Positions 1-64,000 of a stretch of DNA of 64,000 nucleotides are shown here, one piece after another (position 1 is the stretch's first letter; every line of letters starts with the position of its first letter). The notes under the pieces are model-generated. The model ran no database searches. It was not told the origin of the DNA and saw only the letters and a list, made by a program, of their open reading frames with translations. Origin of the DNA: Paenibacillus qinlingensis (GTDB taxonomy: Bacteria > Bacillota > Bacilli > Paenibacillales > NBRC-103111); the NCBI RefSeq assembly GCF_013204845.1, contig NZ_JABMKY010000008.1:1-64000 (forward strand). Direction: 5' to 3'. Position numbers and translations under genes: made by a program.

Positions 1-112
1 TTTTGCAATCTCTTTTATAGTCGATTACTCGACTGTGCTTACTCACTCGTTGTTCAGTTTTCAAAGATCAATTTCTTTCGTTCGCTACCGTGTTACCGAA
101 GCAGCGAGAAGT
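1..112 (-). other. rRNA operon leader (5-prime of 16S, gene itself outside window)
   Basis: Read on the minus strand, this stretch holds a boxA-like antitermination element at 71-52 (TGATCTTTGAAAACTGAAC) and a short inverted repeat at 34-19 (AGTCGA, four-base loop, TCGACT). This resembles the leader that precedes 16S rRNA in Bacillales. No 16S 3-prime end lies upstream, so it is a leader rather than a 16S-23S spacer. The rRNA genes would begin beyond position 1 and cannot be confirmed here. Confidence 0.7.
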
Positions 113-141
113 AATATACCATGTTTACTTTTAATGTGCAA
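113..141 (-). promoter_or_regulatory. rrn P2-type promoter
   Basis: On the minus strand there is a -35 TTGCAC (141-136), a 17-bp spacer and a -10 TATATT (118-113), with an A-tract just upstream that could act as an UP element. It drives the leader reading off the left edge. It is the closer of two tandem promoters, the usual rrn arrangement in Bacillota. Confidence 0.75.
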
Positions 142-201
142 CTACTTTTTTTCGAGTTACTTTCAGTTACTCTCGCCAGCCTGTCTTGCGGCCGGATTGA
201 T

Positions 202-231
202 AATATAGCATGGTTTCGACAAATAATGCAA
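202..231 (-). promoter_or_regulatory. rrn P1-type promoter
   Basis: The minus strand shows -35 TTGCAT (231-226), an 18-bp spacer and -10 TATATT (207-202), about 90 bp upstream of the P2-type promoter and in the same orientation. It is probably the first of two tandem rRNA promoters. Confidence 0.6.
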
Positions 232-374
232 TGGTTTATTTAAACTCGTTTTCTATGCTTCTCCTAGTTAGTGGTTGTCGTTGGGTCGACAATAAGCTTT
301 GGGCTATAGGACTATTCCCCCCATTTTTTGCTAATACTAAAGCGTATATATGCTAGTCAGATGAGTGGTGAACT

Positions 375-1220
375 ATGAAAGATATTACATTTAAGGCTTT
401 GGCAATTACTAATGAAATTGATCTGAACAAAATTGCGATTCATTGTGGCATTCCGAAAAGATACACATGGGAACAACCCTTAATCCTCAGGCATAAAGTC
501 CTTGAAAAAATCTATCAAAAGGAATTAGATGATTTACAGCAAGTACTAGTCTTTTCCTTTGGCAGTGTTGTCTTCGTGAATCTGACACACCAGAATGAGA
601 TCATAGCTTTGTTGAAGTTTATTCAATCTTTCGAGCCTGAAATTGCACTTGAAAGAGCCGATAAATTCACAGATGACTACAGTCTCCATATCGAAGAAAC
701 CGAGAGTATGACCCTGACGGATGAATACGTTGTCGCCCCGGAATATGAGTTCTTTTTACCTGAAATGATCGCGACAGTTCTTGCCAAATCAGTGGCACTC
801 GAGAGGAGCGAGGACCAGCTCGGGAAGATTCAAGATAACCTCGAAATCATGATTGATAGACTGGAAAAAGGAAAGCTTCGCGTCGGCAACAAAGAATTGG
901 CCAGAACGACCGCCAAGATCGTCCGCCATGAGTTTAACACGTTAGCTTATATCATGATTTTGGATAAACCCGAGTTGACTTGGACGCATAGCTCAGCAAG
1001 CCAGTTTTACGATGAGATGATCGTGTTTTTTGAATTAAATGACCGCTATACTATATTGAAAAGTAAAACAGATATTCTCTATCATATCTTAGAAGGGTTT
1101 TCGACGATCAGTCATTCGATCCGAGGTCTTTTCGTAGAATGGATTGTCGTGATTCTTATCGTCATTGAGGTCGTGTTAACGGTATTACAAATTATTGGTT
1201 GGCTACCCTCATCACATTAA
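375..1220 (+). CDS. RMD1/YagE (DUF155) family membrane-anchored protein
   Basis: The 281-residue protein has the make-up of the RMD1/DUF155 family: an acidic N-terminal half with a hydrophobic strand reading LVFSFGSVVF near residue 58, a helical middle with a KIVRHEFNTLAY stretch near 190, and one C-terminal membrane segment at about 256-277. Eukaryotic relatives (Rmd1, Rmd8) are organelle-associated and have no enzymatic role known to me; bacterial members are uncharacterised. ATG 375 follows a weak GGTGA-like site. The gene stands alone on the plus strand, divergent from the rrn leader and convergent with the gene at 1277. A tail-anchored inner-face membrane protein is the most that can be inferred. 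Confidence 0.75.
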   Translation: MKDITFKALAITNEIDLNKIAIHCGIPKRYTWEQPLILRHKVLEKIYQKELDDLQQVLVFSFGSVVFVNLTHQNEIIALLKFIQSFEPEIALERADKFTDDYSLHIEETESMTLTDEYVVAPEYEFFLPEMIATVLAKSVALERSEDQLGKIQDNLEIMIDRLEKGKLRVGNKELARTTAKIVRHEFNTLAYIMILDKPELTWTHSSASQFYDEMIVFFELNDRYTILKSKTDILYHILEGFSTISHSIRGLFVEWIVVILIVIEVVLTVLQIIGWLPSSH

Positions 1221-1259
1221 AAAACACCTGACCTTCATAAACGAAGGTTAGGTGTTTTT
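1221..1259. terminator. bidirectional intrinsic terminator
   Basis: A stem of AACACCTGACCTTC paired with GAAGGTTAGGTGTT (one G-T pair) encloses a short loop and is flanked by A-runs on the left and T-runs on the right. It sits between the convergent genes ending at 1220 and 1277 and should stop both. Confidence 0.9.
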
Positions 1260-1276
1260 GCTTAGATCTCATTCAA

Positions 1277-2731
1277 CTAATCTTCCCTGGTATACGCATA
1301 AAGCTGCGCCCATAAGCCTAACCCCATTTGCGAGTATACCCGATAGCCACTTCGTTGCAGTTCCATACCCCCTGCATTATGCTGAGCAACGCCCGTCAAA
1401 ATCCCATCTGGTGACAGATAACCGGATAGCTCCAGGAGATTGTGCTTAGCGATCGTCATGTAGGTGTTTGGTAACAACTGCCGACTGGCCGCCAAGGCGA
1501 ACGCGGCAGAAATTCCTGCCGATCCTGAGGTATCAATTCCTGTCGCCGAATCATCCACGAAACAAGACCACAGCCCACTCGGCTGTCTCCAATGCAAAGC
1601 CACCTGAGCAACGCGGATAATTTCAGCCTCTAGCTCCGCTATCCCTGCCAAATTGGCGAAAGGAGAATCCTTCAGCTCGACGCAGGTTTTAACCAACCCT
1701 AGACAATACCAAGCGAACGCCCTTGCCCAGCTACGAAATGTGTGCTCTTGTGATCTTGCATGAAAGCGCAGATACACATGCTGCTCGCGTGCCAGGCAAT
1801 CCCGTCGGAGCAGAATCTGTGCAATAGCTTGCTCGGCCATATCCTGACGATTAAACTGCCTGGCCATAACAGCAAGCGGATAGGCAACCGTGTAAGAGCC
1901 TTCTGCCGAAACCATGTCCTCATCAATGACGGCGCCGCCGTTCCTGCGACCTGTAGCCTCAAAAAACTCAAGCGCTTTGAGAATGACAGGATGATTCATG
2001 CGGTATTTTACAATGACGGCCAGCGGCAAGGTTGCTTCAATCGTTGTAAAAGTCCCATCAGCTTGTCGACCATGTAAGTCTTCATAGTGCAATTCCCCTT
2101 GCTCATTAAAAAACTGACTGAAATGCAAATCCAGGATGGGATTCACTCGTTCCTCCCCCAGAATGGGCTGTAAACTGTGCAGCCCATCCAGCACACATCC
2201 TTCCATCCATCCAAATGGTTGAAGAGAGGAGAGTGAAAGCATGGTATTCAACGCTTCATCGATGCGTGAATTTGGTTCTCCCATCAGCAAGTGAGGAGCG
2301 AATAACACCCGCTCCGGCTCATCATGATGGGCATTAAAAACCCAAAGTGGTTCCTTGCCACCTTTGAGCTCCAATCGCACCCCTTCATGCAGCGCAGCAG
2401 CAGTCTGTTTCTCCGTTAGCAGGAGCTCAAAGGGCTGAAATACATATGCATACCGAATATCTATAGCACCAATCCATTCATTGGATTGACGCAAGATGAC
2501 ATCAACCTGCTGTGCATCCCGATAGTCTAAGGCGACGGTGATCCGCAACCGACTGCCTTGTCCTGCTGTCTGCTTGAGCTGATCTCCATGTAAGTGCCAT
2601 AGCAACGAAAGTTGCTCCTGACCCTCTCCTAAGTGCGCAGCACGCCACCCTCTAGTAATCTGTTTACCCTCAGGTAAGAGAGCCTTCGACTCGCTGATAA
2701 CGTGGGCCGGCAAATAATGAACCTGTCTCAT
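1277..2731 (-). CDS. GH105/GH88-like unsaturated uronyl hydrolase
   Basis: The 484-residue cytoplasmic protein has no signal peptide. Its C-terminal 300 residues show the alternating helices and aromatic patches of alpha6/alpha6-barrel hydrolases of the YteR/YesR type: RSWARAFAWYCLGLV, GLWSCFVDD and DTSGSAGISAAFALA. Such enzymes remove unsaturated galacturonyl or glucuronyl residues from oligosaccharides made by polysaccharide lyases. The first 180 residues look like a separate beta-rich domain, making the protein longer than the usual 340-380. It is the last gene of the operon, 15 bp after the AraC regulator, so it probably processes the sugar imported by the adjacent ABC system. The family is reasonably clear; the substrate is not. 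Confidence 0.65.
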   Translation of the reverse strand: MRQVHYLPAHVISESKALLPEGKQITRGWRAAHLGEGQEQLSLLWHLHGDQLKQTAGQGSRLRITVALDYRDAQQVDVILRQSNEWIGAIDIRYAYVFQPFELLLTEKQTAAALHEGVRLELKGGKEPLWVFNAHHDEPERVLFAPHLLMGEPNSRIDEALNTMLSLSSLQPFGWMEGCVLDGLHSLQPILGEERVNPILDLHFSQFFNEQGELHYEDLHGRQADGTFTTIEATLPLAVIVKYRMNHPVILKALEFFEATGRRNGGAVIDEDMVSAEGSYTVAYPLAVMARQFNRQDMAEQAIAQILLRRDCLAREQHVYLRFHARSQEHTFRSWARAFAWYCLGLVKTCVELKDSPFANLAGIAELEAEIIRVAQVALHWRQPSGLWSCFVDDSATGIDTSGSAGISAAFALAASRQLLPNTYMTIAKHNLLELSGYLSPDGILTGVAQHNAGGMELQRSGYRVYSQMGLGLWAQLYAYTRED

Positions 2732-2746
2732 CTTCGATCCCGCTCT

Positions 2747-5056
2747 CTATTTGAATTGATCACGATACTGGCTCGGTGTCACTTGTACAACCTTTTTAAA
2801 ATTTCGATTGAAGTTAGAAGCCGTGCTATATTGCAGCTTTTCAGCAATATCCGCGATCTTCATATCCGTTTCTTGCAGCCAGCGCTTGGCAACTTCAATG
2901 CGATAGTTCGAGACATACTCGGAGAAATTAACACCAGTGTCCTTCTTGAACACACGGCTAATATAGCTTGGATGGTAATGAAACCGAGCAGCAAACATTT
3001 CAACGCTTAAATCCTGGTCAAAATATTGTTCAATCTCCGAAATCATCAGCATCGAAATATTCACTTCCTGCTTGCGCTGGCGCTCCCCTGTCCAAGCGAG
3101 CAGCGGCTGAACAATCTGCTTCCAAAACCATTCTTCGATCTGTTTGGCTGAATGCATACGCACCAAAATATCCGAGGAGAAAATCTCCTTTTGGAAAACC
3201 TCTTGTACTGATTCACCTGCATCCTGAACAAGTCCCGTTAAGTTGTTGAATAAACGTCCAATAAAATGCTGATAATCGGAGTGGTTCATCTGGTTTTTCA
3301 GAAAATCTGCAATAATAGCCTGTAATCTTTCCTGCGCCTGCTCTTCATTCGATTGCTTAATAGCCTCCATAATCTGAAATTCAAGCTCTTTCGGATAACG
3401 GAACATCTGCGCTTTATTGGGCTCCACCTCGTCAATGAACAGAATGGACTCCGATCCCAGTCTAACGCGATAAGCCAATGCATCCAGACTTTCTTGATGA
3501 GCGAGCGGTGCATACATAAAATTCGCGTACCTCCTGCTGATCCCTATGCTTATTTTCAGATTCAAATATTGCTTAATGGTATTACGTATTTCTTCGGATT
3601 TATTAAACACCTGTACTTTTAATGGCGTATCATCTTCTAGACCGCCACCTAAGAACAGAACGACGCCTTGGTTCTGAACAATCGAGCTGAGCTTCATGGA
3701 CTGCGGGACAATCTCTTCAATCATATTATGAATCGCGTACAGCATCAGATCCATGTCCTTTTCGGAATAGCGCGTTCCTTCCAACGTATCAATTTGTAGG
3801 GCCAGCACACACCATCGATCCCAATTTGTTGGAAAATCATGTCGTTCTAGTTGATCTTCCATTGAATCTAGCCGAATATCGCCAGTTAGTAATTTAAATA
3901 CCAAGAATTCACGCGTCTGGCTATGCAGAAATACCATTTCCTCTTTTAGCTTCGTACTTGATTTCGTCAAATGATTCAAATGCTCACTAATATAGCTCAA
4001 CTCATTGTTCTGCATCTGTTTGTAATCTGGCTGAATAGAACGATAGATCCGTTGAATCGGTGAATACAGCTTATGCGAAAAAAAGAACGATGTCGTGATA
4101 ACAAGTGTGATCAAAATGCCTACAAAAATAATCGTATAGAGCTTGATGCCATTCGATTTACTCATCACATATTCTAATGGCGTAATGGATGCATAAATCC
4201 AATTGTTATATAGCGCATGATTATAGTGAATGACAAACTCCTGACCATCCTGTTTATAGAAGAAAAAACCTTCTTGCTCGCCACTTGTGAGAATTTGCTG
4301 ATAATAGCTCTCCGTCTTCACATTCGTTCCTATGTCATGATTGTTTAAGCTTGCGACGACAGACCCTAACTCATCAATGATCAACGTACGTCCTTTACTG
4401 ACATCACCAGCAAGACGCTTACTAAGTTCTTGCAAGGGAACATTAATTGAAATAATGCCATCGGGGTTGATCGCATTCAGCGGAATATGCTTAATGAGCT
4501 TAAATACATGACCGGACTTCTCATCGTCTGTCAGCTTCCAATAGGAACGGCGAGAGTCATCTCGATAGGAGATCAGTAACTTTTGCAAATCATATAAACG
4601 TTTATCATGCGTCTCGATCAAGGGACGATCTTTCATCGGATAGACAGCACCGCCCTCAACAATCCAATCCTGACGGTAGCTCATCAAATTAACGTCTTGA
4701 ATACCCAATTCGAACACTTGAATATGGACGAGCTCGTAGAGCAGTTTCTCAAAGAGATCATGGTATTCGTAGGCAAATGGCACATCCAATACCGTTTGCA
4801 TCGAAATCGCATTCGTCATAACAGTTCCGCTAATCGTTTGCGTTGCTAAGGTATCAATGGTTTTAAGTAAATATTCGACTTTCTCCTTGTTCTGCTTCAG
4901 GATGAGCCGATTGCTGGCGATAATCTCTTCCTCCAGAATGGCCGAGGATTTATTAAAGGAAAGGTAGCCAAGAAGCACAACAGGCAGTATCCCGATAATG
5001 CAGCTAAGCAACACTAAATTTTTGAAAAATCTGGATGTCTGGAATCTACTCATCAT
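2747..5056 (-). CDS. membrane-bound AraC-family regulator with extracytoplasmic sensor
   Basis: The protein has about 769 residues from the chosen start. One membrane segment near residues 12-32 precedes an extracytoplasmic sensor of roughly 250 residues, a second segment (KLYTIIFVGILITLVITTSFFF) follows near 305-325, then a linker region and a C-terminal AraC helix-turn-helix with the signature VSNYRIEVAKRWL and VQVTPSQYRDQ. These one-component regulators typically sit next to sugar ABC operons in Paenibacillus. The open frame extends upstream to 5098, but a GAGGG site lies just before ATG-ATG at 5056/5053, so that start is preferred. It lies between the lipoprotein and GH105 genes and probably controls this operon in response to its substrate. 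Confidence 0.85.
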   Translation of the reverse strand: MMSRFQTSRFFKNLVLLSCIIGILPVVLLGYLSFNKSSAILEEEIIASNRLILKQNKEKVEYLLKTIDTLATQTISGTVMTNAISMQTVLDVPFAYEYHDLFEKLLYELVHIQVFELGIQDVNLMSYRQDWIVEGGAVYPMKDRPLIETHDKRLYDLQKLLISYRDDSRRSYWKLTDDEKSGHVFKLIKHIPLNAINPDGIISINVPLQELSKRLAGDVSKGRTLIIDELGSVVASLNNHDIGTNVKTESYYQQILTSGEQEGFFFYKQDGQEFVIHYNHALYNNWIYASITPLEYVMSKSNGIKLYTIIFVGILITLVITTSFFFSHKLYSPIQRIYRSIQPDYKQMQNNELSYISEHLNHLTKSSTKLKEEMVFLHSQTREFLVFKLLTGDIRLDSMEDQLERHDFPTNWDRWCVLALQIDTLEGTRYSEKDMDLMLYAIHNMIEEIVPQSMKLSSIVQNQGVVLFLGGGLEDDTPLKVQVFNKSEEIRNTIKQYLNLKISIGISRRYANFMYAPLAHQESLDALAYRVRLGSESILFIDEVEPNKAQMFRYPKELEFQIMEAIKQSNEEQAQERLQAIIADFLKNQMNHSDYQHFIGRLFNNLTGLVQDAGESVQEVFQKEIFSSDILVRMHSAKQIEEWFWKQIVQPLLAWTGERQRKQEVNISMLMISEIEQYFDQDLSVEMFAARFHYHPSYISRVFKKDTGVNFSEYVSNYRIEVAKRWLQETDMKIADIAEKLQYSTASNFNRNFKKVVQVTPSQYRDQFK

Positions 5057-5153
5057 GAGTCCCTCACTCTTCCCCATATTCCTTATACCATTCATCATAT
5101 CATGGAAGGGAGTAAAGGGGCTGCATCCTTAGATACGCCCCTTTATGCCTTGC

Positions 5154-6653
5154 TTACTTTTTCTTATAAAGCTCAGAAAGTTCTTTCGCGACTTGATCGC
5201 CGCCAACTTTTTTCCATTGTTGAATAGCCGCATCGAAGCCAGCATCGTCTATTTTGCCCATGATGTATTGCGCTCGCGCATCAATGAGGAGGGTTTTCAA
5301 CTGCGCGTCCTTCTCTGTTTGGGTTGGCGAAATCAGACCCATGGATGGATCCTGAACGCTTGCGGCAGCAAGCTCTGTCATCCGCTTTTTCAATAGGACA
5401 TCCGTATCTGTCGTGCCCGTTGGGTACACAATCGCATCCGTTGTAATCAAGTTTTTGAGATCATCTACATTGAATTGCTCTGCCGCTGGCTTTTTATCAT
5501 TTTCTTGGGAAATACGGACAAATTCTGCTTTTGCTTCATCACTATTTTCTGTATTGAAATAGCGAAGAACTTCACGAAGTTCTTTTTCTGTCTTCACACT
5601 CGTTTTCGGAATCAAGGCTCCGCCGAAATGACCAGCAGCTGCATACGATTTACCGTTAATAGGCGGACTTACCGTCATGGTATACTTATTTTTCGTATCT
5701 GCCATTTGAAGATAGTAGAACGGTACGACAGCATCAATGGCTTCGATACTGAGCCCTACTTTATTGTTGTATAAATCTTTTCTAGCTTCATTCCGCACAA
5801 CGATCGCAAAGTTTTTATTAATTAAATTCTCGTTATACAATTTGCGAAGGAAGGTCAAACCTTCACGATACTCTTTGGTTTCTACATCTTTCATAAAATT
5901 CCCGCTCTTATCTACCATCCAGTTGTTCGGGGCGCCAAACCATGCGAAAATATCAGCTGGGATACTATTTTCATAGAGCATGAGGCCGTACGTATCATTG
6001 ACACCATTTTTATCAGGGTCTTTCTCTTTAAATGCTTTCAATACGTTGTAAAATTCATCGATCGTCTTCGGTTCCGTAAGACCCACATTATCGAGCCAAT
6101 CCTTGCGAATAATCGTACCTGCACGTACAAGTGGACGCGGACGCGGAATCACATAGTATTTGCCATCAATAGCGAGATTGTTTAAGATATTCTGATCGTA
6201 TTTTTTCAAATTTGGAAACTCGTTCAAGTATGGCGTTAAATCCCAGAACATACCGGACCGTACACCGTTAAGCACCGAGGTAATGAATGGATTTTCTACC
6301 ATAATCGTTTGAGGCATCTCACCAGAAGTCATCGTAACGTTCAATTTCTCGCTGTAAACATTAAATGGCACATACGTAATATCCAGCTTCGCATTCGCTA
6401 TGCGCTCTGTCTCTTTGACAACGGGCCCATCTGCTTTCGGAGCTGTGTTGGATAAATACACATTTAACATTGACACTTTAGCAGGGCCTGTCGGCGCAGC
6501 CGGGCTCGATGCAGGTCCGGGACTCCCTCCTGCACTTGGACTTGATGTCCCCGGCGTGTCGGTTGATGTTGTACAACCCGATAGTATAGCGGAAACAGCT
6601 AGAACCATCGTGAGTGAGAGCCCCCATGACTTAACCACTTTTTTGCTTTTCAC
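5154..6653 (-). CDS. sugar ABC transporter substrate-binding lipoprotein (LplA-like)
   Basis: The 499-residue protein starts at GTG 6653 behind an AAGGAGGAG site. A signal peptide ends in a lipobox LSGC (Cys about 27), followed by a Ser/Gly/Pro/Ala-rich linker, so the mature protein should be lipid-anchored outside the membrane. The body has the family 1 solute-binding pattern: KLNVTMTSGEMP, then IRKDWLDNVGLTEPKTIDEF, and a DPDKNGVNDTYG calcium-like loop near 215. The partner permeases are two and three genes upstream, with a Rieske gene in between. The substrate is unknown; an unsaturated or uronic oligosaccharide is suggested only by the GH105 neighbour. Confidence 0.9.
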   Translation of the reverse strand: MKSKKVVKSWGLSLTMVLAVSAILSGCTTSTDTPGTSSPSAGGSPGPASSPAAPTGPAKVSMLNVYLSNTAPKADGPVVKETERIANAKLDITYVPFNVYSEKLNVTMTSGEMPQTIMVENPFITSVLNGVRSGMFWDLTPYLNEFPNLKKYDQNILNNLAIDGKYYVIPRPRPLVRAGTIIRKDWLDNVGLTEPKTIDEFYNVLKAFKEKDPDKNGVNDTYGLMLYENSIPADIFAWFGAPNNWMVDKSGNFMKDVETKEYREGLTFLRKLYNENLINKNFAIVVRNEARKDLYNNKVGLSIEAIDAVVPFYYLQMADTKNKYTMTVSPPINGKSYAAAGHFGGALIPKTSVKTEKELREVLRYFNTENSDEAKAEFVRISQENDKKPAAEQFNVDDLKNLITTDAIVYPTGTTDTDVLLKKRMTELAAASVQDPSMGLISPTQTEKDAQLKTLLIDARAQYIMGKIDDAGFDAAIQQWKKVGGDQVAKELSELYKKK

Positions 6654-6688
6654 ATTTACTCCTCCTTAGTTGTTGAACATGTCTATAT

Positions 6689-6720
6689 AAGGCGGCTGTA
6701 TGTCTAAGTATAGCCGCTTT
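6689..6720 (-). other. intercistronic stem-loop
   Basis: On the minus strand AAGCGGCT pairs with AGCCGCCTT around a 14-base loop, between the Rieske and lipoprotein genes. No T-tract follows, so it is more likely an mRNA-stabilising or processing element that lets the lipoprotein be made in excess, as is common in ABC operons. Confidence 0.45.
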
Positions 6721-6727
6721 GACACCC

Positions 6728-7123
6728 TTATACCCACATATAAATGCCGTCTGTCTGCAATTCCAGCTCTGCTTTCTCTAAACTTTCCTGCCCAGCATTC
6801 GTGAAGTCCAACTTTCCTTGACGAAGCTTGGTCTGAGGATCAACCAGGTGCTCGCCTGTCGTCAGATCGAACTCCCAGCCATGCCAAGGGCACCTGACAA
6901 TCTCATTTTCACGCCCAAGCTTATATTCGTAGACGAGAGAGGGCAGACGCGTCCCCGTAATGACTCCCTTGCAGACGGGAGCGCCGAAGTGCGGGCACGC
7001 ATTGCGCCATGCGTAATATTCGCCCTTCACCTTATAGATGCCGTACTCGGCATTTTTGACTTTAACCATTTTACAGGTACCTTCCACAATCTCATCTTTT
7101 GCAGCTACCCATATCTTTTCCAT
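6728..7123 (-). CDS. Rieske [2Fe-2S] domain protein
   Basis: The 131-residue soluble protein contains both halves of a Rieske cluster site: C43-P-H45 in ACPHFGAPVC and C78-P-W-H81 in CPWHGWEFD. The two halves are 32 residues apart, against the usual 15-17, because of an inserted segment around residues 52-76. It has no signal or membrane segment, so it should be a cytoplasmic electron carrier or a small ferredoxin-like subunit. AGGAGG precedes ATG 7123. It lies 20 bp after a sugar permease gene and 74 bp before the lipoprotein gene. No oxygenase alpha subunit or ferredoxin reductase is visible in the window, so its redox partner is unknown. An operon with an amidohydrolase hints at catabolism of an aromatic group. 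Confidence 0.88.
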   Translation of the reverse strand: MEKIWVAAKDEIVEGTCKMVKVKNAEYGIYKVKGEYYAWRNACPHFGAPVCKGVITGTRLPSLVYEYKLGRENEIVRCPWHGWEFDLTTGEHLVDPQTKLRQGKLDFTNAGQESLEKAELELQTDGIYMWV

Positions 7124-7143
7124 GCATGTATGCCTCCTTTCTA

Positions 7144-8019
7144 CTATCCCTTCACAGAGCCGACTAAGGCGCCTTTTGCAAAGTATTTTTGTAAAAATGG
7201 ATAGACGACCAAGATCGGCAAAGTAGCCACCGTGATAACGGCCATTTTCACTGTTTCTGGGGGGATCGCAGATTCCCCGGCTATTGAGCCCTGCTCCACA
7301 AAGCCTGCTTGAGAAACCATGACAATCTGTCTAAGCAGTACCTGGATGGGCCATTTCTCCGTATCATTAATGTACAGGATGGCATGCATGTAAGTGTTCC
7401 ACTGAAGCACAGCGTAGAACAAAGTCAGCGTAGCAATTGCCGGTAAAGACAGTGGAATAATGATACGGAAAAGCATCCGTAAGTCCCCGCATCCGTCGAT
7501 TTTCGCGGATTCCTCAAGCTCCTCTGGGATGTTCTTGAAGAAATTAATCATGATAATGAGATAGAAAGCGATAATTGCCCTCGGTAAAATCAGCGACCAA
7601 TAGGAATTCAGCAGGCCAAGTTCTTTCACGACAAGATAATCCGGAATCATGCCGCCTTGAAAAATCATCGTCACCACAATGAGAAACATGATGCTGCGCC
7701 GGAAGTGAAAGCGATTCCTCGATAAGGGATACGCAAACAACGTCGTAAGCAGTAAGCTTGTCAGTGTACCTGCAACGGTAATCCATACGGTAATCCCTAA
7801 GCTTTTGGGCAGCGCATTGGTTGTAAAGATGTACGAATAGGCCTTCAGGGAGAACTCCGTTGGAAATAGCAGGAACGATCGTGAGTTATACTCGGCAACA
7901 GAGGCAAAGGAACTGGAAATCACATGGATAAATGGCACAACCGTAATTAATGCAAACAAGCTAAGCAGAATAATATTGATTCCATCAAACAAATAATTTC
8001 CCCAACGTTTATCCGTCAT
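7144..8019 (-). CDS. sugar ABC transporter permease (YtcP/LplC-like)
   Basis: The 291-residue membrane protein has about six segments and the MalG-type features: an EAA-like loop (EESAKIDGCGDLR, near 185) that contacts the ATPase, and the C-terminal signature PFLQKYFAKGALVGSVKG shared by CUT1 permeases of this group. GAGGGG precedes ATG 8019, one base after the stop of the LplB-like partner, so the two are translationally coupled. The ATP-binding subunit is absent from the operon and is probably a shared MsmX-type protein. Confidence 0.92.
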   Translation of the reverse strand: MTDKRWGNYLFDGINIILLSLFALITVVPFIHVISSSFASVAEYNSRSFLLFPTEFSLKAYSYIFTTNALPKSLGITVWITVAGTLTSLLLTTLFAYPLSRNRFHFRRSIMFLIVVTMIFQGGMIPDYLVVKELGLLNSYWSLILPRAIIAFYLIIMINFFKNIPEELEESAKIDGCGDLRMLFRIIIPLSLPAIATLTLFYAVLQWNTYMHAILYINDTEKWPIQVLLRQIVMVSQAGFVEQGSIAGESAIPPETVKMAVITVATLPILVVYPFLQKYFAKGALVGSVKG

Positions 8020-8943
8020 TTAGTAGAGCCCCTCCTCGCCTGATTTCTTCACAAGCCAGTTTGCCAACACGACAAGGAGTAGGCCTACAACGCCTTTAAA
8101 TAGGCCAACTGAAGTCGCATAGCTAAGCTGCCCGTTAACTAAGCCCACGCGATACACATAGGTATCGAAAACCTCTCCCACATCACGCGTCAGCGAGTTG
8201 ACAATATTAAAGACATGATCAAAACTTGTTTCCAAGATGTCACTTATTTTCAGCAGGAGTAGGATCACAATTGTACTGCGTATGCCCGGCAACGTGATGT
8301 GCCAAATTTGACGGAAGCGTCCAGCCCCATCCATTTTGGCTGCCTCATATAACTCTGGACTTATAGCCGCCAGCGCAGCTAGATAAATAACGGTTCCCCA
8401 TCCGCTATCCCGCCAGATGACTTGCAGAATATACATGGGACGGAAAAATTTGGGATCCATCATGATTGAAAATTTTTGGAAACCCAGCGAGGCAATCCAG
8501 GATTGGAATAAGCTCTGTTCGGATTCGAAGATAACGAAAAACATCGCGACTACAACGACCCATGACATAAAATGCGGAATATAGACAAGTGTTTGAATCC
8601 AGCGTTTGAACCACTCTCGACGCAATTCATTCAGCATTAAGGACAGTATGATTGGCGCTGGAAAGGCAAAGACCAATTGATACAGTGAAAGCATCAACGT
8701 ATTGCGCAGCAGCATGAAGAAATCAGGATCAGAGAATAAGCGATGAAAATGCTTCAATCCTACCCATTCACTTCCGAAAAAACCGGTGAACGGCTGGAAG
8801 TTCTGAAAGGCAATAATGATGCCGCCCATTGGCCAATATTTAAACAAGATAAAATAGAGAATGCCTGGCAAGGCCATGATGTACAGCCAGTGATCACGTC
8901 GTAGATCTTTGAGCAATGTTAATCTGATTCTGGATGCCTTCAC
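8020..8943 (-). CDS. sugar ABC transporter permease (LplB-like)
   Basis: The 307-residue permease starts at GTG 8943 behind GAGGGGG. It has the LplB opening (YIMALPGILYFILFKYWPMG), about six membrane segments, the EAA loop EAAKMDGAGRFRQIWHITLP near 210-230, and the conserved ending with VGLFKGVVGLLLV. It pairs with the YtcP-like protein at 7144 to form the channel. It is the second gene of the operon, 12 bp after the amidohydrolase. Confidence 0.92.
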   Translation of the reverse strand: MKASRIRLTLLKDLRRDHWLYIMALPGILYFILFKYWPMGGIIIAFQNFQPFTGFFGSEWVGLKHFHRLFSDPDFFMLLRNTLMLSLYQLVFAFPAPIILSLMLNELRREWFKRWIQTLVYIPHFMSWVVVVAMFFVIFESEQSLFQSWIASLGFQKFSIMMDPKFFRPMYILQVIWRDSGWGTVIYLAALAAISPELYEAAKMDGAGRFRQIWHITLPGIRSTIVILLLLKISDILETSFDHVFNIVNSLTRDVGEVFDTYVYRVGLVNGQLSYATSVGLFKGVVGLLLVVLANWLVKKSGEEGLY

Positions 8944-8955
8944 CGATAATCCCCC

Positions 8956-10059
8956 TCACTTCAAATTCTCCTTCTTATGCAAACCGTATAAGGCTGCCGC
9001 ATTTCCGCCTTGGACTTTCTTGCGAAGCTCCTTTGGAAAAGCAGCAAGCACCATTTTGGGATGATCGAAATCCCAGTGCGGATAATCACTTGAGTAGAGG
9101 ACTCGATCCTCCATTTTACACATCTGAATGATGTGTACGAGATGCTCCGGCGCGTCCGGTTCCTCAATCGGCTGCGTCGTTACATAGACATGCTCCCGAA
9201 TGTATTCCGAGGGCAGCTTTGTCAGCCATGGCGTCGTATCCCGCAGCGCTTTGTAGTTCTTATCCATTCGCCACATGAGATGTGGCAGCCAAGCGATTCC
9301 GCCTTCGATCGCGACCACTTTTACACCTGGAAATTTCTCGAAAACCCCTTCGCACACCAAACTATTCACATGCGCCATATAATTGGTGGGCAGAATATTA
9401 TGCCATTCCATATAGCGCGATGGATAACCGGAAGGAGTCGGCGCTCCTGTCATTCCGCGTCCTTCCGTCCCTGGATGGATAGCGATCGGTAAGCCCATCT
9501 TCTCTGCTGCTTCGTAAATAGGATGAAAGAAACGATTTCCATACAACCGCGTACTGCCGCTGCACATGATAACTTCCACAATATCCGGATGCCCGCCGAT
9601 TCGCATAATTTCCTTTGCCGCGTACAAGGGATCCGAATGGTTAATCACCATAGCGCCTTTATAGCGAACATCTTTAGATAACCAACGATCGATTAAATAG
9701 TCGTTATAGGCGGATATCACAGCATTCCCATAATCGCTATCGGGATTGAGCGACATTTCCAGCACATTTTGCCCCGTTAAAATGACATAATCAAAGCCAT
9801 AACGTTCAATGTGATCCTTCACCATAAAAACCGGATCACTGCCAGAGCTGCCGCCGTCATCGGGAATCGCATCTCTTCTTAACACACCTACCGGTGAGTA
9901 ATACGGTTGTCCTACGCCAGTCCCAACACCGATCCACTGCTTATGCCATGGCTTATCTAAATAAGGAAGTAAATCGTGAGGGTCTCTAATCCCATTGTGC
10001 ACATCGGTATCAATGAGCATCGACTGTGTATGTCCGTGTTGGATATCGTTGTGATTCAT
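8956..10059 (-). CDS. amidohydrolase_2 family (ACMSD-like) metal-dependent hydrolase or decarboxylase
   Basis: The 367-residue protein has the TIM-barrel layout of the ACMSD/gamma-resorcylate decarboxylase branch: D19-V-H21 at the N-terminal metal site, AIHPGTEG carrying a metal-binding His, EGGIAWLPHLMWRMD in the later helix, and YSSDYPHWD with the final Asp. Relatives decarboxylate or hydrolyse aromatic acids and ring-cleavage products. GAAAGGTGA precedes ATG 10059. It heads the operon containing two sugar permeases and a Rieske protein, an unusual combination suggesting that the imported molecule carries an aromatic or otherwise decarboxylatable group. The reaction cannot be fixed from sequence. 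Confidence 0.82.
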   Translation of the reverse strand: MNHNDIQHGHTQSMLIDTDVHNGIRDPHDLLPYLDKPWHKQWIGVGTGVGQPYYSPVGVLRRDAIPDDGGSSGSDPVFMVKDHIERYGFDYVILTGQNVLEMSLNPDSDYGNAVISAYNDYLIDRWLSKDVRYKGAMVINHSDPLYAAKEIMRIGGHPDIVEVIMCSGSTRLYGNRFFHPIYEAAEKMGLPIAIHPGTEGRGMTGAPTPSGYPSRYMEWHNILPTNYMAHVNSLVCEGVFEKFPGVKVVAIEGGIAWLPHLMWRMDKNYKALRDTTPWLTKLPSEYIREHVYVTTQPIEEPDAPEHLVHIIQMCKMEDRVLYSSDYPHWDFDHPKMVLAAFPKELRKKVQGGNAAALYGLHKKENLK

Positions 10060-10167
10060 CTGTTTTCACCTTTCTTCGTCGTTGTTATGTCCTGCTTGCT
10101 AATCATCTTAGCCCGTCGTTTACTTACCGCCTATAATCAATACCTGACAGTCCAGAACCGTAAGCGG

Positions 10168-10200
10168 GATAAGGTTTTTTAGACGAAGGTAATCCTTATC
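10168..10200. repeat. inverted repeat upstream of amidohydrolase operon
   Basis: GATAAGG at 10168 and CCTTATC at 10194 form a perfect 7-bp inverted repeat with a 19-base centre, about 110 bp upstream of the operon start. It could be an operator or part of the leader. No good sigma-A promoter was identified nearby. Confidence 0.35.
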
Positions 10201-10250
10201 TTCTTCCGTAGAATCATTACGTGACTGAATGGCACCTTCATTCTTCATGG

Positions 10251-10296
10251 AAAAATAAAAAGCCAAGCGTGTTCTCCACAAAGGAGATCGCTTGGC
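10251..10296 (-). terminator. terminator of phosphonate operon
   Basis: GCCAAGCG (10262) pairs with CGCTTGGC (10289), with an inner TCTCC/GGAGA stem. On the minus strand it is followed by TTTTTATTTTT. It lies 35 bp after the phnE2 stop and isolates the phn operon from the next one. Confidence 0.92.
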
Positions 10297-10330
10297 ATTA
10301 GACTTATTATCAGTAATATTGAATTCACTT

Positions 10331-11125
10331 TCACCCTTTAACTCTCAATTTCTTCTTAATCCCGCCAGCCAATAGCTCCAACAAGATGGCAAAAATCAGA
10401 ATGAGATACGTAATCGCTCCGATTTCCCTCACATCATAATAGTAGGAACTGGCCATGAAAAAATCATACCCAATTCCTCCTGCGCCAGCTGCAGCACCCA
10501 TGGCTAATGCTACGGAGAAGTTAATCTCAAATCGCATAAACGTCCATGAGATCAAATAGGTGATCGACGAAGGCAGAACGGCTTGAAATACGATTTGAAC
10601 CCAATTAGCACCACTTGCTTTTAATGCTTCAATGACTCCTTTATCTAACTCCTCGAATGATTCCGAATACGTTTTCACGAGATAGCTGACAGAATGGAAC
10701 GTCATCCCAATAACCGCAGCCACACTGCCCAATCCCGCAGCAACGGCAAAAATCAATACCCACAGGACAGTTGGTACCGCTCTAATAAAAGCAACTATGC
10801 CTTTAACTACGACGGAAAGTGTCGGGCTGGATAGATTGGTGGCAGCCATTAAGCCGAGCACCACAGCAATGATGGCCCCGAACAGCGTTGTCAGAAAGGC
10901 CAATCCGAGGGTGATAAGCAAATAGGTAACCGCTTCAATAAAGGTAATGTGTTTAAAGTGCGGCTGAAAGAACATCGTTATAAGGGTATGGGCTGTCGAG
11001 ATAATAGCATCTAGAAATTGAATGTCCTTATAGTCAAAAGTTGCGAATGCATACAGCGTTAATACGACGATTGACACCAAGGTCAGCCGGATCACCAGCT
11101 TTTGTTTGTTGAACGGCTTCTTCAT
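10331..11125 (-). CDS. phnE: phosphonate ABC transporter permease PhnE (second copy)
   Basis: The protein has about 264 residues from ATG 11125, which has GGAGG eight bases upstream; the open frame runs to 11146. Five to six membrane segments and the EAA-type loop SGANWVQIVFQAVLP (near 180) match PhnE of the PhnCDE family. The GAAAGAGGIGYDF segment is typical of the C-terminal half. It is the last gene of the operon and partners the PhnE at 11148, with PhnC as ATPase and PhnD as receptor. Confidence 0.92.
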   Translation of the reverse strand: MKKPFNKQKLVIRLTLVSIVVLTLYAFATFDYKDIQFLDAIISTAHTLITMFFQPHFKHITFIEAVTYLLITLGLAFLTTLFGAIIAVVLGLMAATNLSSPTLSVVVKGIVAFIRAVPTVLWVLIFAVAAGLGSVAAVIGMTFHSVSYLVKTYSESFEELDKGVIEALKASGANWVQIVFQAVLPSSITYLISWTFMRFEINFSVALAMGAAAGAGGIGYDFFMASSYYYDVREIGAITYLILIFAILLELLAGGIKKKLRVKG

Positions 11126-11147
11126 TGCCAGTTCCTCCATGGTCATG

Positions 11148-11933
11148 TTACATAATCACCTTCCTGATGTAGGTAGAAACCGTTTCTATCATAAAGATAG
11201 CAAGGACGAGAACAAGGACAACTAAAGAGGCAGCGCTGAAATTAAGACTTTTGTAATACAAGTTGAAAAGAAAACCAATACCCGTCCCGGTTAGAATACC
11301 AATTAAAGTAGCTTGACGAATGTTCGTTTCCATCATGAACAAGATCCAACTGATCAGCTGTGGAATACAGGCCGGAATAACAGATTGCGAAATAATGGAC
11401 AAATAGCCTGCCCCTGTAGATCTTAATGCTTCTACAGAACTGCTGCTTACTTCGTCAATCGATTCCGTAAAGGCGCGGGTCAAAAAGCCGAAGGTGCCAA
11501 AAAAAAGCGCGAAGTATCCCGTCAATACATTTTGACCGAAAGATATGAGCAAGATCATCGACCACGCGGATACATCAATGTTGCGGAATACGGTCGCGAT
11601 CGATCGGCTTACCAAACCGAGTCCCCCTCCTACTCCAGTCGTATGGGAGCCCGCGATAGCGAACATCAAGGCAAATAAGGCTGCAACGGCGGTTGCCGCA
11701 ATAGATACGAGAATCGTCTCAGAGAGCGCGCTGATAATAACGGGAAGCCGTTTCAATGATTTTTCGTTCGGATAAAAATTGTTGAATGCCCATTCGGCCG
11801 CCTTAGGTATAGAAGTAAAACCTTTGATGACGTTATAGTTCGTTATGAGTATGGCAATGAGGGTTAGGGTTAACAATAAGCCACAAAATAACAGCGTCTT
11901 CAATCGCTTTCTGGCAAAGAAATTATCTTGCAT
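11148..11933 (-). CDS. phnE: phosphonate ABC transporter permease PhnE (first copy)
   Basis: The 261-residue inner-membrane protein has an N-terminal segment at about 14-32 and a PhnE-type loop STGAGYLSIISQSVIP near 160-175. ATG 11933 has GGAGGG upstream and overlaps the end of phnC by 11 bp, indicating translational coupling. Two non-identical PhnE subunits in one operon are common in Bacillota and probably form a heterodimeric channel. Confidence 0.92.
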   Translation of the reverse strand: MQDNFFARKRLKTLLFCGLLLTLTLIAILITNYNVIKGFTSIPKAAEWAFNNFYPNEKSLKRLPVIISALSETILVSIAATAVAALFALMFAIAGSHTTGVGGGLGLVSRSIATVFRNIDVSAWSMILLISFGQNVLTGYFALFFGTFGFLTRAFTESIDEVSSSSVEALRSTGAGYLSIISQSVIPACIPQLISWILFMMETNIRQATLIGILTGTGIGFLFNLYYKSLNFSAASLVVLVLVLAIFMIETVSTYIRKVIM

Positions 11934-12729
11934 AACTGCCCTCCAGCTCGTCTAACTCTTCCAGCTCCTCCTGATGCTCATGAACCTCCGAACCGTAAAT
12001 GCGGGATAACTGCTCGCGATTGATTCCTGTCGGATGACCATCATAGACAATAGTTCCCTTATTCACTCCGAGTATCCGGTCTGAGTATTTCAGCGCTGCA
12101 TCCACTTGATGCAGGTTCACAATAACCGTGATACCCATCGTGGTAGAAATAGTACGGAGATGATCCATGATGACCTTGGAGGCATTGGGATCTAATGAAG
12201 CGATTGGCTCATCGCAAAGCAGCATTTTGGGATTCTGCACAAGAGCTCTGGCAATTCCAACTCTCTGCTTCTGTCCACCACTCAGTTGATCACACCGCTT
12301 ATAGATCTGCTTTTCTAGTCCGAGTGTTGTCAAAATCGTAAAGGCTTGATGCTTCTCCTCCTTGGAGTAAAGCCCCAGAATCCCTTCCAGGGTGGACTTA
12401 TAACCAAGCCGCCCGTGCAAAACATTTTCGATGACAGACAGTCTATTCACTAAATTATAATGCTGGAATACCATGCCCATCTGAGTTCTCAACCGTTTCA
12501 ATTCGTTCTTCTTACATGCCAAAATATTAACGCCATTCCATAGAATTTCGCCACTGCTTGCATCAATCATACGGTTAATACAGCGCAGCAGTGTGGATTT
12601 ACCGGCCCCTGAGGGACCGATAATCGACACAAACTCGCCTTCTCTCACAGCGAAATTAACATCCGTTAACGCTTTAGTATCCATACCATACTGTTTGGAT
12701 ACCTGCTTGAATTCGAGTAATGTTGTCAT
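11923..12729 (-). CDS. phnC: phosphonate ABC transporter ATP-binding protein PhnC
   Basis: The ATPase has about 268 residues from ATG 12729, chosen because GAGGGAG lies six bases upstream; the frame extends to 12822 over the end of phnD. Walker A is GPSGAGKSTLL, the signature is LSGGQKQRVGIARAL and Walker B is MLLCDEPIASLDP, followed by an H-loop in VNLHQVDAAL. The C-terminal tail is unusually acidic (HEHQEELEELDELEG), beyond the normal PhnC end. It energises import through the two PhnE subunits. Confidence 0.94.
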   Translation of the reverse strand: MTTLLEFKQVSKQYGMDTKALTDVNFAVREGEFVSIIGPSGAGKSTLLRCINRMIDASSGEILWNGVNILACKKNELKRLRTQMGMVFQHYNLVNRLSVIENVLHGRLGYKSTLEGILGLYSKEEKHQAFTILTTLGLEKQIYKRCDQLSGGQKQRVGIARALVQNPKMLLCDEPIASLDPNASKVIMDHLRTISTTMGITVIVNLHQVDAALKYSDRILGVNKGTIVYDGHPTGINREQLSRIYGSEVHEHQEELEELDELEGSYAR

Positions 12730-12772
12730 GGCTGCTCCCTCAATCGGTCGGTTTGGCACGTTGTTATACCTT

Positions 12773-13825
12773 TTAGTTGTAGAGTGTTCGGATTGGGTTG
12801 AAAAATGCGTCATCCACGCCAAGGAACTTTTCTTTGCCAGTCTTTTGCTTAAACATGCCTGGTTCCTTCGAATCTTTCGGAATGAAGATCAGCGGGTTGT
12901 TCGTTACCGCATCGGATGTGAGGGCATCCTTTATTTTCTTTGTGTCCTCTACACTTACCGTGCCTGTGTTAATAACAATCGGTTGATTCAGTACCGGTGT
13001 AACCGAAATGACCTCGAACTCTTTACCTACCTGTGTATTAAACGGTTCTGCTGCACCTTGTTTTACTTTGTATACCGCACCAGGCGTGTTTTCCGTCCCT
13101 GAGCTCAGTTCGATATAGTTAGCCACGCAAGTATCGCAGAAGGCAGCCACATCCGCTTTACCATTTAACAAATTAACTGCCGATCCTTGGTGAGTTCCTC
13201 CAAAAAGCACATCGCTAAAGAACTTATCTTTGCCGCCTAGAAGTAAATCATCCACAGTCAAATTCTTATATTTATCTTTTTTCGTAAAATAGGTAAGGAT
13301 TCTGCCTGAAGGGATTTTAAAGCCGGATGTAGAGGAGTTGGATACGAATGAAAACTTTTTACCGGCAATATTATCCATTGAGTAGATGCTGCCGACTTTA
13401 TAGGCATCCCCATCCCCTTTACGCACGTTTAACCAGCTATTATAAACCGCATCATCCAATGTTCCTGACTCTCCGCTAGGCACGACTAGCGGCTGAACCT
13501 TCTTATTCTTCGCATTCGCTTCGACATAAGCTTGTGCTCCCGTATAAATTATATCTGCACTGCCGCTGGCAATGGCTTCAATAGCAATCGTGTAGTCAGT
13601 CGTCGTTTTGTGCTCTACCTTTTTCCCAGTTGCGGCTGCAACAACTTTCCCTATTTCGTCCCGTGAAATTTTCATATCTGCACCGGATTCATTTGGGAAC
13701 CAACCGATCGTAATGGTATCTTTGGTCTTTACCGCTTGTGTGCCATTCTGAGCATTCGTACCGCAACCAGCTGTTACAACAACCAAAGATAAAGAAAGCA
13801 TGAGCGTTAACATTTTCTTATTCAT
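12773..13825 (-). CDS. phnD: phosphonate/phosphite-binding lipoprotein PhnD
   Basis: The 350-residue precursor has a signal peptide ending in a VTAGC lipobox (Cys about 21). The mature part has the PhnD pattern of a type II periplasmic-fold receptor: GWFPNESGADM near 42, TTTDYTIAIEAIASGSADIIYTG near 80-105 and SSTSGFKIPSGRI near 170. It should deliver phosphonate or a related P-compound to PhnE. Placement between two catabolic genes and the transporter genes suggests that the imported compound is the one degraded through phosphonoacetaldehyde. Confidence 0.93.
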   Translation of the reverse strand: MNKKMLTLMLSLSLVVVTAGCGTNAQNGTQAVKTKDTITIGWFPNESGADMKISRDEIGKVVAAATGKKVEHKTTTDYTIAIEAIASGSADIIYTGAQAYVEANAKNKKVQPLVVPSGESGTLDDAVYNSWLNVRKGDGDAYKVGSIYSMDNIAGKKFSFVSNSSTSGFKIPSGRILTYFTKKDKYKNLTVDDLLLGGKDKFFSDVLFGGTHQGSAVNLLNGKADVAAFCDTCVANYIELSSGTENTPGAVYKVKQGAAEPFNTQVGKEFEVISVTPVLNQPIVINTGTVSVEDTKKIKDALTSDAVTNNPLIFIPKDSKEPGMFKQKTGKEKFLGVDDAFFNPIRTLYN

Positions 13826-13868
13826 AATAAAAAGCCTCCCATACTAATTTTAGTTTAAATTGGCTATT

Positions 13869-15008
13869 TTATAATAAGGCAACTAGCATACGTTCAAGTT
13901 CTTCAGGAGATATGGGGGCAGGATTATTATCCATTCTCCCTTTCGTATAAGAGTGGTCCACAACCTCGCGGATGCCTTCAACTGTGACGCCATATGAGCT
14001 TAGATTGCTTGACAATCCATATCTGTTATAAATACTTCGAATCAGATCATCGACTTCGTCTACGTCCGTTGCCCCAAATGCATGAAGCAATTTATCCGGT
14101 TCAATTAATGTATTGAAATTATGTCTTAACACTGTCGTTAACGTTAGGCTGGCAGCGATACCATGATCGATACCATATAACATTGTAAGCGGATAAGATA
14201 TGGAATGGCAGGCAGTCGTTCTCGTATTGCTAAATGCCAATCCAGCCATCAGACTTGCCAAGGATAATTGCTCTCTCCAGGCCAGGTTATCGGGTTGCTC
14301 GATTAATAATGGGAGCGTACGTCGAATGCGTTCAATCGCTTCCAGCGAGTAAACACGGGTAACGGTGTTCGTATGAACAGACCAATACGCTTCAGTTGCA
14401 TGGCACAAGGCATCTAATGCTGTAGCAACGCTTAAACGAAACGGCATCGTAACGGTCAACTCTGGAAGAATGAAAGCTGCGCTCGCATACAACCTCTCAT
14501 CGGAAACCGAATATTTGCTTCCGAACTCTTCGTCCCATACGGTTGCCCAACACGTCACCTCTGAACCCGTTCCTGATGTCGTTGGGATCCCGACCCACGG
14601 GGTAAAATTGTGTTTATTGCGGTATCCCTCATGTGTGATGGCTTCTCGAACTTCCACGATTGTAGGTAGGGTCTTGTGTTGTAAAGCCGACAACACTTTA
14701 GCAGCATCCATGACACTGCCTCCGCCAATTGCCACAATAAGTTCATACTGGAAGGGCTCAATTTCCTGTTTCAGCTTCCAAATATCGGACACATTAGGAT
14801 TATTCAAAGTCACTTCGATCAATAGCGTTTCCTTGTGAGAGAGTGCGTTCAAGATAGGCTGTAGACAATCACTCTTCTCAACGCCCCCTCCTCTTGTAAG
14901 TATTAGTACCCTTCTGACATTTGTATAACGATTGATAAACAACTCAGCGAATGCTTCCGCCGATTCTGTTCCTAAGAAGACGGCTACTGGGTTATAAAAA
15001 TGGTTCAT
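13869..15008 (-). CDS. iron-containing alcohol dehydrogenase, phosphonoacetaldehyde reductase-like
   Basis: The 379-residue cytoplasmic enzyme has the group III dehydrogenase fold: GGGSVMD at 95-101 for NAD(P), GIPTTSGTGSE at 140-150, and the metal ligands D199, H203, H268 and H282. The ATG overlaps the phnX stop by four bases. Family members beside phosphonate genes interconvert phosphonoacetaldehyde and 2-hydroxyethylphosphonate (for example PhpC). Here it could instead oxidise imported 2-hydroxyethylphosphonate to the PhnX substrate, or reduce the acetaldehyde that PhnX releases. The sequence does not separate these possibilities. No phnW transaminase gene is present nearby. Confidence 0.85.
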   Translation of the reverse strand: MNHFYNPVAVFLGTESAEAFAELFINRYTNVRRVLILTRGGGVEKSDCLQPILNALSHKETLLIEVTLNNPNVSDIWKLKQEIEPFQYELIVAIGGGSVMDAAKVLSALQHKTLPTIVEVREAITHEGYRNKHNFTPWVGIPTTSGTGSEVTCWATVWDEEFGSKYSVSDERLYASAAFILPELTVTMPFRLSVATALDALCHATEAYWSVHTNTVTRVYSLEAIERIRRTLPLLIEQPDNLAWREQLSLASLMAGLAFSNTRTTACHSISYPLTMLYGIDHGIAASLTLTTVLRHNFNTLIEPDKLLHAFGATDVDEVDDLIRSIYNRYGLSSNLSSYGVTVEGIREVVDHSYTKGRMDNNPAPISPEELERMLVALL

Positions 15009-15817
15009 CTCGTTCCCCGCTCCAAACCGCTTCGTTCAAGCTCCTCAATGACAAGTGGCAGCTGAGCGATTGAACCAATAATATAATCTGCTCCTGCTTG
15101 TTCAAATATCAGTCTCGTTTGATTCATTCGCTCTGCGAGTTCATCTGGGTGCAGACTCTCAACTTCAGCTTGTGTTAAACCCAACTCACTACTTCCTAGT
15201 AGGATAGCAACCGTCCATACCCCCGCATTCCTACCTTCTTGAATGTCGGATACCGTATCTCCAACCTTGACGACTGCTTTTGGAGGATAGATGCCGAGCT
15301 CCACTAGATTTCGGAAAATCATATACGGATAAGGCCGGCCGGCTTTTACTTCATCTGATGTGACCAAGCAGTCTGGCGAATATCCCTTCCGCTTGGCTTC
15401 CGGAACGATGACCGCCATCATGCTTGCTGTATACCCAGTCGTCGATCCGATGGCTAGCCCCGCATTACGAAGTTGTTCCACTGTTTCTAACGCCCCAGGA
15501 ATCGGATCCGTGTAAGTTTTCAAAGATTCCATCAATATGGCCTCGAATCGAACATAGAGACGATCAATATCCTCCTTCACGGCTTGCGTACCGTACTTGG
15601 TTATCCATGCTGTTTCTACTCTTTCCATCTGCAGAATTGCGTGAATATGATCCCATTTCAAAAGGCCCATCGGCACTCTGGCTTCACGATCTGTAATCGG
15701 TACCCCTGCTTCTTCAAACGTTTGAATAAATGCATGCATTGGCGCGAAGCAACCATAATCAATTACGGTACCGGCCCAATCAAAAATAACTGCTTTAATG
15801 CGTTCTTTACTACTCAA
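15005..15817 (-). CDS. phnX: phosphonoacetaldehyde hydrolase (phosphonatase)
   Basis: The 270-residue HAD-superfamily enzyme cleaves phosphonoacetaldehyde to acetaldehyde and phosphate. The nucleophile Asp13 lies in IFDWAGTVID and the Schiff-base Lys54 in MGLLKWDHI, the pair that defines PhnX within the HAD group; VKVGDTVSDIQEGRNAG gives the later acidic motif. The start is TTG 15817 with GAGGAG five bases upstream. It is the first gene of the phn operon, reading into the dehydrogenase with a 4-bp overlap. Confidence 0.95.
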   Translation of the reverse strand: MSSKERIKAVIFDWAGTVIDYGCFAPMHAFIQTFEEAGVPITDREARVPMGLLKWDHIHAILQMERVETAWITKYGTQAVKEDIDRLYVRFEAILMESLKTYTDPIPGALETVEQLRNAGLAIGSTTGYTASMMAVIVPEAKRKGYSPDCLVTSDEVKAGRPYPYMIFRNLVELGIYPPKAVVKVGDTVSDIQEGRNAGVWTVAILLGSSELGLTQAEVESLHPDELAERMNQTRLIFEQAGADYIIGSIAQLPLVIEELERSGLERGTR

Positions 15818-15854
15818 CTTGACTCCTCATTTCTAGGTGGTTTGGATATACCCA

Positions 15855-15884
15855 ATTATAGAATGATATAACGCAAACAAGCAA
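15855..15884 (-). promoter_or_regulatory. sigma-A promoter of phn operon
   Basis: On the minus strand there is -35 TTGCTT (15884-15879), an 18-bp spacer and -10 TATAAT (15860-15855), 38 bp before the phnX start. A second TATAAT-like box lies further upstream near 15920. Confidence 0.65.
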
Positions 15885-15939
15885 TGCTTTTTGCTATATT
15901 TTACGTTAAATTAACAATTATATGCTGTTATTTGCTGTT
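15885..15939. promoter_or_regulatory. repeated TGCT motifs, candidate DeoR operator
   Basis: The plus strand carries TGCTGTT at 15923 and again at 15933 (10-bp period), then TGCTTTT at 15885 and TGCTATA at 15892. Short direct repeats around the phnX promoter are what a DeoR-type repressor encoded by the neighbouring gene could bind. This is inference from position and repetition only. Confidence 0.4.
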
Positions 15940-15960
15940 TTTAACATTGCGAAAACATAA

Positions 15961-15992
15961 TAAAAACGCAAGCTATGATAAGCCTGCGTTTA
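15961..15992 (-). terminator. terminator overlapping the end of the DeoR-family gene
   Basis: Minus strand AAACGCAGGCT pairs with AGCTTGCGTTT and is followed by TTATT. The 5-prime arm lies inside the last codons of the regulator gene and the stop codon falls near the start of the other arm. Confidence 0.85.
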
Positions 15993-16749
15993 TGATGGTA
16001 ACATTATGTTTTTTGTACAATTCTAGAAGACCACTATCCATATCAGAATCCGTTACGATCGAATCAATCTGGTCTAATCCACAAATGTTCAGGTAAGATA
16101 CCGTTTCGAATTTACTCGAATCCGCTACGACGACTTTCCGCTTCGCGCCCTTTAGCATCGCATTGATGACTTCCGTTTCCCCCTGGCGAAAATCAGTCAG
16201 CCCTTTCTCAAGGGAAATCGCATTGATACTAATGAGTGCTAAGTCGGTATTGAAGTTCATAATCTCTTCTTCAATCGCACGCCCATACAAGGAGAACTCC
16301 TCATGATTTAGGTAGCCCCCCGGAATAATAACGGTGAAGCCTTTTTTCTGAGCCAAAATATCCGCGATCCGAAGGGAATTGGTTATGATCGTAAGTTTCT
16401 CAAAGCGAGCCGCAAGCCGCTTCGCTACTTCAATGTTCGTCGTGCCTGCATTGAGAGAAATAGCTTGATATTCTCTCACCAGCTCGACAGCATACAGGGC
16501 CAATTCTTGCTTTCGCTCGTTATGCGTGATCTTACGCTTAAAGAACGCTTGATTCGTAGCAATCTCTTCCCTTTTGGAAACAGCTCCTCCATGTACACGC
16601 TGAAGCTTCTCCTCTTGCTCCAACCGTTCAAGATCCCTACGTACAGTATCAAGAGAAACTTGCAACAGCGACTTCAATTCCACAACGGTGACTTGCCCCT
16701 TGGATTCTAGCTCCAATAGTATTAATCGATGCCTTTCTGGTGCAAGCAT
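15973..16749 (-). CDS. DeoR/GlpR-family transcriptional regulator
   Basis: The protein has about 258 residues from ATG 16749, which has a perfect GGAGGAG seven bases upstream. The N-terminal DeoR winged helix (ERHRLILLELESKGQV, then LLQVSLDTVRRDLERLE) is followed by a DeoRC sensor domain of the ISOCOT fold with SLNAGTTNIEVAK near 95 and VVADSSKF near 210, which usually binds a phosphorylated small molecule. It sits between serC and the phn operon, transcribed in the same direction, 90 bp after serC and ended by its own terminator. Control of the phn operon is the simplest guess, with a phosphorylated C2 metabolite as effector. Confidence 0.9.
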   Translation of the reverse strand: MLAPERHRLILLELESKGQVTVVELKSLLQVSLDTVRRDLERLEQEEKLQRVHGGAVSKREEIATNQAFFKRKITHNERKQELALYAVELVREYQAISLNAGTTNIEVAKRLAARFEKLTIITNSLRIADILAQKKGFTVIIPGGYLNHEEFSLYGRAIEEEIMNFNTDLALISINAISLEKGLTDFRQGETEVINAMLKGAKRKVVVADSSKFETVSYLNICGLDQIDSIVTDSDMDSGLLELYKKHNVTIINAGLS

Positions 16750-16838
16750 TTCGTATCTCCTCCGTGTTATTGCGTTAATTTGCGTTTGTATGTATCTATA
16801 TCCTAGCAAAAATGCGCTGTCCCGTAAATGTGGCAGCT

Positions 16839-17921
16839 TCACCCCTTACGTTTTTGAAAATCTATCATGAACTCTGCGAGATCTTTACAGGCCTGAATGG
16901 GAACAGCATTATAGGCTGATGCACGTAATCCGCCAACACTTCGATGACCAGCTAAACCGTCAAAGCCATGCAACTCGGACTCCTGAACAAAAAGTTTCTC
17001 TAATTCTTCATCTCTCATTCGCCATGTGATATTCATCATTGAACGAAAAGGCTTTTCAATAAATCCCTTGTAATAGCCCCCGCTACTATCAATCACATCA
17101 TAAAGAAGGTTTGCTTTCTGGACGTTCACTTTCTCTATTTCTGTGATACCTCCCTGCCGTTTTACCCATTCAAGTACAAGTTTCATCATATAAATGGAAT
17201 GGACTGGAGGTGTATTATAAAGTGAATTGTTTTGTGCGTATGTTTTGTAATTTAGAATGGTCGGAATAGGGTTAACACATGCTTTCAACAAATCATCCCG
17301 AATGACCACAACGGTTGCGCCTGCTGGCCCAAGGTTTTTTTGAGCTGAAGCATACAACATAGAAAACTCGTTGAACGCCATCTTCCGACTAAGTAAATCA
17401 CTCGTCATATCTCCAATAAGGGGAACTGAACCAGCCGAGGGAAAATCATGGAATTGTGATCCCTCAATCGTATTATTGGTCGTGAAGTGGAGATAAGCGG
17501 CTTCAGGATCTACTCTTAAATCGTTCACAGCAGGAAGACTGCACCAATTTTGTGGTTTACTGCTCGCTACAATTTTTGCATTGCCAACAGTTTGAGCTTC
17601 TTTATAAGCCTTTTCCGAAAAACTACCGGAAAGAACATAGCTTCCATTTCTTTTAGCTGACATAAAATTCAGAGGTACCATAGCAAACTGCATGCTGGCA
17701 CCACCACTCATAAATAGGACTTGATACTGCGAATCCAATCCTAAAATCTCAAGCATGATCTGCTGTGTCTCCTCGAATAGTTGTTCAACATCCCTACTAC
17801 GATGAGACATCTCCATAATGGACATACCGTTCCTATACGCAATAAATTTGTCTTGTGCCTGATGCAGGACTTCAAGAGGAAGAGCTGCCGGTCCCGGATT
17901 GAAATTGTTAATACGATACAT
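16839..17921 (-). CDS. serC: phosphoserine aminotransferase
   Basis: The 360-residue PLP enzyme of class V aminotransferases converts 3-phosphohydroxypyruvate and glutamate to phosphoserine in serine synthesis. Diagnostic stretches are NFNPGPAALP at 7-16, EMSHRS near 37-42, DMTSDLLSR near 171-179, the PLP lysine K195 in ASAQKNLGPAG, and GHRSVGGLRASAYNA near the C-terminus. ATG 17921 follows AGGAGG with a nine-base spacer; an in-frame TTG at 17930 is less likely. It is preceded by a serine T-box, so expression should rise when charged tRNA-Ser is scarce. The SerC signature argues against it being the aminoethylphosphonate transaminase missing from the neighbouring phn operon. Confidence 0.95.
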   Translation of the reverse strand: MYRINNFNPGPAALPLEVLHQAQDKFIAYRNGMSIMEMSHRSRDVEQLFEETQQIMLEILGLDSQYQVLFMSGGASMQFAMVPLNFMSAKRNGSYVLSGSFSEKAYKEAQTVGNAKIVASSKPQNWCSLPAVNDLRVDPEAAYLHFTTNNTIEGSQFHDFPSAGSVPLIGDMTSDLLSRKMAFNEFSMLYASAQKNLGPAGATVVVIRDDLLKACVNPIPTILNYKTYAQNNSLYNTPPVHSIYMMKLVLEWVKRQGGITEIEKVNVQKANLLYDVIDSSGGYYKGFIEKPFRSMMNITWRMRDEELEKLFVQESELHGFDGLAGHRSVGGLRASAYNAVPIQACKDLAEFMIDFQKRKG

Positions 17922-17944
17922 TTTTTCCAACCTCCTATCGTTTT

Positions 17945-18130
17945 AGAAAACGCAAAAACGCCCTTCGTCTTATTGGGACGAGGAGCGTTTGCTCGCGGTG
18001 CCACCCAACTTGATCGAACATAACTGTTCGATCCTCTTGGTTCCGCGATAACGGTCGGGACCGGCTAACTTAGGAACATTATTTGCATAATGCTCTTGAC
18101 GAAAACGCCTCCGAGTTGGATTCTCATCAT
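17945..18130 (-). promoter_or_regulatory. serine T-box leader of serC
   Basis: The minus-strand leader contains the T-box core GGGTGGCACCGCG (18006-17994) and then a terminator stem ending in GGGCGTTTTTGCGTTTTC. A compact stem I at 18130-18087 pairs ATGATG with CATTAT and leaves an internal loop AGAATCCAA, in which UCC (18120-18118) is a serine specifier followed by A. The base in the T-box that reads the tRNA discriminator is C, matching the G73 of tRNA-Ser. A GTTCC/GGAAC-closed helix corresponds to the central stems. The effector is uncharged tRNA-Ser and the outcome is antitermination into serC. Confidence 0.93.
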
Positions 18131-18158
18131 AGGCATAATTCAATTATTGATTTATATT

Positions 18159-18188
18159 CAGTTAAAACTACTACCGATATTTTGTCAA
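18159..18188 (-). promoter_or_regulatory. promoter of the serC T-box transcript
   Basis: Minus strand: consensus -35 TTGACA (18188-18183), an 18-bp spacer and a weak -10 TAACTG (18164-18159), placed about 30 bp before stem I of the T-box. Confidence 0.55.
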
Positions 18189-18210
18189 TCATTGTTTTGT
18201 TTTCTTAGCC

Positions 18211-19566
18211 TTACAACTTCTTTCTCAACTCACTCACAGCTACCCGCCTAGCACCGGAATTCCGCTGTGATGGCGCAGGTTGAATCGTCGGTTGGGACTC
18301 TCCCGCTTCCTGCATCCGGCGAATCAAGCGCTCACGCAGCTCGGCAGCCACCGCATTGAACGATTGCACGCCGACCAGATTGTTCAGCTCATGCGGATCG
18401 GCTTGCAAATCGTAAAGGAATTCCTCTACATAGACAGCCGATCCCGCGTCTCGGTTCGGGTCTTGCTCCGGCGCGGAGACACTGTACTTCCAGCGCTGCG
18501 TCCGAATAGCGCGGCCAACCTGCGCTTCACTAATTTGCACTAAGACTTCCTCTGGCCAACCTTCTCGCTCTCCACGCAGAAGTGGAAGCAAGGAACGCCC
18601 TTGCATGGAAGCCGGAACCGGTATGCCAGCAGCATCTAGAAGCGTTGGCGGTAAATCCACGAGCGACACCATCTCCTGCAGACGCCCACCTGAACGGAAG
18701 CGCCCGCCTGTTAATGCGGTTGGGACGCGGATTGAGCTATCATGGCACGAACGCTTGTACTCACTATTCCTCGTCTTGAAATGACAACCATGGTCTGAGG
18801 TGAACATTACAATGGTATCATCCTCTAACCCGAGGCTGATCAAAGCATCAAACAAGCGGCCGAGCGCTTCGTCGAGTCTTTTGACCATCCCGTAATAGCC
18901 GCCAAGATGCGCATGCGCCGTACCGCCAAGCGACGCCAGGTCACCAGGCACGAAGGAACTGCCGCTGTAACGCCCTTCATAACCCCGCGGTGCCGGGTAA
19001 TTGTCACTGTGATTCTGATGATGAGGCTCCAGATACGAGAGGAACAGGAAGAACGGTTCATCCTGATGCTTGTCGATATACCGAATCGCTGCATCCGTTT
19101 GCGCATCAACTCGGTAGCCCGGCAGCTTCACGGGTTCATTATCCCCGTTATACATGACCGTATCGTATGCATCAGAGGAGAACTCCAACACATTAGAGGC
19201 TAACCATTCCTGATAGCCGCCACGCTGCGCCTCAGGGACAGGCTCTTCGCCGGCCAAATGCCATTTGCCGATATAGCCTGTCTGATAGCCCGCATCACGG
19301 AAATGATGAGCTAGCGTTTTCTCATCCTTCTTTAGTGGAATGCCATTCACATAGCACCCGGTTTCCGTGGCATATTTCCCTGTTTGCAGGGAAGAACGAG
19401 CCGGACCGCAGACAGGCTGACAGGTGTACGAATTGAACACATGCGTCCCTTCCATCGCCATGCGGTCAAAGTTCGGCGTAAGGCCAAGGGGATTCCCGTG
19501 AACCCCCGTGGTATCAAATCGCTGCTGATCTGTAAAAAATACAATGACATTCGGCTGTTTGCTCAT
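18211..19566 (-). CDS. cysteine-type sulfatase (alkaline phosphatase superfamily)
   Basis: The 451-residue enzyme has the type I sulfatase signature C53-G-P-A-R57 in CQPVCGPARSSLQTGKY, where C53 would be converted to formylglycine, plus metal-binding FFTDQQR near 10-16 and MFTSDHGCH near 260. No signal peptide is evident, so it should act in the cytoplasm on an imported sulfated sugar. It is the last gene of an operon with a sugar ABC system, 26 bp after the binding protein. No maturase gene is visible in the window. It could also be a phosphonate monoester hydrolase or choline-sulfatase relative, but the sugar operon favours a carbohydrate sulfatase. Confidence 0.85.
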   Translation of the reverse strand: MSKQPNVIVFFTDQQRFDTTGVHGNPLGLTPNFDRMAMEGTHVFNSYTCQPVCGPARSSLQTGKYATETGCYVNGIPLKKDEKTLAHHFRDAGYQTGYIGKWHLAGEEPVPEAQRGGYQEWLASNVLEFSSDAYDTVMYNGDNEPVKLPGYRVDAQTDAAIRYIDKHQDEPFFLFLSYLEPHHQNHSDNYPAPRGYEGRYSGSSFVPGDLASLGGTAHAHLGGYYGMVKRLDEALGRLFDALISLGLEDDTIVMFTSDHGCHFKTRNSEYKRSCHDSSIRVPTALTGGRFRSGGRLQEMVSLVDLPPTLLDAAGIPVPASMQGRSLLPLLRGEREGWPEEVLVQISEAQVGRAIRTQRWKYSVSAPEQDPNRDAGSAVYVEEFLYDLQADPHELNNLVGVQSFNAVAAELRERLIRRMQEAGESQPTIQPAPSQRNSGARRVAVSELRKKL

Positions 19567-19592
19567 TTTTTCCCCATCACCTTACTCTTTAT

Positions 19593-21158
19593 TTATTTAC
19601 TGGCTTTCTTCCACTCTTCGTTGGCCTGCTGCTCGATCTTTTGTCCGCCTTGCTGGTAATATTTCTGAACGAACTCATCAAACTTGTCGACGGACCATAC
19701 GCCTGTCACGATTTTCACGAAGTACTCTGTCCAGAGCTTCTTCTCCAGATCGGGATAATCCAGCTCGGCCGGTACCGTTTTCCACAGCTGATTCTTAATA
19801 ATGTCCTTGGAGCCGATTTCCAGCGCTGCCCGCACCTTATCATCTGTCCAACGACGGTCTGTTATTTGCACAAAGCGGACAGGGTTGGAGAATCCTTTTT
19901 TGTATAAATCGGAATAACTGGTTGATTGCGCAATTAAGTTTTTACTTTTATCAAACGTGTAATCGACGTTATTTTCGCCATAAGTAAGCAAATCCACGCC
20001 GCCGTTCGGATCATCGCTAACCGACCAATCCAGCATTTGAATGAGTCTCTCCGGATCCTGTGCTTTCGCACTTACCGCACGCAGCGCTCCTCCCGAGTAT
20101 GGATTCACCTCTGGCCAGCCTAGCTTGCCATCGGGTCCTTTCACACGGTTCATCATCGTCAACTTAGCTGACGGCAGCACCTTCAAGAGCGAGGTGTAAA
20201 AGCCTCCGCCATTCACATTGACACCGAAAGCATCGCCTTCAAAGACGCCAACCTTGGAGTTTACGATTCTGGCTTCTGCCTGTTTCCCTTCCATGACCGG
20301 GAACTCTGGATCCATCAAGCCCTCTTTATACCACTGTTGGAGAACAGCTAGTGCTTTCTTCGTCTCCGGTGTCACAAAGCTTTTTACGATCTTACCGTCT
20401 TTCTCGGTCCAGAAGATTGGACCTGTCGTACCGTAGGAGCTAAGTCCGACGCCAAAAGCGCCAAACACGGTATTGAACATCGAGGATTTGTTACCGCCAA
20501 ATCCGTACGTATCATTTTGACCGTTCTTATCCGGATCCTTGAACGTGAATGCCTTCAAAACCTCGTGCAGCTCATCTAAGTTCGTCGGCTGCTTCAAACC
20601 GAGCGCATCCAGCCAATCCTGCCGTACGAGCAAACCTGTTGTATTGGGAGAATTGAAAGACTCCGGTCTAACCCCTTGCGGAATGGCATAAATTTTACCG
20701 TCAAATTTAACGCCGTCCCAGCGCTCCTTTGGAATGTACTTCATTAAGTGCGGTGCCTTCGCCAACAGATCATCCAGCGGCTTCAGCAACCCTTGATTCA
20801 CATACTGTGCTAGCTGCGTCGTATCCACACTGAAGTAATCCGGCATCTGACCGGAGGAAACCAAGAGATTCAATTTCGTTTTGTATTCATCGCCGGAAAT
20901 CATACTGACCTTGTAATCAACACTCGGTATACCCGCCTTCTCCATCAGTGAAACAATTTTGGGCTTCGCTTCTCCACCGCTGTCTGGATACTCCGGTATC
21001 CCGTAGTTAAAGAACATATTGAACGTAACTGGCTTCTTCGAAGCTGGGCTGGCCGATGACGCACTTTCTCCTTGTTCATTAGAGCCGCAACCAGCAGCCA
21101 CTAAACCCGCTAAGCAGGTGACACACAATACCGAACCCATTTTACTCATCTTTTTCAT
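19593..21158 (-). CDS. sugar ABC transporter substrate-binding lipoprotein
   Basis: The 521-residue precursor has a lipobox VAAGC near residue 24 and a Ser/Ala-rich linker. The body is of the LplA-like type, with KLNLLVSSGQMPDYF near 110, VRQDWLDALGLKQPTNLDEL near 190 and the DPDKNGQNDTYG calcium-like loop. AAGGGGTG precedes ATG 21158. Third in the operon behind its two permeases and followed by the sulfatase, it probably receives a sulfated oligosaccharide. Confidence 0.9.
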   Translation of the reverse strand: MKKMSKMGSVLCVTCLAGLVAAGCGSNEQGESASSASPASKKPVTFNMFFNYGIPEYPDSGGEAKPKIVSLMEKAGIPSVDYKVSMISGDEYKTKLNLLVSSGQMPDYFSVDTTQLAQYVNQGLLKPLDDLLAKAPHLMKYIPKERWDGVKFDGKIYAIPQGVRPESFNSPNTTGLLVRQDWLDALGLKQPTNLDELHEVLKAFTFKDPDKNGQNDTYGFGGNKSSMFNTVFGAFGVGLSSYGTTGPIFWTEKDGKIVKSFVTPETKKALAVLQQWYKEGLMDPEFPVMEGKQAEARIVNSKVGVFEGDAFGVNVNGGGFYTSLLKVLPSAKLTMMNRVKGPDGKLGWPEVNPYSGGALRAVSAKAQDPERLIQMLDWSVSDDPNGGVDLLTYGENNVDYTFDKSKNLIAQSTSYSDLYKKGFSNPVRFVQITDRRWTDDKVRAALEIGSKDIIKNQLWKTVPAELDYPDLEKKLWTEYFVKIVTGVWSVDKFDEFVQKYYQQGGQKIEQQANEEWKKASK

Positions 21159-21184
21159 AAGAACACCCCTTTAAGATCTTCAAA

Positions 21185-22045
21185 TTATGATTTCACAGAG
21201 CCTAACATGGTGCCTTTCATAAAGTACTTTTGCAAAAACGGATATACAGCAAGAATAGGTATAATCGAAATGATGACAGTAGCGGCAATCGCAGACTCGG
21301 CTGCGAACGTTGTAAATTGACCCGTATCCGTCGCCAACTGCTGGCCGGCAATAATTTCTTTGAGCAGCAGCGGGAGGGTAAACAGCCTTTTATCATTCAA
21401 ATAAATCAATGCTTGCATAAAATTGTTCCACAGACCGACGCACTCCCAGAGAGCAATCGTGGCAATCACCGGCTTGCACAGCGGCAAGATAATGGTGAAA
21501 AACGTACGCAGCGGATTCGCTCCATCCATGGCAGCTGATTCCTCCACTTCTTCCGGAATGGTCCGCATAAAGCTTTGCATAACAATGACGTTAAAAGCAG
21601 ATATCATCCCCGGCAGCATGAGCGCCCAGAGGGTATTCGTTAAACCTAAGCTTTTTACAAGCAAATAAGTCGGAATCATCCCACCGCTGAAAATCATCGT
21701 AAAAATAACCAGAAGCGTGATGACCTTAGCGCCAGGCAAGCTTCTTTTATTTAACGCATACGCCGTCGTCGCTGTAAACAGGACATGCAGGAACGTCCCT
21801 ACGACGGCCACTAGAATACTATTTCGATACGCCAGCCAAATAAAGCTGGAAGCCAATACACTCTTATAAGCATCCAGCGTAAAGCCTCTCGGGAAGAAGA
21901 ACAACCCGCCTTGCATGGCCCCAGCCGCTGAGCTTAATGATATGGATAATTCATGCCATAAAGGATAAAACGTTATGATACTCAGCATTGCCAGAAACAG
22001 CACATTCCCTACTTCAAAGCTGCGTTCGCCCCAACTTTTGCCCAT
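21185..22045 (-). CDS. sugar ABC transporter permease (YtcP-like)
   Basis: The 286-residue six-segment permease has the EAA-type loop EESAAMDGANPLRTFF near 180 and the ending PFLQKYFMKGTMLGSVKS typical of this CUT1 subgroup. AGGAGG precedes ATG 22045, 14 bp after the LplB-like gene. It forms the second half of the channel and relies on an ATPase encoded elsewhere. Confidence 0.92.
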   Translation of the reverse strand: MGKSWGERSFEVGNVLFLAMLSIITFYPLWHELSISLSSAAGAMQGGLFFFPRGFTLDAYKSVLASSFIWLAYRNSILVAVVGTFLHVLFTATTAYALNKRSLPGAKVITLLVIFTMIFSGGMIPTYLLVKSLGLTNTLWALMLPGMISAFNVIVMQSFMRTIPEEVEESAAMDGANPLRTFFTIILPLCKPVIATIALWECVGLWNNFMQALIYLNDKRLFTLPLLLKEIIAGQQLATDTGQFTTFAAESAIAATVIISIIPILAVYPFLQKYFMKGTMLGSVKS

Positions 22046-22059
22046 TCACATCCACCTCC

Positions 22060-23010
22060 TTACCACAATCCTCGTTCGCCCATGCGACGCACAAGCCAGT
22101 TCGTAAACAGCAGCAAGCATAAGCCTACAACCGATTGGAAGAGTCCTGCCGCCGTAGCAAACGAAAATCTGCCCATCGTAAGCCCTACACGGTACACATA
22201 CGTATCCAGCGTGTCCGCTACATTATAGACGAGCGGGTTATATAAAATGTAAATCTGATCGAAGCCAACATTTAAAATTTGTCCAGTCCGCAAAATCAGC
22301 AGCACGACAATGGTTGATGCAATACTCGGCAGAGTAACATGACGGACCAGCTGAAAGCGATTCGCGCCATCCATTCTGGCCGCTTCATACAGCTCTGGAT
22401 TAACTCCGGCAATGGCGGCTAAATATATGACCGTTCCCCAGCCAACTTCCTTCCACATTTCCGAACCGACCAGAAAGCCCCGGAATACCTCTGGATTCAT
22501 TAGCGGCGACGAGGACATGCCCAGCAGCTTCGCTACCCCCGTATCTACCGAAAATACGGAGAACAGAATACTTCCCAGCACAACCCAAGAAACAAAGTGC
22601 GGAAAATAGATAATCGTCTGTACGATACGTTTGAATACGCCGTTGAAAAGTTCATTGAGTAAGAGCGCAAGCACAATCGGTGCTGGAAAGTTAAACAGCA
22701 GCTTATAAAAGCTAATGATCAGCGTATTCCGAAGCGCCACCCAAAAGTCAGGCGAGTCGAACAGAATGCGGAACCATTTTAGCCCAACCCAAGGACTGTC
22801 GAATACACTTCCCGCAATCTTAAAATCTTGGAAAGCGATTGCAATACCACCCATCGGAATGTACTTGAATAGAAGAAAATAAAGAATACCCGGCAACAGT
22901 AAAACATAATAGTACTTGTGTTTATGAAACGACTTCCTAAATGCGGATGATTGTGCACGAGGCCTCGTGTTCACAACCGCGCCTTGCGATACCTTCATAG
23001 GATGACTCAT
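22060..23010 (-). CDS. sugar ABC transporter permease (LplB-like)
   Basis: The 316-residue permease starts at ATG 23010 behind GAGGAGG; a GTG one codon earlier is possible. After a basic N-terminal tail come YYVLLLPGILYFLLFKYIPMG and about six membrane segments, with the EAA loop EAARMDGANRFQLVRHVTLP. It is the first gene of the ABC-sulfatase operon, downstream of a cre-like site and of the AraC regulator's terminator. Confidence 0.92.
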   Translation of the reverse strand: MSHPMKVSQGAVVNTRPRAQSSAFRKSFHKHKYYYVLLLPGILYFLLFKYIPMGGIAIAFQDFKIAGSVFDSPWVGLKWFRILFDSPDFWVALRNTLIISFYKLLFNFPAPIVLALLLNELFNGVFKRIVQTIIYFPHFVSWVVLGSILFSVFSVDTGVAKLLGMSSSPLMNPEVFRGFLVGSEMWKEVGWGTVIYLAAIAGVNPELYEAARMDGANRFQLVRHVTLPSIASTIVVLLILRTGQILNVGFDQIYILYNPLVYNVADTLDTYVYRVGLTMGRFSFATAAGLFQSVVGLCLLLFTNWLVRRMGERGLW

Positions 23011-23046
23011 CACATCCCTCCTCTCGACCGAGTGTTACACATGTCG

Positions 23047-23062
23047 TTGTGTACGCTTCCAT
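23047..23062 (-). promoter_or_regulatory. cre-like CcpA site
   Basis: Minus strand ATGGAAGCGTACACAA matches every fixed position of the B. subtilis consensus WTGNAANCGNWNNCWW. It lies about 40 bp before the LplB start, where CcpA would repress the ABC-sulfatase operon on preferred sugars. Confidence 0.6.
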
Positions 23063-23081
23063 CGTATCGGGGAGCGGACAT

Positions 23082-23118
23082 AAAAAAAATCCTCAGTTTG
23101 CAATAAACATGAGGATTT
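23082..23118 (-). terminator. terminator after AraC-type regulator gene
   Basis: Minus strand AAATCCTCA pairs with TGAGGATTT around a 14-base loop and is followed by eight T. It separates the regulator transcript from the ABC operon. Confidence 0.9.
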
Positions 23119-23169
23119 CATGATATGAGCCTGGCCAATGTTATAAATTCGGTATAACTATCCGTTTTT

Positions 23170-25392
23170 CTAGATGCTTTTACGGTACTCACCGGGCGTC
23201 ATGCCTTCATACTTTTTGAAAAACCGGATAAAGCTCTGCACGTCATGGTAGCCAACCGCCTGGCCAATTTCCTGCAAGGAATCGCTTCTCGCGCTGAGGA
23301 GCTCTTTACTTTTCTTAATCCGGAATTCCGTTAAGTATTCCAGCATGGATTTCCCTATCTCAGCTTTAAATGTACGGCTCAAATGGCCGCTGCTGACCCC
23401 AATGCGCTCAGCGATCTCCGTAATGGACAGCGGACTGGCATAATGCTCTTCCATATAAATAATCGTTTTGGTGACATAGAGATTCGTGACCTGCTTATCC
23501 TGCAGCGTTTCCAGGAACGCAATGATTTTATGAATATGCGTAATCATAAATTGATGCAGTTCATCATTATTTTGGCATTCGTTCAGCTTAAGAATATCGA
23601 CTTCCTCGTTCAAGGTTCCAATGTCGTGGCCATCCTTCAATAACTCATTCAGCACGGAACTCATAAGCACAACAATCATGCCCTGCAGCTTTTCAAGCGG
23701 GTATTTGGATGTATAGATATACTGCTCAAAAAGTTCAACAATACACTGATTCGCTTTCTCGCGGTTCATCGTAGCAACGGCGTGGATCAACTGCTTTTGC
23801 AGCGACAGCGGGTAAACAAACTTCAGTTCACTTTTATGATCCTGTAAAAAGACGATGTCATTGCGATTGATAACTGCCTTGTAGTTCAGCATTCTGCGTA
23901 TCTGCTCGTAGGCAAGATGCAGACGTTCAGGTGCATCTGCATCGCTCACAATAAATTGAAGCGATACATTCAGTTCTCCCTGCCCTACCGCGTTCATTTC
24001 TGCGTAGGATTGATGAATGAGCTGTCGTACACTGGCGTCCATGCCTTTTTGCGGTAAATTGACGATAAAGCCCAGCTTGTTCCGCTCCAAAATCGTCCCC
24101 TCCACGGGCAGATACGCCTTCAACGTTTCCAGAACCATACTATAGATAAGAAGATTGCGTTGCGGGTCCTCAGCATCCTCCGATTGCAAATCATCAAACA
24201 CAGCGACGATGACGGCATAGTTAACTTCGTTAAACATGAGGCCAACTTGTTCCAGCCGCGTTGAAATCGTTTCTTTATCAGATATTTTATTACGCAAAAT
24301 ATCGGAAATCAGGTGATCCTTCATGACCGGCTCATTTTGTTTGATCGTCGCCATCATGGAACTGATGGCCCCGCTGACGAGCATGTACTCATCAGAAGAT
24401 GGTTTATTAACCCCGACGCCGGAGAGCACCTCCATCATTTTTTTCCAGGGATTGTACATCTTAACCGCAAACATATAGGCAATAACCAAACCAATCAAGA
24501 ACACGAACAAGACAATAACGAGGAGCTTAGACAGCTTTTCAAACAGCTTCGTCTTGTAGCTGGCATAAGGGATCAAGTTGACGAGCGTCCAACCGTTCCC
24601 TTTCATCGAGGCAATATCGGCAAAATACTTCGTATGATTCAGAACGATTTTCTGCATCGTGCCTGACGATGACAGCGCATCGCCATCTGAGATAACCTGA
24701 TGAATCGCCTCGTTTTCCACCTGCGGATGCGACGAAATCACAAAACCACTTTTATCCACAATGAAAATACGCTCTTCATCCCCGATGTTTAAGTTGTACA
24801 TCGTATTCAAAAACATTTTCTTCTCCATATTTATGACCAAGGTGCCTAGCGGCTTACTTTCGGTGACAGGAATATCTTTATAAAAAGTGACATAATCTTC
24901 GCGAACCTGATACCAGAAATGCGGCCGCTCTTCTTTGCGAATTTGGGATAAAGCCTGCTGATCAAAAAACGTATCCGCATCAAATAGCCCCTCATTCGAA
25001 GTCATAAAGCGTTCATTTAAGGCACTGTAAATATACACGGAGTAAAACAAATCATTGGAGTTGATCTGACTGCGCAGCTGTTCCTTCAATTGATAGTAGT
25101 CATACAGCGTGAAGCCGGTAGGATTTTTTAACATGTTGTTCATATCCGGCAAGAAGGAAAGTTGAAGAGCAAAATAATTAATCTGGTCAATTAAATTATC
25201 CAAATTTTTGGAAGTTCGTTGGATACTGGCATTCGATGTCTGCTCAATTTGCGATGTTAAATCTTCATTAATCGTATACGCGTATACGGAAACAATCATG
25301 GTGATTGGAATGAGGACTGTAATCAAATAGGAGAGCAGCTGTTTTCGAAATAAGGAGCGATTGAAAAATAGTTTATTTGTAAACCCTTTCAA
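23170..25392 (-). CDS. membrane-bound AraC-family regulator with extracytoplasmic sensor
   Basis: About 740 residues start at TTG 25392, with GGGAGG six bases upstream (the frame opens at another TTG, 25407). A membrane segment near residues 15-37, an outside sensor of about 240 residues, a second segment near 285-310 (LLVIVLFVFLIGLVIAYMF), a cytoplasmic linker and a C-terminal AraC double helix-turn-helix (LTEFRIKKSKELL, then VQSFIRFFKKYEGMTPGEYR) are visible. It is encoded immediately upstream of the ABC-sulfatase operon in the same direction and probably activates it when its outside domain or the binding protein senses substrate. Confidence 0.88.
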   Translation of the reverse strand: MKGFTNKLFFNRSLFRKQLLSYLITVLIPITMIVSVYAYTINEDLTSQIEQTSNASIQRTSKNLDNLIDQINYFALQLSFLPDMNNMLKNPTGFTLYDYYQLKEQLRSQINSNDLFYSVYIYSALNERFMTSNEGLFDADTFFDQQALSQIRKEERPHFWYQVREDYVTFYKDIPVTESKPLGTLVINMEKKMFLNTMYNLNIGDEERIFIVDKSGFVISSHPQVENEAIHQVISDGDALSSSGTMQKIVLNHTKYFADIASMKGNGWTLVNLIPYASYKTKLFEKLSKLLVIVLFVFLIGLVIAYMFAVKMYNPWKKMMEVLSGVGVNKPSSDEYMLVSGAISSMMATIKQNEPVMKDHLISDILRNKISDKETISTRLEQVGLMFNEVNYAVIVAVFDDLQSEDAEDPQRNLLIYSMVLETLKAYLPVEGTILERNKLGFIVNLPQKGMDASVRQLIHQSYAEMNAVGQGELNVSLQFIVSDADAPERLHLAYEQIRRMLNYKAVINRNDIVFLQDHKSELKFVYPLSLQKQLIHAVATMNREKANQCIVELFEQYIYTSKYPLEKLQGMIVVLMSSVLNELLKDGHDIGTLNEEVDILKLNECQNNDELHQFMITHIHKIIAFLETLQDKQVTNLYVTKTIIYMEEHYASPLSITEIAERIGVSSGHLSRTFKAEIGKSMLEYLTEFRIKKSKELLSARSDSLQEIGQAVGYHDVQSFIRFFKKYEGMTPGEYRKSI

Positions 25393-25527
25393 TAATTTCC
25401 CTCCCAAATTCTAAGTAGTAACGGTGTAGATTACAGCATATCTTAGACAACTGCCTCCCCTTTGTCAATGTTCAAAAACAAGCGTCGATCCCAAATTTGT
25501 GATATCAGGATCGGCGCTATACCGCAA

Positions 25528-25567
25528 AATAGCCGTATGCACTCCTATCGGGGCGCATACGGCTATT
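25528..25567 (-). terminator. terminator after DUF2975 gene
   Basis: AATAGCCGTATGC (25528) pairs perfectly with GCATACGGCTATT (25555). On the minus strand it is followed by only a short T-run (TTTT). It ends the small membrane protein transcript. Confidence 0.7.
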
Positions 25568-25626
25568 AGTTACTCCATTATGATACATGCCGTTAAATAA
25601 TTCCGTTACTCATTCATTTTATGACT

Positions 25627-26094
25627 TTATATCTGGAGCATTTTTAACGGCTTTTGAAGAGCGTCCACAATGGCTGCGAATATACTTGTAGCTAGAATAC
25701 CCATTAGGCATAGTGAAGTAGGACCCGCTGCATCATCACTAACGGTAACTTTAGCAAGTACCCTTAAGCTTACTATACCTATCAAAATGAGGATAATAAC
25801 GGCAAAGGCACATTTCTTAATAATCTTCAAAGAATTAAATGATAATTCAGAGAAAGCATTATTCTTTTCGATGTAGGTTAATAATTTATACGCTTGATAC
25901 AACGCAACAGAAAACGCAATACTGAATCCGTATGCACATACTAAAAAGGGGATTAGGAAGTAAGCTGTATCTGGATGTGCCCTTGCATCTCTAACAGCTA
26001 TCACTGGCAACCAGATACACAAAGCAAGCACTGCAATTCCTGCCAGAAAGATAATTACCTTTAAGAAAGTGGTTGAACCTCGTTTAACCTTCAT
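25627..26094 (-). CDS. DUF2975-like small membrane protein
   Basis: The 155-residue protein has four predicted membrane segments at about 11-33, 46-68, 92-113 and 125-145, with short charged connectors, the make-up of the DUF2975 (YoaS-like) family. GAGGTG precedes ATG 26094. The family is usually co-transcribed with a small Cro/CI-type helix-turn-helix gene (YozG-like), but none is visible here. No function can be given. The family call is from overall pattern only. Confidence 0.6.
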   Translation of the reverse strand: MKVKRGSTTFLKVIIFLAGIAVLALCIWLPVIAVRDARAHPDTAYFLIPFLVCAYGFSIAFSVALYQAYKLLTYIEKNNAFSELSFNSLKIIKKCAFAVIILILIGIVSLRVLAKVTVSDDAAGPTSLCLMGILATSIFAAIVDALQKPLKMLQI

Positions 26095-26222
26095 TTACAA
26101 CACCTCACTTATTTAATGACAGCTTGATTTTAGCATACAATTTATTGTTTTACAATAAATTTCAATTGTTATTTATTATATTATTATTGTTATTTGCACA
26201 TCCATTTAATTATAACAAAAAT

Positions 26223-26254
26223 AAAAAGCATTTCTCGTTACAAGAAATGCTTTT
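26223..26254. terminator. bidirectional terminator
   Basis: AAAAGCATTTCT and AGAAATGCTTTT form a perfect stem with an eight-base loop, with A-runs and T-runs on both sides. It lies nine bases after the stop of the gene at 26263 and ends that minus-strand transcript. Confidence 0.88.
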
Positions 26255-26262
26255 ACTTTATC

Positions 26263-26565
26263 TCACCCAAGCTTGAATCTGAGCAGATGATCGGTCAATT
26301 GTTCTCTCTTTAAGATTTCAATCTGCTTGTCCCCGATTAGGTCGAAATGTGGATATTCATCACGAAGATGTATGTAAACTGGATTTAAACCATTCGCCAA
26401 GCACCATTCCTTCAATCGTTCCAGATCACAGCAGCCCACCTTAGTGATCGTCTTCACTCCTGGAAAGCGAGGCTCTACCCAATAATGCGTTAAGAAGGCA
26501 ATTTCCCCCTGTAAACATTTGTTTTTCCATTCATTCAGTTCATGTCTGGTTATTCCGAAAGCCAT
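26263..26565 (-). CDS. conserved small hypothetical protein
   Basis: The 100-residue soluble protein is rich in aromatic and charged residues (TRHELNEWKNKC, AFLTHYWVEPRFPG, VGCCDLERLKEWC, YPHFDLIG). The pattern is familiar from small uncharacterised Bacillota proteins resembling B. subtilis YneQ, but I am not certain of that link. It has four cysteines, two adjacent, and no membrane segment. AGGAGA precedes ATG 26565 and a strong terminator follows, so it is a genuine monocistronic gene. Function unknown. Confidence 0.75.
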   Translation of the reverse strand: MAFGITRHELNEWKNKCLQGEIAFLTHYWVEPRFPGVKTITKVGCCDLERLKEWCLANGLNPVYIHLRDEYPHFDLIGDKQIEILKREQLTDHLLRFKLG

Positions 26566-26763
26566 GTCATCAATCTCCTATTCGGTGCAAACGTCGCCCC
26601 AGCGACTCTTCAGATCGTAGTATAAAGCTATTGTTCACCGTTAACCTATTAACATAATCAAAATTTAGATATTTTTTAAAAGTAACCTTAAAATGCTACT
26701 ATTCTATTTATTTTCGTTGATCCCTTCTTGGAACTGTTGCTCCAATAATCTTTATGGAAGTGC

Positions 26764-26799
26764 AAGAAGCCAGCAAACGCAAAGGTTTGCTGGCTTCTT
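26764..26799. terminator. stem-loop after gene remnant
   Basis: AAGAAGCCAGCAAAC pairs with GTTTGCTGGCTTCTT around a six-base loop; the stem is perfect. T-runs are weak on both strands. It lies 14 bp past the stop of the decayed gene at 26813 and is probably its old terminator. Confidence 0.7.
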
Positions 26800-26812
26800 C
26801 GTAAAAATAGTC

Positions 26813-27230
26813 TTACTTCGTTATTCTTACATTATCAATATATAAGATGCCTGTGTCATTTCCGGCAACACCAAACGCCAATTTGTTAACATCCACCGCA
26901 GTCGTATCTTTGAAGCTGAACTGATTAGCCTTTTTCGCACCGCCCACATACACATCGTACTTTTTGGTAGTCGTATTCAGTACGACCTTAACATCGTACC
27001 ATTTGCCAGTGGTGATCGGCTCTAAAGCAGTAAGCGTCGTCCCGTCGTAGGCTCTCAAGTAACCGTTATTCAGGCCAATATGCACGGCAATTTTGCTTGT
27101 GCTGTCCACAATAAGGAAATCTTTCCAACTGGCTTCTTCTGGTAACGGTACCCCCAGTGGCCGTTGTTGTCCAGTTGGTCGGAGCTCCGCCTGCTGCCGA
27201 TCCATTATCACCTGCAACCGTGCTTGAAAT
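26813..27230 (-). pseudogene. decayed 3-prime remnant of a secreted carbohydrate-active protein
   Basis: The last 105 residues of the frame (from SWKDFLIVDSTSK) form the C-terminal part of a LamG/concanavalin-like beta-sandwich: GKWYDVKVVLNTTTKKYDVYV and LYIDNVRITK at the end. The preceding part in that frame (QQAELRPTGQQRP) is not protein-like, whereas another frame of the same DNA reads GDNGSAAGGAPTNWTTTATGG, the start of the same kind of domain. So a frameshift or deletion lies near 27150 and the catalytic part is missing altogether. The domain resembles the C-terminus of the giant protein at 60078. No start site or signal peptide remains. Confidence 0.75.
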
Positions 27231-27284
27231 AAGGAATAGATTTATTCATCATCAGTAACAAATTTATTTACTTTATGTTAGTCA

Positions 27285-27393
27285 AGGTGGACCTCCATCC
27301 AACTTCCGTCACTAGGTATCTTCGCTTCCAAATCCTCACCTTGTTATCGTGACACTGGTCACTTTCGAGAGATTTTTCGTAAGCTCTCCACCT
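27285..27393 (-). other. candidate structured RNA element
   Basis: On the minus strand AGGTGGA (27393-27387, overlapping the GH3 stop) can close with TCCACCT (27291-27285). Inside are GAGAG/CTCTC and GTGAC/GTCAC hairpins and a purine-rich stretch with GGTGAGG and ACCTAGTGACGG. This suggests a multi-branched fold rather than a simple terminator. It matches no riboswitch I recognise and could be a remnant of a mobile intron. Confidence 0.3.
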
Positions 27394-29905
27394 ATATAAG
27401 CTCAAAGTTAGCTTCTTTCACCACTTGAGAGCTCGGTCCAACGTAGACTTTGAAGTCACCTGCTTCGGCTTCATAACGGCGGTTTGCCGTATAGAACTTC
27501 AAATCCTCTTCCGTAATGGCAAACCGGACTTCCCGGCTTTCCTCCGGCTTCAAATAGATTTTCTCAAAGCGCTTCAGCTCCTTCACAGGTCGCACGGTGC
27601 TTCCATACAGATCTTGAATGTAAAGTTGAACGATTTCTTCGCCAGCATAATTCCCCGTATTGGTCACGATGACGCTTATGTTCAGCTTATCATTTCGAGA
27701 TAATTGAACTTTGTCCAGTTGGATATCTGAATAGGCGAAGGTTGTATAGCTAAGTCCATATCCGAAGGGATACAGGGGTTCATTTGGCGTATCTAAATAT
27801 TTAGAAACGAATTTTCGCGCTTTATTTGCCTCGTTAAGAGGCCTTCCCGTGTTGAAGTGATTGTAATACAGAGGTGCCTGACCCACCTTATAAGGGAAGC
27901 ACATTGTCAGTTTCCCGGACGGGTTATAATCACCGAACAATACATCCGCAATGGCGTTCCCCGCTTGTGAACCCAAGAACCAAGTTTCGACGATAGCATC
28001 CACATGACGATCGAACCAATCCAAGACAAGCGGTCTGCCGTTAGTTAGCACCATTATCGTTGGTTTACCCAGGTTCACGATCGCTTCGGCCAGTTGCTGC
28101 TGAACATCAGGAAGCGTAATATCCGCGCGGGAAGCCGCTTCCCCGGACATCGCGCTGTTCTCGCCTAGAGCGAGAATAACCACATCAGCCTTCTGAGCTA
28201 AAGCAACTGCTCTATCCATACCGCCTTCTATGCTGCTATTTACCCCACACCCTTCAGCGTACAACAAATTCTCCGAATCGATTCCTCTCTCCATAAGACC
28301 TTGCAGCAGCGTAACTGTATCATTGCCGTACCTTGAAAATTGCCAAGGTCCAAGCATATCTTTACTGGCCGCAAATGGTCCAATAACAGCAATTTTCTTC
28401 TTTCCTATGAGTGGAAGTACACCGTTATTTTTCAAAAGCACAATGGATTTCTGAGCAAGCTCGCGACTCTTTCTCAAGTGATCTGAATGGAAATGATATT
28501 CAATTTCTTTTTCCGGTCTAATATAGCGATAAGGATCATCCATGATGCCGATTTTAAATTTATACGTTAAAATACGCCGAACCGCCGCATCCAATTGCAC
28601 TTCCTTCACGACACCTTCCTCGACAAGCCGGGGAAGTCGATCGTAGTACAGTCTCGTCACCATTTCAATGTCCATCGTAGCGTCAATGGCCATTCTAGCA
28701 GCCGCCTCGGCATCCTTGGCAGCGCCATGAATTTGGATTTCGTCGATCGAGCCATAGTCGGAGATCAGCATGCCGTCAAAACCAAGTTCATCCCTCAATA
28801 TATCTTTCAGTAGATAAGAACTACCAGCCACTGGAACTCCTTGATAAATGTTGAATGCGTTCATCACCGATCCAGCACCTGCCTCAAGCCCTGCTTGAAA
28901 AGGAGGCAAATATACGTTGCGTAAGGTGCCTTCAGAAATATCTACCGTATTGTAATCTCTACCGCTCTCGGCTGCCCCATATGCAATGAAATGCTTCAAA
29001 CAAGCAATCAATGTCTCTTCGCTGAACAAGCTGTCACCCTGAAATCCTTCTACCTGAGCCTTGGCAATGAGCGAGCCTAGATAAGGGTCTTCGCCCGCTC
29101 CTTCTACCACACGTCCCCAGCGGGGATCCCGGGTAACATCCACCATCGGGCCATGATTATAGGTAATTCCGGAAGCGGTCGCTTCTTTGGCCGCAATGGC
29201 ACATGCTTGTTTGATCGCTTCTAGATCCCAACTACAGGACCATCCGAGAGGAACCGGAAATATAGTCTGATGCCCGTGAATAATATCAGCGTTAAAGAGC
29301 AGTGGAATCTTGTGCGGTGATTGTTCAACAGCAGTTTTCTGCAGCGCAAACACACGGCTGCTGTCAAAAGCACCCAGAATCGAGCCAACCTTTCCCTCCG
29401 CCACCAATTGCTCGGGAGGCGCAGAAGCTACATATGCGCCGAACGAGAAGTTGGAAGCGATGCATTGACTCATTTGACCGAGTTTATCTTGAACACTCAT
29501 TCTTCCAAGTAAGCTTTCGATTTCCCCTTGAATTTCTTCATCCGTTCGCGGTGCAATATGATCTTTCCGAAAAGGCGCAACGATTGCTATCAATTCTTCC
29601 GTAAAAGAGGTTCCCTTTCCTCTTTCACCTTGAACTTCCATCTCCCCCACGAATGGCAGCTTCAACTTTCCCGTAAACGTATCTTCTGCAAATTGCAGAT
29701 CTATGAGGATCGGTTCCGGAGAATATTTGGTCTGTCCCACCGCTATCAGACGATCTCCTTCAGCCTTGATTTCAACGATTCCAATTGACACCCAATAAGG
29801 TTCCGTACTCATAGCGAGTGTAATACCATCATTTTCTTCCACGTTAAAAACGATTTTCAATTTTAATTGATTCGTGATTACCTTGCAGTTCCATATGCCA
29901 ATCAT
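27392..29905 (-). CDS. GH3 beta-glucosidase-type glycosidase with extra N-terminal domain
   Basis: The 837-residue cytoplasmic protein is BglX-like from about residue 125: NADIIHGHQTIFPVPLG (205-221), VTRDPRWGRVVEGAGEDPY (257-275), KH at 304-305, and the nucleophile D383 in GMLISDYGS. An alpha/beta sandwich and a C-terminal fibronectin-III-like domain (about 735-830) follow. Residues 1-115 form a beta-rich domain of no family I recognise. AGGGGGA precedes ATG 29905. It is the last gene of the sulfatase-GH3-MFS operon, 30 bp after the MFS gene. Substrate could be beta-glucosides, xylosides or related; not resolvable. Confidence 0.9.
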   Translation of the reverse strand: MIGIWNCKVITNQLKLKIVFNVEENDGITLAMSTEPYWVSIGIVEIKAEGDRLIAVGQTKYSPEPILIDLQFAEDTFTGKLKLPFVGEMEVQGERGKGTSFTEELIAIVAPFRKDHIAPRTDEEIQGEIESLLGRMSVQDKLGQMSQCIASNFSFGAYVASAPPEQLVAEGKVGSILGAFDSSRVFALQKTAVEQSPHKIPLLFNADIIHGHQTIFPVPLGWSCSWDLEAIKQACAIAAKEATASGITYNHGPMVDVTRDPRWGRVVEGAGEDPYLGSLIAKAQVEGFQGDSLFSEETLIACLKHFIAYGAAESGRDYNTVDISEGTLRNVYLPPFQAGLEAGAGSVMNAFNIYQGVPVAGSSYLLKDILRDELGFDGMLISDYGSIDEIQIHGAAKDAEAAARMAIDATMDIEMVTRLYYDRLPRLVEEGVVKEVQLDAAVRRILTYKFKIGIMDDPYRYIRPEKEIEYHFHSDHLRKSRELAQKSIVLLKNNGVLPLIGKKKIAVIGPFAASKDMLGPWQFSRYGNDTVTLLQGLMERGIDSENLLYAEGCGVNSSIEGGMDRAVALAQKADVVILALGENSAMSGEAASRADITLPDVQQQLAEAIVNLGKPTIMVLTNGRPLVLDWFDRHVDAIVETWFLGSQAGNAIADVLFGDYNPSGKLTMCFPYKVGQAPLYYNHFNTGRPLNEANKARKFVSKYLDTPNEPLYPFGYGLSYTTFAYSDIQLDKVQLSRNDKLNISVIVTNTGNYAGEEIVQLYIQDLYGSTVRPVKELKRFEKIYLKPEESREVRFAITEEDLKFYTANRRYEAEAGDFKVYVGPSSQVVKEANFELI

Positions 29906-29935
29906 TTCGTTGTCCCCCTAGAATCCATTCAAATC

Positions 29936-31276
29936 TCAAACCCCTTCGCTTTGCATGGGCGTTTTCAGTGAATCCGATTCCTTATTTATAGAAAGCTTGA
30001 ACCATATCAGAATTCCGATGGAAAGTAAGCCTATCAGTAACATTAGTCCATACAAGTGCTGGTACGACGCTAGTATTTCTGTTTTTTTGTGCGTTTCGAG
30101 CAAGACCCCGCATACCGCTACAGAGATTGAACCGCCGCAAAACTGAATGAGCTGCATTAGTCCCATTCCCGAGCCGATGTGGGCCTTCATCAAAATTCGC
30201 GACGTTTCATTGTTCAGCGATGCGAGCGTAGCCGAAAATGCAGGCGAAAAACAAATGTAACCTATGAGTATTACAATTGGAGAAGCACCTAGCACAGTGC
30301 AAAATAGAAGCAATACGAAAACCATTACGGTGTGTCCGATGAACAAGAAGAGTAAATTGCCGTATCGATCGATCCATCGGCCGAAGTAGCGTGTCAAGAA
30401 GGCAGACAGTATGGCCCCTGGAGCTATCGTCACTCCGATTTTCATAGCCGAAAGGTTGAATACTTTCGCAAGTACCAGTGGCATCAGAAACAAGTTGCCG
30501 AGATTTAACATTAAAATACAAAATCCTATGACAATGAGTTTGCGATAAGCTTTACTCCTAAATAGATCAGGATTAATGAAAGTTTCTTTCCCTCTACTCA
30601 TATGCCAGGTATGAAGTACGATCGAAAGACAAAAGACCGCTAGCCAAATCACGGAAACCTGTGTCACCGTTAACAGCAAAGTAACCGCATTGACGACGGT
30701 TAAGGATGCACCGGGAATATCGAAGTGGAACCGTAAGGCGTTCTCCCTTGGAAGTAAGCTCAACAAAGCAGGAAGAATAACCAAAACAAGGCACGTTACC
30801 GCGAATAGTCCGTTCCAACCGAAGTATGCATTGACTAGTCCCCCGATTATCGGACCTAGTCCGAATGCCATCGCACTCCCTGCTGAAATCATAGCGATCG
30901 CCGACCCGCGTCTTTCTTTCGGAATGTAACGGCTAACCAGTACCAGACCAAGACCTGCCATTGTACCCGAGCCCATGGATTGAATAATTCGTGCCATCAA
31001 GAGCGTGTAAAAATCATTCGCGAAAAAGCCCAGTAAGGATGAAAGGCCGAGCACCAAAAGGCCAACCGTTAGCAGCTTTCTCATTGGCACAACGTCAGTT
31101 AGCCTGCTGTAAATAATGGTCGATAAAGCATAACCCAAGGAATAGCTCGAGATGACCCAAGATCCTTGATCAGCGCTAATATGTAGATCGTGAATAATAC
31201 TTGGGATTGAAACATTAAACATCGTTGTGTTCATAACAACGATAAACAAACCAATCGTCCAGACTGGCAACACCAT
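29936..31276 (-). CDS. MFS transporter (DHA2/EmrB-like)
   Basis: The 446-residue membrane protein has about 12-14 segments. The first half has the drug-efflux layout: NTTMFNVSIPSIIHDL after the first segment, WVISSYSLGYAL in the second, RIIQSMGSGTMAGLGLVL near 95-110 and an SRYIPKERRGSAIAM loop. It has no binding protein. It sits between two GH3 genes in a sugar operon, so it may export a monosaccharide or aglycone, or import an oligosaccharide, instead of conferring drug resistance. The start at 31276 lacks a strong ribosome site, so the N-terminus is uncertain. Confidence 0.85.
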   Translation of the reverse strand: MVLPVWTIGLFIVVMNTTMFNVSIPSIIHDLHISADQGSWVISSYSLGYALSTIIYSRLTDVVPMRKLLTVGLLVLGLSSLLGFFANDFYTLLMARIIQSMGSGTMAGLGLVLVSRYIPKERRGSAIAMISAGSAMAFGLGPIIGGLVNAYFGWNGLFAVTCLVLVILPALLSLLPRENALRFHFDIPGASLTVVNAVTLLLTVTQVSVIWLAVFCLSIVLHTWHMSRGKETFINPDLFRSKAYRKLIVIGFCILMLNLGNLFLMPLVLAKVFNLSAMKIGVTIAPGAILSAFLTRYFGRWIDRYGNLLFLFIGHTVMVFVLLLFCTVLGASPIVILIGYICFSPAFSATLASLNNETSRILMKAHIGSGMGLMQLIQFCGGSISVAVCGVLLETHKKTEILASYQHLYGLMLLIGLLSIGILIWFKLSINKESDSLKTPMQSEGV

Positions 31277-31362
31277 TTTTTCGTTGATCTACTTTCACAT
31301 CCTTTGTTCTATTTTCTTATCAAAGTCAGTGAAAGGGTTGCTCAAATAGTCATTTCTCTCAT

Positions 31363-33612
31363 TTATACGATCTCTTGTGCCGCAGATGCTTCGCTGAACA
31401 TGCCATGAATCTGATCTACCACTTCTTGCGAGTAACCATATGATTGCAGGGAACTCAGTATAATACGGATTGGCATGCCAAGTACGATAGGATACAGCGG
31501 GTTATCCTCATTTATTTTCATTTGGGACATTTGAGACATTACGAACTGGACTTTATCCGCATAGCGGCCGTCTTTCAACCATTCTTGTAGCGAGTGCTGC
31601 AGTGTTAACGGTTCTCTCAAATCTCCGGAAGATGTGAATGTAGTAGTCCCAAATAGACGGATATCACGGGAAGAAGCGCCGACGAGAATTTGGAATTCGC
31701 CGGATTCAACGGCAAACTTGCCAAGATGCTCAATGTAATGCGAGAAAGCGCGTTCATTCACTTCGATCTGTACGGACTTCGTTTCACCAGGAATAAGTTC
31801 GACTTTTGCAAAACCCTTCAGTTCCTTATCCGCTTTCAATACAGAGGATTTCACATCACGCACATATACTTGCACGACTTCTTTACCTGTACACTCACCG
31901 ACGTTCTTCACATCTACTGTAACCTTCAGTACATCGCCGTCCTTTAAGCTGTTGCTGGAAAGACGCAGATTTGAGTACTCGAACTCGGTATAAGAAAGGC
32001 CGTAACCGAACGCATATTTCACATCCAGCTTCTTCGTATCGTAGTAACGGTACCCGACAAAGATGCCTTCCGCGTATTTCACTTGCTTAATATTGCCCGG
32101 GAATGACAGGTATGACGGGTTATGCTCTAATGCCAACGGGAACGTCTCCGTTAGTTTTCCTGACGGGTTAACCTCTCCGAATAAAACGTTTGCAATGGCC
32201 GAACCTCCAGCTTGTCCTGGCAACCAAGCCTGCACAATGGCCTTTACCTGTGACTCATACGTACCGATATCTATCGCTGAACCGCTATTTACAACGATGA
32301 TCACGTTTGGATTGACTTTGGACACCGCATCAATCAGCCGCGTATGGTTGCGGGGTATGTTCAAGTCTTCACGGTCATATCCTTCACTCTCGATTTTTTC
32401 CGTTGTTCCGACGAAAATGATTACCGCATCCTGACCCGCTGCCAGCTCGCAAGCCTTCTTCAACAGCTCATCGTTATCCGTCTCATCGTAGCCTGCACCG
32501 TAAACGGTGTGAGCGAATTTGGAAATTTCCTGAAGAGGAATGTCCAGTAGGGCCGGGTTCATATGAGAGCTGCCGCCGCCTTGGAATCGAGGCGCTTCTG
32601 CGAACTTTCCTAATACCGCTATTTTGGCTTTCTTGACAAGAGGAAGAATGAAATCCTCGTTCTTAAGAAGCACAATCGCTTCTTCTGCCACTCTACGGGC
32701 AATTGCATGATGATGGTCCACATCAATCGATTGGACTTCCCTCTTATGCGCAAGCACCAGATGAATGACCTTCAGAATTCGGCGGACATGATCATCAAGC
32801 TGCTCAGCAGTAATCTGCTTGTTTCGATAAGCTTCCACTACTTCCGCATTACGGTGGCCCGGACCAGGCATTTCCAAATCAAGACCGTATTGAACGGACG
32901 CCACCTTGTCTACAGCAGCTCCCCAGTCAGACATGACCAAACCTTCAAAGCCCCATTCTTGCTTCAGAAGACCGTTCAAATACTTATCGTTGTTCGCCAT
33001 GTGTATACCATTTACTTTGTTATAGGAGCACATTATCGTCCACGGCTTAGCCTCATTAATTACCATTTCAAATGGAAGCATATAAAGCTCTCTTAAGGTC
33101 CGCTCGTCCACTTCAGAGCTGACAACCATTCGATTCGTTTCTTGTTCATTGGCCGCGAAATGTTTAATTGACGTCCCAACGCCACCCTCTTGTACACCTT
33201 TCACAAAGGAAGCCCCGATTTTACCCGTTAAAAAAGGATCCTCCGAGAAATACTCGAAGTTGCGCCCGCCAAGCGGAGAACGCTTGCCATTCATACCAGG
33301 TCCAAGAATAATTCCAACGTCGTAATATTGGCACTCCTCTGCAATCACTACACCCAACTCATGAATCAATGGCTCATTCCACGTAGCCGCCATCGCAGCC
33401 TCGATCGGAAAAGCCGTCGCAGGCTGCGTTTTCGAAAGCATCTCACCTGGCTCACTGGCCGTCGTGAGTCTCACACCGTGTGGCCCGTCGGTCAGTTTTA
33501 TAGAGGGAATATTCAACCGCTCAATCGCTTGTGTACGCCAAGGCGAGGCGCCGGCCAGCAAGCTGATTTTCTCTTCAACCGTCATTTTACCTATCAGTTC
33601 TTCTATGTTCAT
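31363..33612 (-). CDS. GH3 beta-glucosidase-type glycosidase
   Basis: The 749-residue cytoplasmic enzyme is of the BglB type: LTDGPHGVR (40-48), GMNGKRSPLGGRNFEYFSED (106-125), KHFAANEQE (150-158) and nucleophile D229 in GLVMSDWGA. The second domain and a fibronectin-III-like region follow, ending in a helical tail of about 90 residues. GAGGAGAAACAG precedes ATG 33612. It lies 48 bp downstream of the sulfatase gene. The different N-terminal make-up from the GH3 at 27392 implies a different linkage or substrate, perhaps acting one after the other after desulfation. Confidence 0.92.
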   Translation of the reverse strand: MNIEELIGKMTVEEKISLLAGASPWRTQAIERLNIPSIKLTDGPHGVRLTTASEPGEMLSKTQPATAFPIEAAMAATWNEPLIHELGVVIAEECQYYDVGIILGPGMNGKRSPLGGRNFEYFSEDPFLTGKIGASFVKGVQEGGVGTSIKHFAANEQETNRMVVSSEVDERTLRELYMLPFEMVINEAKPWTIMCSYNKVNGIHMANNDKYLNGLLKQEWGFEGLVMSDWGAAVDKVASVQYGLDLEMPGPGHRNAEVVEAYRNKQITAEQLDDHVRRILKVIHLVLAHKREVQSIDVDHHHAIARRVAEEAIVLLKNEDFILPLVKKAKIAVLGKFAEAPRFQGGGSSHMNPALLDIPLQEISKFAHTVYGAGYDETDNDELLKKACELAAGQDAVIIFVGTTEKIESEGYDREDLNIPRNHTRLIDAVSKVNPNVIIVVNSGSAIDIGTYESQVKAIVQAWLPGQAGGSAIANVLFGEVNPSGKLTETFPLALEHNPSYLSFPGNIKQVKYAEGIFVGYRYYDTKKLDVKYAFGYGLSYTEFEYSNLRLSSNSLKDGDVLKVTVDVKNVGECTGKEVVQVYVRDVKSSVLKADKELKGFAKVELIPGETKSVQIEVNERAFSHYIEHLGKFAVESGEFQILVGASSRDIRLFGTTTFTSSGDLREPLTLQHSLQEWLKDGRYADKVQFVMSQMSQMKINEDNPLYPIVLGMPIRIILSSLQSYGYSQEVVDQIHGMFSEASAAQEIV

Positions 33613-33659
33613 CTGTTTCTCCTCGAAGAATTTATTTAAAGTATACAGATATCTCTAGC

Positions 33660-35120
33660 TTATATGCCTAATCGAACATACTGCTCCGGCGGAGCTTCAT
33701 TTGCTTCCATAAGCTGCTTGAGCATTCGGATCATGTTTGTTTCGATGTGCTGATCTTGGATAGGATGCTTCTGAAACGGATCCTCGGCAACATCAAATAG
33801 CAATGTACCCAATGAGTGGAAATGGCTATACCCGGCTGCCTTGATCTTCAACGTTTGTATCCCCTTCGTAAAAGAGAACGGCTTTTGTAAACTGATCTCC
33901 TGCAGTTCCTTCAAGGAGAACCTGCTGCGCATATGAGTCGGCATCAGCGTGTAGTTGTATAACGGCGTATTATCCTTAGAAACCGGAGCACGCATATAGA
34001 CGTAGCGGCCATCCGTCACATTCACATGTGCGCCGTGCAATCCGTAAAGAGCGGCCTCTCGTACCGCAAGGTCACTGGCTATCGTTTCCTTAAGAACCTT
34101 TCCCTGCATATCCACGGGAACGTCCAGTCCAAAAAATTCCAGCAAAGTTGGAGCTAAGTCGATAGTCTGCACCAAGCTGTTCCTGCGTTCATTGCATTTT
34201 CCGCTTCGAGGGTCCCATATGAAAAGTGGCATATGGGCAATTTCATTGTAGAATGGCATGATCGTTTTGGCCCACCAGTCATGTTCCCCAAGCAAATACC
34301 CATGGTCGGTATTTACAATAAGCATTGTGTCCTTCCAAAGGTCCAATTCGTCCATGGTATCCAGCACTTTGCCGAGATAATGGTCGCACATGCTGACTAG
34401 GGCTGCATATTCAAACCGAACATGTTCGATTTCTTCCTTCGTTTCGTTTACTGGACCGTAAGGCGGCCAATCAAAATGTTTTCCGTCATACTCATGCGGA
34501 TATAAGTCACGATATTTTTGCGGTGCATAGAAAGGCTCGTGCGGGTCAAATGTTTCGATCTGAACGAACCATCGGTCCTCCCTATGATTCGTCCGTATAA
34601 ATTCCAAGCCCTTCTCCATCGTTTGCGCTTGCGGAAAATCCTGCTCTTCCCGCACATATTTACGATTCACCCAATCTTGCCGGATCAATGGGTTCATTTG
34701 CTTCATGGCGGCCATCTCCGGGATCTGCGGATCGGCAACCTCACCTTTCCATGGATCGCCTTCCTGCCCGCGAATCAGTTCATACGAGCTGTATCGGGTG
34801 TGGTAGGTGCCTCCGCCATCTTCCCAGTAATGCTGGTGATCGGTCACCAAATGCGAGTAAACACCATTCTTCTTGAGCAACTCTGGCATGGAGTCATCAA
34901 ATGGTTCTACCGGGCCCCAACTGCGGTGAAGAAAGTTGTATCGTCCCGTATGAATCTCCCGCCGCGCAGGCATACAAGGCATACTTCCCACATAGGCTTG
35001 GTCAAAAACAACCGTTTTCTCAGCTAACCTTGCAAAATTCGGTGCATGAACCCAATCGCTTCCGTAAGGAGGAAGCATATGTCTGTTTAACGTATCAAAC
35101 ATAAGCATAATAGCCTTCAT
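33660..35120 (-). CDS. cysteine-type sulfatase
   Basis: The 486-residue enzyme has the formylglycine signature C49-M-P-A-R53 in GSMPCMPARREIHTGR, N-terminal metal Asp in LMFDTLNR and a second metal cluster in IVNTDHGYLLGEHDWW near 275. It has no signal peptide. GGAGAGGATC precedes ATG 35120, which overlaps the histidine kinase stop by four bases, so regulator and enzyme genes are coupled. Cytoplasmic desulfation of an imported sulfated glycan is the likely role. The maturase must be elsewhere. Confidence 0.9.
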   Translation of the reverse strand: MKAIMLMFDTLNRHMLPPYGSDWVHAPNFARLAEKTVVFDQAYVGSMPCMPARREIHTGRYNFLHRSWGPVEPFDDSMPELLKKNGVYSHLVTDHQHYWEDGGGTYHTRYSSYELIRGQEGDPWKGEVADPQIPEMAAMKQMNPLIRQDWVNRKYVREEQDFPQAQTMEKGLEFIRTNHREDRWFVQIETFDPHEPFYAPQKYRDLYPHEYDGKHFDWPPYGPVNETKEEIEHVRFEYAALVSMCDHYLGKVLDTMDELDLWKDTMLIVNTDHGYLLGEHDWWAKTIMPFYNEIAHMPLFIWDPRSGKCNERRNSLVQTIDLAPTLLEFFGLDVPVDMQGKVLKETIASDLAVREAALYGLHGAHVNVTDGRYVYMRAPVSKDNTPLYNYTLMPTHMRSRFSLKELQEISLQKPFSFTKGIQTLKIKAAGYSHFHSLGTLLFDVAEDPFQKHPIQDQHIETNMIRMLKQLMEANEAPPEQYVRLGI

Positions 35121-36967
35121 TGTAGATCCTCTCCTTCAAAAATTTTGTCCGAATGTATCTGGAGCATATTTAATGGCAGACGAATAGAAACGACCGTACC
35201 GCGGCTTTCGAATGAATCCACGTGCACCCCGTATTGACTTCCATACTGCAAAACAATCCTCGCGTGTACGTTCGCAATACCTAATGACTGTTGTTTCCCA
35301 TACCCAAGTTGCGCGTTTTCTGAGAGCTGTTTAAGCATATTCTTGATTTCCACTAGACGGTCAGGACGAATGCCCGGCCCGTTATCCGCTACTTCAATCA
35401 CTAGATCAGTTAGATCGTTAAATGCATTGACAATAATGCTCCCTTTGCCTTCTTTAGGCTCTATTGCATATTTCACCGCGTTCTCAACAAGTGGTTGGAT
35501 AATCAATTTAGGGATCAAGCATTCCATAAATTGATCATTTAAGCTGAATTGACTACGAAATGTTCCAGGGAATCGAACATGAATAATCGATAAATAATGC
35601 TTCAACTGCGTTAACTCGTCTTCCAACTTCACCATCGAATCCGTATCTTTAGCGGTATATCTGTAAAAGTCCGCCAAGCTGCGGGCCATATTAACAATTT
35701 CCGGCATATCCTCCAAATAAGCCATACTTTTGATTATGTCGAGCGAGTTGTACAAAAAATGCGGATTAATTTGGGTTTGCAATGCTTTGACCAACGCTTC
35801 CTTTTCCCTAAGCTGAAGACTGACTTCCTTGTACTTCAGAGTACTGACGGTTTCGATCAGTTCTTGAATTTGATCAATCATCATATTGAAGCTTCGATTT
35901 AAATACTGAAATTCGTCGTGACCAGACACATGGACTGCACGGACGTTCAGGTCTCCTCGCTCCACATTGCTCATGACTTTACTAAGATGAAGAATTGGCC
36001 TAACAAAGATCGATGACAAGAATGGTACGGCCAACACAATCCCCAAGGCTATTATCAGAAATGCAGCTATCATGGCATTCGGGGTATTCTTTGTCGCTGA
36101 TGCCATCTCGGCATAGGGGACCGTCGAAACGAAGCTCCACCCCGTCGTTTCCGATTTCGTAACGGCTACCAGGGTTTTCCGACCTTCCCACTCTTGAATC
36201 GAAGCACTTTCGTTAACCGAAAGATTCAGCTTCCCCAATTCCGTCAACTTGCGATCTACGCCCAGCCAGCTGTATTCCGGATAATAAACAATCGAATCCT
36301 CTTCGGATATGATAAAGAATCGGCCTTTTGGAGCGAGCGCTGCCTTTTCGAATGTGCGGTTGATTTCATCCAAATAAAAATCGATGACCAACTTCCCTAG
36401 AAAATCCATGTTTTCAATGCTATAGATAGGCAGCTCTAAAGACAGCACGCGTACGTCGCCGGTGATGTATTTCACAGTATGCGTGGGGATCACCACGGTT
36501 TTCTCCTGAAAGCCGTCATAGCTCCAAGGCTCATCGTTAAAAACATCTTCCGAAGTTAAGGACAAGTTCGACATCGCCAACGTTCGACCATCTGGGGTGA
36601 GCAGAAACATGCCTGCAATTTCCGGATAGTTGAGAGCCACAGATCTTCTCAGGACGTTTTGAACGTCTACTTTTTCCTGCGAGGAATGGGATTGGCCTCG
36701 TTTCATCCACTGTTGAATGAGCTCGTCTTTCGCCACAGATGACGTCGACTTTCCCAACTGGTAAATGTAAAAATCGATATGATGATTCAGCCGGAGTGTA
36801 GCCTCCTGGGAAATTCGATAAAAGTCCCGTTTGATCCCGCTGCTGTAGTAAGTGTAAGACAGAAATCCCATCAATAAAATGGTGAATAAGCCTAGGAAAA
36901 GAAAGGCAAACGTTAACTTCGCTTTGATCGAGAAACGAAAATGGAAATCAGCAAAAGTTTTTCTCAT
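35117..36967 (-). CDS. sensor histidine kinase, YesM family
   Basis: The protein has about 616 residues from ATG 36967, four bases after the regulator stop; ATG 37000 is an alternative start overlapping the regulator gene. It has a membrane segment at 18-40, an extracytoplasmic Cache-like sensor at 41-295, a second segment at 298-320, HAMP at about 322-375, the phosphorylated H403 in QTQINPHFLYNSLD and a GHKL ATPase domain with N-box LVENAVKYA and ADNGPGI. It pairs with the YesN-like regulator directly upstream and probably senses the sugar taken up by the ABC system at 38100-41537. Confidence 0.92.
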   Translation of the reverse strand: MRKTFADFHFRFSIKAKLTFAFLFLGLFTILLMGFLSYTYYSSGIKRDFYRISQEATLRLNHHIDFYIYQLGKSTSSVAKDELIQQWMKRGQSHSSQEKVDVQNVLRRSVALNYPEIAGMFLLTPDGRTLAMSNLSLTSEDVFNDEPWSYDGFQEKTVVIPTHTVKYITGDVRVLSLELPIYSIENMDFLGKLVIDFYLDEINRTFEKAALAPKGRFFIISEEDSIVYYPEYSWLGVDRKLTELGKLNLSVNESASIQEWEGRKTLVAVTKSETTGWSFVSTVPYAEMASATKNTPNAMIAAFLIIALGIVLAVPFLSSIFVRPILHLSKVMSNVERGDLNVRAVHVSGHDEFQYLNRSFNMMIDQIQELIETVSTLKYKEVSLQLREKEALVKALQTQINPHFLYNSLDIIKSMAYLEDMPEIVNMARSLADFYRYTAKDTDSMVKLEDELTQLKHYLSIIHVRFPGTFRSQFSLNDQFMECLIPKLIIQPLVENAVKYAIEPKEGKGSIIVNAFNDLTDLVIEVADNGPGIRPDRLVEIKNMLKQLSENAQLGYGKQQSLGIANVHARIVLQYGSQYGVHVDSFESRGTVVSIRLPLNMLQIHSDKIFEGEDLQ

Positions 36968-36971
36968 ACGT

Positions 36972-37985
36972 TTATACACCCATCGATTTTCTGTATTCAT
37001 TGGGGGATTGCCCCGTGTTCTGTTTGAATACACGATTAAAGTGCGGCAAAGAATTAAAGCCGACTAATTCGGCAATTTCGTAGATCCTTAGATTACCTTC
37101 CATTAATAGAAGCTTGGCCTGCTGGATCCGGAGCGCGGTTAAATAGTTGATAAAGGTTTGCCCAGTATACTTTTTAAACAACAGGCTAAATTGGGAAACG
37201 CTGATATGAAACCGATTGGTCATTTCCGTAATCGACAATTCTTCAGCGTAATGGGCGTGTAGGAACTCACATGCTTTACGGACAAGCTGGCGCATATCAA
37301 TGTTGAATATCGTGTTATAATACTGAATCCAGTGTTGCGTCAAAGTATGAAAGTACTGGGTGACCTGCTCCTGCTTAAATTGAGCAATCTCCATACGAGT
37401 GAAGGAGGGCTCCATACCTTGAATCAAGTCATTGAATTTTCCGGAGAACGTTTTGAGTACTATCATTTTTTCGCTTTCCTGCAATGTAGAGGTGCCAATA
37501 ATTTGCTGAACAATATCGGCTTGTTCCTTAAACACAGACTGAGGATCCATATCGGTGATTTTGTCAAAAAATTGCTGAATGCTCAGGAAATACTGTCTCA
37601 GATTTATGAATTGTGCTATTCCCTCACACGCGTTCTGCAATGCTTTATTTAGCTCCTCCTCCATCACGGGCTTGAGCAAAAAATCACTGACGTTATAACG
37701 CAACGCTTGCCGTGCATATTCGAATTCACTGTACCCCGTTACAATAACTGTAATGATCGGCAATCGTCTCTCGTGTATTTCACGAACCAGCCAGAGGCCG
37801 TCCTGAATAGGCATCATGATATCGGTGATAACGATAGAGGGCCACACCGTATAAATCATCTGCAATGCCTCTTCCCCATTTCCCACCTCGGCCACAACTT
37901 CGTATTCGCTTCCCATCTGCTCCACCATTTTGGCGATGGCACCACGTATCCAATGCTCATCCTCAACAATCATGACTTGATACAT
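36972..37985 (-). CDS. response regulator, YesN family (REC plus AraC helix-turn-helix)
   Basis: The 337-residue protein has a receiver domain with acidic pocket VEDE (7-10), phospho-acceptor D55 in VITDIMMP and K105 in FLLKPV, followed by a helical linker and a C-terminal AraC DNA-binding domain (ITEMTNRFHISVSQFSLLFK, then FNRVFKQNTGQSPNEYR). ATG 37985 has GGTGG upstream. It is the partner of the YesM-like kinase and is placed 115 bp after the YtcP-like permease, so it likely activates the upstream ABC promoter and the downstream sulfatase-glycosidase genes. Confidence 0.94.
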   Translation of the reverse strand: MYQVMIVEDEHWIRGAIAKMVEQMGSEYEVVAEVGNGEEALQMIYTVWPSIVITDIMMPIQDGLWLVREIHERRLPIITVIVTGYSEFEYARQALRYNVSDFLLKPVMEEELNKALQNACEGIAQFINLRQYFLSIQQFFDKITDMDPQSVFKEQADIVQQIIGTSTLQESEKMIVLKTFSGKFNDLIQGMEPSFTRMEIAQFKQEQVTQYFHTLTQHWIQYYNTIFNIDMRQLVRKACEFLHAHYAEELSITEMTNRFHISVSQFSLLFKKYTGQTFINYLTALRIQQAKLLLMEGNLRIYEIAELVGFNSLPHFNRVFKQNTGQSPNEYRKSMGV

Positions 37986-38099
37986 ATATGAGCACCACCT
38001 ATAGTTTTAATGAATCCACTATGCCGTCCCTTGGAGTTCGACATTAATCCTTCATTATATCATGGGGGTCCCAGAATGCATCCGCGCACGAAGTTGGGT

Positions 38100-38969
38100 T
38101 TACCCTTTTACCGACCCCACAAGCATTCCCTTATCAAAATGCTTTTGAAAATACGGATACATGATAAGCATCGGAATCGAGGCCATGACCACGACAGCCA
38201 TTTGCACCGGAGGTCCATACTCAAATCCTTTGGTTGACGTTTCCAGCGAATTACTCGATTCCAATATTATTTGCCTTAAGAACACCTGCAGGGGTAATTT
38301 CTGCGAATCGCTGATAAACAGAACGGCTTGGAAATAAGAGTTCCAATAAAACACTGCGTAAAACATAATGAAGGTAGCGACCGAGGTCATGGATAAAGGC
38401 AGAATGACCCGCAAAAACAAGGTCCACTCCCCGCAGCCGTCAATCCGAGCTGCTTCCTCAAGTTCCTTGGGCGTATTCTGAAAAAAACTTCTCATCACGA
38501 TCAAGTTAAACGGAAGGACAGCATTATTCAAAAATAGCGACCAATAACTATTCAGTAAGCCAAGCTGACTGGTCAGTAAATACATAGGAATAATGCCGCC
38601 GCTGAAAATCATTGTAAATAAGACCATTATATTTATCGCTTTTCTGCCCCTGAGCCAAGTCCGGGATAACCCGTAAGCCATTAAAGTAGTAACCGTAATG
38701 CTGAGTACAGTCCCTCCCACTGTTATTTGCAGCGCATTCCAATAAGATGTAATAAAGTTATGGTTGCTGAATAAATAGCCGTAGGCGTTTAATGTCCAAT
38801 CTTTTGGAATTAGGAAAAAACCTCGTGATAACATTTCTTGTTTCGTCGAAAAAGAGCTAAGAAGCACATACAAACAAGGGAATATAACCAACAGCAGAAT
38901 TAAAGAGAGAAGCAAATAGATGAATATATCAAATAATGAAAATCGTTTCGTGATGGCCTTATTCTTCAT
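38100..38969 (-). CDS. sugar ABC transporter permease (YtcP-like)
   Basis: The 289-residue six-segment permease has the EAA loop EEAARIDGCGEWTLFLRVI near 185 and the ending YFQKHFDKGMLVGSVKG. The ATG at 38969 lies one base after the LplB-like stop, so the pair is coupled. It depends on an ATPase from elsewhere. Confidence 0.92.
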   Translation of the reverse strand: MKNKAITKRFSLFDIFIYLLLSLILLLVIFPCLYVLLSSFSTKQEMLSRGFFLIPKDWTLNAYGYLFSNHNFITSYWNALQITVGGTVLSITVTTLMAYGLSRTWLRGRKAINIMVLFTMIFSGGIIPMYLLTSQLGLLNSYWSLFLNNAVLPFNLIVMRSFFQNTPKELEEAARIDGCGEWTLFLRVILPLSMTSVATFIMFYAVFYWNSYFQAVLFISDSQKLPLQVFLRQIILESSNSLETSTKGFEYGPPVQMAVVVMASIPMLIMYPYFQKHFDKGMLVGSVKG

Positions 38970-38970
38970 C

Positions 38971-39936
38971 CTAATATACCCCTTCCTCTCCTATTTTCCG
39001 GGATGCCTTGTTGGCCAAGTAGACGAGCACTAATCCGACCAATCCTTTGAACAGTCCGACCGCGGTTGTATAGCTGAATTCCCCTTGGTTAATTCCAACC
39101 CGAAACACATAAGTGTCAAACACCTCTGAAATATCAATATTCAGCGAATTCTGGAGCAGTAGGATATGTTCAAAACCCGAATCCATCACGTGTCCCAATC
39201 GCAATATAAATAAAATGATGATGGTCGCCCTCAGAGCAGGCAAATTAATATGCCAAATTTGTCTGAAGCGGCTAGCGCCGTCAACCCGGGCAGCCTCATA
39301 CAGTGTTGGATCTACAGAAGCAAGAGCCGCGAGGAAAATGATCGCGCTCCATCCGGCTTCTTTCCAAACCACCTGAAACAAATAAAGTATCCGGAAGTAA
39401 CTGGGATCGGTCATCAATTCAATACGCTCATAACCCCAAGTAGAAAGAAGAATGTTAATCCCTCCATCTTGAGATGAGAATAACAAGACAGTCATACTGA
39501 CGATGACTACCCAGCTTAAGAAGTGAGGAACATATAGCAATGTTTGCGCCCATTTTTTATACCAACGGATGCGAACCTCATTCAATAGAAGAGAGAGGAT
39601 GATCGGAACAGGAAAAAAGAAAAATAAGTTCAAAGCGCTAATCACTAGGGTATTCCTAAAGATCCCCCAAAAATCCGGGTCCTGGAACAGACGAATGAAG
39701 TTATCGAATCCTATCCATTGGCTTTGGAGAAAGCCATCGAAAGGGTCATAGTTTTGGAAGGCGATGATAATGCCGCCCATAGGAATATATTTAAAGACTA
39801 TAAAATATAAGAAGCCCGGCAAAATCATCAAGTAAATTGGGATTCCGCGCTTCCATTCATCCCATCTGCGAGGCGTGCTCTTGCTGTTTGCCCGAATGGA
39901 TTCCGTTATCGCAGTACTCAACACAGCAACCTCCAT
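38971..39936 (-). CDS. sugar ABC transporter permease (LplB-like)
   Basis: The 321-residue permease has a basic N-terminal tail, then IYLMILPGFLYFIVFKYIPMG, about six segments and the EAA loop EAARVDGASRFRQIWHINLP. GGAGG precedes the ATG at 39936. It is separated from the binding protein gene by a stem-loop at 39953, which would lower its expression relative to the lipoprotein. Confidence 0.92.
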   Translation of the reverse strand: MEVAVLSTAITESIRANSKSTPRRWDEWKRGIPIYLMILPGFLYFIVFKYIPMGGIIIAFQNYDPFDGFLQSQWIGFDNFIRLFQDPDFWGIFRNTLVISALNLFFFFPVPIILSLLLNEVRIRWYKKWAQTLLYVPHFLSWVVIVSMTVLLFSSQDGGINILLSTWGYERIELMTDPSYFRILYLFQVVWKEAGWSAIIFLAALASVDPTLYEAARVDGASRFRQIWHINLPALRATIIILFILRLGHVMDSGFEHILLLQNSLNIDISEVFDTYVFRVGINQGEFSYTTAVGLFKGLVGLVLVYLANKASRKIGEEGVY

Positions 39937-39952
39937 TTCTCAATTTGGTAAT

Positions 39953-39988
39953 AAAGCCTGAATGAACAGCTCGATCATTCAGGCTTTT
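39953..39988 (-). terminator. intercistronic attenuator or partial terminator
   Basis: AAAGCCTGAATGA and TCATTCAGGCTTT form a perfect 13-bp stem around a nine-base loop, between the binding protein and LplB genes. The following minus-strand T-run is broken (TTTATTACC), so partial read-through is expected. Confidence 0.75.
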
Positions 39989-40004
39989 AACGTTTGACAG
40001 CCTA

Positions 40005-41537
40005 TTATTTTGTTTTCAGATATTCGTCGTTTATTTCCTTAATAATGGTATCTCCTCCGCCGGTCTTCCATTCAGCAATCGCTTTATCTATGGACTCCAT
40101 CGGTTCTTGACCAACAATAACCTTAACCATGGTATCCATCCATTTTTTATCTATCGTCGGTCCGACTTTGATGGCTGTATCCGATTCAAGACCAAAACCG
40201 TCGTTATTCACTTTAAGTTTCTCATTGTTATCGAAATATGATTTAATCGTTGCCGTCTCTTTAGGATCATTCCATTTATAAACCAGAAACAGCGGGTCGA
40301 ACCGTTTAAAGAACCAGCCAACTAACAAGAACTGTCTGTCCTTTATAGATGCTTCGAGCTGCTCGTATTTATCGGCCGATACCTTCTTGTAGTGGACACC
40401 TTCGATCCCATGCTTCACCAGATCATAACCTTCGTCAGAAAGCATGTAATCCATCAGCTTCAGGATCCGTTGCTGTTTCTTAACATCGATCTTAGAATTG
40501 ATTACGATTTTGTCCGATGCTGGTGAACCTGGTGTCCCGCGTTTTCCTGTAGGGCCGGTCGGTGGCAGCAATTGGACAAGCTCCGCTTTCGGATCCAACT
40601 TCGTTAACGGCGGTAAAGTTTCGATATAAAGCTGCTGCGGATTAACATTGGCAATACCGGACTTTCCGGCCTCCATCTTATTAAGCGAATCACGCGATTT
40701 CAGGATCGGAAAATCTTTGTCCAATACTCCCTCTGTATAAGCCTTTTTCATAAATCCGATAAAATCCTTTAACTCCTTACTTTGGGTTTGCATAGGAACC
40801 AGCTTGTCTGCTTCCAATTTCCATTTGTTCGCAAGCCCGAAACTGGAAGTCAGGTATCGTGCACTTCCCCAGAACCCGAAATTGCCTCCAGGGCTAATTT
40901 CCATCGAAAAGCCCACCGTATCCTGCTTGCCGTTGCCATCTGGGTCGTTTAAAGCAAACGCTTTGGCGACGTTATAAAATTCATCGATCGTCTCCGGCAC
41001 TTTGAGGCCCAGTTTATCGAGCCAATCTTTGCGAATGGCCAGTGAATCTCTCGTTTCTTGGTTGTAAAATGGTATACCGAAATATTTATCTTTCGGGTTA
41101 AAATGTTTCAGCGACTGCTCTGGAATGTACTTTACAATGTTTGGATACTTGTTTAACTCCGGCTTCACATCCATAAAAATATTTTTACTCTGCCACTTTA
41201 CATACTCTGTGTTCGTCATATAAAAGACATCTGGGAAGTTGTTCGACGCGGCCATGACATTTAGCTTCTCTGGATAGTTGGCAGAAGGAACCCATTCAAT
41301 CTTAAGATCGATATTCAGCTTTTTGTTCAGTTCCTCAATGATGGGATGATTAGGCGGCCATCCTCCTCCAGCGTAGCTTCGCGTCATGAGATTAATAGTT
41401 ACTTTTTCACTCAAGTCGTCTGCTGCAGCATTGCCTTTCTCTGACTCCTTCTTTCCTGTCACGGAATCCCCGCTGCAACCCGCAAGCAGTGTAGTCAACA
41501 TCACAGCGCTTAACGAGAGCGTTATCATTTTTTTCAT
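40005..41537 (-). CDS. sugar ABC transporter substrate-binding lipoprotein
   Basis: The 510-residue precursor has a lipobox LLAGC (Cys about 21) and a charged linker. The mature part shows the LplA-like pattern, with EKLNVMAASNNFPDVFY near 90, IRKDWLDKLGLKVPETIDEF near 170 and a DPDGNGKQDTVG calcium-like loop. Here the binding protein is the first gene of the operon, ahead of the permeases, unlike the other four systems in the window. It probably binds the sulfated oligosaccharide processed by the downstream sulfatase and GH3 enzymes. Confidence 0.9.
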   Translation of the reverse strand: MKKMITLSLSAVMLTTLLAGCSGDSVTGKKESEKGNAAADDLSEKVTINLMTRSYAGGGWPPNHPIIEELNKKLNIDLKIEWVPSANYPEKLNVMAASNNFPDVFYMTNTEYVKWQSKNIFMDVKPELNKYPNIVKYIPEQSLKHFNPKDKYFGIPFYNQETRDSLAIRKDWLDKLGLKVPETIDEFYNVAKAFALNDPDGNGKQDTVGFSMEISPGGNFGFWGSARYLTSSFGLANKWKLEADKLVPMQTQSKELKDFIGFMKKAYTEGVLDKDFPILKSRDSLNKMEAGKSGIANVNPQQLYIETLPPLTKLDPKAELVQLLPPTGPTGKRGTPGSPASDKIVINSKIDVKKQQRILKLMDYMLSDEGYDLVKHGIEGVHYKKVSADKYEQLEASIKDRQFLLVGWFFKRFDPLFLVYKWNDPKETATIKSYFDNNEKLKVNNDGFGLESDTAIKVGPTIDKKWMDTMVKVIVGQEPMESIDKAIAEWKTGGGDTIIKEINDEYLKTK

Positions 41538-41896
41538 TCTTCCAAAGCCCCCCTGAATCTATTTCTTCATGAAAAAGAAGTTAGTTCAACTTTATCAAAT
41601 ATCCCCACCTAGGTCGTTAACGTATAGTCCGATTTCTTTGCATATTCTCCGAAACATTATCAATGGCTCTTACACTATTTTCCCCACAAAAAATTAATAC
41701 AAGCGTAACTTCTATCATAATTAATGTGACTTCCCAGGCGCAGGTGGCCATGACAAGGGGCGTAAAAAATTCGTTGCGTTTGTACTGCACATCAACATCG
41801 GGCACTAACGCCTAGGGGTCCAGCGAAACGCAAACAAACCACTCCTTGCACGGATTGTGCAGGGAGTGGTTGTGCATAAACCTTGAAGGCCACGGC
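41538..41896. other. intergenic region, promoter zone of the 41537 operon
   Basis: About 360 bp without a convincing gene. A 62-codon minus-strand frame at 41617-41805 lacks a ribosome site and family features. The region must hold the promoter of the ABC-YesNM-sulfatase operon, but no clear -35/-10 pair was found, as expected for an activator-dependent promoter. The left part holds a GTTAAC-centred palindrome near 41615 and the right end holds the terminator of the reductase gene. Confidence 0.5.
41837..41871 (-). terminator. terminator of RibD-like reductase gene
   Basis: AACCACTCC and GGAGTGGTT form the outer stem and TGCAC/GTGCA the inner stem. On the minus strand it is followed by TGTTTG. 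It lies 25 bp after the reductase stop. Confidence 0.8.
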
Positions 41897-42466
41897 CTAT
41901 TTCTCCAACTCATAGCGAGCCGCGGTAACGCCCGACTTGAGCGTTCGGATGGACAGCAGCTTGAGCTTGGTTTTCTCACCGTTGCCGTGGAATGCCGATT
42001 TTCCGCCGCCCAAGATGACCGGACAAATCGTCAGCAGGAATTCGTCGATCAGGCCGAGCTCAAGCAACGTCTTCGCCACCCCCGGGCTGCCGAAAATAAC
42101 GAGATTTTTGCCAGGCTGCTCCTTGAGCGCCTTGATTTCCTCCGCGATATTGTCCTTGATCAGCATCGTATTGTGCCATTCCACACTGTCCATCGAGCTG
42201 GAAATGACGATCTTCTTAACATCCTGCACCCATTTGGCATGCTCCATACTGTGCTTCGACGCATCCGGATTGTCCAGCACCGTGGGCCAGTAGCTCTCCA
42301 TCATCCGGTAGGTCGTGCGTCCGTATACGGGAGATCCAACTTCGGCTACAACCTCCTCAGCGTATTTCTCTAATTCCTCGTTGTATGGAATCCAATCTAG
42401 TCCTCCGTTCAAATCCGACGCGTATCCATCCAGCGATACATGCATGAACAATACAAGTTTTCTCAT
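41897..42466 (-). CDS. dihydrofolate reductase-like protein (RibD C-terminal family)
   Basis: The protein has about 189 residues from ATG 42466, which has GGAGGAG eight bases upstream; the frame extends to 42496. It has the DHFR/RibD C-terminal fold: LFMHVSLDGYASD at the N-terminus, YGRTTYRMMESYWP near 55-70, LVIFGSPGVAKTLLELGLIDEF near 125-145 and PVILGGGKSAF near 155. Relatives such as YyaP are NADPH-dependent reductases of unknown physiological substrate. It is monocistronic and unrelated in function to the surrounding sugar genes. Confidence 0.9.
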   Translation of the reverse strand: MRKLVLFMHVSLDGYASDLNGGLDWIPYNEELEKYAEEVVAEVGSPVYGRTTYRMMESYWPTVLDNPDASKHSMEHAKWVQDVKKIVISSSMDSVEWHNTMLIKDNIAEEIKALKEQPGKNLVIFGSPGVAKTLLELGLIDEFLLTICPVILGGGKSAFHGNGEKTKLKLLSIRTLKSGVTAARYELEK

Positions 42467-42590
42467 GTTGGCTTCTCCTCCGATTTTGAATTTCATTGTT
42501 CGATTTTGGGCATTATGCCCGTGTTTCTTCTGTTCATACGTTCACTATAAATCATTACGTAACGTAAGGATCAAGTGGAAATTTGAATGT

Positions 42591-42627
42591 AAATAGGCGT
42601 TCACCCCATGGAGTGAACGCTTATTTT
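42591..42627. terminator. terminator after beta-helix glycosidase gene
   Basis: AAATAGGCGTTCAC pairs with GTGAACGCTTATTT (one mismatch) around a CCCCATGGA loop. Flanking T and A runs allow action on either strand. It lies 27 bp past the stop at 42654. Confidence 0.8.
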
Positions 42628-42653
42628 TCAAAGCTTGCCGCAATTCGTCGCTA

Positions 42654-43690
42654 CTAGTTAGAAGACAGAACCCATGCGTCATCAAAAGATACATCCACCG
42701 AGGTGGTTCTGAATCCGATTTTCCCTGTAGTTAATTCCGTTACAGGATTAGTCCATTCCGTCTTTAATACTCCATCCACGTAACCTTTTATCGTATTCCC
42801 TTGAATAGAAGCCTTGATCGTATACCACTGGTTCGCCTGAGCTGTGAAAGAAGTGCTGGATACTAAGGTCAGCTGTCCATTCACAGCTTTATATAACTCC
42901 AGCTTTTGATTCCCTACATTTATTCGATACAAATAATAATTATCCGCATTCTGCACCCGGAAGACGATGCCCGCATTGGCATTGGTGATGGGCATTTTCA
43001 CTTTACCTTCATACGTATAGTCCGTCCATGCATCACCAGCTGTAATGAGCGCAGTAGTTGAATTATTTTGCGTTAAAACTTTCGTTCCGTCTGTCACCAC
43101 ACTCCATGAACCTGAAGATGACGTCCATCCGGTCATACTTCCATTCTCAAAATTATCATTCAATCGGATGATTGGTGACACTAGGGCATCGTCAAAATGG
43201 ACGACCATCGAGGTGGTGCGGAATCCGATCCCGCCTGTTGTCAATTCCGTTATAGGATTGGTCCATGCCATTTTTAATTCTCCATCCACATAACAGGAAA
43301 TTTTATTCCCTTCTATAACCGCCTTAACTGTATACGACTGCTTCTCAACGGCTGCGAAAGGAGTGCTTGTTACTAGCGTCATTGATCCATTAACGGATTT
43401 ATACAACTCCAATTTCTGATTGGATGAATTGATTCGATACATATAATAATTATTGGCGTCCTGAACCCTGAAGACAATGCCTGCATTGGCATTGGTAATG
43501 CCCATTTCCACTTTGGCTTCATAGGCGTAATCCGTCCATGAGCCGCCAGCATTGGCGACAATAAGGGATGTTGTTGTCTGACTGCCGCTGGATAACATTT
43601 TATTCTTGTCGACTGTCGGTACGGTCCAATCACCTGAAACGGATGTCCATCCCGCCGTATCTCCATCTTCGAAATTTTCACTAAACAACG
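42654..43690 (-). repeat. tandem duplication of the C-terminal binding module
   Basis: The two modules encoded at about 43690-43165 and 43160-42654 share long identical stretches (NANAGIVFRVQ, NQKLELYK, EWTNP/AWTNP, TELTTG, GFRTTS) and similar DNA, showing a recent internal duplication. Boundaries are approximate. Confidence 0.8.
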
Positions 43691-45308
43691 GTTTCGTATT
43701 GGCAAAGATGATGCCACTTACATTGGCATTTATTACACTAACTTTCAAGTCAGTCAGATTAGTTGCGAGCTTGCCTTTTACATAAACATCTGAGAACATG
43801 ACACCATTAACCATTCCACCTTTGGTGAGGTTCCCGGAAAGTCTGGATTGCTCTGATCCCACTTCGCGCAGATTAATGTTCTTTAATACTACATTGTTTA
43901 CATTGCCAGAAGTACTAGTAGAAACTGTAAGCCAATGATTCCCGAATTGATTAATACCGACTCGTTCAATATCGATATTTTCAAACGTAATATTTTGAGC
44001 GTAACCTTCCTCCGGAAGCGTATTACTTGTGTAACCATGATCAACCAGCAATGCCCTTGCGCTTTGATACACATACGAATTTCGGACGGTCACTCCGATT
44101 TGCGCCTGGGCTACCCCTTGGCCAATTTTGAAAGCCGCGCATCTGGTCCATGCAAATGCGTCATCAAAAACTACATTTTCCAAATGTTCAAGCGCTCCAG
44201 GCCATCCGCTAGACATTCCCGTCTGCAACCAGGTTTTTGTAGAATACGTGTCATCATCCGATATGGCAATCGAATGTTTAACAAGCACATTCTGACTCTC
44301 GTTGATATCGATAACATCATTTTCGATTTTGTATAAATCCTGGAATCCTTTGAGATTTTTGATTGTAACATTGTCAGAACGAACTACCATGAACGACCAG
44401 AAACCAGCATCCCGCAATGTTAAACCATCAAAATTAAAATTTGTAGTTGCGAGCGGTACGATCAGATTATTCAATAATCCTTCATTTTTATTCGGTGCTG
44501 GCATTTTTCGTTCTCGCATCGCTATGCCTTTTCCATCAATGGTTCCCCTTCCCCGTATGGTGATATTGCTGGAGTCTACGGCAGTACGAATAAAATACGT
44601 TCCATCCGCATTTCGTGAATCCTTTCGAAAATCAATCCCGTAATCTTCGCCCTTGCCTGTACCGACAATGACCGCGCCTCCGGCTAGGTAAAAGGTCACA
44701 TTGCTTTTCAAAGTCAGATTCCCGCTCTTATAGACACCGGCTGGAATGAATACAATGCCACCGCCAGCTTGATTGGCGGCGTCGATAGCCTGCTGAATCG
44801 CGTTGGATGCCATCGATGTCCCCGTATTATCCGCGTTGTATGGGGATTGGGTCACATTGTAAATCCCGGCACCTGTGGATGGGGGAATATTCGTCTCCAA
44901 GGGATCTGCTGCGATGACAATTCTCTTCGTCTGGTCATTGATTGTTACGATCACATATGTGGAGGTAGAAAGCGTAAACGTTAGCTTGTTCCCATTAACA
45001 GTCCCCTCGATGTTTTTGGCCATTGGACTGATGGAATAGGAGGTAATCGGCACATTAGAAGTAACCTCAATACTGACCGTTCCTGCAAAAGAAAATTGAG
45101 CATAGTCATAGTCATCCTTATAGTTAATCACAGGAATGGACTGATTATCTGCTTTCAATGAAAATACACTGGATGCCGTATAGATGGACGGCATCGGGTA
45201 ATTCTGAATCGTAGCTGGAGCTGCTCCAACCGTTCTGGGTAACAAGCCTGTGATTATGATGCCAAGCACGACCAACAAGCCGACTAATTTTCTTGTCACT
45301 GTAAACAT
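42654..45308 (-). CDS. secreted beta-helix glycosidase (GH28/GH49-like) with two C-terminal beta-sandwich modules
   Basis: The 884-residue precursor has a signal peptide (about 1-29). An N-terminal beta-sandwich (about 40-140) precedes a right-handed beta-helix that starts like pectin-acting enzymes (AIQQAIDAANQAGGGIVFIP near 170-190) and contains VIDINESQNV and ISDDDTYSTKTW, the likely catalytic acidic cluster, near 340-365. From about 545 to the end are two copies of a 165-residue LamG-like module, each starting near FE(D/N)G and containing NANAGIVFRVQ(D/N)A and TGxIGFRTTS. AAGGAGG precedes the ATG. The substrate is probably a plant or microbial polysaccharide; the exact GH family is uncertain. 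Confidence 0.82.
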   Translation of the reverse strand: MFTVTRKLVGLLVVLGIIITGLLPRTVGAAPATIQNYPMPSIYTASSVFSLKADNQSIPVINYKDDYDYAQFSFAGTVSIEVTSNVPITSYSISPMAKNIEGTVNGNKLTFTLSTSTYVIVTINDQTKRIVIAADPLETNIPPSTGAGIYNVTQSPYNADNTGTSMASNAIQQAIDAANQAGGGIVFIPAGVYKSGNLTLKSNVTFYLAGGAVIVGTGKGEDYGIDFRKDSRNADGTYFIRTAVDSSNITIRGRGTIDGKGIAMRERKMPAPNKNEGLLNNLIVPLATTNFNFDGLTLRDAGFWSFMVVRSDNVTIKNLKGFQDLYKIENDVIDINESQNVLVKHSIAISDDDTYSTKTWLQTGMSSGWPGALEHLENVVFDDAFAWTRCAAFKIGQGVAQAQIGVTVRNSYVYQSARALLVDHGYTSNTLPEEGYAQNITFENIDIERVGINQFGNHWLTVSTSTSGNVNNVVLKNINLREVGSEQSRLSGNLTKGGMVNGVMFSDVYVKGKLATNLTDLKVSVINANVSGIIFANTKPLFSENFEDGDTAGWTSVSGDWTVPTVDKNKMLSSGSQTTTSLIVANAGGSWTDYAYEAKVEMGITNANAGIVFRVQDANNYYMYRINSSNQKLELYKSVNGSMTLVTSTPFAAVEKQSYTVKAVIEGNKISCYVDGELKMAWTNPITELTTGGIGFRTTSMVVHFDDALVSPIIRLNDNFENGSMTGWTSSSGSWSVVTDGTKVLTQNNSTTALITAGDAWTDYTYEGKVKMPITNANAGIVFRVQNADNYYLYRINVGNQKLELYKAVNGQLTLVSSTSFTAQANQWYTIKASIQGNTIKGYVDGVLKTEWTNPVTELTTGKIGFRTTSVDVSFDDAWVLSSN

Positions 45309-45607
45309 GGATATACCTCCTTAAGATTATTTACTGCCCACCGATATGATAAAGGCAGCGAAGCTTCGTACGCTAAACAAGGTCCTTGCTTGCGAAAATT
45401 GGAAGCGCTAACATTTTCCACGATAACAAACTGATCTATTTTGCGGCATTCTTCCCCCTTTCATGAAGTCATAATCTTGTTTAGGCATAGCCCAATAAGA
45501 TCATTAAATAACTATCGGCTATATACATGAGAACACAGACAAGAGGAGATCCTTACGTCAGTCGTGCAAGCAAGTTCTCCTCTTATTGTAAAATTATGAT
45601 GAATTAC
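45309..45607. other. intergenic region between glycosidase and binding protein genes
   Basis: About 300 bp. It holds a cre-like site at 45399, a CGAAGCTTCG palindrome near 45360 and a TATCAT -10-like box with a poor -35 upstream of the glycosidase. At the far end is an imperfect stem (AGAGGAGA with TTCTCCTCT, 45541-45585) that probably ends the ABC transcript. No gene is seen. Confidence 0.55.
45399..45414 (+). promoter_or_regulatory. cre-like CcpA site
   Basis: Plus strand TTGGAAGCGCTAACAT matches the B. subtilis consensus WTGNAANCGNWNNCWW at every fixed position and is nearly palindromic. It lies about 90 bp before the glycosidase start, suggesting catabolite repression. Confidence 0.65.
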
Positions 45608-47170
45608 TTACTTTTTCGCAGTTGCATACCAATCATTGACTTCTTTGTAGCTAGCGTCTCCGCCTGTTGATTTGAATTTGGCAACGAATGCATCAATTCC
45701 CGTAAACGGTTCAGCACCAAAAATCAACTTGGTTGTGTAATCGTTAGATTGCGTATTTAGACTTTGAAAGTTCTTGGAGAATTCCACCATATACGGTGCG
45801 TAACCTAAAAGATCGGTTACTTTAGTAGGTTCGGGCGCTAATCCATTCAGTGAATTCCAGGCATCGTACAGACGCATATCCTTACGTACACGTGCCTGCC
45901 AATAAATAGGGTAGTTCTTATCGTCCGTTCCCGTTAAGAAGTTATTCGCTTGATTCCGCTCATCGGTAAAGATGGGTTGAATCGGTGAATATGCACCGTC
46001 TTTGAGCGTATAATGTTTGTTTTCTTCCCCAATTGCCATCGTTCTGAACGTATCTTTCTCCAGCTTCGCATTCATCCATTTGATGGCATCTTCCGGATGC
46101 TTGGATGCTTTTGGGATGAACGTAATACGGTCAAAGCCTTTCGAAGCAGATAGGCCCGTTTTACCATCTTTACCTTTCACTGCAGGGATAAACGTTGCTT
46201 TCGCAGTTGGAATATTTTTCGTTAAAGCATCAGCAATCGTAGGGACATCCGACCAGTTCATCATGAGGATACCGGCTTTACCACTTGTAAATTTCTCTTT
46301 CGTCGTTGCTGCCTTATTAGCAGCAAATTCTTTGTCAATTAAGCCTTGTTTAAATAGATCAGCTACAAATGCTGCATAATCCTTGAAGGCGGGGTCCATC
46401 ACACGAGGCGTTAATTTACCATTCACATCATTCCAGAAATTCGGCATGCCGAAAGCACCAACTATATTAGCAATAAAAGATGAATCACCACCGACGGTTA
46501 AAGGAATATTCCCATCGCCATTCCCGCCTGGATCTTTCTCTTTAAACGCTTTCAAGACGGTAACTAGCTCATCAAGTGTTGTCGGCATTTTCAAACCGAC
46601 TTTATCCAGCCAATCCTGCCGAATGTACAGGTCTGTATTAACAGTCCGGGTGCTTTTCGTTGGAATGGCATATAGCTTCCCATCAACCTTGGCAGCCTCT
46701 AAAGCTTCAGGATCAATGACAGCTTTAATGTTCGGCCCGTATTTATCAAGGAGCGGTCCAAGATCGACTAATGCCCCCTTTTTTGCATAATCGGAATAAA
46801 GCGCTTTAAAATCAGTGGTTCCTGCTATAGTCACCGCATCGTATGGCTCTCCTGAAGCGATCAGGATGTTCAGTTTATCTTGAGGTTTATCCTGCGGAAG
46901 CATATCGTACTGAACTTTATAACCCGTAGCTTTCTCCAAATACGTAGCAACAGGGTAGGTGTTATAATCATCCTTTTGCCAAATTTGCAACGACTTTAGT
47001 TCCGGCTTTACTGCCGCTGCCGTTGGTACTGATGACGATGCTGTTGATGATGCCGGCGCTGACGTGGTGCTGCTTGAGCTGGTCCCACCTGAGGAACAAG
47101 CAACGAGCGATGAAACTGACAAGCAAGCTGTAAGCGAAACGAGCATCAGCTTTTTGTTTTTTTTCAACAT
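45608..47170 (-). CDS. sugar ABC transporter substrate-binding lipoprotein
   Basis: The 520-residue precursor has a lipobox SLVAC (Cys about 25) followed by a long Ser/Thr/Ala linker. The body shows DKLNILIASGEPYDAV near 105, IRQDWLDKVGLKMPTTLDEL near 190 and a calcium-like loop reading DPGGNGDGN. GGGAGG precedes ATG 47170. It is the last gene of the operon, 66 bp after the YtcP-like permease. The secreted beta-helix glycosidase encoded downstream may generate its ligand. Confidence 0.9.
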   Translation of the reverse strand: MLKKNKKLMLVSLTACLSVSSLVACSSGGTSSSSTTSAPASSTASSSVPTAAAVKPELKSLQIWQKDDYNTYPVATYLEKATGYKVQYDMLPQDKPQDKLNILIASGEPYDAVTIAGTTDFKALYSDYAKKGALVDLGPLLDKYGPNIKAVIDPEALEAAKVDGKLYAIPTKSTRTVNTDLYIRQDWLDKVGLKMPTTLDELVTVLKAFKEKDPGGNGDGNIPLTVGGDSSFIANIVGAFGMPNFWNDVNGKLTPRVMDPAFKDYAAFVADLFKQGLIDKEFAANKAATTKEKFTSGKAGILMMNWSDVPTIADALTKNIPTAKATFIPAVKGKDGKTGLSASKGFDRITFIPKASKHPEDAIKWMNAKLEKDTFRTMAIGEENKHYTLKDGAYSPIQPIFTDERNQANNFLTGTDDKNYPIYWQARVRKDMRLYDAWNSLNGLAPEPTKVTDLLGYAPYMVEFSKNFQSLNTQSNDYTTKLIFGAEPFTGIDAFVAKFKSTGGDASYKEVNDWYATAKK

Positions 47171-47236
47171 ACAAAAACCCTCCCTAGTTCATTATGTAAT
47201 CCTATCATTAAGCCGTAGATGGCATTAACGCAAGTT

Positions 47237-48112
47237 CTAACCTTTCACTGAGCCAATCAGAACACCTTTGACGAAATGCTTTTGGAGAAACGGATAGACG
47301 AGCAGCATTGGAATAATAGAAGCAATAACGGTGGCCGATCGTATGCCTTCAGGCGAAATCTTCATGATATCGTCCACGGAGCTATTCAGGGCAGTCGAGC
47401 TGTCTGCATCCATAACAATATCCCTTAGATATAATTGCAAGGGTTTCAAACTTGCTTTCGAAATATACAGCATAGGATGAAAGTAGTCATTCCAGAAATA
47501 CACCGCATAGAATAGCGCAATTGTAGCAATAACCGGCGTGCTTAGCGGAAGAATGATACGGAAAAGAATCGTAAAATTGCGAGCCCCATCCATTTTGGCT
47601 GACTCCTCTAACGCTTCAGGTAAAGATTCATAATAGCTCTTAATTACCAATAGATTAAACACGCTAATCAGTGCAGGCAGCATTAAGGACCACAAACTAT
47701 TGATGAGGTGGAGTTCCTTCATTAGTATGTAATTGGGAATGATGCCACCATTAAACAACATCGTAAAAATGAACAGGATCAAAACAAATGGAATTCCTGG
47801 CAGATGCTTCTTGGATAAGGGATAAGCCGTTAAAGCCGTCAACATAATCGCAAGCACTGTTCCCACAACCATAACAATAATGGACACGGAGATTGCATGT
47901 AAAAACTGACTTGAAGATACGACATACTTCATCGTTTCTAGTTGAAAGCCCACAGGCAGAATCCCAACCTTACCCGAGATGACTGCTGATTCATTACTTA
48001 AGGCTTTGGATAGTACATTGAGCATAGGCAATAGCGTAAGCACGCTAGACAATAACAGTGCAGCATATACGCAGATATCTAGGGACCAATCACCAATTGT
48101 TTTCTCTTTCAT
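47237..48112 (-). CDS. sugar ABC transporter permease (YtcP-like)
   Basis: The permease has about 291 residues from ATG 48112 (GGAGG seven bases upstream; the frame opens at 48130 inside the partner gene). It has six segments, the EAA-type loop EESAKMDGARNFTILFRII near 185 and the ending PFLQKHFVKGVLIGSVKG. It sits 11 bp after the LplB-like gene. Confidence 0.92.
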   Translation of the reverse strand: MKEKTIGDWSLDICVYAALLLSSVLTLLPMLNVLSKALSNESAVISGKVGILPVGFQLETMKYVVSSSQFLHAISVSIIVMVVGTVLAIMLTALTAYPLSKKHLPGIPFVLILFIFTMLFNGGIIPNYILMKELHLINSLWSLMLPALISVFNLLVIKSYYESLPEALEESAKMDGARNFTILFRIILPLSTPVIATIALFYAVYFWNDYFHPMLYISKASLKPLQLYLRDIVMDADSSTALNSSVDDIMKISPEGIRSATVIASIIPMLLVYPFLQKHFVKGVLIGSVKG

Positions 48113-48123
48113 AGCTGCACCTC

Positions 48124-49080
48124 CTACCAAATGCTTCGCTTGACCACTTTTTTGCTGAGCTCATTGCCCAACACGATCAAGAGGAATCCAATTACCGAAT
48201 TAAACAAACCTACTGCTGTACTAAAGCTATAGTCTTGCTGTCCTAGACCTATTCGATATACATAAGTCCCAATGACATCACCAGATTGATAAACAACGGA
48301 ATTATACATGGTCAAAATTTGTTCCGTACCTGCTTCGAGTAAATATCCGAGACGCAATACAAGAATCAGGATAATCGTAGGCACGATACCCGGCAGAGTA
48401 ATGTGCATCATCTGGCGAATTCGCCCAGCCCCATCAATAGATGCTGCTTCATATTGCTCTTGCTCAATGCCCGCGATCGCCGCAATAAAGATAATCGCGT
48501 TCCATCCGGATTCCTTCCAGCCTGCGGTAAACACCAGCACACTCCGGAAATAGTCATTATCAAGAAAGAACGATATCGGCTTACCACCGAAAAACGCAAT
48601 TACATTGTTGACCAAACCTCCGCTTGGGGAGAGTATGGTAATGAACAGTCCAGAAATTATTACCCAAGACAAGAAATGTGGCAGAAAAATAATCGTTTGA
48701 ATCGAACGCTTGAACCAGCTTTTACGTACCTCATTTAGCAGCAGCGCAATAATAATCGGAACTGGAAAGAGAAGCACAAGCTTGTATAAACTGATTAAGA
48801 GTGTGTTGATAAATACTTGCATAAATTCTTCCGACTGGAGTAATTTCTCGAATTGCGCCAAACCAACCCATTTACTTCCCGTAAATCCATCGAAAATGTT
48901 AAAATCCATGAACGCAATGATAATCCCATACATGGGCGTATATTTGAATAGCAGTAAAAACAATAATCCCGGAATTAGCAAAACATAGAGATCTAAGTTT
49001 GTGAGAAACAGTTTCCATTTATTCTTGCTAACTTTCGTCGTTCTGACACGTTGTTTCACTTCCAATGTTCTAACGCTCAT
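48124..49080 (-). CDS. sugar ABC transporter permease (LplB-like)
   Basis: The 318-residue permease opens with a basic tail and LYVLLIPGLLFLLLFKYTPMYG, has six segments and an EAA loop EAASIDGAGRIRQMMHITLP, and ends SKKVVKRSIW. GGAGG precedes ATG 49080. It is the first gene of its operon, behind the GATGAATC-repeat promoter at 49185-49249 and divergent from an AraC regulator gene. Confidence 0.92.
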   Translation of the reverse strand: MSVRTLEVKQRVRTTKVSKNKWKLFLTNLDLYVLLIPGLLFLLLFKYTPMYGIIIAFMDFNIFDGFTGSKWVGLAQFEKLLQSEEFMQVFINTLLISLYKLVLLFPVPIIIALLLNEVRKSWFKRSIQTIIFLPHFLSWVIISGLFITILSPSGGLVNNVIAFFGGKPISFFLDNDYFRSVLVFTAGWKESGWNAIIFIAAIAGIEQEQYEAASIDGAGRIRQMMHITLPGIVPTIILILVLRLGYLLEAGTEQILTMYNSVVYQSGDVIGTYVYRIGLGQQDYSFSTAVGLFNSVIGFLLIVLGNELSKKVVKRSIW

Positions 49081-49184
49081 ATCGCGTTCACCTCCAAGTT
49101 GTAGAATTGAATTACAAAGACAATTATCAAGTTCGAAGCCCCGGCTATCGAATAGGATCTCTTCCGCACTAGCTTACAAATACT

Positions 49185-49249
49185 ATTATAAAACGCTTTC
49201 CTGTTTGGCGAGAATGATGAATCTTCCTTTTATACTTGATGAATCTTAC
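49185..49249 (-). promoter_or_regulatory. AraC-type operator and promoter of the ABC operon
   Basis: Two direct repeats of GATGAATCTT (plus-strand starts 49216 and 49238, 22 bp apart) are followed on the minus strand by exactly 25 bp and then a TATAAT box (49190-49185). The -35 region is poor (TTCTCG), as in activator-dependent promoters. A GAAAGCGTTTTA stretch between operator and -10 resembles half a cre site. The block from 49209 to 49249 recurs almost unchanged at 51911-51951. Confidence 0.82.
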
Positions 49250-49277
49250 TGTTTTTCGAAAAAAAGGGGCAAATTAA

Positions 49278-49293
49278 TGAAAGCGCTCTCCTT
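49278..49293 (+). promoter_or_regulatory. cre-like CcpA site
   Basis: ATGAAAGCGCTCTCCT differs from the cre consensus at one position. It lies between the ABC operon operator and the AraC gene and directly abuts a plus-strand TATAAT (49293-49298). Confidence 0.45.
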
Positions 49294-49310
49294 ATAATCT
49301 AAAAATACTA

Positions 49311-49351
49311 AAGAGGCATGAATTCGGCACTGTACCGGACTCATGCCTTTT
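49311..49351 (+). terminator. stem-loop just after a plus-strand TATAAT box
   Basis: AGGCATGA pairs with TCATGCCT and an inner TTCGG/CCGGA stem adds stability; CTTTT follows. It starts about 15 bp downstream of TATAAT 49293, so a plus-strand transcript begun there would be stopped at once or attenuated before the AraC gene. Confidence 0.5.
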
Positions 49352-49504
49352 AGCTTTACCGATGGATAAGTCGTGGCCCCCTTCTCTCCGCTTTTGCGAC
49401 CAAGGACCCGTTGCATTATCCGTTTCCCTCTCTTTTCTCTGTCAATCTCAACGGAGAAACTATATAATCGGAGCAGAATATTTATTTTCTGGAGGAATCT
49501 TTCT

Positions 49505-50335
49505 ATGACGAGGTCAGTTCAACACCAATCCAGCGTCATTTATGCTAATTATTTCACCCACACTAAGCCCCACTTTGTTTCGTATAAAGACGGGTTAAAC
49601 TTTTACATGTTCCGGCTTCAGTCAGAAGGATCCTGTCGTGCATTAGTGGGAGGGAAATTAGAGACCATCATCCCCGGTGACCTGCTTATTTATCATCCTG
49701 ACCAGCCATACGAACTCAATGTGCAGCCCCGAAGCGCTCCAGATTCGGGCGCGGTTCAACCTGTCGGCGACTATTTCCTGGCTGGTAAGGGGGAATGGCT
49801 GGACTCGTGGTGGAAAGACAAAGACTTGCCCACTAAAACAAACATTGGCTTTGACGATACAGTCATTACCTTATGGAAGCATATAATCAGCGAAAAGAAA
49901 AAAGTCATGCAGAACCAAGAGGAGATCATGGACTATCTGCTTCGAACGCTTTGTTTGACACTAGAACAAGTAATTCAGAGCAAACAACGCACCAAAGGAG
50001 CAGATATCGCCCATAAACTTAAGCTATTTATAGAAAGTCATGCCAATGAACCTCTTAGTTTAGAAAAAATAGCTGCCTCTGTCGGATTAAGCGTCTCACG
50101 CTGCTCCTATCTGTTTAAAGCCGCTTTTGACCAATCGCTGTTCGCCTATTGCATTGACGTTAGGCTAAAACTTGCGCAACAGCAGGTGCTCTACAGCAAT
50201 CTTGCGCTGGAGCATGTTGCGGAAAAGACAGGCTTTGAGAGTTACCCTCATTTTTGCCGAGTTTTCCGTGAACGATTTGGACATCCCCCAGGCGAATACC
50301 GGCGCAAATTCGGATATGGGCTCAATCCTTATTGA
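49505..50335 (+). CDS. AraC-family transcriptional regulator (cytoplasmic)
   Basis: The protein has about 276 residues from ATG 49505, which has TGGAGGA upstream; the frame opens at 49373. An N-terminal cupin-like sensing domain (about 15-120; GGKLETIIPGDLLIYHPDQPYEL) is joined to a C-terminal AraC domain (about 175-270) with SLEKIAASVGLSVSRCSYLFK and FCRVFRERFGHPPGEYR. It is divergent from the ABC operon at 49080 and convergent with the FAD oxidoreductase gene, whose stop it overlaps by 7 bp. The paired GATGAATC-type repeats before both of those operons are its likely targets. A TATAAT at 49463 may be its own -10. Confidence 0.9.
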   Translation: MTRSVQHQSSVIYANYFTHTKPHFVSYKDGLNFYMFRLQSEGSCRALVGGKLETIIPGDLLIYHPDQPYELNVQPRSAPDSGAVQPVGDYFLAGKGEWLDSWWKDKDLPTKTNIGFDDTVITLWKHIISEKKKVMQNQEEIMDYLLRTLCLTLEQVIQSKQRTKGADIAHKLKLFIESHANEPLSLEKIAASVGLSVSRCSYLFKAAFDQSLFAYCIDVRLKLAQQQVLYSNLALEHVAEKTGFESYPHFCRVFRERFGHPPGEYRRKFGYGLNPY

Positions 50336-51849
50336 TGCGGGCTTAGGACGCCAACGTGTAATACCTGATTTTCTTGAACCAGTAAGGAATGAAGCTGCTC
50401 ATACTTTACATTTTGAACGATGCCGTCCGTATTAAGAGCCAGCACGGCTGCAGCCGCAGCCGATTGCCCAAGGATCATAAATACGGGCTCCATCCGGATC
50501 GAACCGTAGGCTGCATGGGTAGCCGAAACGCATACCGGTACAATTAAATTGGTGCACTCTGTCTGTTTTGGCACAATTGCTCGATAGCTTATCGGATAAG
50601 GGGCTTTTAATTTTACGTAAAATCCGCCTTCTGTGCTAACATATCCGTCTTCGTTTACATAATACTGGGTGTGGTGCGAGTCCATGGCAAAGGATCCCAT
50701 TCCGATGGAATCGGCTACTTGGTTTTCCAATCTGACTACATGCTCGGTCACTACATAGTCACTAATCATTCTGCGGGATTCTCTGACGTACAACTGTGGA
50801 GTCCAGTGACCTGTCTCAATAAATTCATCGAGCGGTAAGCCCCACGGCTTGTAGACTGCCCGAATTGCTTCCGGCACTCGCGGATGATTTTGAATGGTCC
50901 ACACATAGCCTTGCTGATAAAGACGATGAGCATGCCACATGTGTTCCCGCTCAAGATAATCCGCCTCTGCATAACTATGGTTCATTCCGTTATAATCCGT
51001 GGAAATGCCACTGTTGTTATTGGAATCTGTCTTATCCGAAGTTACCATATTCAATTTAAAAAATTTCGAACTTTGCCCCTGCTCGATGGCTCGGAACAAA
51101 ATTTCATAATCAGCTTCGTTATATCCCTCAGGCTTTTCGATCTCCAGACGGTTGTCCGGATTATTCGTCAAACACATGCGGAAGTTATAAGCTTGAAGCT
51201 TCGTGTCTCCATCGCCGATGTTGCCGCCACGTTGAGGATTAACTCGCAAAAGCAAGCCGCTCGAGGGTACCCCTTTAATGACATAAGGATCGATTCCGCT
51301 GGGTAGCTCATTGCGTTCATTGCCAGGATGAATGCCGTTTAGTGTCTCACCATATTGTGAATTAGACTCCCGACCAACAAAATAGGATACGCCCGATTTG
51401 CCCATCAAATCCCCTTCATACGTAGCATCAATAAACACTTTACCTTGATAGAGGTTCCCGGATTCCATGCAAATGGAAATAATTTGGGAATCTTTCTTTG
51501 TAACCCCGTCTTTAAGACGCAGCCTTTCTCCATATATGACTTCAATGTTATGTTCCGTCACCAAATCTTGCATAACTTCGAGCGCTACTTTAGGTTCAAA
51601 CATCCAGCAAGCTCCGTCATGTGAATATTTCTGGGCTACCCGTTTGTAAAACTCTAAAGCTTGGCCCCCAATAGCTTCCTTCATCCCGAAATCCGTATCT
51701 CCCAAGCCTCCCGTGGTCAAGCCCCCAATCCGCTGACTTGGCTCGATCACGACTGCGTTTTTACCCATTTTTTTCGCTTGAACAGCGGCCATAATGCCTG
51801 CCGCAGTCCCTCCATAAATGACAATATCACACTGTTTCTCCTGGTACAT
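50329..51849 (-). CDS. FAD-dependent oxidoreductase (GidA-like FAD_oxidored family)
   Basis: The 506-residue cytoplasmic protein has an N-terminal dinucleotide-binding fold (DIVIYGGTAAGIMAAVQAKK, 8-27, then VIEPSQRIGGLTTGGLGDTDFG), a middle section with DATYEGDLMGKSGVSYFVGR and a C-terminal return to the FAD fold with THAAYGSIRMEPVFMILGQS. This type is common in sugar-degradation clusters of Paenibacillus and Bacteroidetes and may oxidise a sugar or cyclitol; the substrate is unknown. AGGAGGAGG precedes ATG 51849. It is monocistronic and has the same operator-promoter arrangement as the ABC operon at 49080, so the two are probably co-regulated. Confidence 0.85.
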   Translation of the reverse strand: MYQEKQCDIVIYGGTAAGIMAAVQAKKMGKNAVVIEPSQRIGGLTTGGLGDTDFGMKEAIGGQALEFYKRVAQKYSHDGACWMFEPKVALEVMQDLVTEHNIEVIYGERLRLKDGVTKKDSQIISICMESGNLYQGKVFIDATYEGDLMGKSGVSYFVGRESNSQYGETLNGIHPGNERNELPSGIDPYVIKGVPSSGLLLRVNPQRGGNIGDGDTKLQAYNFRMCLTNNPDNRLEIEKPEGYNEADYEILFRAIEQGQSSKFFKLNMVTSDKTDSNNNSGISTDYNGMNHSYAEADYLEREHMWHAHRLYQQGYVWTIQNHPRVPEAIRAVYKPWGLPLDEFIETGHWTPQLYVRESRRMISDYVVTEHVVRLENQVADSIGMGSFAMDSHHTQYYVNEDGYVSTEGGFYVKLKAPYPISYRAIVPKQTECTNLIVPVCVSATHAAYGSIRMEPVFMILGQSAAAAAVLALNTDGIVQNVKYEQLHSLLVQENQVLHVGVLSPHQ

Positions 51850-51886
51850 GTTATGCTTCCTCCTCCTAATTACGTTTACGTTTATT

Positions 51887-51951
51887 ATTATAAGCCTATC
51901 CTCAATCTATCGAGAATGATGGATCTTCCTTTTTAACTTGATACATCTTAC
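51887..51951 (-). promoter_or_regulatory. AraC-type operator and promoter of the FAD oxidoreductase gene
   Basis: Plus-strand GATGGATCTT at 51918 and GATACATCTT at 51940 are 22 bp apart. On the minus strand 25 bp separate them from TATAAT (51892-51887). The surrounding CGAGAAT and the AT-rich spacer are the same as at 49209-49249. Confidence 0.82.
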
Positions 51952-51979
51952 TTTTTTAGCTTGACTGCTACTGACACAA

Positions 51980-52028
51980 ATGACCCGGAGGGTGAGCACT
52001 TTTTTAAAGTGTCCACCCTCCGGGTCAT
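51980..52028. terminator. strong stem-loop after GHL6-type gene
   Basis: ATGACCCGGAGGGTG pairs perfectly with CACCCTCCGGGTCAT, with an inner CACTT/AAGTG stem. T-runs are weak. It lies 42 bp past the stop at 52070 and isolates that gene from the oxidoreductase promoter. Confidence 0.8.
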
Positions 52029-52069
52029 CTATATGTGCATATGGCATATGTAACTTCTCAAATCTTCGT

Positions 52070-54049
52070 TTATACGTCCATGACAACCATTTGATGGCAA
52101 TCTATTCTTGGCACCTCGTAATGCACAGTTCCATCTGAATCCGTTACGAAAGCGAGCTCTGTCATCTGCGGGGCCAGATACACCTTTTTGACCGGCTTAT
52201 CCAACCGCACTGATACCTTAGTCTCGAAAATCGGTACTACATCTTCAATTACTTCGACGTTCTTCCCCCGTTTGACAGGCACGGCATACAAGAGGTGATT
52301 AACAAAGCGCCGCTCTGTCGGCTGCTCCATAAGCGTAACGATTCCCTGTGCCGGCAAGTTCGTCGAGAGTGTTTTTGCAGGTCCTAACAGCTTGTTCAGC
52401 GCATATAAAACGACTTGTTTGAGAACGAGACTGCCCACCGTCGCATATTCCTCGAAGACATTCCACGCTATGTAAATACCATTACTGCTTTCAACCATCC
52501 CTGCTCCGTTCGATTGGAGAGTACTTGGGGTATGTTGATGCGAACAAAACGTATACACATCACGGTTAAAATAAGGATTCTCCCGGTGCCCTAGCATCAC
52601 CCCATCCCCGCTCAATTCAACTTGCTGACCCTTGGAATAGAAGACGAAGGATGCTTCCGGCACGCTTTCCAGCGCAAAATGCGGGTGAAAATAAGAAGGT
52701 TTATACGGATTCATCCCGGCATAGCGCACCCCAAGATCAATTGAAAATGCAGTTCCCTCTACGTTTAGCCCAGATTCCCCGGAAGCTAGCAGCTTTCCAC
52801 CCTGTGCCATGTAAGCGTTCAGCTTGGTTTCAAGTTCCGGGGTTATCATAATACGATCTGGCAAAATAATAACGCGATAACGATGGAAATCGCTATCCAT
52901 ATCAATGACGTCGAACAGAATGTTACCTTCCAGCAGCATGCGAACTGCTCCAGCATCCCCATTGCCTGTTCGATCGGCTTCCCCCTCTTCTGGCCGTGAG
53001 ACTGCAGCTTCCACCGTAAATAATCCAACGTCAGCAATGCTTAGAACATTGGCGCACCATGGTTCCTTGCTTTCCACTTCGGCATAAGCCGCGCCAATAA
53101 TCGCATAAGTTGCAGGATCCATGCGGCCTTCCGGATGCAGTTGATCGCCTATGGAACAGCTTGCCCCATTCGCGATGCTGAGTGCTGTTTCGTAGCGCAG
53201 CGCATTCGGATGCTTGTAGCCGCCGAATTCTCCCCACGACGTGTGGAATTTGCCTGTCATGCCAAGAAACGGCATCCCAAGTCCTTGCGCGTAGCGGGCC
53301 GAAAGTGGGAAATGATCATAGCCCCACCCTCCGGTCGGTAAAGATTCCAGTTCCAGATGCGAGTTCATTGCAGCCAAATCACGGCGTCCACGGCGGATAT
53401 GTCCGCCGTTGTGGAACACGGGCAGCCCCGGTTTCACAGCGTCAATCGTTTCTCGGACCCTGCGAGTGTAATTGCTGTATGTGCGTTCGCCTAGATCTAA
53501 CACTGCCCTCACGTCACGGGGATCCATTCCCTCAGACCGTAATTGGCTAACGCAGTTGTGACAGTAGCATTTGCGTACCCCGACAATATCGAGAAAAATA
53601 CCGTCCGCATCATAGCGCCGAACGACTTCGTCAATTTGACGTAGAAGCACGTCCAGATACGGTGAATTCATACAAAAAGAGTGATACCCCGGCTTCATAA
53701 AGCCATCCACCCACGTCGTCTTGTCATTGATGTCCCGAATTAGCCATTCGGGATGTCGGCGCGCCAGCTTTTCATCTACGCCTGCAGATAGATAGACTGG
53801 CGTTTTAACGCCAATGTCATGCGCTGCTTCGATCATCTCCCCAAGCAGATCAAATGTTAACTGAGGATGCATCTCATTGGCTTCGGAAGGATGATAGGCC
53901 CAGCCATGATGACATTTGGAAAAAACGGTGATTGAATCCACATGGCCCTTGCGAAGCATGTCCTGAAACTGCCCTTTGTCGAAATCGCGCCCAATCCCTG
54001 GGATTGCTTCCGACGTATGAAAATCAAGGTGAACTTGACGAAAACGCAT
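52070..54049 (-). CDS. GHL6-type glycoside hydrolase with beta-galactosidase trimerisation-like domain
   Basis: The protein has about 659 residues from ATG 54049, with AGGAGG ten bases upstream; the frame opens at 54106. It has no signal peptide. The N-terminal TIM barrel shows VHLDFHTSEAIPGIG (6-20), TVFSKCHHGWAYHPS near 45 and DGIFLDIVGVRKCYC near 170, a candidate catalytic Asp. From about 380 a flavodoxin-like domain (YRVIILPDRIMITPELE, GGKLLASGESGL) resembles the GH42 trimerisation domain. Relatives are called alpha-L-fucosidase-like or hypothetical glycosidases. It is divergent from the AraC gene at 54166. Confidence 0.8.
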   Translation of the reverse strand: MRFRQVHLDFHTSEAIPGIGRDFDKGQFQDMLRKGHVDSITVFSKCHHGWAYHPSEANEMHPQLTFDLLGEMIEAAHDIGVKTPVYLSAGVDEKLARRHPEWLIRDINDKTTWVDGFMKPGYHSFCMNSPYLDVLLRQIDEVVRRYDADGIFLDIVGVRKCYCHNCVSQLRSEGMDPRDVRAVLDLGERTYSNYTRRVRETIDAVKPGLPVFHNGGHIRRGRRDLAAMNSHLELESLPTGGWGYDHFPLSARYAQGLGMPFLGMTGKFHTSWGEFGGYKHPNALRYETALSIANGASCSIGDQLHPEGRMDPATYAIIGAAYAEVESKEPWCANVLSIADVGLFTVEAAVSRPEEGEADRTGNGDAGAVRMLLEGNILFDVIDMDSDFHRYRVIILPDRIMITPELETKLNAYMAQGGKLLASGESGLNVEGTAFSIDLGVRYAGMNPYKPSYFHPHFALESVPEASFVFYSKGQQVELSGDGVMLGHRENPYFNRDVYTFCSHQHTPSTLQSNGAGMVESSNGIYIAWNVFEEYATVGSLVLKQVVLYALNKLLGPAKTLSTNLPAQGIVTLMEQPTERRFVNHLLYAVPVKRGKNVEVIEDVVPIFETKVSVRLDKPVKKVYLAPQMTELAFVTDSDGTVHYEVPRIDCHQMVVMDV

Positions 54050-54165
54050 AGAACTGTCGCCTCCTAAATCTGTATTTGATTTAACTATAGCTTGAAACAT
54101 AAACATGATATAGTAATAGCAGCGACTTAAAATAGCACATTTCCGACCAATGGGAGATCCAACTT

Positions 54166-55041
54166 ATGACTACCTGCTTGCAACTTCGCATTCCGCCCTT
54201 GCCGCAATTTCTCACCATCGGTTTCTCAACCTGGCCGGTTGGCGCCCAGCATTTTGGTCGAACTTTTGACGTCTACGATTTGCTGTTCGTTCGAAGTGGG
54301 ATGCTGCATATGACAGAAGAATCGTACGCGTATGATGTAGGTCCTGGCGAAATGCTGTTGCTTGAACCTGGCATCCCGCACATCGGCCACAAAGCTTGCG
54401 AGGTGCCGACCGAGATTTACTGGGTCCATTTTAAGCATGAACCTGCGATCTCTAGGCTTCCGGAGCATCAGATCTCCTGGTCGGTGCCCGTGCGCGAAGG
54501 AAGAGACAGCGATTTGGCGCCTCAAGAACAGTATCTGTATGTGCCTAAATTCAGTTCCTACGATCAGGTGGCGGTGGAGCCGATTTTGGATGAAATGCTG
54601 CGACTCAGGTCGTCCTTGACGATGGAGTATGCCGTCGATCTGCAACAACTGTTAGGCCGACTCCTGTCACAACTGCAAGCTTCATTACGGTCAGGCCGGC
54701 TAGGCAGCCGATCTTCCGTGCTTGCAGCGCAGGTGATGCGTTATTTGGAAGTGCATCTTCGCGAACCTTATCATGCTGCACACATGGAACAGGAGCTGCA
54801 TTTCAACGAGGACTATGCTGCGCGCTGCCTTCGTAAGCATACAGGGCTAAGCCCGCTCCAGTATCATCATGTGGTGCGAATGGAGGAAGCCAAGCGACTG
54901 CTCAGCACAAGTGAATTATCCCTACAAGAAGTCGGAGATCGTGTCGGTTATGAGGATTATAACTACTTTATCCGCGTCTTCCGCAAAACCGTCGGCTGCA
55001 CGCCAAGCGCTTTCCGCAGGTCGGTGTACAGGTATGTGTGA
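54166..55041 (+). CDS. AraC-family transcriptional regulator (cytoplasmic)
   Basis: The 291-residue protein has an N-terminal cupin domain (about 20-100; YDVGPGEMLLLEPGIPHIGH) that would bind a small sugar, and a C-terminal AraC domain (about 190-285) with RMEEAKRLLSTSELSLQEVG and FIRVFRKTVGCTPSAFRR. GGGAGA precedes ATG 54166. It is divergent from the GHL6-type gene across about 115 bp and 4 kb from the ABC operon at 58974, whose promoter carries the same kind of paired GAYGAATC repeats. Either or both may be its targets. Confidence 0.9.
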   Translation: MTTCLQLRIPPLPQFLTIGFSTWPVGAQHFGRTFDVYDLLFVRSGMLHMTEESYAYDVGPGEMLLLEPGIPHIGHKACEVPTEIYWVHFKHEPAISRLPEHQISWSVPVREGRDSDLAPQEQYLYVPKFSSYDQVAVEPILDEMLRLRSSLTMEYAVDLQQLLGRLLSQLQASLRSGRLGSRSSVLAAQVMRYLEVHLREPYHAAHMEQELHFNEDYAARCLRKHTGLSPLQYHHVVRMEEAKRLLSTSELSLQEVGDRVGYEDYNYFIRVFRKTVGCTPSAFRRSVYRYV

Positions 55042-55383
55042 GGCAAACATTGCGTCCCTTACCAGCAAGCAAGAAGCCTATCAAAGAAGTGTTAGGTGAC
55101 AAATAAGTTCTGAAATGCCAAAGGGGCTGTCCCGCTGCCGAATTGTATTTAGATGTAAAAACTACAGCTAATGTTCTCGAATTCGAGGTATTTTCGTAAT
55201 TCCGTTTCAAATAGATGGAGAAAATCCAGTTAAATTGCAGGAAGTCCGTTTATTATTCATCGATCCTAAGGTCAACAACGAAAGAAGAGGCCGTTTCAAT
55301 AAGTCTACATAGACTTTTGAGACAGCCTCTTTTTACGAAGAAAGGGGTAGCGCCATAGATAGCGTCAAAGAGGATCGGATCGC
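55042..55383. other. intergenic region
   Basis: About 340 bp between two convergent transcripts. It contains a CTCGAATTCGAG palindrome near 55180 and an unexplained 150-bp stretch of even base composition with no reading frame of note, then the terminator at 55284. No gene is seen. Confidence 0.5.
55284..55335. terminator. long terminator stem-loop between convergent genes
   Basis: AAGAGGC and GCCTCTT form the outer stem, AAGTCT and AGACTT the inner one, with a few mismatches between. TTTTT follows on the plus strand and a T-rich stretch on the minus. It lies between the AraC gene and the binding protein gene. Confidence 0.75.
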
Positions 55384-57024
55384 CTACTTAGACTTAGCGT
55401 ATTTCTCATTGTACATCTTGACAAGCTCGTCGGTTTTCAGCTTTTTGAAGCCATCAACGAAGGCATCCCATTCCGTCATTGGCTTTTGACCAAGAATAAA
55501 TTTCGTTAGGTTTTCGCTCATATACGTCTTCAACGGGGTTGTAATTTCGGCGAGTTTTGACGATTCGTCTTTGGACCAGTTGATGGAAGGCTCGGGATCG
55601 CGCAGTGCGTTCATTTCCTTCAGTTTTTTCATCCGGTCTGGGATGATGGCGGCCTGTTGATCCTCTCCTGCCTTAAAGCCGAGCAAACCGAAGCGGTTAT
55701 ACGACGGAATGACACCGGTTAGCCACCAGCTACCATAGCCGTAATCGGTTTGTTTTTTCATACCTTCAGGGTATTTGCCATCCGCTCCGACGGTCCAGAC
55801 GCTTTGGGTTTTGTCGAGCTTATATCCGGAAGGCGTCGTTTTGTCACGGGTGAACGTCTCATTTTCAACGCCAAGCATGAAGAACTCAATGCCCTCATCG
55901 CTGTAAGTGTAATCCATAGCCTTGATAATTTGATCGATGTATTTCGATTTTTTATTAATAACCATCGGCGAGCGGTAAGCGATGTTATAGTGTGGATCTA
56001 GATTTTGGGTATACGTTTTGCCGTCAATCTTCAATGGATAAATAGGCTGAATGTCGCGAGCTGGATCCTTCTTGGGATTGAGATTGTTCGACATCGCAAG
56101 TTGCTCCATCATTAGCGGGAACTGGCCGCTCTCATAACCCGCAAACAACTCCTGATCTTTCATCGTCAAGAAATTGGGATGCAGCAGCTTCTCTGAATAC
56201 ATCCAACTCATCAGCTCTGTCCACTGCTTGTAACGATCTTTAAAGTCGACTGGCGCAAAAACGAACTTTTTCGTCTCAGGGTCCATCATCATTCCGTTAC
56301 CCGGACCGTTATTAACATTGATGCCAAAATACATCTGCGTCCGCTCCGCAAAATAATCGAATCCAAGACGTGACGAAGTAATGTAGTCACCCGTCTGTTT
56401 CTTCAGCGCGAGCATAGCCTTCTTGAAATCGTCGACCGTCTGAATCTGGCTAGCATCCAGTCCCTCTTTCTTCAACAAATCGTTACGAACGAGCCAGAGC
56501 GTTGTGGCAAAATCGAAATCCTGTACGAGTGGAAACGCATACAATTTACCATCCTCCGGATGGCGCATCACCTTGTCGGCCTCTGGATACTTTTTAAGCC
56601 ATTTTTCCAGATTCGGCAACTTGCCGGCCTTCATATAATCATCGAGTGCCACGAACAACTGCGGTCCGTAATCCTTAAACGTGCGGTCATCTTGGAAAAA
56701 TTTCATCATATCTGGCAGTTGTCCGGAGCTGAGTACGATGTTCATTTTTTCCTTAAACGCGTCGCGAGGCGGGCTGTTCACGTTAAATTTGACGCCTGTC
56801 CGCTTGCCCCACTCGACGAACACTGGCAAGTCGCTGCCGATCGGCAGTCCCGGATCCCAAGGTGTCAGTACCTCCACGGTTGGAATTTCGCCGGCAACGC
56901 TTTTACCGTTCCCAGTTGAAGCGGTAGGCGTGGCAGCTTTCTCTGTGCTCTGGCAACCGGCCAGCACTGTCATACAGATGGATAAGGTGGCGGCTGTCAG
57001 CCTCCAATTCATATTTTTGCCCAT
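55384..57024 (-). CDS. sugar ABC transporter substrate-binding lipoprotein
   Basis: The 546-residue precursor has a lipobox VLAGC (Cys about 24). The mature protein is of the long LplA-like type: KEKMNIVLSSGQLPDMMKFF near 90, VRNDLLKKEGLDASQIQTVD near 180 and FILGQKPMTEWDAFVDGFKK near the C-terminus. AGGAGGGG precedes ATG 57024. It is the last gene of its operon, 71 bp after the YtcP-like permease. It is more divergent from the other four binding proteins than they are from each other, suggesting a different ligand. Confidence 0.9.
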   Translation of the reverse strand: MGKNMNWRLTAATLSICMTVLAGCQSTEKAATPTASTGNGKSVAGEIPTVEVLTPWDPGLPIGSDLPVFVEWGKRTGVKFNVNSPPRDAFKEKMNIVLSSGQLPDMMKFFQDDRTFKDYGPQLFVALDDYMKAGKLPNLEKWLKKYPEADKVMRHPEDGKLYAFPLVQDFDFATTLWLVRNDLLKKEGLDASQIQTVDDFKKAMLALKKQTGDYITSSRLGFDYFAERTQMYFGINVNNGPGNGMMMDPETKKFVFAPVDFKDRYKQWTELMSWMYSEKLLHPNFLTMKDQELFAGYESGQFPLMMEQLAMSNNLNPKKDPARDIQPIYPLKIDGKTYTQNLDPHYNIAYRSPMVINKKSKYIDQIIKAMDYTYSDEGIEFFMLGVENETFTRDKTTPSGYKLDKTQSVWTVGADGKYPEGMKKQTDYGYGSWWLTGVIPSYNRFGLLGFKAGEDQQAAIIPDRMKKLKEMNALRDPEPSINWSKDESSKLAEITTPLKTYMSENLTKFILGQKPMTEWDAFVDGFKKLKTDELVKMYNEKYAKSK

Positions 57025-57095
57025 TTAGAACCCCTCCTGAATCGTTTATACGAATGCTATGAAAAAATAATTGTACACACTTGGAGCTACGCTGT

Positions 57096-57992
57096 TCAGC
57101 CCTTTACGGAGCCAACAAGCACGCCTTGCACGAAAAATCTTTGCACAAACGGGTAAATGAGCACGATCGGACCGATCGTCACGAAAATCGTCGCCATGCG
57201 CACGCTGATCATTCGCCCTGCGCCAGCAACTGGATCAACCTCCAGCGTATTCGCTTGGTCGAGCGCTCCCTGGGACAGTACTTCGTTAGCAACGAGAATA
57301 CGGCGGAGAATAATGGTGAGTGGCTGCATATCCGGCGATGTTAAATACATGAGCGGGCCGAAATAAGCATTCCACAGTCCGACCGAAGCGAACAGCGCAA
57401 TGGTTGCCAGAATAGCCTTGGAGAGAGGAATAACGATGCGGAGCAAAATTTGCCAATCGTTCGCACCGTCGATAAAAGCCGATTCATACAGCTCCTGTGG
57501 CATCGCCTGAAAATTAGTACGCAGAATAATAATGTTCCAGAAGCTAAATGCAGCCGGCAGCGTAATGGCCCACATCGTGTCGAGTAACCCGATATTTTTA
57601 ATGAGCATAAAACTAGGAATGAGGCCCCCGCTAAAGAACATCGTGAAGGTGAACAGTACAGACAGCTGTCGACGTGCCCGAAATCGGTTAATCGACAGTG
57701 GATATGCCGTGAGGCAGCCGATTAGCAGTACAAGAAACGTGCCGAGCAGTGTATAACGAATGCTGTTCCAATACGCCAACACGATTTGGTTATCCCGGAA
57801 GACAGCCATGTAAGCCTCCCAGTTGATGCCCTGCGGCAGCAGCATTACCTTGAACAAGCCAACCGGCACAGGATTGCTTATCGAAAGCGCGAACATGTGC
57901 ACAAACGGCAGAACGATCGACAGCGTCAGTAGCAGCAACGCTAGAAAATTAGCCGTATTGAACAGCCGGTTGGCGAATCCAGTATTTTTCAC
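57096..57992 (-). CDS. sugar ABC transporter permease (YtcP-like)
   Basis: The 298-residue permease starts at GTG 57992 with GGAGG nine bases upstream. It has six segments, the EAA-type loop ESAFIDGANDWQILLRIV near 185 and the ending PFVQRFFVQGVLVGSVKG. It follows the LplB-like gene by 13 bp. Confidence 0.92.
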   Translation of the reverse strand: MKNTGFANRLFNTANFLALLLLTLSIVLPFVHMFALSISNPVPVGLFKVMLLPQGINWEAYMAVFRDNQIVLAYWNSIRYTLLGTFLVLLIGCLTAYPLSINRFRARRQLSVLFTFTMFFSGGLIPSFMLIKNIGLLDTMWAITLPAAFSFWNIIILRTNFQAMPQELYESAFIDGANDWQILLRIVIPLSKAILATIALFASVGLWNAYFGPLMYLTSPDMQPLTIILRRILVANEVLSQGALDQANTLEVDPVAGAGRMISVRMATIFVTIGPIVLIYPFVQRFFVQGVLVGSVKG

Positions 57993-58005
57993 GTGCAGAT
58001 TCCTC

Positions 58006-58974
58006 CTACCATAACGAATTTTGCTTCATAGCGCGACTAGCACGATTGGTTACGTACAGAATAAGGAAGGCGGCGACACTGTTGAGCAAGCCGACAGCAG
58101 TCGCATAGCTGAAATTCCGGTCAATAATACCCCGGCGGTACACGTAAGTCTGAATGACATCACCCACCTCGTAGATCGCAGGATTGCTCATGAGGTATGC
58201 CTTCTCGAAGCCAACGTTAATTACATCACTGGCGTGCAAAATAAATAGGATCGTAATGGTCGGCAGCATGCCCGGCAAGCTGATGTGCCAAATCCGGCGA
58301 AACCGATTGGCACCATCCATGTAGCTCGCCTCATATAGCTCGGGATCAATCCCGGTAAGAGCGGCCAAGTACAGAATCGAGCCCCAACCGATCCCCTGCC
58401 AAATACCGCTGCCGACGAATAATGTACGAAAGTACGACGATTCGTTGAAGAAGGCAATCGGCTCCATACCCAGCGACCCGAGCAGTAAATTGACCGGACC
58501 ATTCGCGCCGAGCAGCTCCATCATCATCCCGACGACAACGACCATCGCGATAAAATGCGGCAGGTAACTAACGGATTGAAAAAACTTTTTCCACCACTTG
58601 CTTGTCAGCTCATTCAACAGCAGCGCCAGCAGGATCGGCGGCCAAAAGCCGAAAAGCAGACTATACAAGCCAAGCAGCAGCGTATTCTTGACCACTCGCA
58701 CGGCATACGGATCGGCAAAGAAGCTCTGAAAATGCTTGAGACCGACCCACGGACTGCCGTCAAATCCGAGAATAAGATCGTACTGCTTGAAAGCGATAAT
58801 AATGCCGTACATCGGGATGTAGTTGAACAGCAAAAACCCGAGCACGCCAGGCAGCACCATTAAATACAAATGCCCACTAAGTCGCAGCTCCCGCAGCCAA
58901 CCCACGCCCCTCCGCCTCTCTAGCGGAGAAGTGAGTACAGCGGCCGCCCTGTTCTCTTTCAGTTTGTCGTTCAT
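58006..58974 (-). CDS. sugar ABC transporter permease (LplB-like)
   Basis: The 322-residue permease has a basic N-terminal tail, LYLMVLPGVLGFLLFNYIPMYG, six segments and the EAA loop EASYMDGANRFRRIWHISLP. GGGAGG lies a rather long 13 bases before ATG 58974. It is the first gene of the operon, behind the operator-promoter at 59082-59140. Confidence 0.92.
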   Translation of the reverse strand: MNDKLKENRAAAVLTSPLERRRGVGWLRELRLSGHLYLMVLPGVLGFLLFNYIPMYGIIIAFKQYDLILGFDGSPWVGLKHFQSFFADPYAVRVVKNTLLLGLYSLLFGFWPPILLALLLNELTSKWWKKFFQSVSYLPHFIAMVVVVGMMMELLGANGPVNLLLGSLGMEPIAFFNESSYFRTLFVGSGIWQGIGWGSILYLAALTGIDPELYEASYMDGANRFRRIWHISLPGMLPTITILFILHASDVINVGFEKAYLMSNPAIYEVGDVIQTYVYRRGIIDRNFSYATAVGLLNSVAAFLILYVTNRASRAMKQNSLW

Positions 58975-59081
58975 TACGCTTTTGTTTCCTCCCTTTCTCC
59001 GATAACCCGCTCCTTCTAGGTGGCCGCCACTGCAGCTACGCTTCGTACATGTAGGTTCATTTCGGTTACGCTTACAGTTTA

Positions 59082-59140
59082 ATTATATAAGCGCTTTCAT
59101 TAGGGGGAAATAGACGAATCGAAGACGATTATGGATGAAT
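59082..59140 (-). promoter_or_regulatory. AraC-type operator, promoter and cre-like site of the 58974 operon
   Basis: Plus-strand GACGAATC at 59113 and GATGAATA at 59134 are 21 bp apart. On the minus strand 25 bp separate them from TATAAT (59087-59082). A cre-like ATGAAAGCGCTTATAT (one mismatch) at 59100-59085 covers the region just before and over the -10, so CcpA could block polymerase directly. Confidence 0.72.
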
Positions 59141-59153
59141 AACAGAAAAGCAA

Positions 59154-59344
59154 TTTTGCATCTTTGAGAGGGGCTACTCCACTTCTTCTTCTTCTTCTTC
59201 TACTTCTACTTCTACTTCTACTTCTACTTCTACTTCTTCTACTTCTACTTCTACTTCTACTTCTACTTCTACTTCTACTTCTACTTCTACTGCTTCTTAT
59301 TAATTCACTTTTCCCTCCCCAATAGGCCTAACCTGACAAATTTG
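59154..59344 (+). repeat. intergenic repeat, copy A (interrupted by microsatellite)
   Basis: It starts TTTTGCATCTTTGAGAGGGG and ends with a segment reading TTCACTTTTCCCTCC, AGGCCTAACC, TGACAAATTT. The same ordered blocks occur at 59839-59930 with about ten differences. Copy A is longer because of the hexamer tract inside it. Confidence 0.75.
59181..59298 (+). repeat. CTT/TACTTC microsatellite
   Basis: About 118 bp consist only of CTT and TACTTC units (roughly four CTT, then some 16 TACTTC with two interruptions). The other strand reads (GAAGTA)n. No gene spans it. Such a tract is prone to slippage. Confidence 0.95.
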
Positions 59345-59419
59345 AAGTTGAGGGTCAATGTTGGCAAGTTAGGGTAATCGGGTGGCATTCTGGCGGATGA
59401 GCTATTGCTTGCGGGCGGG

Positions 59420-59590
59420 GTGCTGTGGACGTGGGCCGAGCGAGGTTTGTAGGCGGGGCGGGATTCTGTGGATGTGGGGGCGAGCGAGTTTTGAGGCGGG
59501 GCGGGATTCTGTAGATGTGGAGGCGAGTGGTCTTTGTAGGCAAGCTAGATTCTGTAGCCTTGAGACGAGCAAGGGTTGTAGATGGGATAC
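59420..59590 (+). repeat. four tandem copies of a degenerate 43-bp repeat
   Basis: Units start at 59420, 59463, 59506 and 59549 (43, 43, 43 and 42 bp). Each begins with a form of ATTCTGTRGATGTGG, continues with GGCGAGCGAG-like bases and ends in GGCGGGGCGGG-like bases, with decay towards the fourth copy. The segment is G-rich on the plus strand, unlike its surroundings. No protein family is recognisable in either strand. Confidence 0.85.
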
Positions 59591-59721
59591 TTCAATAGAG
59601 TGCAGGGGTGAGTCAGCACGGAGCATTGAATTAATCCAACTCCCACCGCTCCCTTCTACTATCTCAGAAATGCAAAAATACAACCTTTTTCACTAATATA
59701 TACTTGTTATTGTAAAATACG

Positions 59722-59794
59722 TGCAAATAGGCAACCTTTTCAACGTATTTCAAGATAATCTCCTGAAATCACTTCAAATTGATGCCTATTTGCA
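59722..59794. repeat. perfect 12-bp inverted repeat enclosing 49 bp
   Basis: TGCAAATAGGCA at 59722 and TGCCTATTTGCA at 59783 are exact complements. Inside, ATTTCA and TGAAAT give a second nested pair. No T-tract follows, so it is not a simple terminator. It could be a small mobile repeat (MITE-like) or a processed RNA hairpin. Confidence 0.7.
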
Positions 59795-59838
59795 TTAATT
59801 TCCAATAAGTAAGGAGAAAACCCCTTCGAAAAGTGCTT

Positions 59839-59930
59839 TTTTGCATCTTTGATAGGGGTTACTCCTCATTCTTCTCCTACTCATTACTTCACTTTTCCCC
59901 TCCCTAGTAGTCCTAATCTGACAAATTTTG
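59839..59930 (+). repeat. intergenic repeat, copy B
   Basis: This is the shorter counterpart of copy A. It has TTTTGCATCTTTGATAGGGG, then a short CTTCTCCTACTCATTACTTC stretch where copy A has the microsatellite, then CACTTTTCCCCTCCCTAG, and TCCTAATCTGACAAATTTT. Same orientation, about 685 bp away. Confidence 0.75.
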
Positions 59931-59940
59931 GGCTGCGCTC

Positions 59941-59962
59941 GGGGGGGGGTTGGGGTTGGGGG
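59941..59962 (+). repeat. G-quadruplex-forming tract
   Basis: Runs of nine, four and five G are separated by TT on the plus strand. The nine-G run can supply two columns, so a four-tract quadruplex is possible. It lies 115 bp past the 3-prime end of the large gene at 60078. Confidence 0.6.
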
Positions 59963-59994
59963 TTAGCAGTTAGCAGTTAGAGGGTTGATGTTAG

Positions 59995-60022
59995 AGCTTG
60001 GGGGCCTTAAGGCCCCCAAGCT
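59995..60022. terminator. 28-bp perfect palindrome downstream of the large gene
   Basis: AGCTTGGGGGCC, TTAA, GGCCCCCAAGCT is self-complementary over its full length and very GC-rich. It follows the stop at 60078 by 55 bp on the minus strand. No T-run follows, so termination would rely on the stem alone. Confidence 0.55.
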
Positions 60023-60057
60023 TGATTCTTGTTGCTGTGAAAGTATAGACCGGAGCC

Positions 60058-60075
60058 TGCATGCGCGCGCATATG
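60058..60075. other. alternating purine-pyrimidine tract
   Basis: TGCATGCGCGCGCATATG alternates strictly over 18 bp, centred on the palindrome ATGCGCGCGCAT, two bases after the stop of the large gene. This is the type of sequence able to form Z-DNA. Confidence 0.5.
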
Positions 60076-60077
60076 TT

Positions 60078-63000
60078 TTATTCCGGCGCTCCTGCGGTCA
60101 CCTTCACATTGTTCCAATAAATTTGCGTATTCACACCGGTCGTACTGCCACCGACCATGATCTTCGTAATATCGTCGGCCGTCTGACGGAAATTACCCTG
60201 TGATACAACCTGCGTACCGTCCAGATACATATCCATCTTCTGTGTCTGCGGATTGACAACCAGACGCACCGCATACCACTGATCCGAGGCCAGCGGAGCA
60301 GCAACAATGGTCTGCGTTCCATCTAAATACCAGAAACCGGTCTGATCGGCAAGCAGGGACACAGCGTTAGCGCTGCCCTGCGACTGCACATACACGGCAA
60401 TTGCACCGCCCGTCGCCGGATTTGTGCCAAGATTAATGCGGAAATCAAAGTCGATCGTCACGGTACGTTTTTGCTGCACGAACTCCGCTGTCGCGCTTGG
60501 GAAGCTGCCACCTGTATTGTCGTAAACGTTTAAGCTTTTATCGGTAGCAGAAGGGAATTCGGCGATTTTAATATATGACCCGCCATCCAGCACTGGCTTA
60601 TATGTCCAGTGCAACGGCACATCCGTTTCGCCATAGCTGTCGAATGATTCGTCCAGCAGCACCGGATCGGCCAAGGTCACCTCGACCGCGAGTGTGCCAG
60701 TCACCGTCACGCCTCCAGCGGTAAACTGCGCCGTCACCGTCGTTTCCCCGACACTAACGGCATGGACGACGCCCTCCGCATTCACAGTGGCGACCGCCGG
60801 GTCGGAGCTGGTGAAGACGATATGCTCACCGGTAATGTCCGCTTCCGCAACCGTCCCGTTATCATTGAACGACGCACTCACCGTCAACGGTGCACTGGCA
60901 TCAAGCACGAACGGTTCGGGCAAGCCACTAAGATTCACTTCCGTCAATTCACCTGGAGGCAGCGTCAGTCCGCCATAGTTCAACGCAAGTCCAGTTAAGG
61001 ACGCAGTAAACTCGGATGCTTGCTTGCCTGCGGCTGCAAAGCCTCCGCCGAGCAGCGTGCGCATCGACAGCTCATGCGTACCGAGCGACGCACCGTACGT
61101 AACGCCGTCAGCCGAATAATAAGCATGGTACCTACCACCTTCGCGCGCTAACTTCAAATAACCGGACGTGGCACTTACATCAAGATTTACAGCGCTGACC
61201 TGGCCGTTGTCCTCATCGCGCCAGTACAGTTTCCAGCCGCTGCCCTCTACGTAAGCGGCCGCTACAAACTTGGCGTTGGAAGCAGACGTCTCGCGAATCA
61301 TCAAGCCCGATAAGGCACCAGACGTCTCGCTAGCGGTCGGCTCCAGCTTAACCGATAATTCGTAATTTTGCAGTGGTGTAGCATCAATATGGCGATAAAC
61401 ATAAGAGAACTGGTCCATCGAGCCGTTATCTCCCTTTACCGGGACATGCAAGCCCTGCCCCTTGCTCGCGAGCTGGTACGTCACACCGCTCACTGTAACC
61501 CCGCCGCCCTTCGTCGGGTTACCGATCGCAAGCCCTGACCATGGCGCTTGCACCGCAAAGTCGTCTTCCGCTGTCAGCGATGCAGCAGTACCGCTGCCGA
61601 TGCGCAGGATGCCCCACTCGGCCAGTTCCGGCACCGTTAGCTCATGCTTGCCGCTTCCTGCGCTCGTCACCGCGAGTGGTAACGGGTCTTGACCCGGACG
61701 GTAGAGCACCGCCTGGAGCGAAGCGCCACCAAAGAAATCCGCATCCGTCAGCGTCACCTTCGCCCCTGTAACAGATTCACCCTTATGGTTGAGCAGATGC
61801 ACCGACTTCGGCGCATTGGCGTCTGCAGAGGAGCGAACGATCGCATACACCTGATCCACGACGCTGACGCTCACAGCACTATGGTCGGCAAGCCATGTTG
61901 CGTCGATCGTCGGCACAGATACCACCTCAGCCTCTGTATCCGTAATGCGCTGCTGATCATCCGAGTCAAAAGACGACACCGGAGAATAAGCGATCAGCGT
62001 GTCCAGACCTTCCAACGTCTGAGCGCGCAAATCATAGTGCGGCAGACTGTCGTTTGCCGTCACTGTACGGAACGGTACACCTGCCTTAAACAGCTTCATA
62101 GATAAGTCCGTCAGTGTATTGCCGTTTAATTCGTTCCATTTCAGCAGAATGCCCACCTTAGCCGGTGGCTCGTGCCCGTCAAACAAGAAGGGATATTGCC
62201 GGATAAAATGGAACATTTCCCCGTACTGCTCGACCGTTCCGAAATAGCGAGTCGAGCCTTCCAGCCATGCGTCCCACGGCACAAGCATATACTGGCCAAG
62301 GGCATAGGCAGCCGCAAGCGATTGCCGAATATTCCCTATTTGAAACGGTAGCGGCGACATGATATGCGGTTTACCAAGCCCTGAGGCAATCGTGCCGTTC
62401 GTCACAATATTGTTCAGACTCATCGCACCCTCGTTATGCTCACCCATGCCATAATCAAACAAATCGTGGATGAAATGCGTTTGAGTGCTGGCATCGCGAA
62501 TAAACGAAGCGTTATTCGAATATTCGATCGGCCGTCCGGCATACGTCTCCATATCCTCTCGCATGCGGGTATGGAAGTTAATCGCTTCCTGCTTCATAAA
62601 CGCACCGAAAATGCTGTCGAGCGGCGTAAGCGCCTTTTTCGTCATATAATCGGCATTCGTTTCCACAACCAGCGTCGTTTGCAAAAACGTCTTATAATTG
62701 AAAGTCGCAATATTATCAATACCGAATCCGCTCAGCTCCGAAGTTGTATAATGCTCCTCTAGGTAATCCCGGAATCCGGTCATGCAAGGCGCGCAGAAGT
62801 CACCGCCGAACTTGTAGGCATCCACGCTTCCCACCCAGTCATCAAATTGAAATGACGACGCACCAGCGTCAATGGCGCTTTTGGCTGTAGCCAGAACCTG
62901 GTTGTAATACACCGGGTCACTCATACTGCCCCAAGTTGCGCCCCAAGTCATCCACGGAGCGACGATGTCGGTGCCGTCATAATATTTGGCCCGACCTCCG

Positions 63001-64000
63001 GTGCCGTTGTTCATATTTAGCGACCCCTGGAAGCCGACGCCGAGCCGGACGATATTCGAGATCTTATCCTGCTCCGTCAAATACGTCCACTTGTCGTCCG
63101 TCGCCATAAAACGCTTCAGTACGTCCAGTGTGCCAAGCTGGCCGTCCTGGCCGTCTGTCCGCCACCAGCGGGAAGACAGGAAGACACTCGAATAGCTATC
63201 GAACGAATTCGTTTCTGTGCCAGGCGCAGGAGGAGCGACTGGCTGCTCCGCCTCAGGAAGCTCGGGCATTCCCTGATAAATGCGAACGTTGTCCAGATTA
63301 GCGATGCGCACATAGTTCGCTGCGTCACCGTAGTAAGCACCGCTTACCCGAAGCGAAGAGAGATTAACCGTTCCGTCATAACGGAATGGAATTGCGCTTT
63401 TCTTCAGTGTGCCGTCCACATAGACGTCATACGTTACCGTCTCGGGATGAATGGCGATCGCCAGATTACGCCAAGCGTGAGACGACAGAGAAGTCGCTAC
63501 ATCCGTAGTCGCCGTCGTTGTGCCGACCGTGCGGAACGATGTAATTTTGGTCGGCAGCAGATTGAGCGCCACAGCGGTTTTGCCTGTTGTATCATTCACA
63601 TAAAACAAGATATTTTCTTTCCCCGCCGTCGCACCCTCCGGAAGCTGCACATCGGCCTGAATCGTAAACGTGCCACTTTGCGCCGAGAACGTCTTCGTGA
63701 TCCCCTGCGTATTTTGACGGCTGGCATCATAAATTTGCAGATAGCGATCACCGTCGAGCTTCTCCTTTACCTTGACATACGAATCGCCGGTCACCGACAC
63801 GCCCCAGCCGGAAGGAGTCGAACCTAGCGCCATACTAGTGAACGTTTCTTTCAGCAGATCAGCATAAATGACCTGTTGTACCGTTGTAGTTAAATAACCG
63901 TCCGCCTGTACTGCGATGGTATACGTTTTGCCATCCGGAAACAGCGATGCGTCCAGCGTCAACTTGCCGGTGGAAGCTGCATACACCGAGGCAGATACAG
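60078..64000 (-). CDS. giant multidomain carbohydrate-active protein (5-prime end outside window)
   Basis: More than 1302 residues. The frame stays open to the window edge, so the N-terminus and any signal peptide are missing. In visible numbering: end of a carboxypeptidase-like or Ig-like domain (1-42), LamG-like beta-sandwich (about 45-240), Pro-rich linker, a TIM-barrel glycosidase-like domain (about 260-690) with SSFQFDDWVGSVDAYKFGGD near 395 as likely acidic site and VGILLKWNELN, a beta-rich tail, another beta-sandwich (about 850-1005), a Big_2 Ig-like domain (about 1012-1108; FTSSDPAVATVNAEGVV), and a final LamG-like module (about 1110-1302). It is probably a secreted enzyme that attacks a complex glycan. 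Family of the catalytic domain uncertain. Confidence 0.8.
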   Translation of the reverse strand, partial: VSASVYAASTGKLTLDASLFPDGKTYTIAVQADGYLTTTVQQVIYADLLKETFTSMALGSTPSGWGVSVTGDSYVKVKEKLDGDRYLQIYDASRQNTQGITKTFSAQSGTFTIQADVQLPEGATAGKENILFYVNDTTGKTAVALNLLPTKITSFRTVGTTTATTDVATSLSSHAWRNLAIAIHPETVTYDVYVDGTLKKSAIPFRYDGTVNLSSLRVSGAYYGDAANYVRIANLDNVRIYQGMPELPEAEQPVAPPAPGTETNSFDSYSSVFLSSRWWRTDGQDGQLGTLDVLKRFMATDDKWTYLTEQDKISNIVRLGVGFQGSLNMNNGTGGRAKYYDGTDIVAPWMTWGATWGSMSDPVYYNQVLATAKSAIDAGASSFQFDDWVGSVDAYKFGGDFCAPCMTGFRDYLEEHYTTSELSGFGIDNIATFNYKTFLQTTLVVETNADYMTKKALTPLDSIFGAFMKQEAINFHTRMREDMETYAGRPIEYSNNASFIRDASTQTHFIHDLFDYGMGEHNEGAMSLNNIVTNGTIASGLGKPHIMSPLPFQIGNIRQSLAAAYALGQYMLVPWDAWLEGSTRYFGTVEQYGEMFHFIRQYPFLFDGHEPPAKVGILLKWNELNGNTLTDLSMKLFKAGVPFRTVTANDSLPHYDLRAQTLEGLDTLIAYSPVSSFDSDDQQRITDTEAEVVSVPTIDATWLADHSAVSVSVVDQVYAIVRSSADANAPKSVHLLNHKGESVTGAKVTLTDADFFGGASLQAVLYRPGQDPLPLAVTSAGSGKHELTVPELAEWGILRIGSGTAASLTAEDDFAVQAPWSGLAIGNPTKGGGVTVSGVTYQLASKGQGLHVPVKGDNGSMDQFSYVYRHIDATPLQNYELSVKLEPTASETSGALSGLMIRETSASNAKFVAAAYVEGSGWKLYWRDEDNGQVSAVNLDVSATSGYLKLAREGGRYHAYYSADGVTYGASLGTHELSMRTLLGGGFAAAGKQASEFTASLTGLALNYGGLTLPPGELTEVNLSGLPEPFVLDASAPLTVSASFNDNGTVAEADITGEHIVFTSSDPAVATVNAEGVVHAVSVGETTVTAQFTAGGVTVTGTLAVEVTLADPVLLDESFDSYGETDVPLHWTYKPVLDGGSYIKIAEFPSATDKSLNVYDNTGGSFPSATAEFVQQKRTVTIDFDFRINLGTNPATGGAIAVYVQSQGSANAVSLLADQTGFWYLDGTQTIVAAPLASDQWYAVRLVVNPQTQKMDMYLDGTQVVSQGNFRQTADDITKIMVGGSTTGVNTQIYWNNVKVTAGAPE

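Follow-up and report, generated by a model that had tools for sequence, protein, structure and literature searches.

Similar direct repeats precede three minus-strand operons in the window, the whole stretch of 64,000 nucleotides analysed here, and the question is whether they mark the targets of one AraC-type regulator, as an earlier note on this DNA had claimed.

Repeat geometry and the predicted AraC1 operator

Sequence inspection placed the direct-repeat cores at 49216/49238 (site 1), 51918/51940 (site 2) and 59113/59134 (site 3), with start-to-start distances of 22, 22 and 21 bp. On the minus strand, the end of the proximal core lies exactly 25 bp from a TATAAT at all three sites (49185-49190, 51887-51892 and 59082-59087), confirming the positions and the distance reported in the note. 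Its description of the likeness also held: sites 1 and 2 match across about 41 bp, and site 3 has just the cores and the gap in common with them. The genome scan that the note had suggested brought out no sites beyond the three. In the 8.9-Mb genome, GATTCATC-N14-GATTCATC-N25-TATAAT with up to three mismatches was found only at site 1 (0 mismatches) and site 2 (3), and the N13 variant only at site 3 (2 mismatches); the backward-pattern control gave no matches in either scan. Site 1 supplied the pattern, and N13 was scanned because site 3 requires it. A preliminary repeat scan of 13 loci of about 3.8 kb, outside which some of the promoters lay, had found site 1 alone. The features around sites 1 and 2 are as follows.

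49211..49249, minus strand: site 1, predicted AraC1 operator 5' of the importer-1 operon (distal core 49238-49245, proximal core 49216-49223)
49185..49190, minus strand: -10 box (TATAAT) of the promoter before importer 1, 25 bp past the proximal core and 104 bases ahead of the start codon
49505..50335, plus strand: AraC1, one-component AraC-family regulator with HTH_18, 276 aa
50329..51849, minus strand: FAD-dependent oxidoreductase (PF12831), the usual convergent neighbour of AraC1
51913..51951, minus strand: site 2, predicted AraC1 operator 5' of the FAD oxidoreductase gene
51887..51892, minus strand: -10 box of the oxidoreductase promoter

Judged by sequence, the first two sites are predicted copies of one AraC-type operator with a 39-bp core and a repeat periodicity of 22 bp. 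Its half-sites, about GTAAGATnYATCAA and GGAAGATCCATCATTCTC, form a direct repeat 22 bp apart that reaches the -35 position. A search for the 39-bp pattern with up to three mismatches returned 30 sites in 28 of the 392 genomes of the order, representing 7 of 49 genera, against no control matches; site 1 fits the pattern without a mismatch. At 27 of the 30 sites, site 2 among them, the oxidoreductase gene lies about 100 bp 3' of the operator, with the convergent AraC1 gene adjoining. The half-sites are 22 bp apart at all 30 sites, but this spacing was preset by the search pattern; without the pattern, it was found at sites 1 and 2 and in eight of nine oxidoreductase promoters of relatives. Column conservation in the oxidoreductase promoters was 0.91 within the operator, compared with 0.49 in the 60 bp upstream and 0.66 in the next 20 bp (17 representatives of 28 promoters, the window's site 1, L069 and L117 having been left out of the 31).

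The gap between operator and -10 box measured 25 bp in 23 of 31 promoters and 24 bp in the other 8. The best match to a -35 box was three of six bases in 24 promoters and four of six in 7, and a strong -35 box was present in none. With gaps of 24-25 bp in all 31, the proximal half-site extends into or borders on a weak -35 box, the arrangement of AraC-family class II operators, so that the class II geometry proposed earlier stands for sites 1 and 2.

The note had put forward the AraC proteins encoded at 49505 and 54166 as regulators. The first, AraC1, matches HTH_18 (1.3e-18) and has the AraC-type double HTH, a region strongly conserved among 21 AraC1 sequences including that of the window; among its sequence relatives of solved structure are MarA, SoxS and AraC. 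AraC1 matches at E<=1e-90 were found in 27 of the 392 genomes, all 27 of which possess the operator, and in the 28th operator genome (G324) AraC1 looks frameshifted. From this linkage of genes AraC1 is predicted to be the cognate regulator of sites 1 and 2. Since AraC1, oxidoreductase and operator move as one module, their co-occurrence alone is no proof of binding. A sequence search at E<=0.001 found no relative of the oxidoreductase in the PDB, and the structure model of the enzyme was poor (mean pLDDT 50.7). Its alignment kept 15 of 21 sequences; L068, L073, L119, L127, L134 and L140 were left out, some of these rows having a range past the stop codon or being mis-framed. In the tblastn comparisons of gene neighbourhoods, matches above 150 bits were considered, and in one search those above 100 bits.

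Origin of the operator before importer 1

Site 1 is directed into the following operon.

48124..49080, minus strand: importer 1 permease, encoded first in the operon that follows site 1
47237..48130, minus strand: second permease of importer 1
45608..47170, minus strand: solute-binding protein of importer 1 (SBP_bac_1)
42654..45308, minus strand: hydrolase of the GH28 family (pectin-type) with lectin-like domains at the C-terminus, encoded downstream of importer 1
49170..49255, minus strand: 86-bp block around site 1, candidate captured promoter (88% match to the P. plantarum oxidoreductase promoter, E=2e-25)

Comparison with relatives, which the earlier note had proposed, gave a divided result: the operator is conserved before the oxidoreductase gene, but before importer 1 an AraC1-type operator was absent in all three relatives examined. 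These have a distinct conserved promoter there, near a two-component system, which is shared with a paralogous operon of the same genome and is not recognisable before importer 1 in the window. Over 102 bases, site 1 is most like the promoters of P. plantarum (81 bases), Paenibacillus sp. cl123 (80), G160 (78), Soil766 contig 39 (77) and P. oryzisoli (76). This likeness is not limited to promoters of a second locus, cl123 and G160 falling between P. plantarum and Soil766.

The near-identical operator cores and the 2.7 kb between the two sites would suit recent copying of site 2 within the window, by gene conversion or duplication. However, site 2 shares only 62 of the 102 bases with site 1 and ranks 24th of the 30 promoters compared, and in the 43 bases past the operator it shares 22, against 33 for P. 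plantarum and 35 for Soil766. On both comparisons site 2 was rejected as the source, and such a copy is very unlikely. Since site 1 is closer to oxidoreductase promoters of several other species than to site 2, capture of a spare promoter is suggested, and site 1 is probably a derived, captured promoter.

Site 1 could also be an unused relic that lies 5' of importer 1 by chance. In Soil766 contig 39 and P. hemerocallicola the operator is still present and the oxidoreductase has been lost; at these two loci, the survival of the operator therefore does not show that it works, and site 1 may be without function. Against this, site 1 combines a mismatch-free operator with an intact -10 box, it faces the importer operon, whose start codon follows 104 bases after the -10 box, and the promoter that stands at this place in the three relatives cannot be recognised in the window. 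We consider a relic unlikely, and lean towards a recent natural rewiring, in which a glycan-importer operon lost its own promoter, took a spare oxidoreductase promoter and so came under AraC1. The only other predicted target of AraC1, among 392 genomes at up to three mismatches, is the oxidoreductase.

Site 3 and its candidate regulators

The features around site 3, two of them outside the window, are listed below.

59082..59142, minus strand: site 3, separate direct-repeat operator and -10 box of the importer-2 operon, a stretch of 61 bp without differences among three genomes
58006..58974, minus strand: importer 2 permease, encoded first in the operon that follows site 3
55384..57024, minus strand: importer 2 solute-binding protein
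54166..55041, plus strand: AraC2, usually paired divergently with the GHL6 gene (52070-54106)
contig 59, 65010-66548, outside the window: YesN-type response regulator (Response_reg + HTH_18)
contig 59, 66567-68408, outside the window: histidine kinase (His_kinase)

All three sites could still belong to a single regulon, governed by AraC1 alone or jointly with AraC2, if the spacing and flanks of site 3 were tolerated variation. Site 3 keeps both cores (2 mismatches over cores and -10 box) and the exact 25-bp gap, it is the sole N13 match in the genome, and AraC1 and importer 2 occur together in G000, G011, G014 and G056. Yet the three sites do not have the same half-site and spacing, as a single AraC1 regulon would: the flanks are AAGATnCATCAA at site 3 against TATTCATCCAT at sites 1 and 2, the periodicity is 21 against 22 bp, and the 39-bp pattern at three mismatches, albeit with its spacing fixed, does not reach site 3. 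Moreover, three genomes with no AraC1 match at E<=1e-90 (G093, G375 and G051) carry site-3-type repeats 5' of importer 2, and site 3 is conserved with its operon independently of AraC1. A 29-position template of site 3 gave 20-26 matches in five of six importer-2 loci and a weaker fit in the sixth (17/29, p=0.008). This comparison, anchored on importer-2 proteins, reached further than a search with 90 bp of site-3 DNA, which matched 4 of 104 genomes: the window's own, G011, G014 and G069 (33 bases only). A single regulon is hence hardly probable, and of the shared operator claimed for three operons, the part concerning sites 1 and 2, which accompany AraC1 in 28 of 392 genomes, was borne out, and that concerning site 3 was not. 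The comparison with relatives did support the conservation of the site-3 repeats themselves.

Genes for a response regulator and a histidine kinase lie beside the importer-2 operon in the window's genome, and a YesN-type-like ORF is near importer 2 in seven of eight relatives' loci, that of L155 being weakly similar and on the opposite strand; in the eighth (L075) the available sequence ends before the expected position. Site 3 is most likely the operator of this YesN-type response regulator, encoded just beyond the window.

The other candidate for binding site 3 is AraC2. Its gene adjoins importer 2 in three genomes (the window's, P. oryzisoli and P. plantarum), and AraC2-like proteins were present in all seven genomes searched. 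On the other hand, the six importer-2 loci from other genera (L150-L155) had no AraC2 match above 150 bits within 16-18 kb; AraC2-like proteins, 43-57% identical, are encoded elsewhere in the four other genomes with importer 2, so that AraC2 could act at site 3 without adjoining importer 2. AraC2 is divergent from GHL6 in seven of eight relatives' loci, and the region between these genes holds a conserved motif of its own, in the window CGAC-N17-CGAC, which differs from site 3. Together with the YesN-type-like ORFs near importer 2, this makes binding of site 3 by AraC2 improbable, and the YesN-type regulator is preferred. No evidence was found for AraC2 acting at sites 1 and 2, and of the two AraC proteins named earlier, that at 49505 is favoured by its co-occurrence with the operator, and that at 54166 has its own motif beside its own gene.

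Proposed regulation and known systems

Taken together, it is likely that sites 1 and 2 are AraC1 operators, that importer 1 carries a captured copy and that site 3 is separate and of the YesN type. AraC1, probably liganded by a sugar, would occupy both half-sites on one face of the DNA and contact RNA polymerase at the -35 region, turning on transcription by class II activation. Its widespread target would be the neighbouring FAD oxidoreductase gene. The second operator copy, before the importer-1/GH28 operon, would descend from another oxidoreductase promoter and have displaced the operon's own; as that operon carries it, import and oxidation should be co-induced. Site 3, with the same geometry, would most likely be the target of the YesN-type response regulator whose gene lies upstream of importer 2. 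With copies of one operator of class II geometry, which accompanies AraC1, at both site 1 and site 2, a link between importer 1 and the oxidoreductase is predicted here; the tie between oxidoreductase and importer seen by the earlier note thus gains support, for importer 1 and in this genome, from the common operator.

AraC1 thereby gains a precise predicted operator of 39 bp and, in 7 of the 49 genera searched, a predicted regulon with hardly more than one target, and promoter capture is suggested as a route by which an importer moves between regulators. Site 3, set beside sites 1 and 2, suggests that AraC-type half-sites which are alike and share the 25-bp geometry may serve different regulators even at less than 10 kb from each other, a caution for motif-based regulon calls.

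A literature search, which is no proof of absence, found no description of the 39-bp operator or of AraC1. The kind of operator is already known; binding of AraC1 to it here is predicted. At the E. coli AraC I1-I2 and RhaS sites, direct-repeat half-sites with the proximal one overlapping the -35 box support class II activation; the layout is that of sites 1 and 2, but those regulators are only distant relatives of the present ones. AraC-family regulators with 21-bp-periodic direct-repeat sites are described for rhamnose regulons of Bacillales, Bacteroides and Enterococcus (PMC3870299). As far as that description was considered, the architecture is alike (AraC-family regulator, sugar genes, direct repeats about two turns apart, comparative genomics), whereas here the periodicity is 22 bp and the main target is an FAD oxidoreductase gene. 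Caldicellulosiruptor bescii, of a different genus, has AraC-type one- and two-component regulators of carbohydrate use, the latter also adjoining ABC sugar importers, with tandem repeats and large spacers upstream of promoters interpreted as activation, as here; the parts of that report considered do not mention promoter capture (PMC8579813). In the XydS/XydR system of Clostridium cellulolyticum, a response regulator with an AraC-type HTH controls polysaccharide genes; according to the part of the report considered, no consensus binding site was identifiable for the family, and there are repeats and sequence likeness at and upstream of predicted -35 boxes, in parallel with site 3 (PMC3572039).

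A shared predicted operator at sites 1 and 2

Minus-strand direct repeats, each ending 25 bp before a TATAAT box, lie upstream of importer 1 (site 1, 49216/49238), the FAD oxidoreductase gene (site 2, 51918/51940) and importer 2 (site 3, 59113/59134), at the coordinates correctly reported in an earlier note. At sites 1 and 2 the two repeats start 22 bp from each other, and at site 3 the distance is 21 bp. When the 8.9-Mb genome was scanned with the pattern proposed there, derived from site 1 and allowing up to 3 mismatches, the N14 form recovered sites 1 and 2 only and the N13 form site 3 only; reversed-pattern controls in the same genome gave no matches for either form. The genes concerned were called as ORFs with Pfam matches:

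Genes around the three sites
45608-47170, importer 1 binding protein
47237-48130, second importer 1 permease
48124-49080, importer 1 permease
after the importer 1 genes, GH28-type hydrolase
49505, AraC1, AraC-family regulator
50329-51849, FAD oxidoreductase (PF12831)
52070-54106, GHL6 protein
54166, AraC2, AraC-family regulator
55384-58974, importer 2

NCBIfam rhamnogalacturonidase models matched the GH28 protein only far below their cut-offs.

The proposal of one operator before all three operons held for sites 1 and 2, a single predicted operator with a common 39-bp pattern, but not for site 3, which is considered separately below. Homologues of AraC1 were found at 76-91% identity in ten named Paenibacillus loci, the eleventh match being a Chitinophaga protein with 27% identity. 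An oxidoreductase homologue adjoins AraC1 in nine of the ten, including P. hemerocallicola, where it is only 57% identical and lies on the opposite side of AraC1; at the tenth, the second Soil766 locus, no oxidoreductase was left beside AraC1 at the threshold applied. The operator block was present in 8 of the 9 oxidoreductase promoters. Among 392 genomes of the order, the 39-bp pattern occurred at 30 sites in 28 genomes and 7 of 49 genera, one site per genome but two each in the window's genome and in Soil766, and a control search of the same genomes gave zero matches. The surroundings of 24 sites were newly fetched, the other six being already to hand. The operator lies upstream of an oxidoreductase gene with AraC1 convergent at 27 of the 30; the remaining three are site 1, a degenerate copy on Soil766 contig 39 and the P. 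hemerocallicola copy. An independent search for AraC1 (E<=1e-90) found it in 27 of the 392 genomes, every one among the 28 with the operator, and in the 28th (G324) AraC1 appears frameshifted. The neighbours of this module vary, and include GH28 or GH130 genes, importers and two-component systems. At three loci of other genera (L133, L124 and L132) the oxidoreductase gene and a GH130 gene diverge from each other, with a single operator in the interval. By Pfam, the genes preceding AraC1 in L133 encode a histidine kinase and a response regulator; in L124 a response regulator gene precedes it.

Conservation was scored as the mean frequency of the commonest base, using 17 representatives drawn from 28 oxidoreductase promoters. 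It reached 0.91 for the 39-bp operator itself, against 0.49 for the 60 bp upstream; the next 20 bp scored 0.66 and positions further on 0.61. Counting TATGAT and TATACT forms as -10 boxes, 23 of 31 promoters have a gap of 25 bp before the box and the other 8 a gap of 24 bp. With spacings of 16-18 allowed, the closest -35 match was 3/6 in 24 promoters and 4/6 in 7. Since random hexamers with three such attempts score at least 3/6 in about 43% of cases, this match is weak; its uniformity comes from the shared operator, which supplies the sequence at that position. The HTH region was strongly conserved in 21 AraC1 sequences. The conserved operator, the gap and the weak -35 are as class II activation predicts, and from them we infer activation itself.

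Candidate capture of a promoter at site 1

Importer 1 has close counterparts in P. plantarum, Soil766 and P. oryzisoli (permeases 94-96%, binding protein 91-92% identical). No match to the AraC1 operator was found upstream of its first gene in these three relatives, where a different, conserved promoter region precedes it, and the window shares with them only about the last 35-45 bp ahead of the start codon. All three also have a gene for a two-component response regulator no more than about 5 kb from importer 1. The same regulator is retained on contig 34 of the window's genome (97% identical to that of Soil766), beside an importer 1 paralogue (3895-14739; binding protein 76%), and the sequence upstream of this paralogue is similar to the relatives' importer 1 promoter region.

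Aligned with the oxidoreductase promoter of P. plantarum, the 86-bp site-1 block matched at 88%. Over 102 bases site 1 had 81 in common with that promoter, 80 with the one in Paenibacillus sp. cl123, 78 with that of genome G160, 77 with the degenerate copy on Soil766 contig 39 and 76 with the promoter of P. oryzisoli. Site 2 had 62 in common and ranked only 24th of 30 promoters in likeness; an origin of site 1 as a copy of site 2 was therefore rejected. By its sequence, site 1 looks captured from an oxidoreductase promoter, and the one adjoining importer 1 in relatives is the natural candidate for the source. In the simplest reading, a second oxidoreductase would have been lost and its promoter would have come to drive importer 1. 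The loss step is plausible because two relatives lost the oxidoreductase yet kept the operator: Soil766 contig 39 (locus L069, 10001-11193) has only gene remnants and an AraC1 with stops, and in P. hemerocallicola (locus L117, 5227-6176) AraC1 seems open, with the operator directed towards the 3' end of that gene.

Sequences at 49188-49201 (-10 box of site 1), 49278-49291 (upstream of site 1) and 59086-59099 (-10 box of site 3) resemble CcpA cre sites, and catabolite repression at these cre-like sequences is possible.

Site 3 and AraC2

Site 3 is, as judged from its conservation, another operator than that of sites 1 and 2. The window, P. oryzisoli and P. plantarum have not one difference over a 61-bp stretch (59082-59142) that comprises the -10 box and both repeats, and upstream of it the three sequences diverge; AraC1 is on contigs other than that of importer 2 in the two relatives. 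A CTTCT/CTACTT-type simple repeat lies just upstream of site 3 (about 59180-59295) and is absent at that place in both. Six further importer-2 loci were found in four genomes (one each in G093, G056 and G375, three in G051). A fixed-geometry template of 29 positions from site 3 had 23, 26, 20, 20, 20 and 17 matches in them, against means of 13-14 in 1000 first-order random sequences; none of the 1000 reached the values of the first five loci, and for the sixth p=0.008. AraC1 had no match at E<=1e-90 in G093, G375 or G051, and a match was present in G056.

AraC2 could be considered as the regulator of site 3, as each of the four other genomes with importer 2 encodes AraC2-like proteins at other places. 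It is less likely, however, because AraC2 is paired with the GHL6 gene at 7 of the 8 loci compared in relatives, and the region between the two has a different conserved 21-bp-periodic motif. This region contains a CGAC-N17-CGAC direct repeat (54123-54147), possibly the AraC2 operator, which persists in L078-L080, where AraC2 identity is down to 45-47%, and in part in L081. The most likely regulator of site 3 is a YesN-type response regulator. An ORF resembling one was found close to importer 2 at 7 of the 8 loci from relatives, the eighth locus ending before the place; the L155 match is weak and lies on the opposite strand, and those in L152 and L153 are short. In the window's genome the ORF is at contig positions 65010-66548, beside a histidine kinase (66567-68408).

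Relation to known systems

No description of the operator of sites 1 and 2, or of its capture, was found in the literature searched. The kind of operator is already known. Passages of three papers describe 21-bp-periodic direct repeats for AraC-family sugar regulators in Bacillales, by comparative genomics (PMC3870299), promoters preceded by tandem repeats at wide spacing for AraC-type one- and two-component regulators (PMC8579813), and polysaccharide genes under the control of an AraC-type response regulator (PMC3572039).
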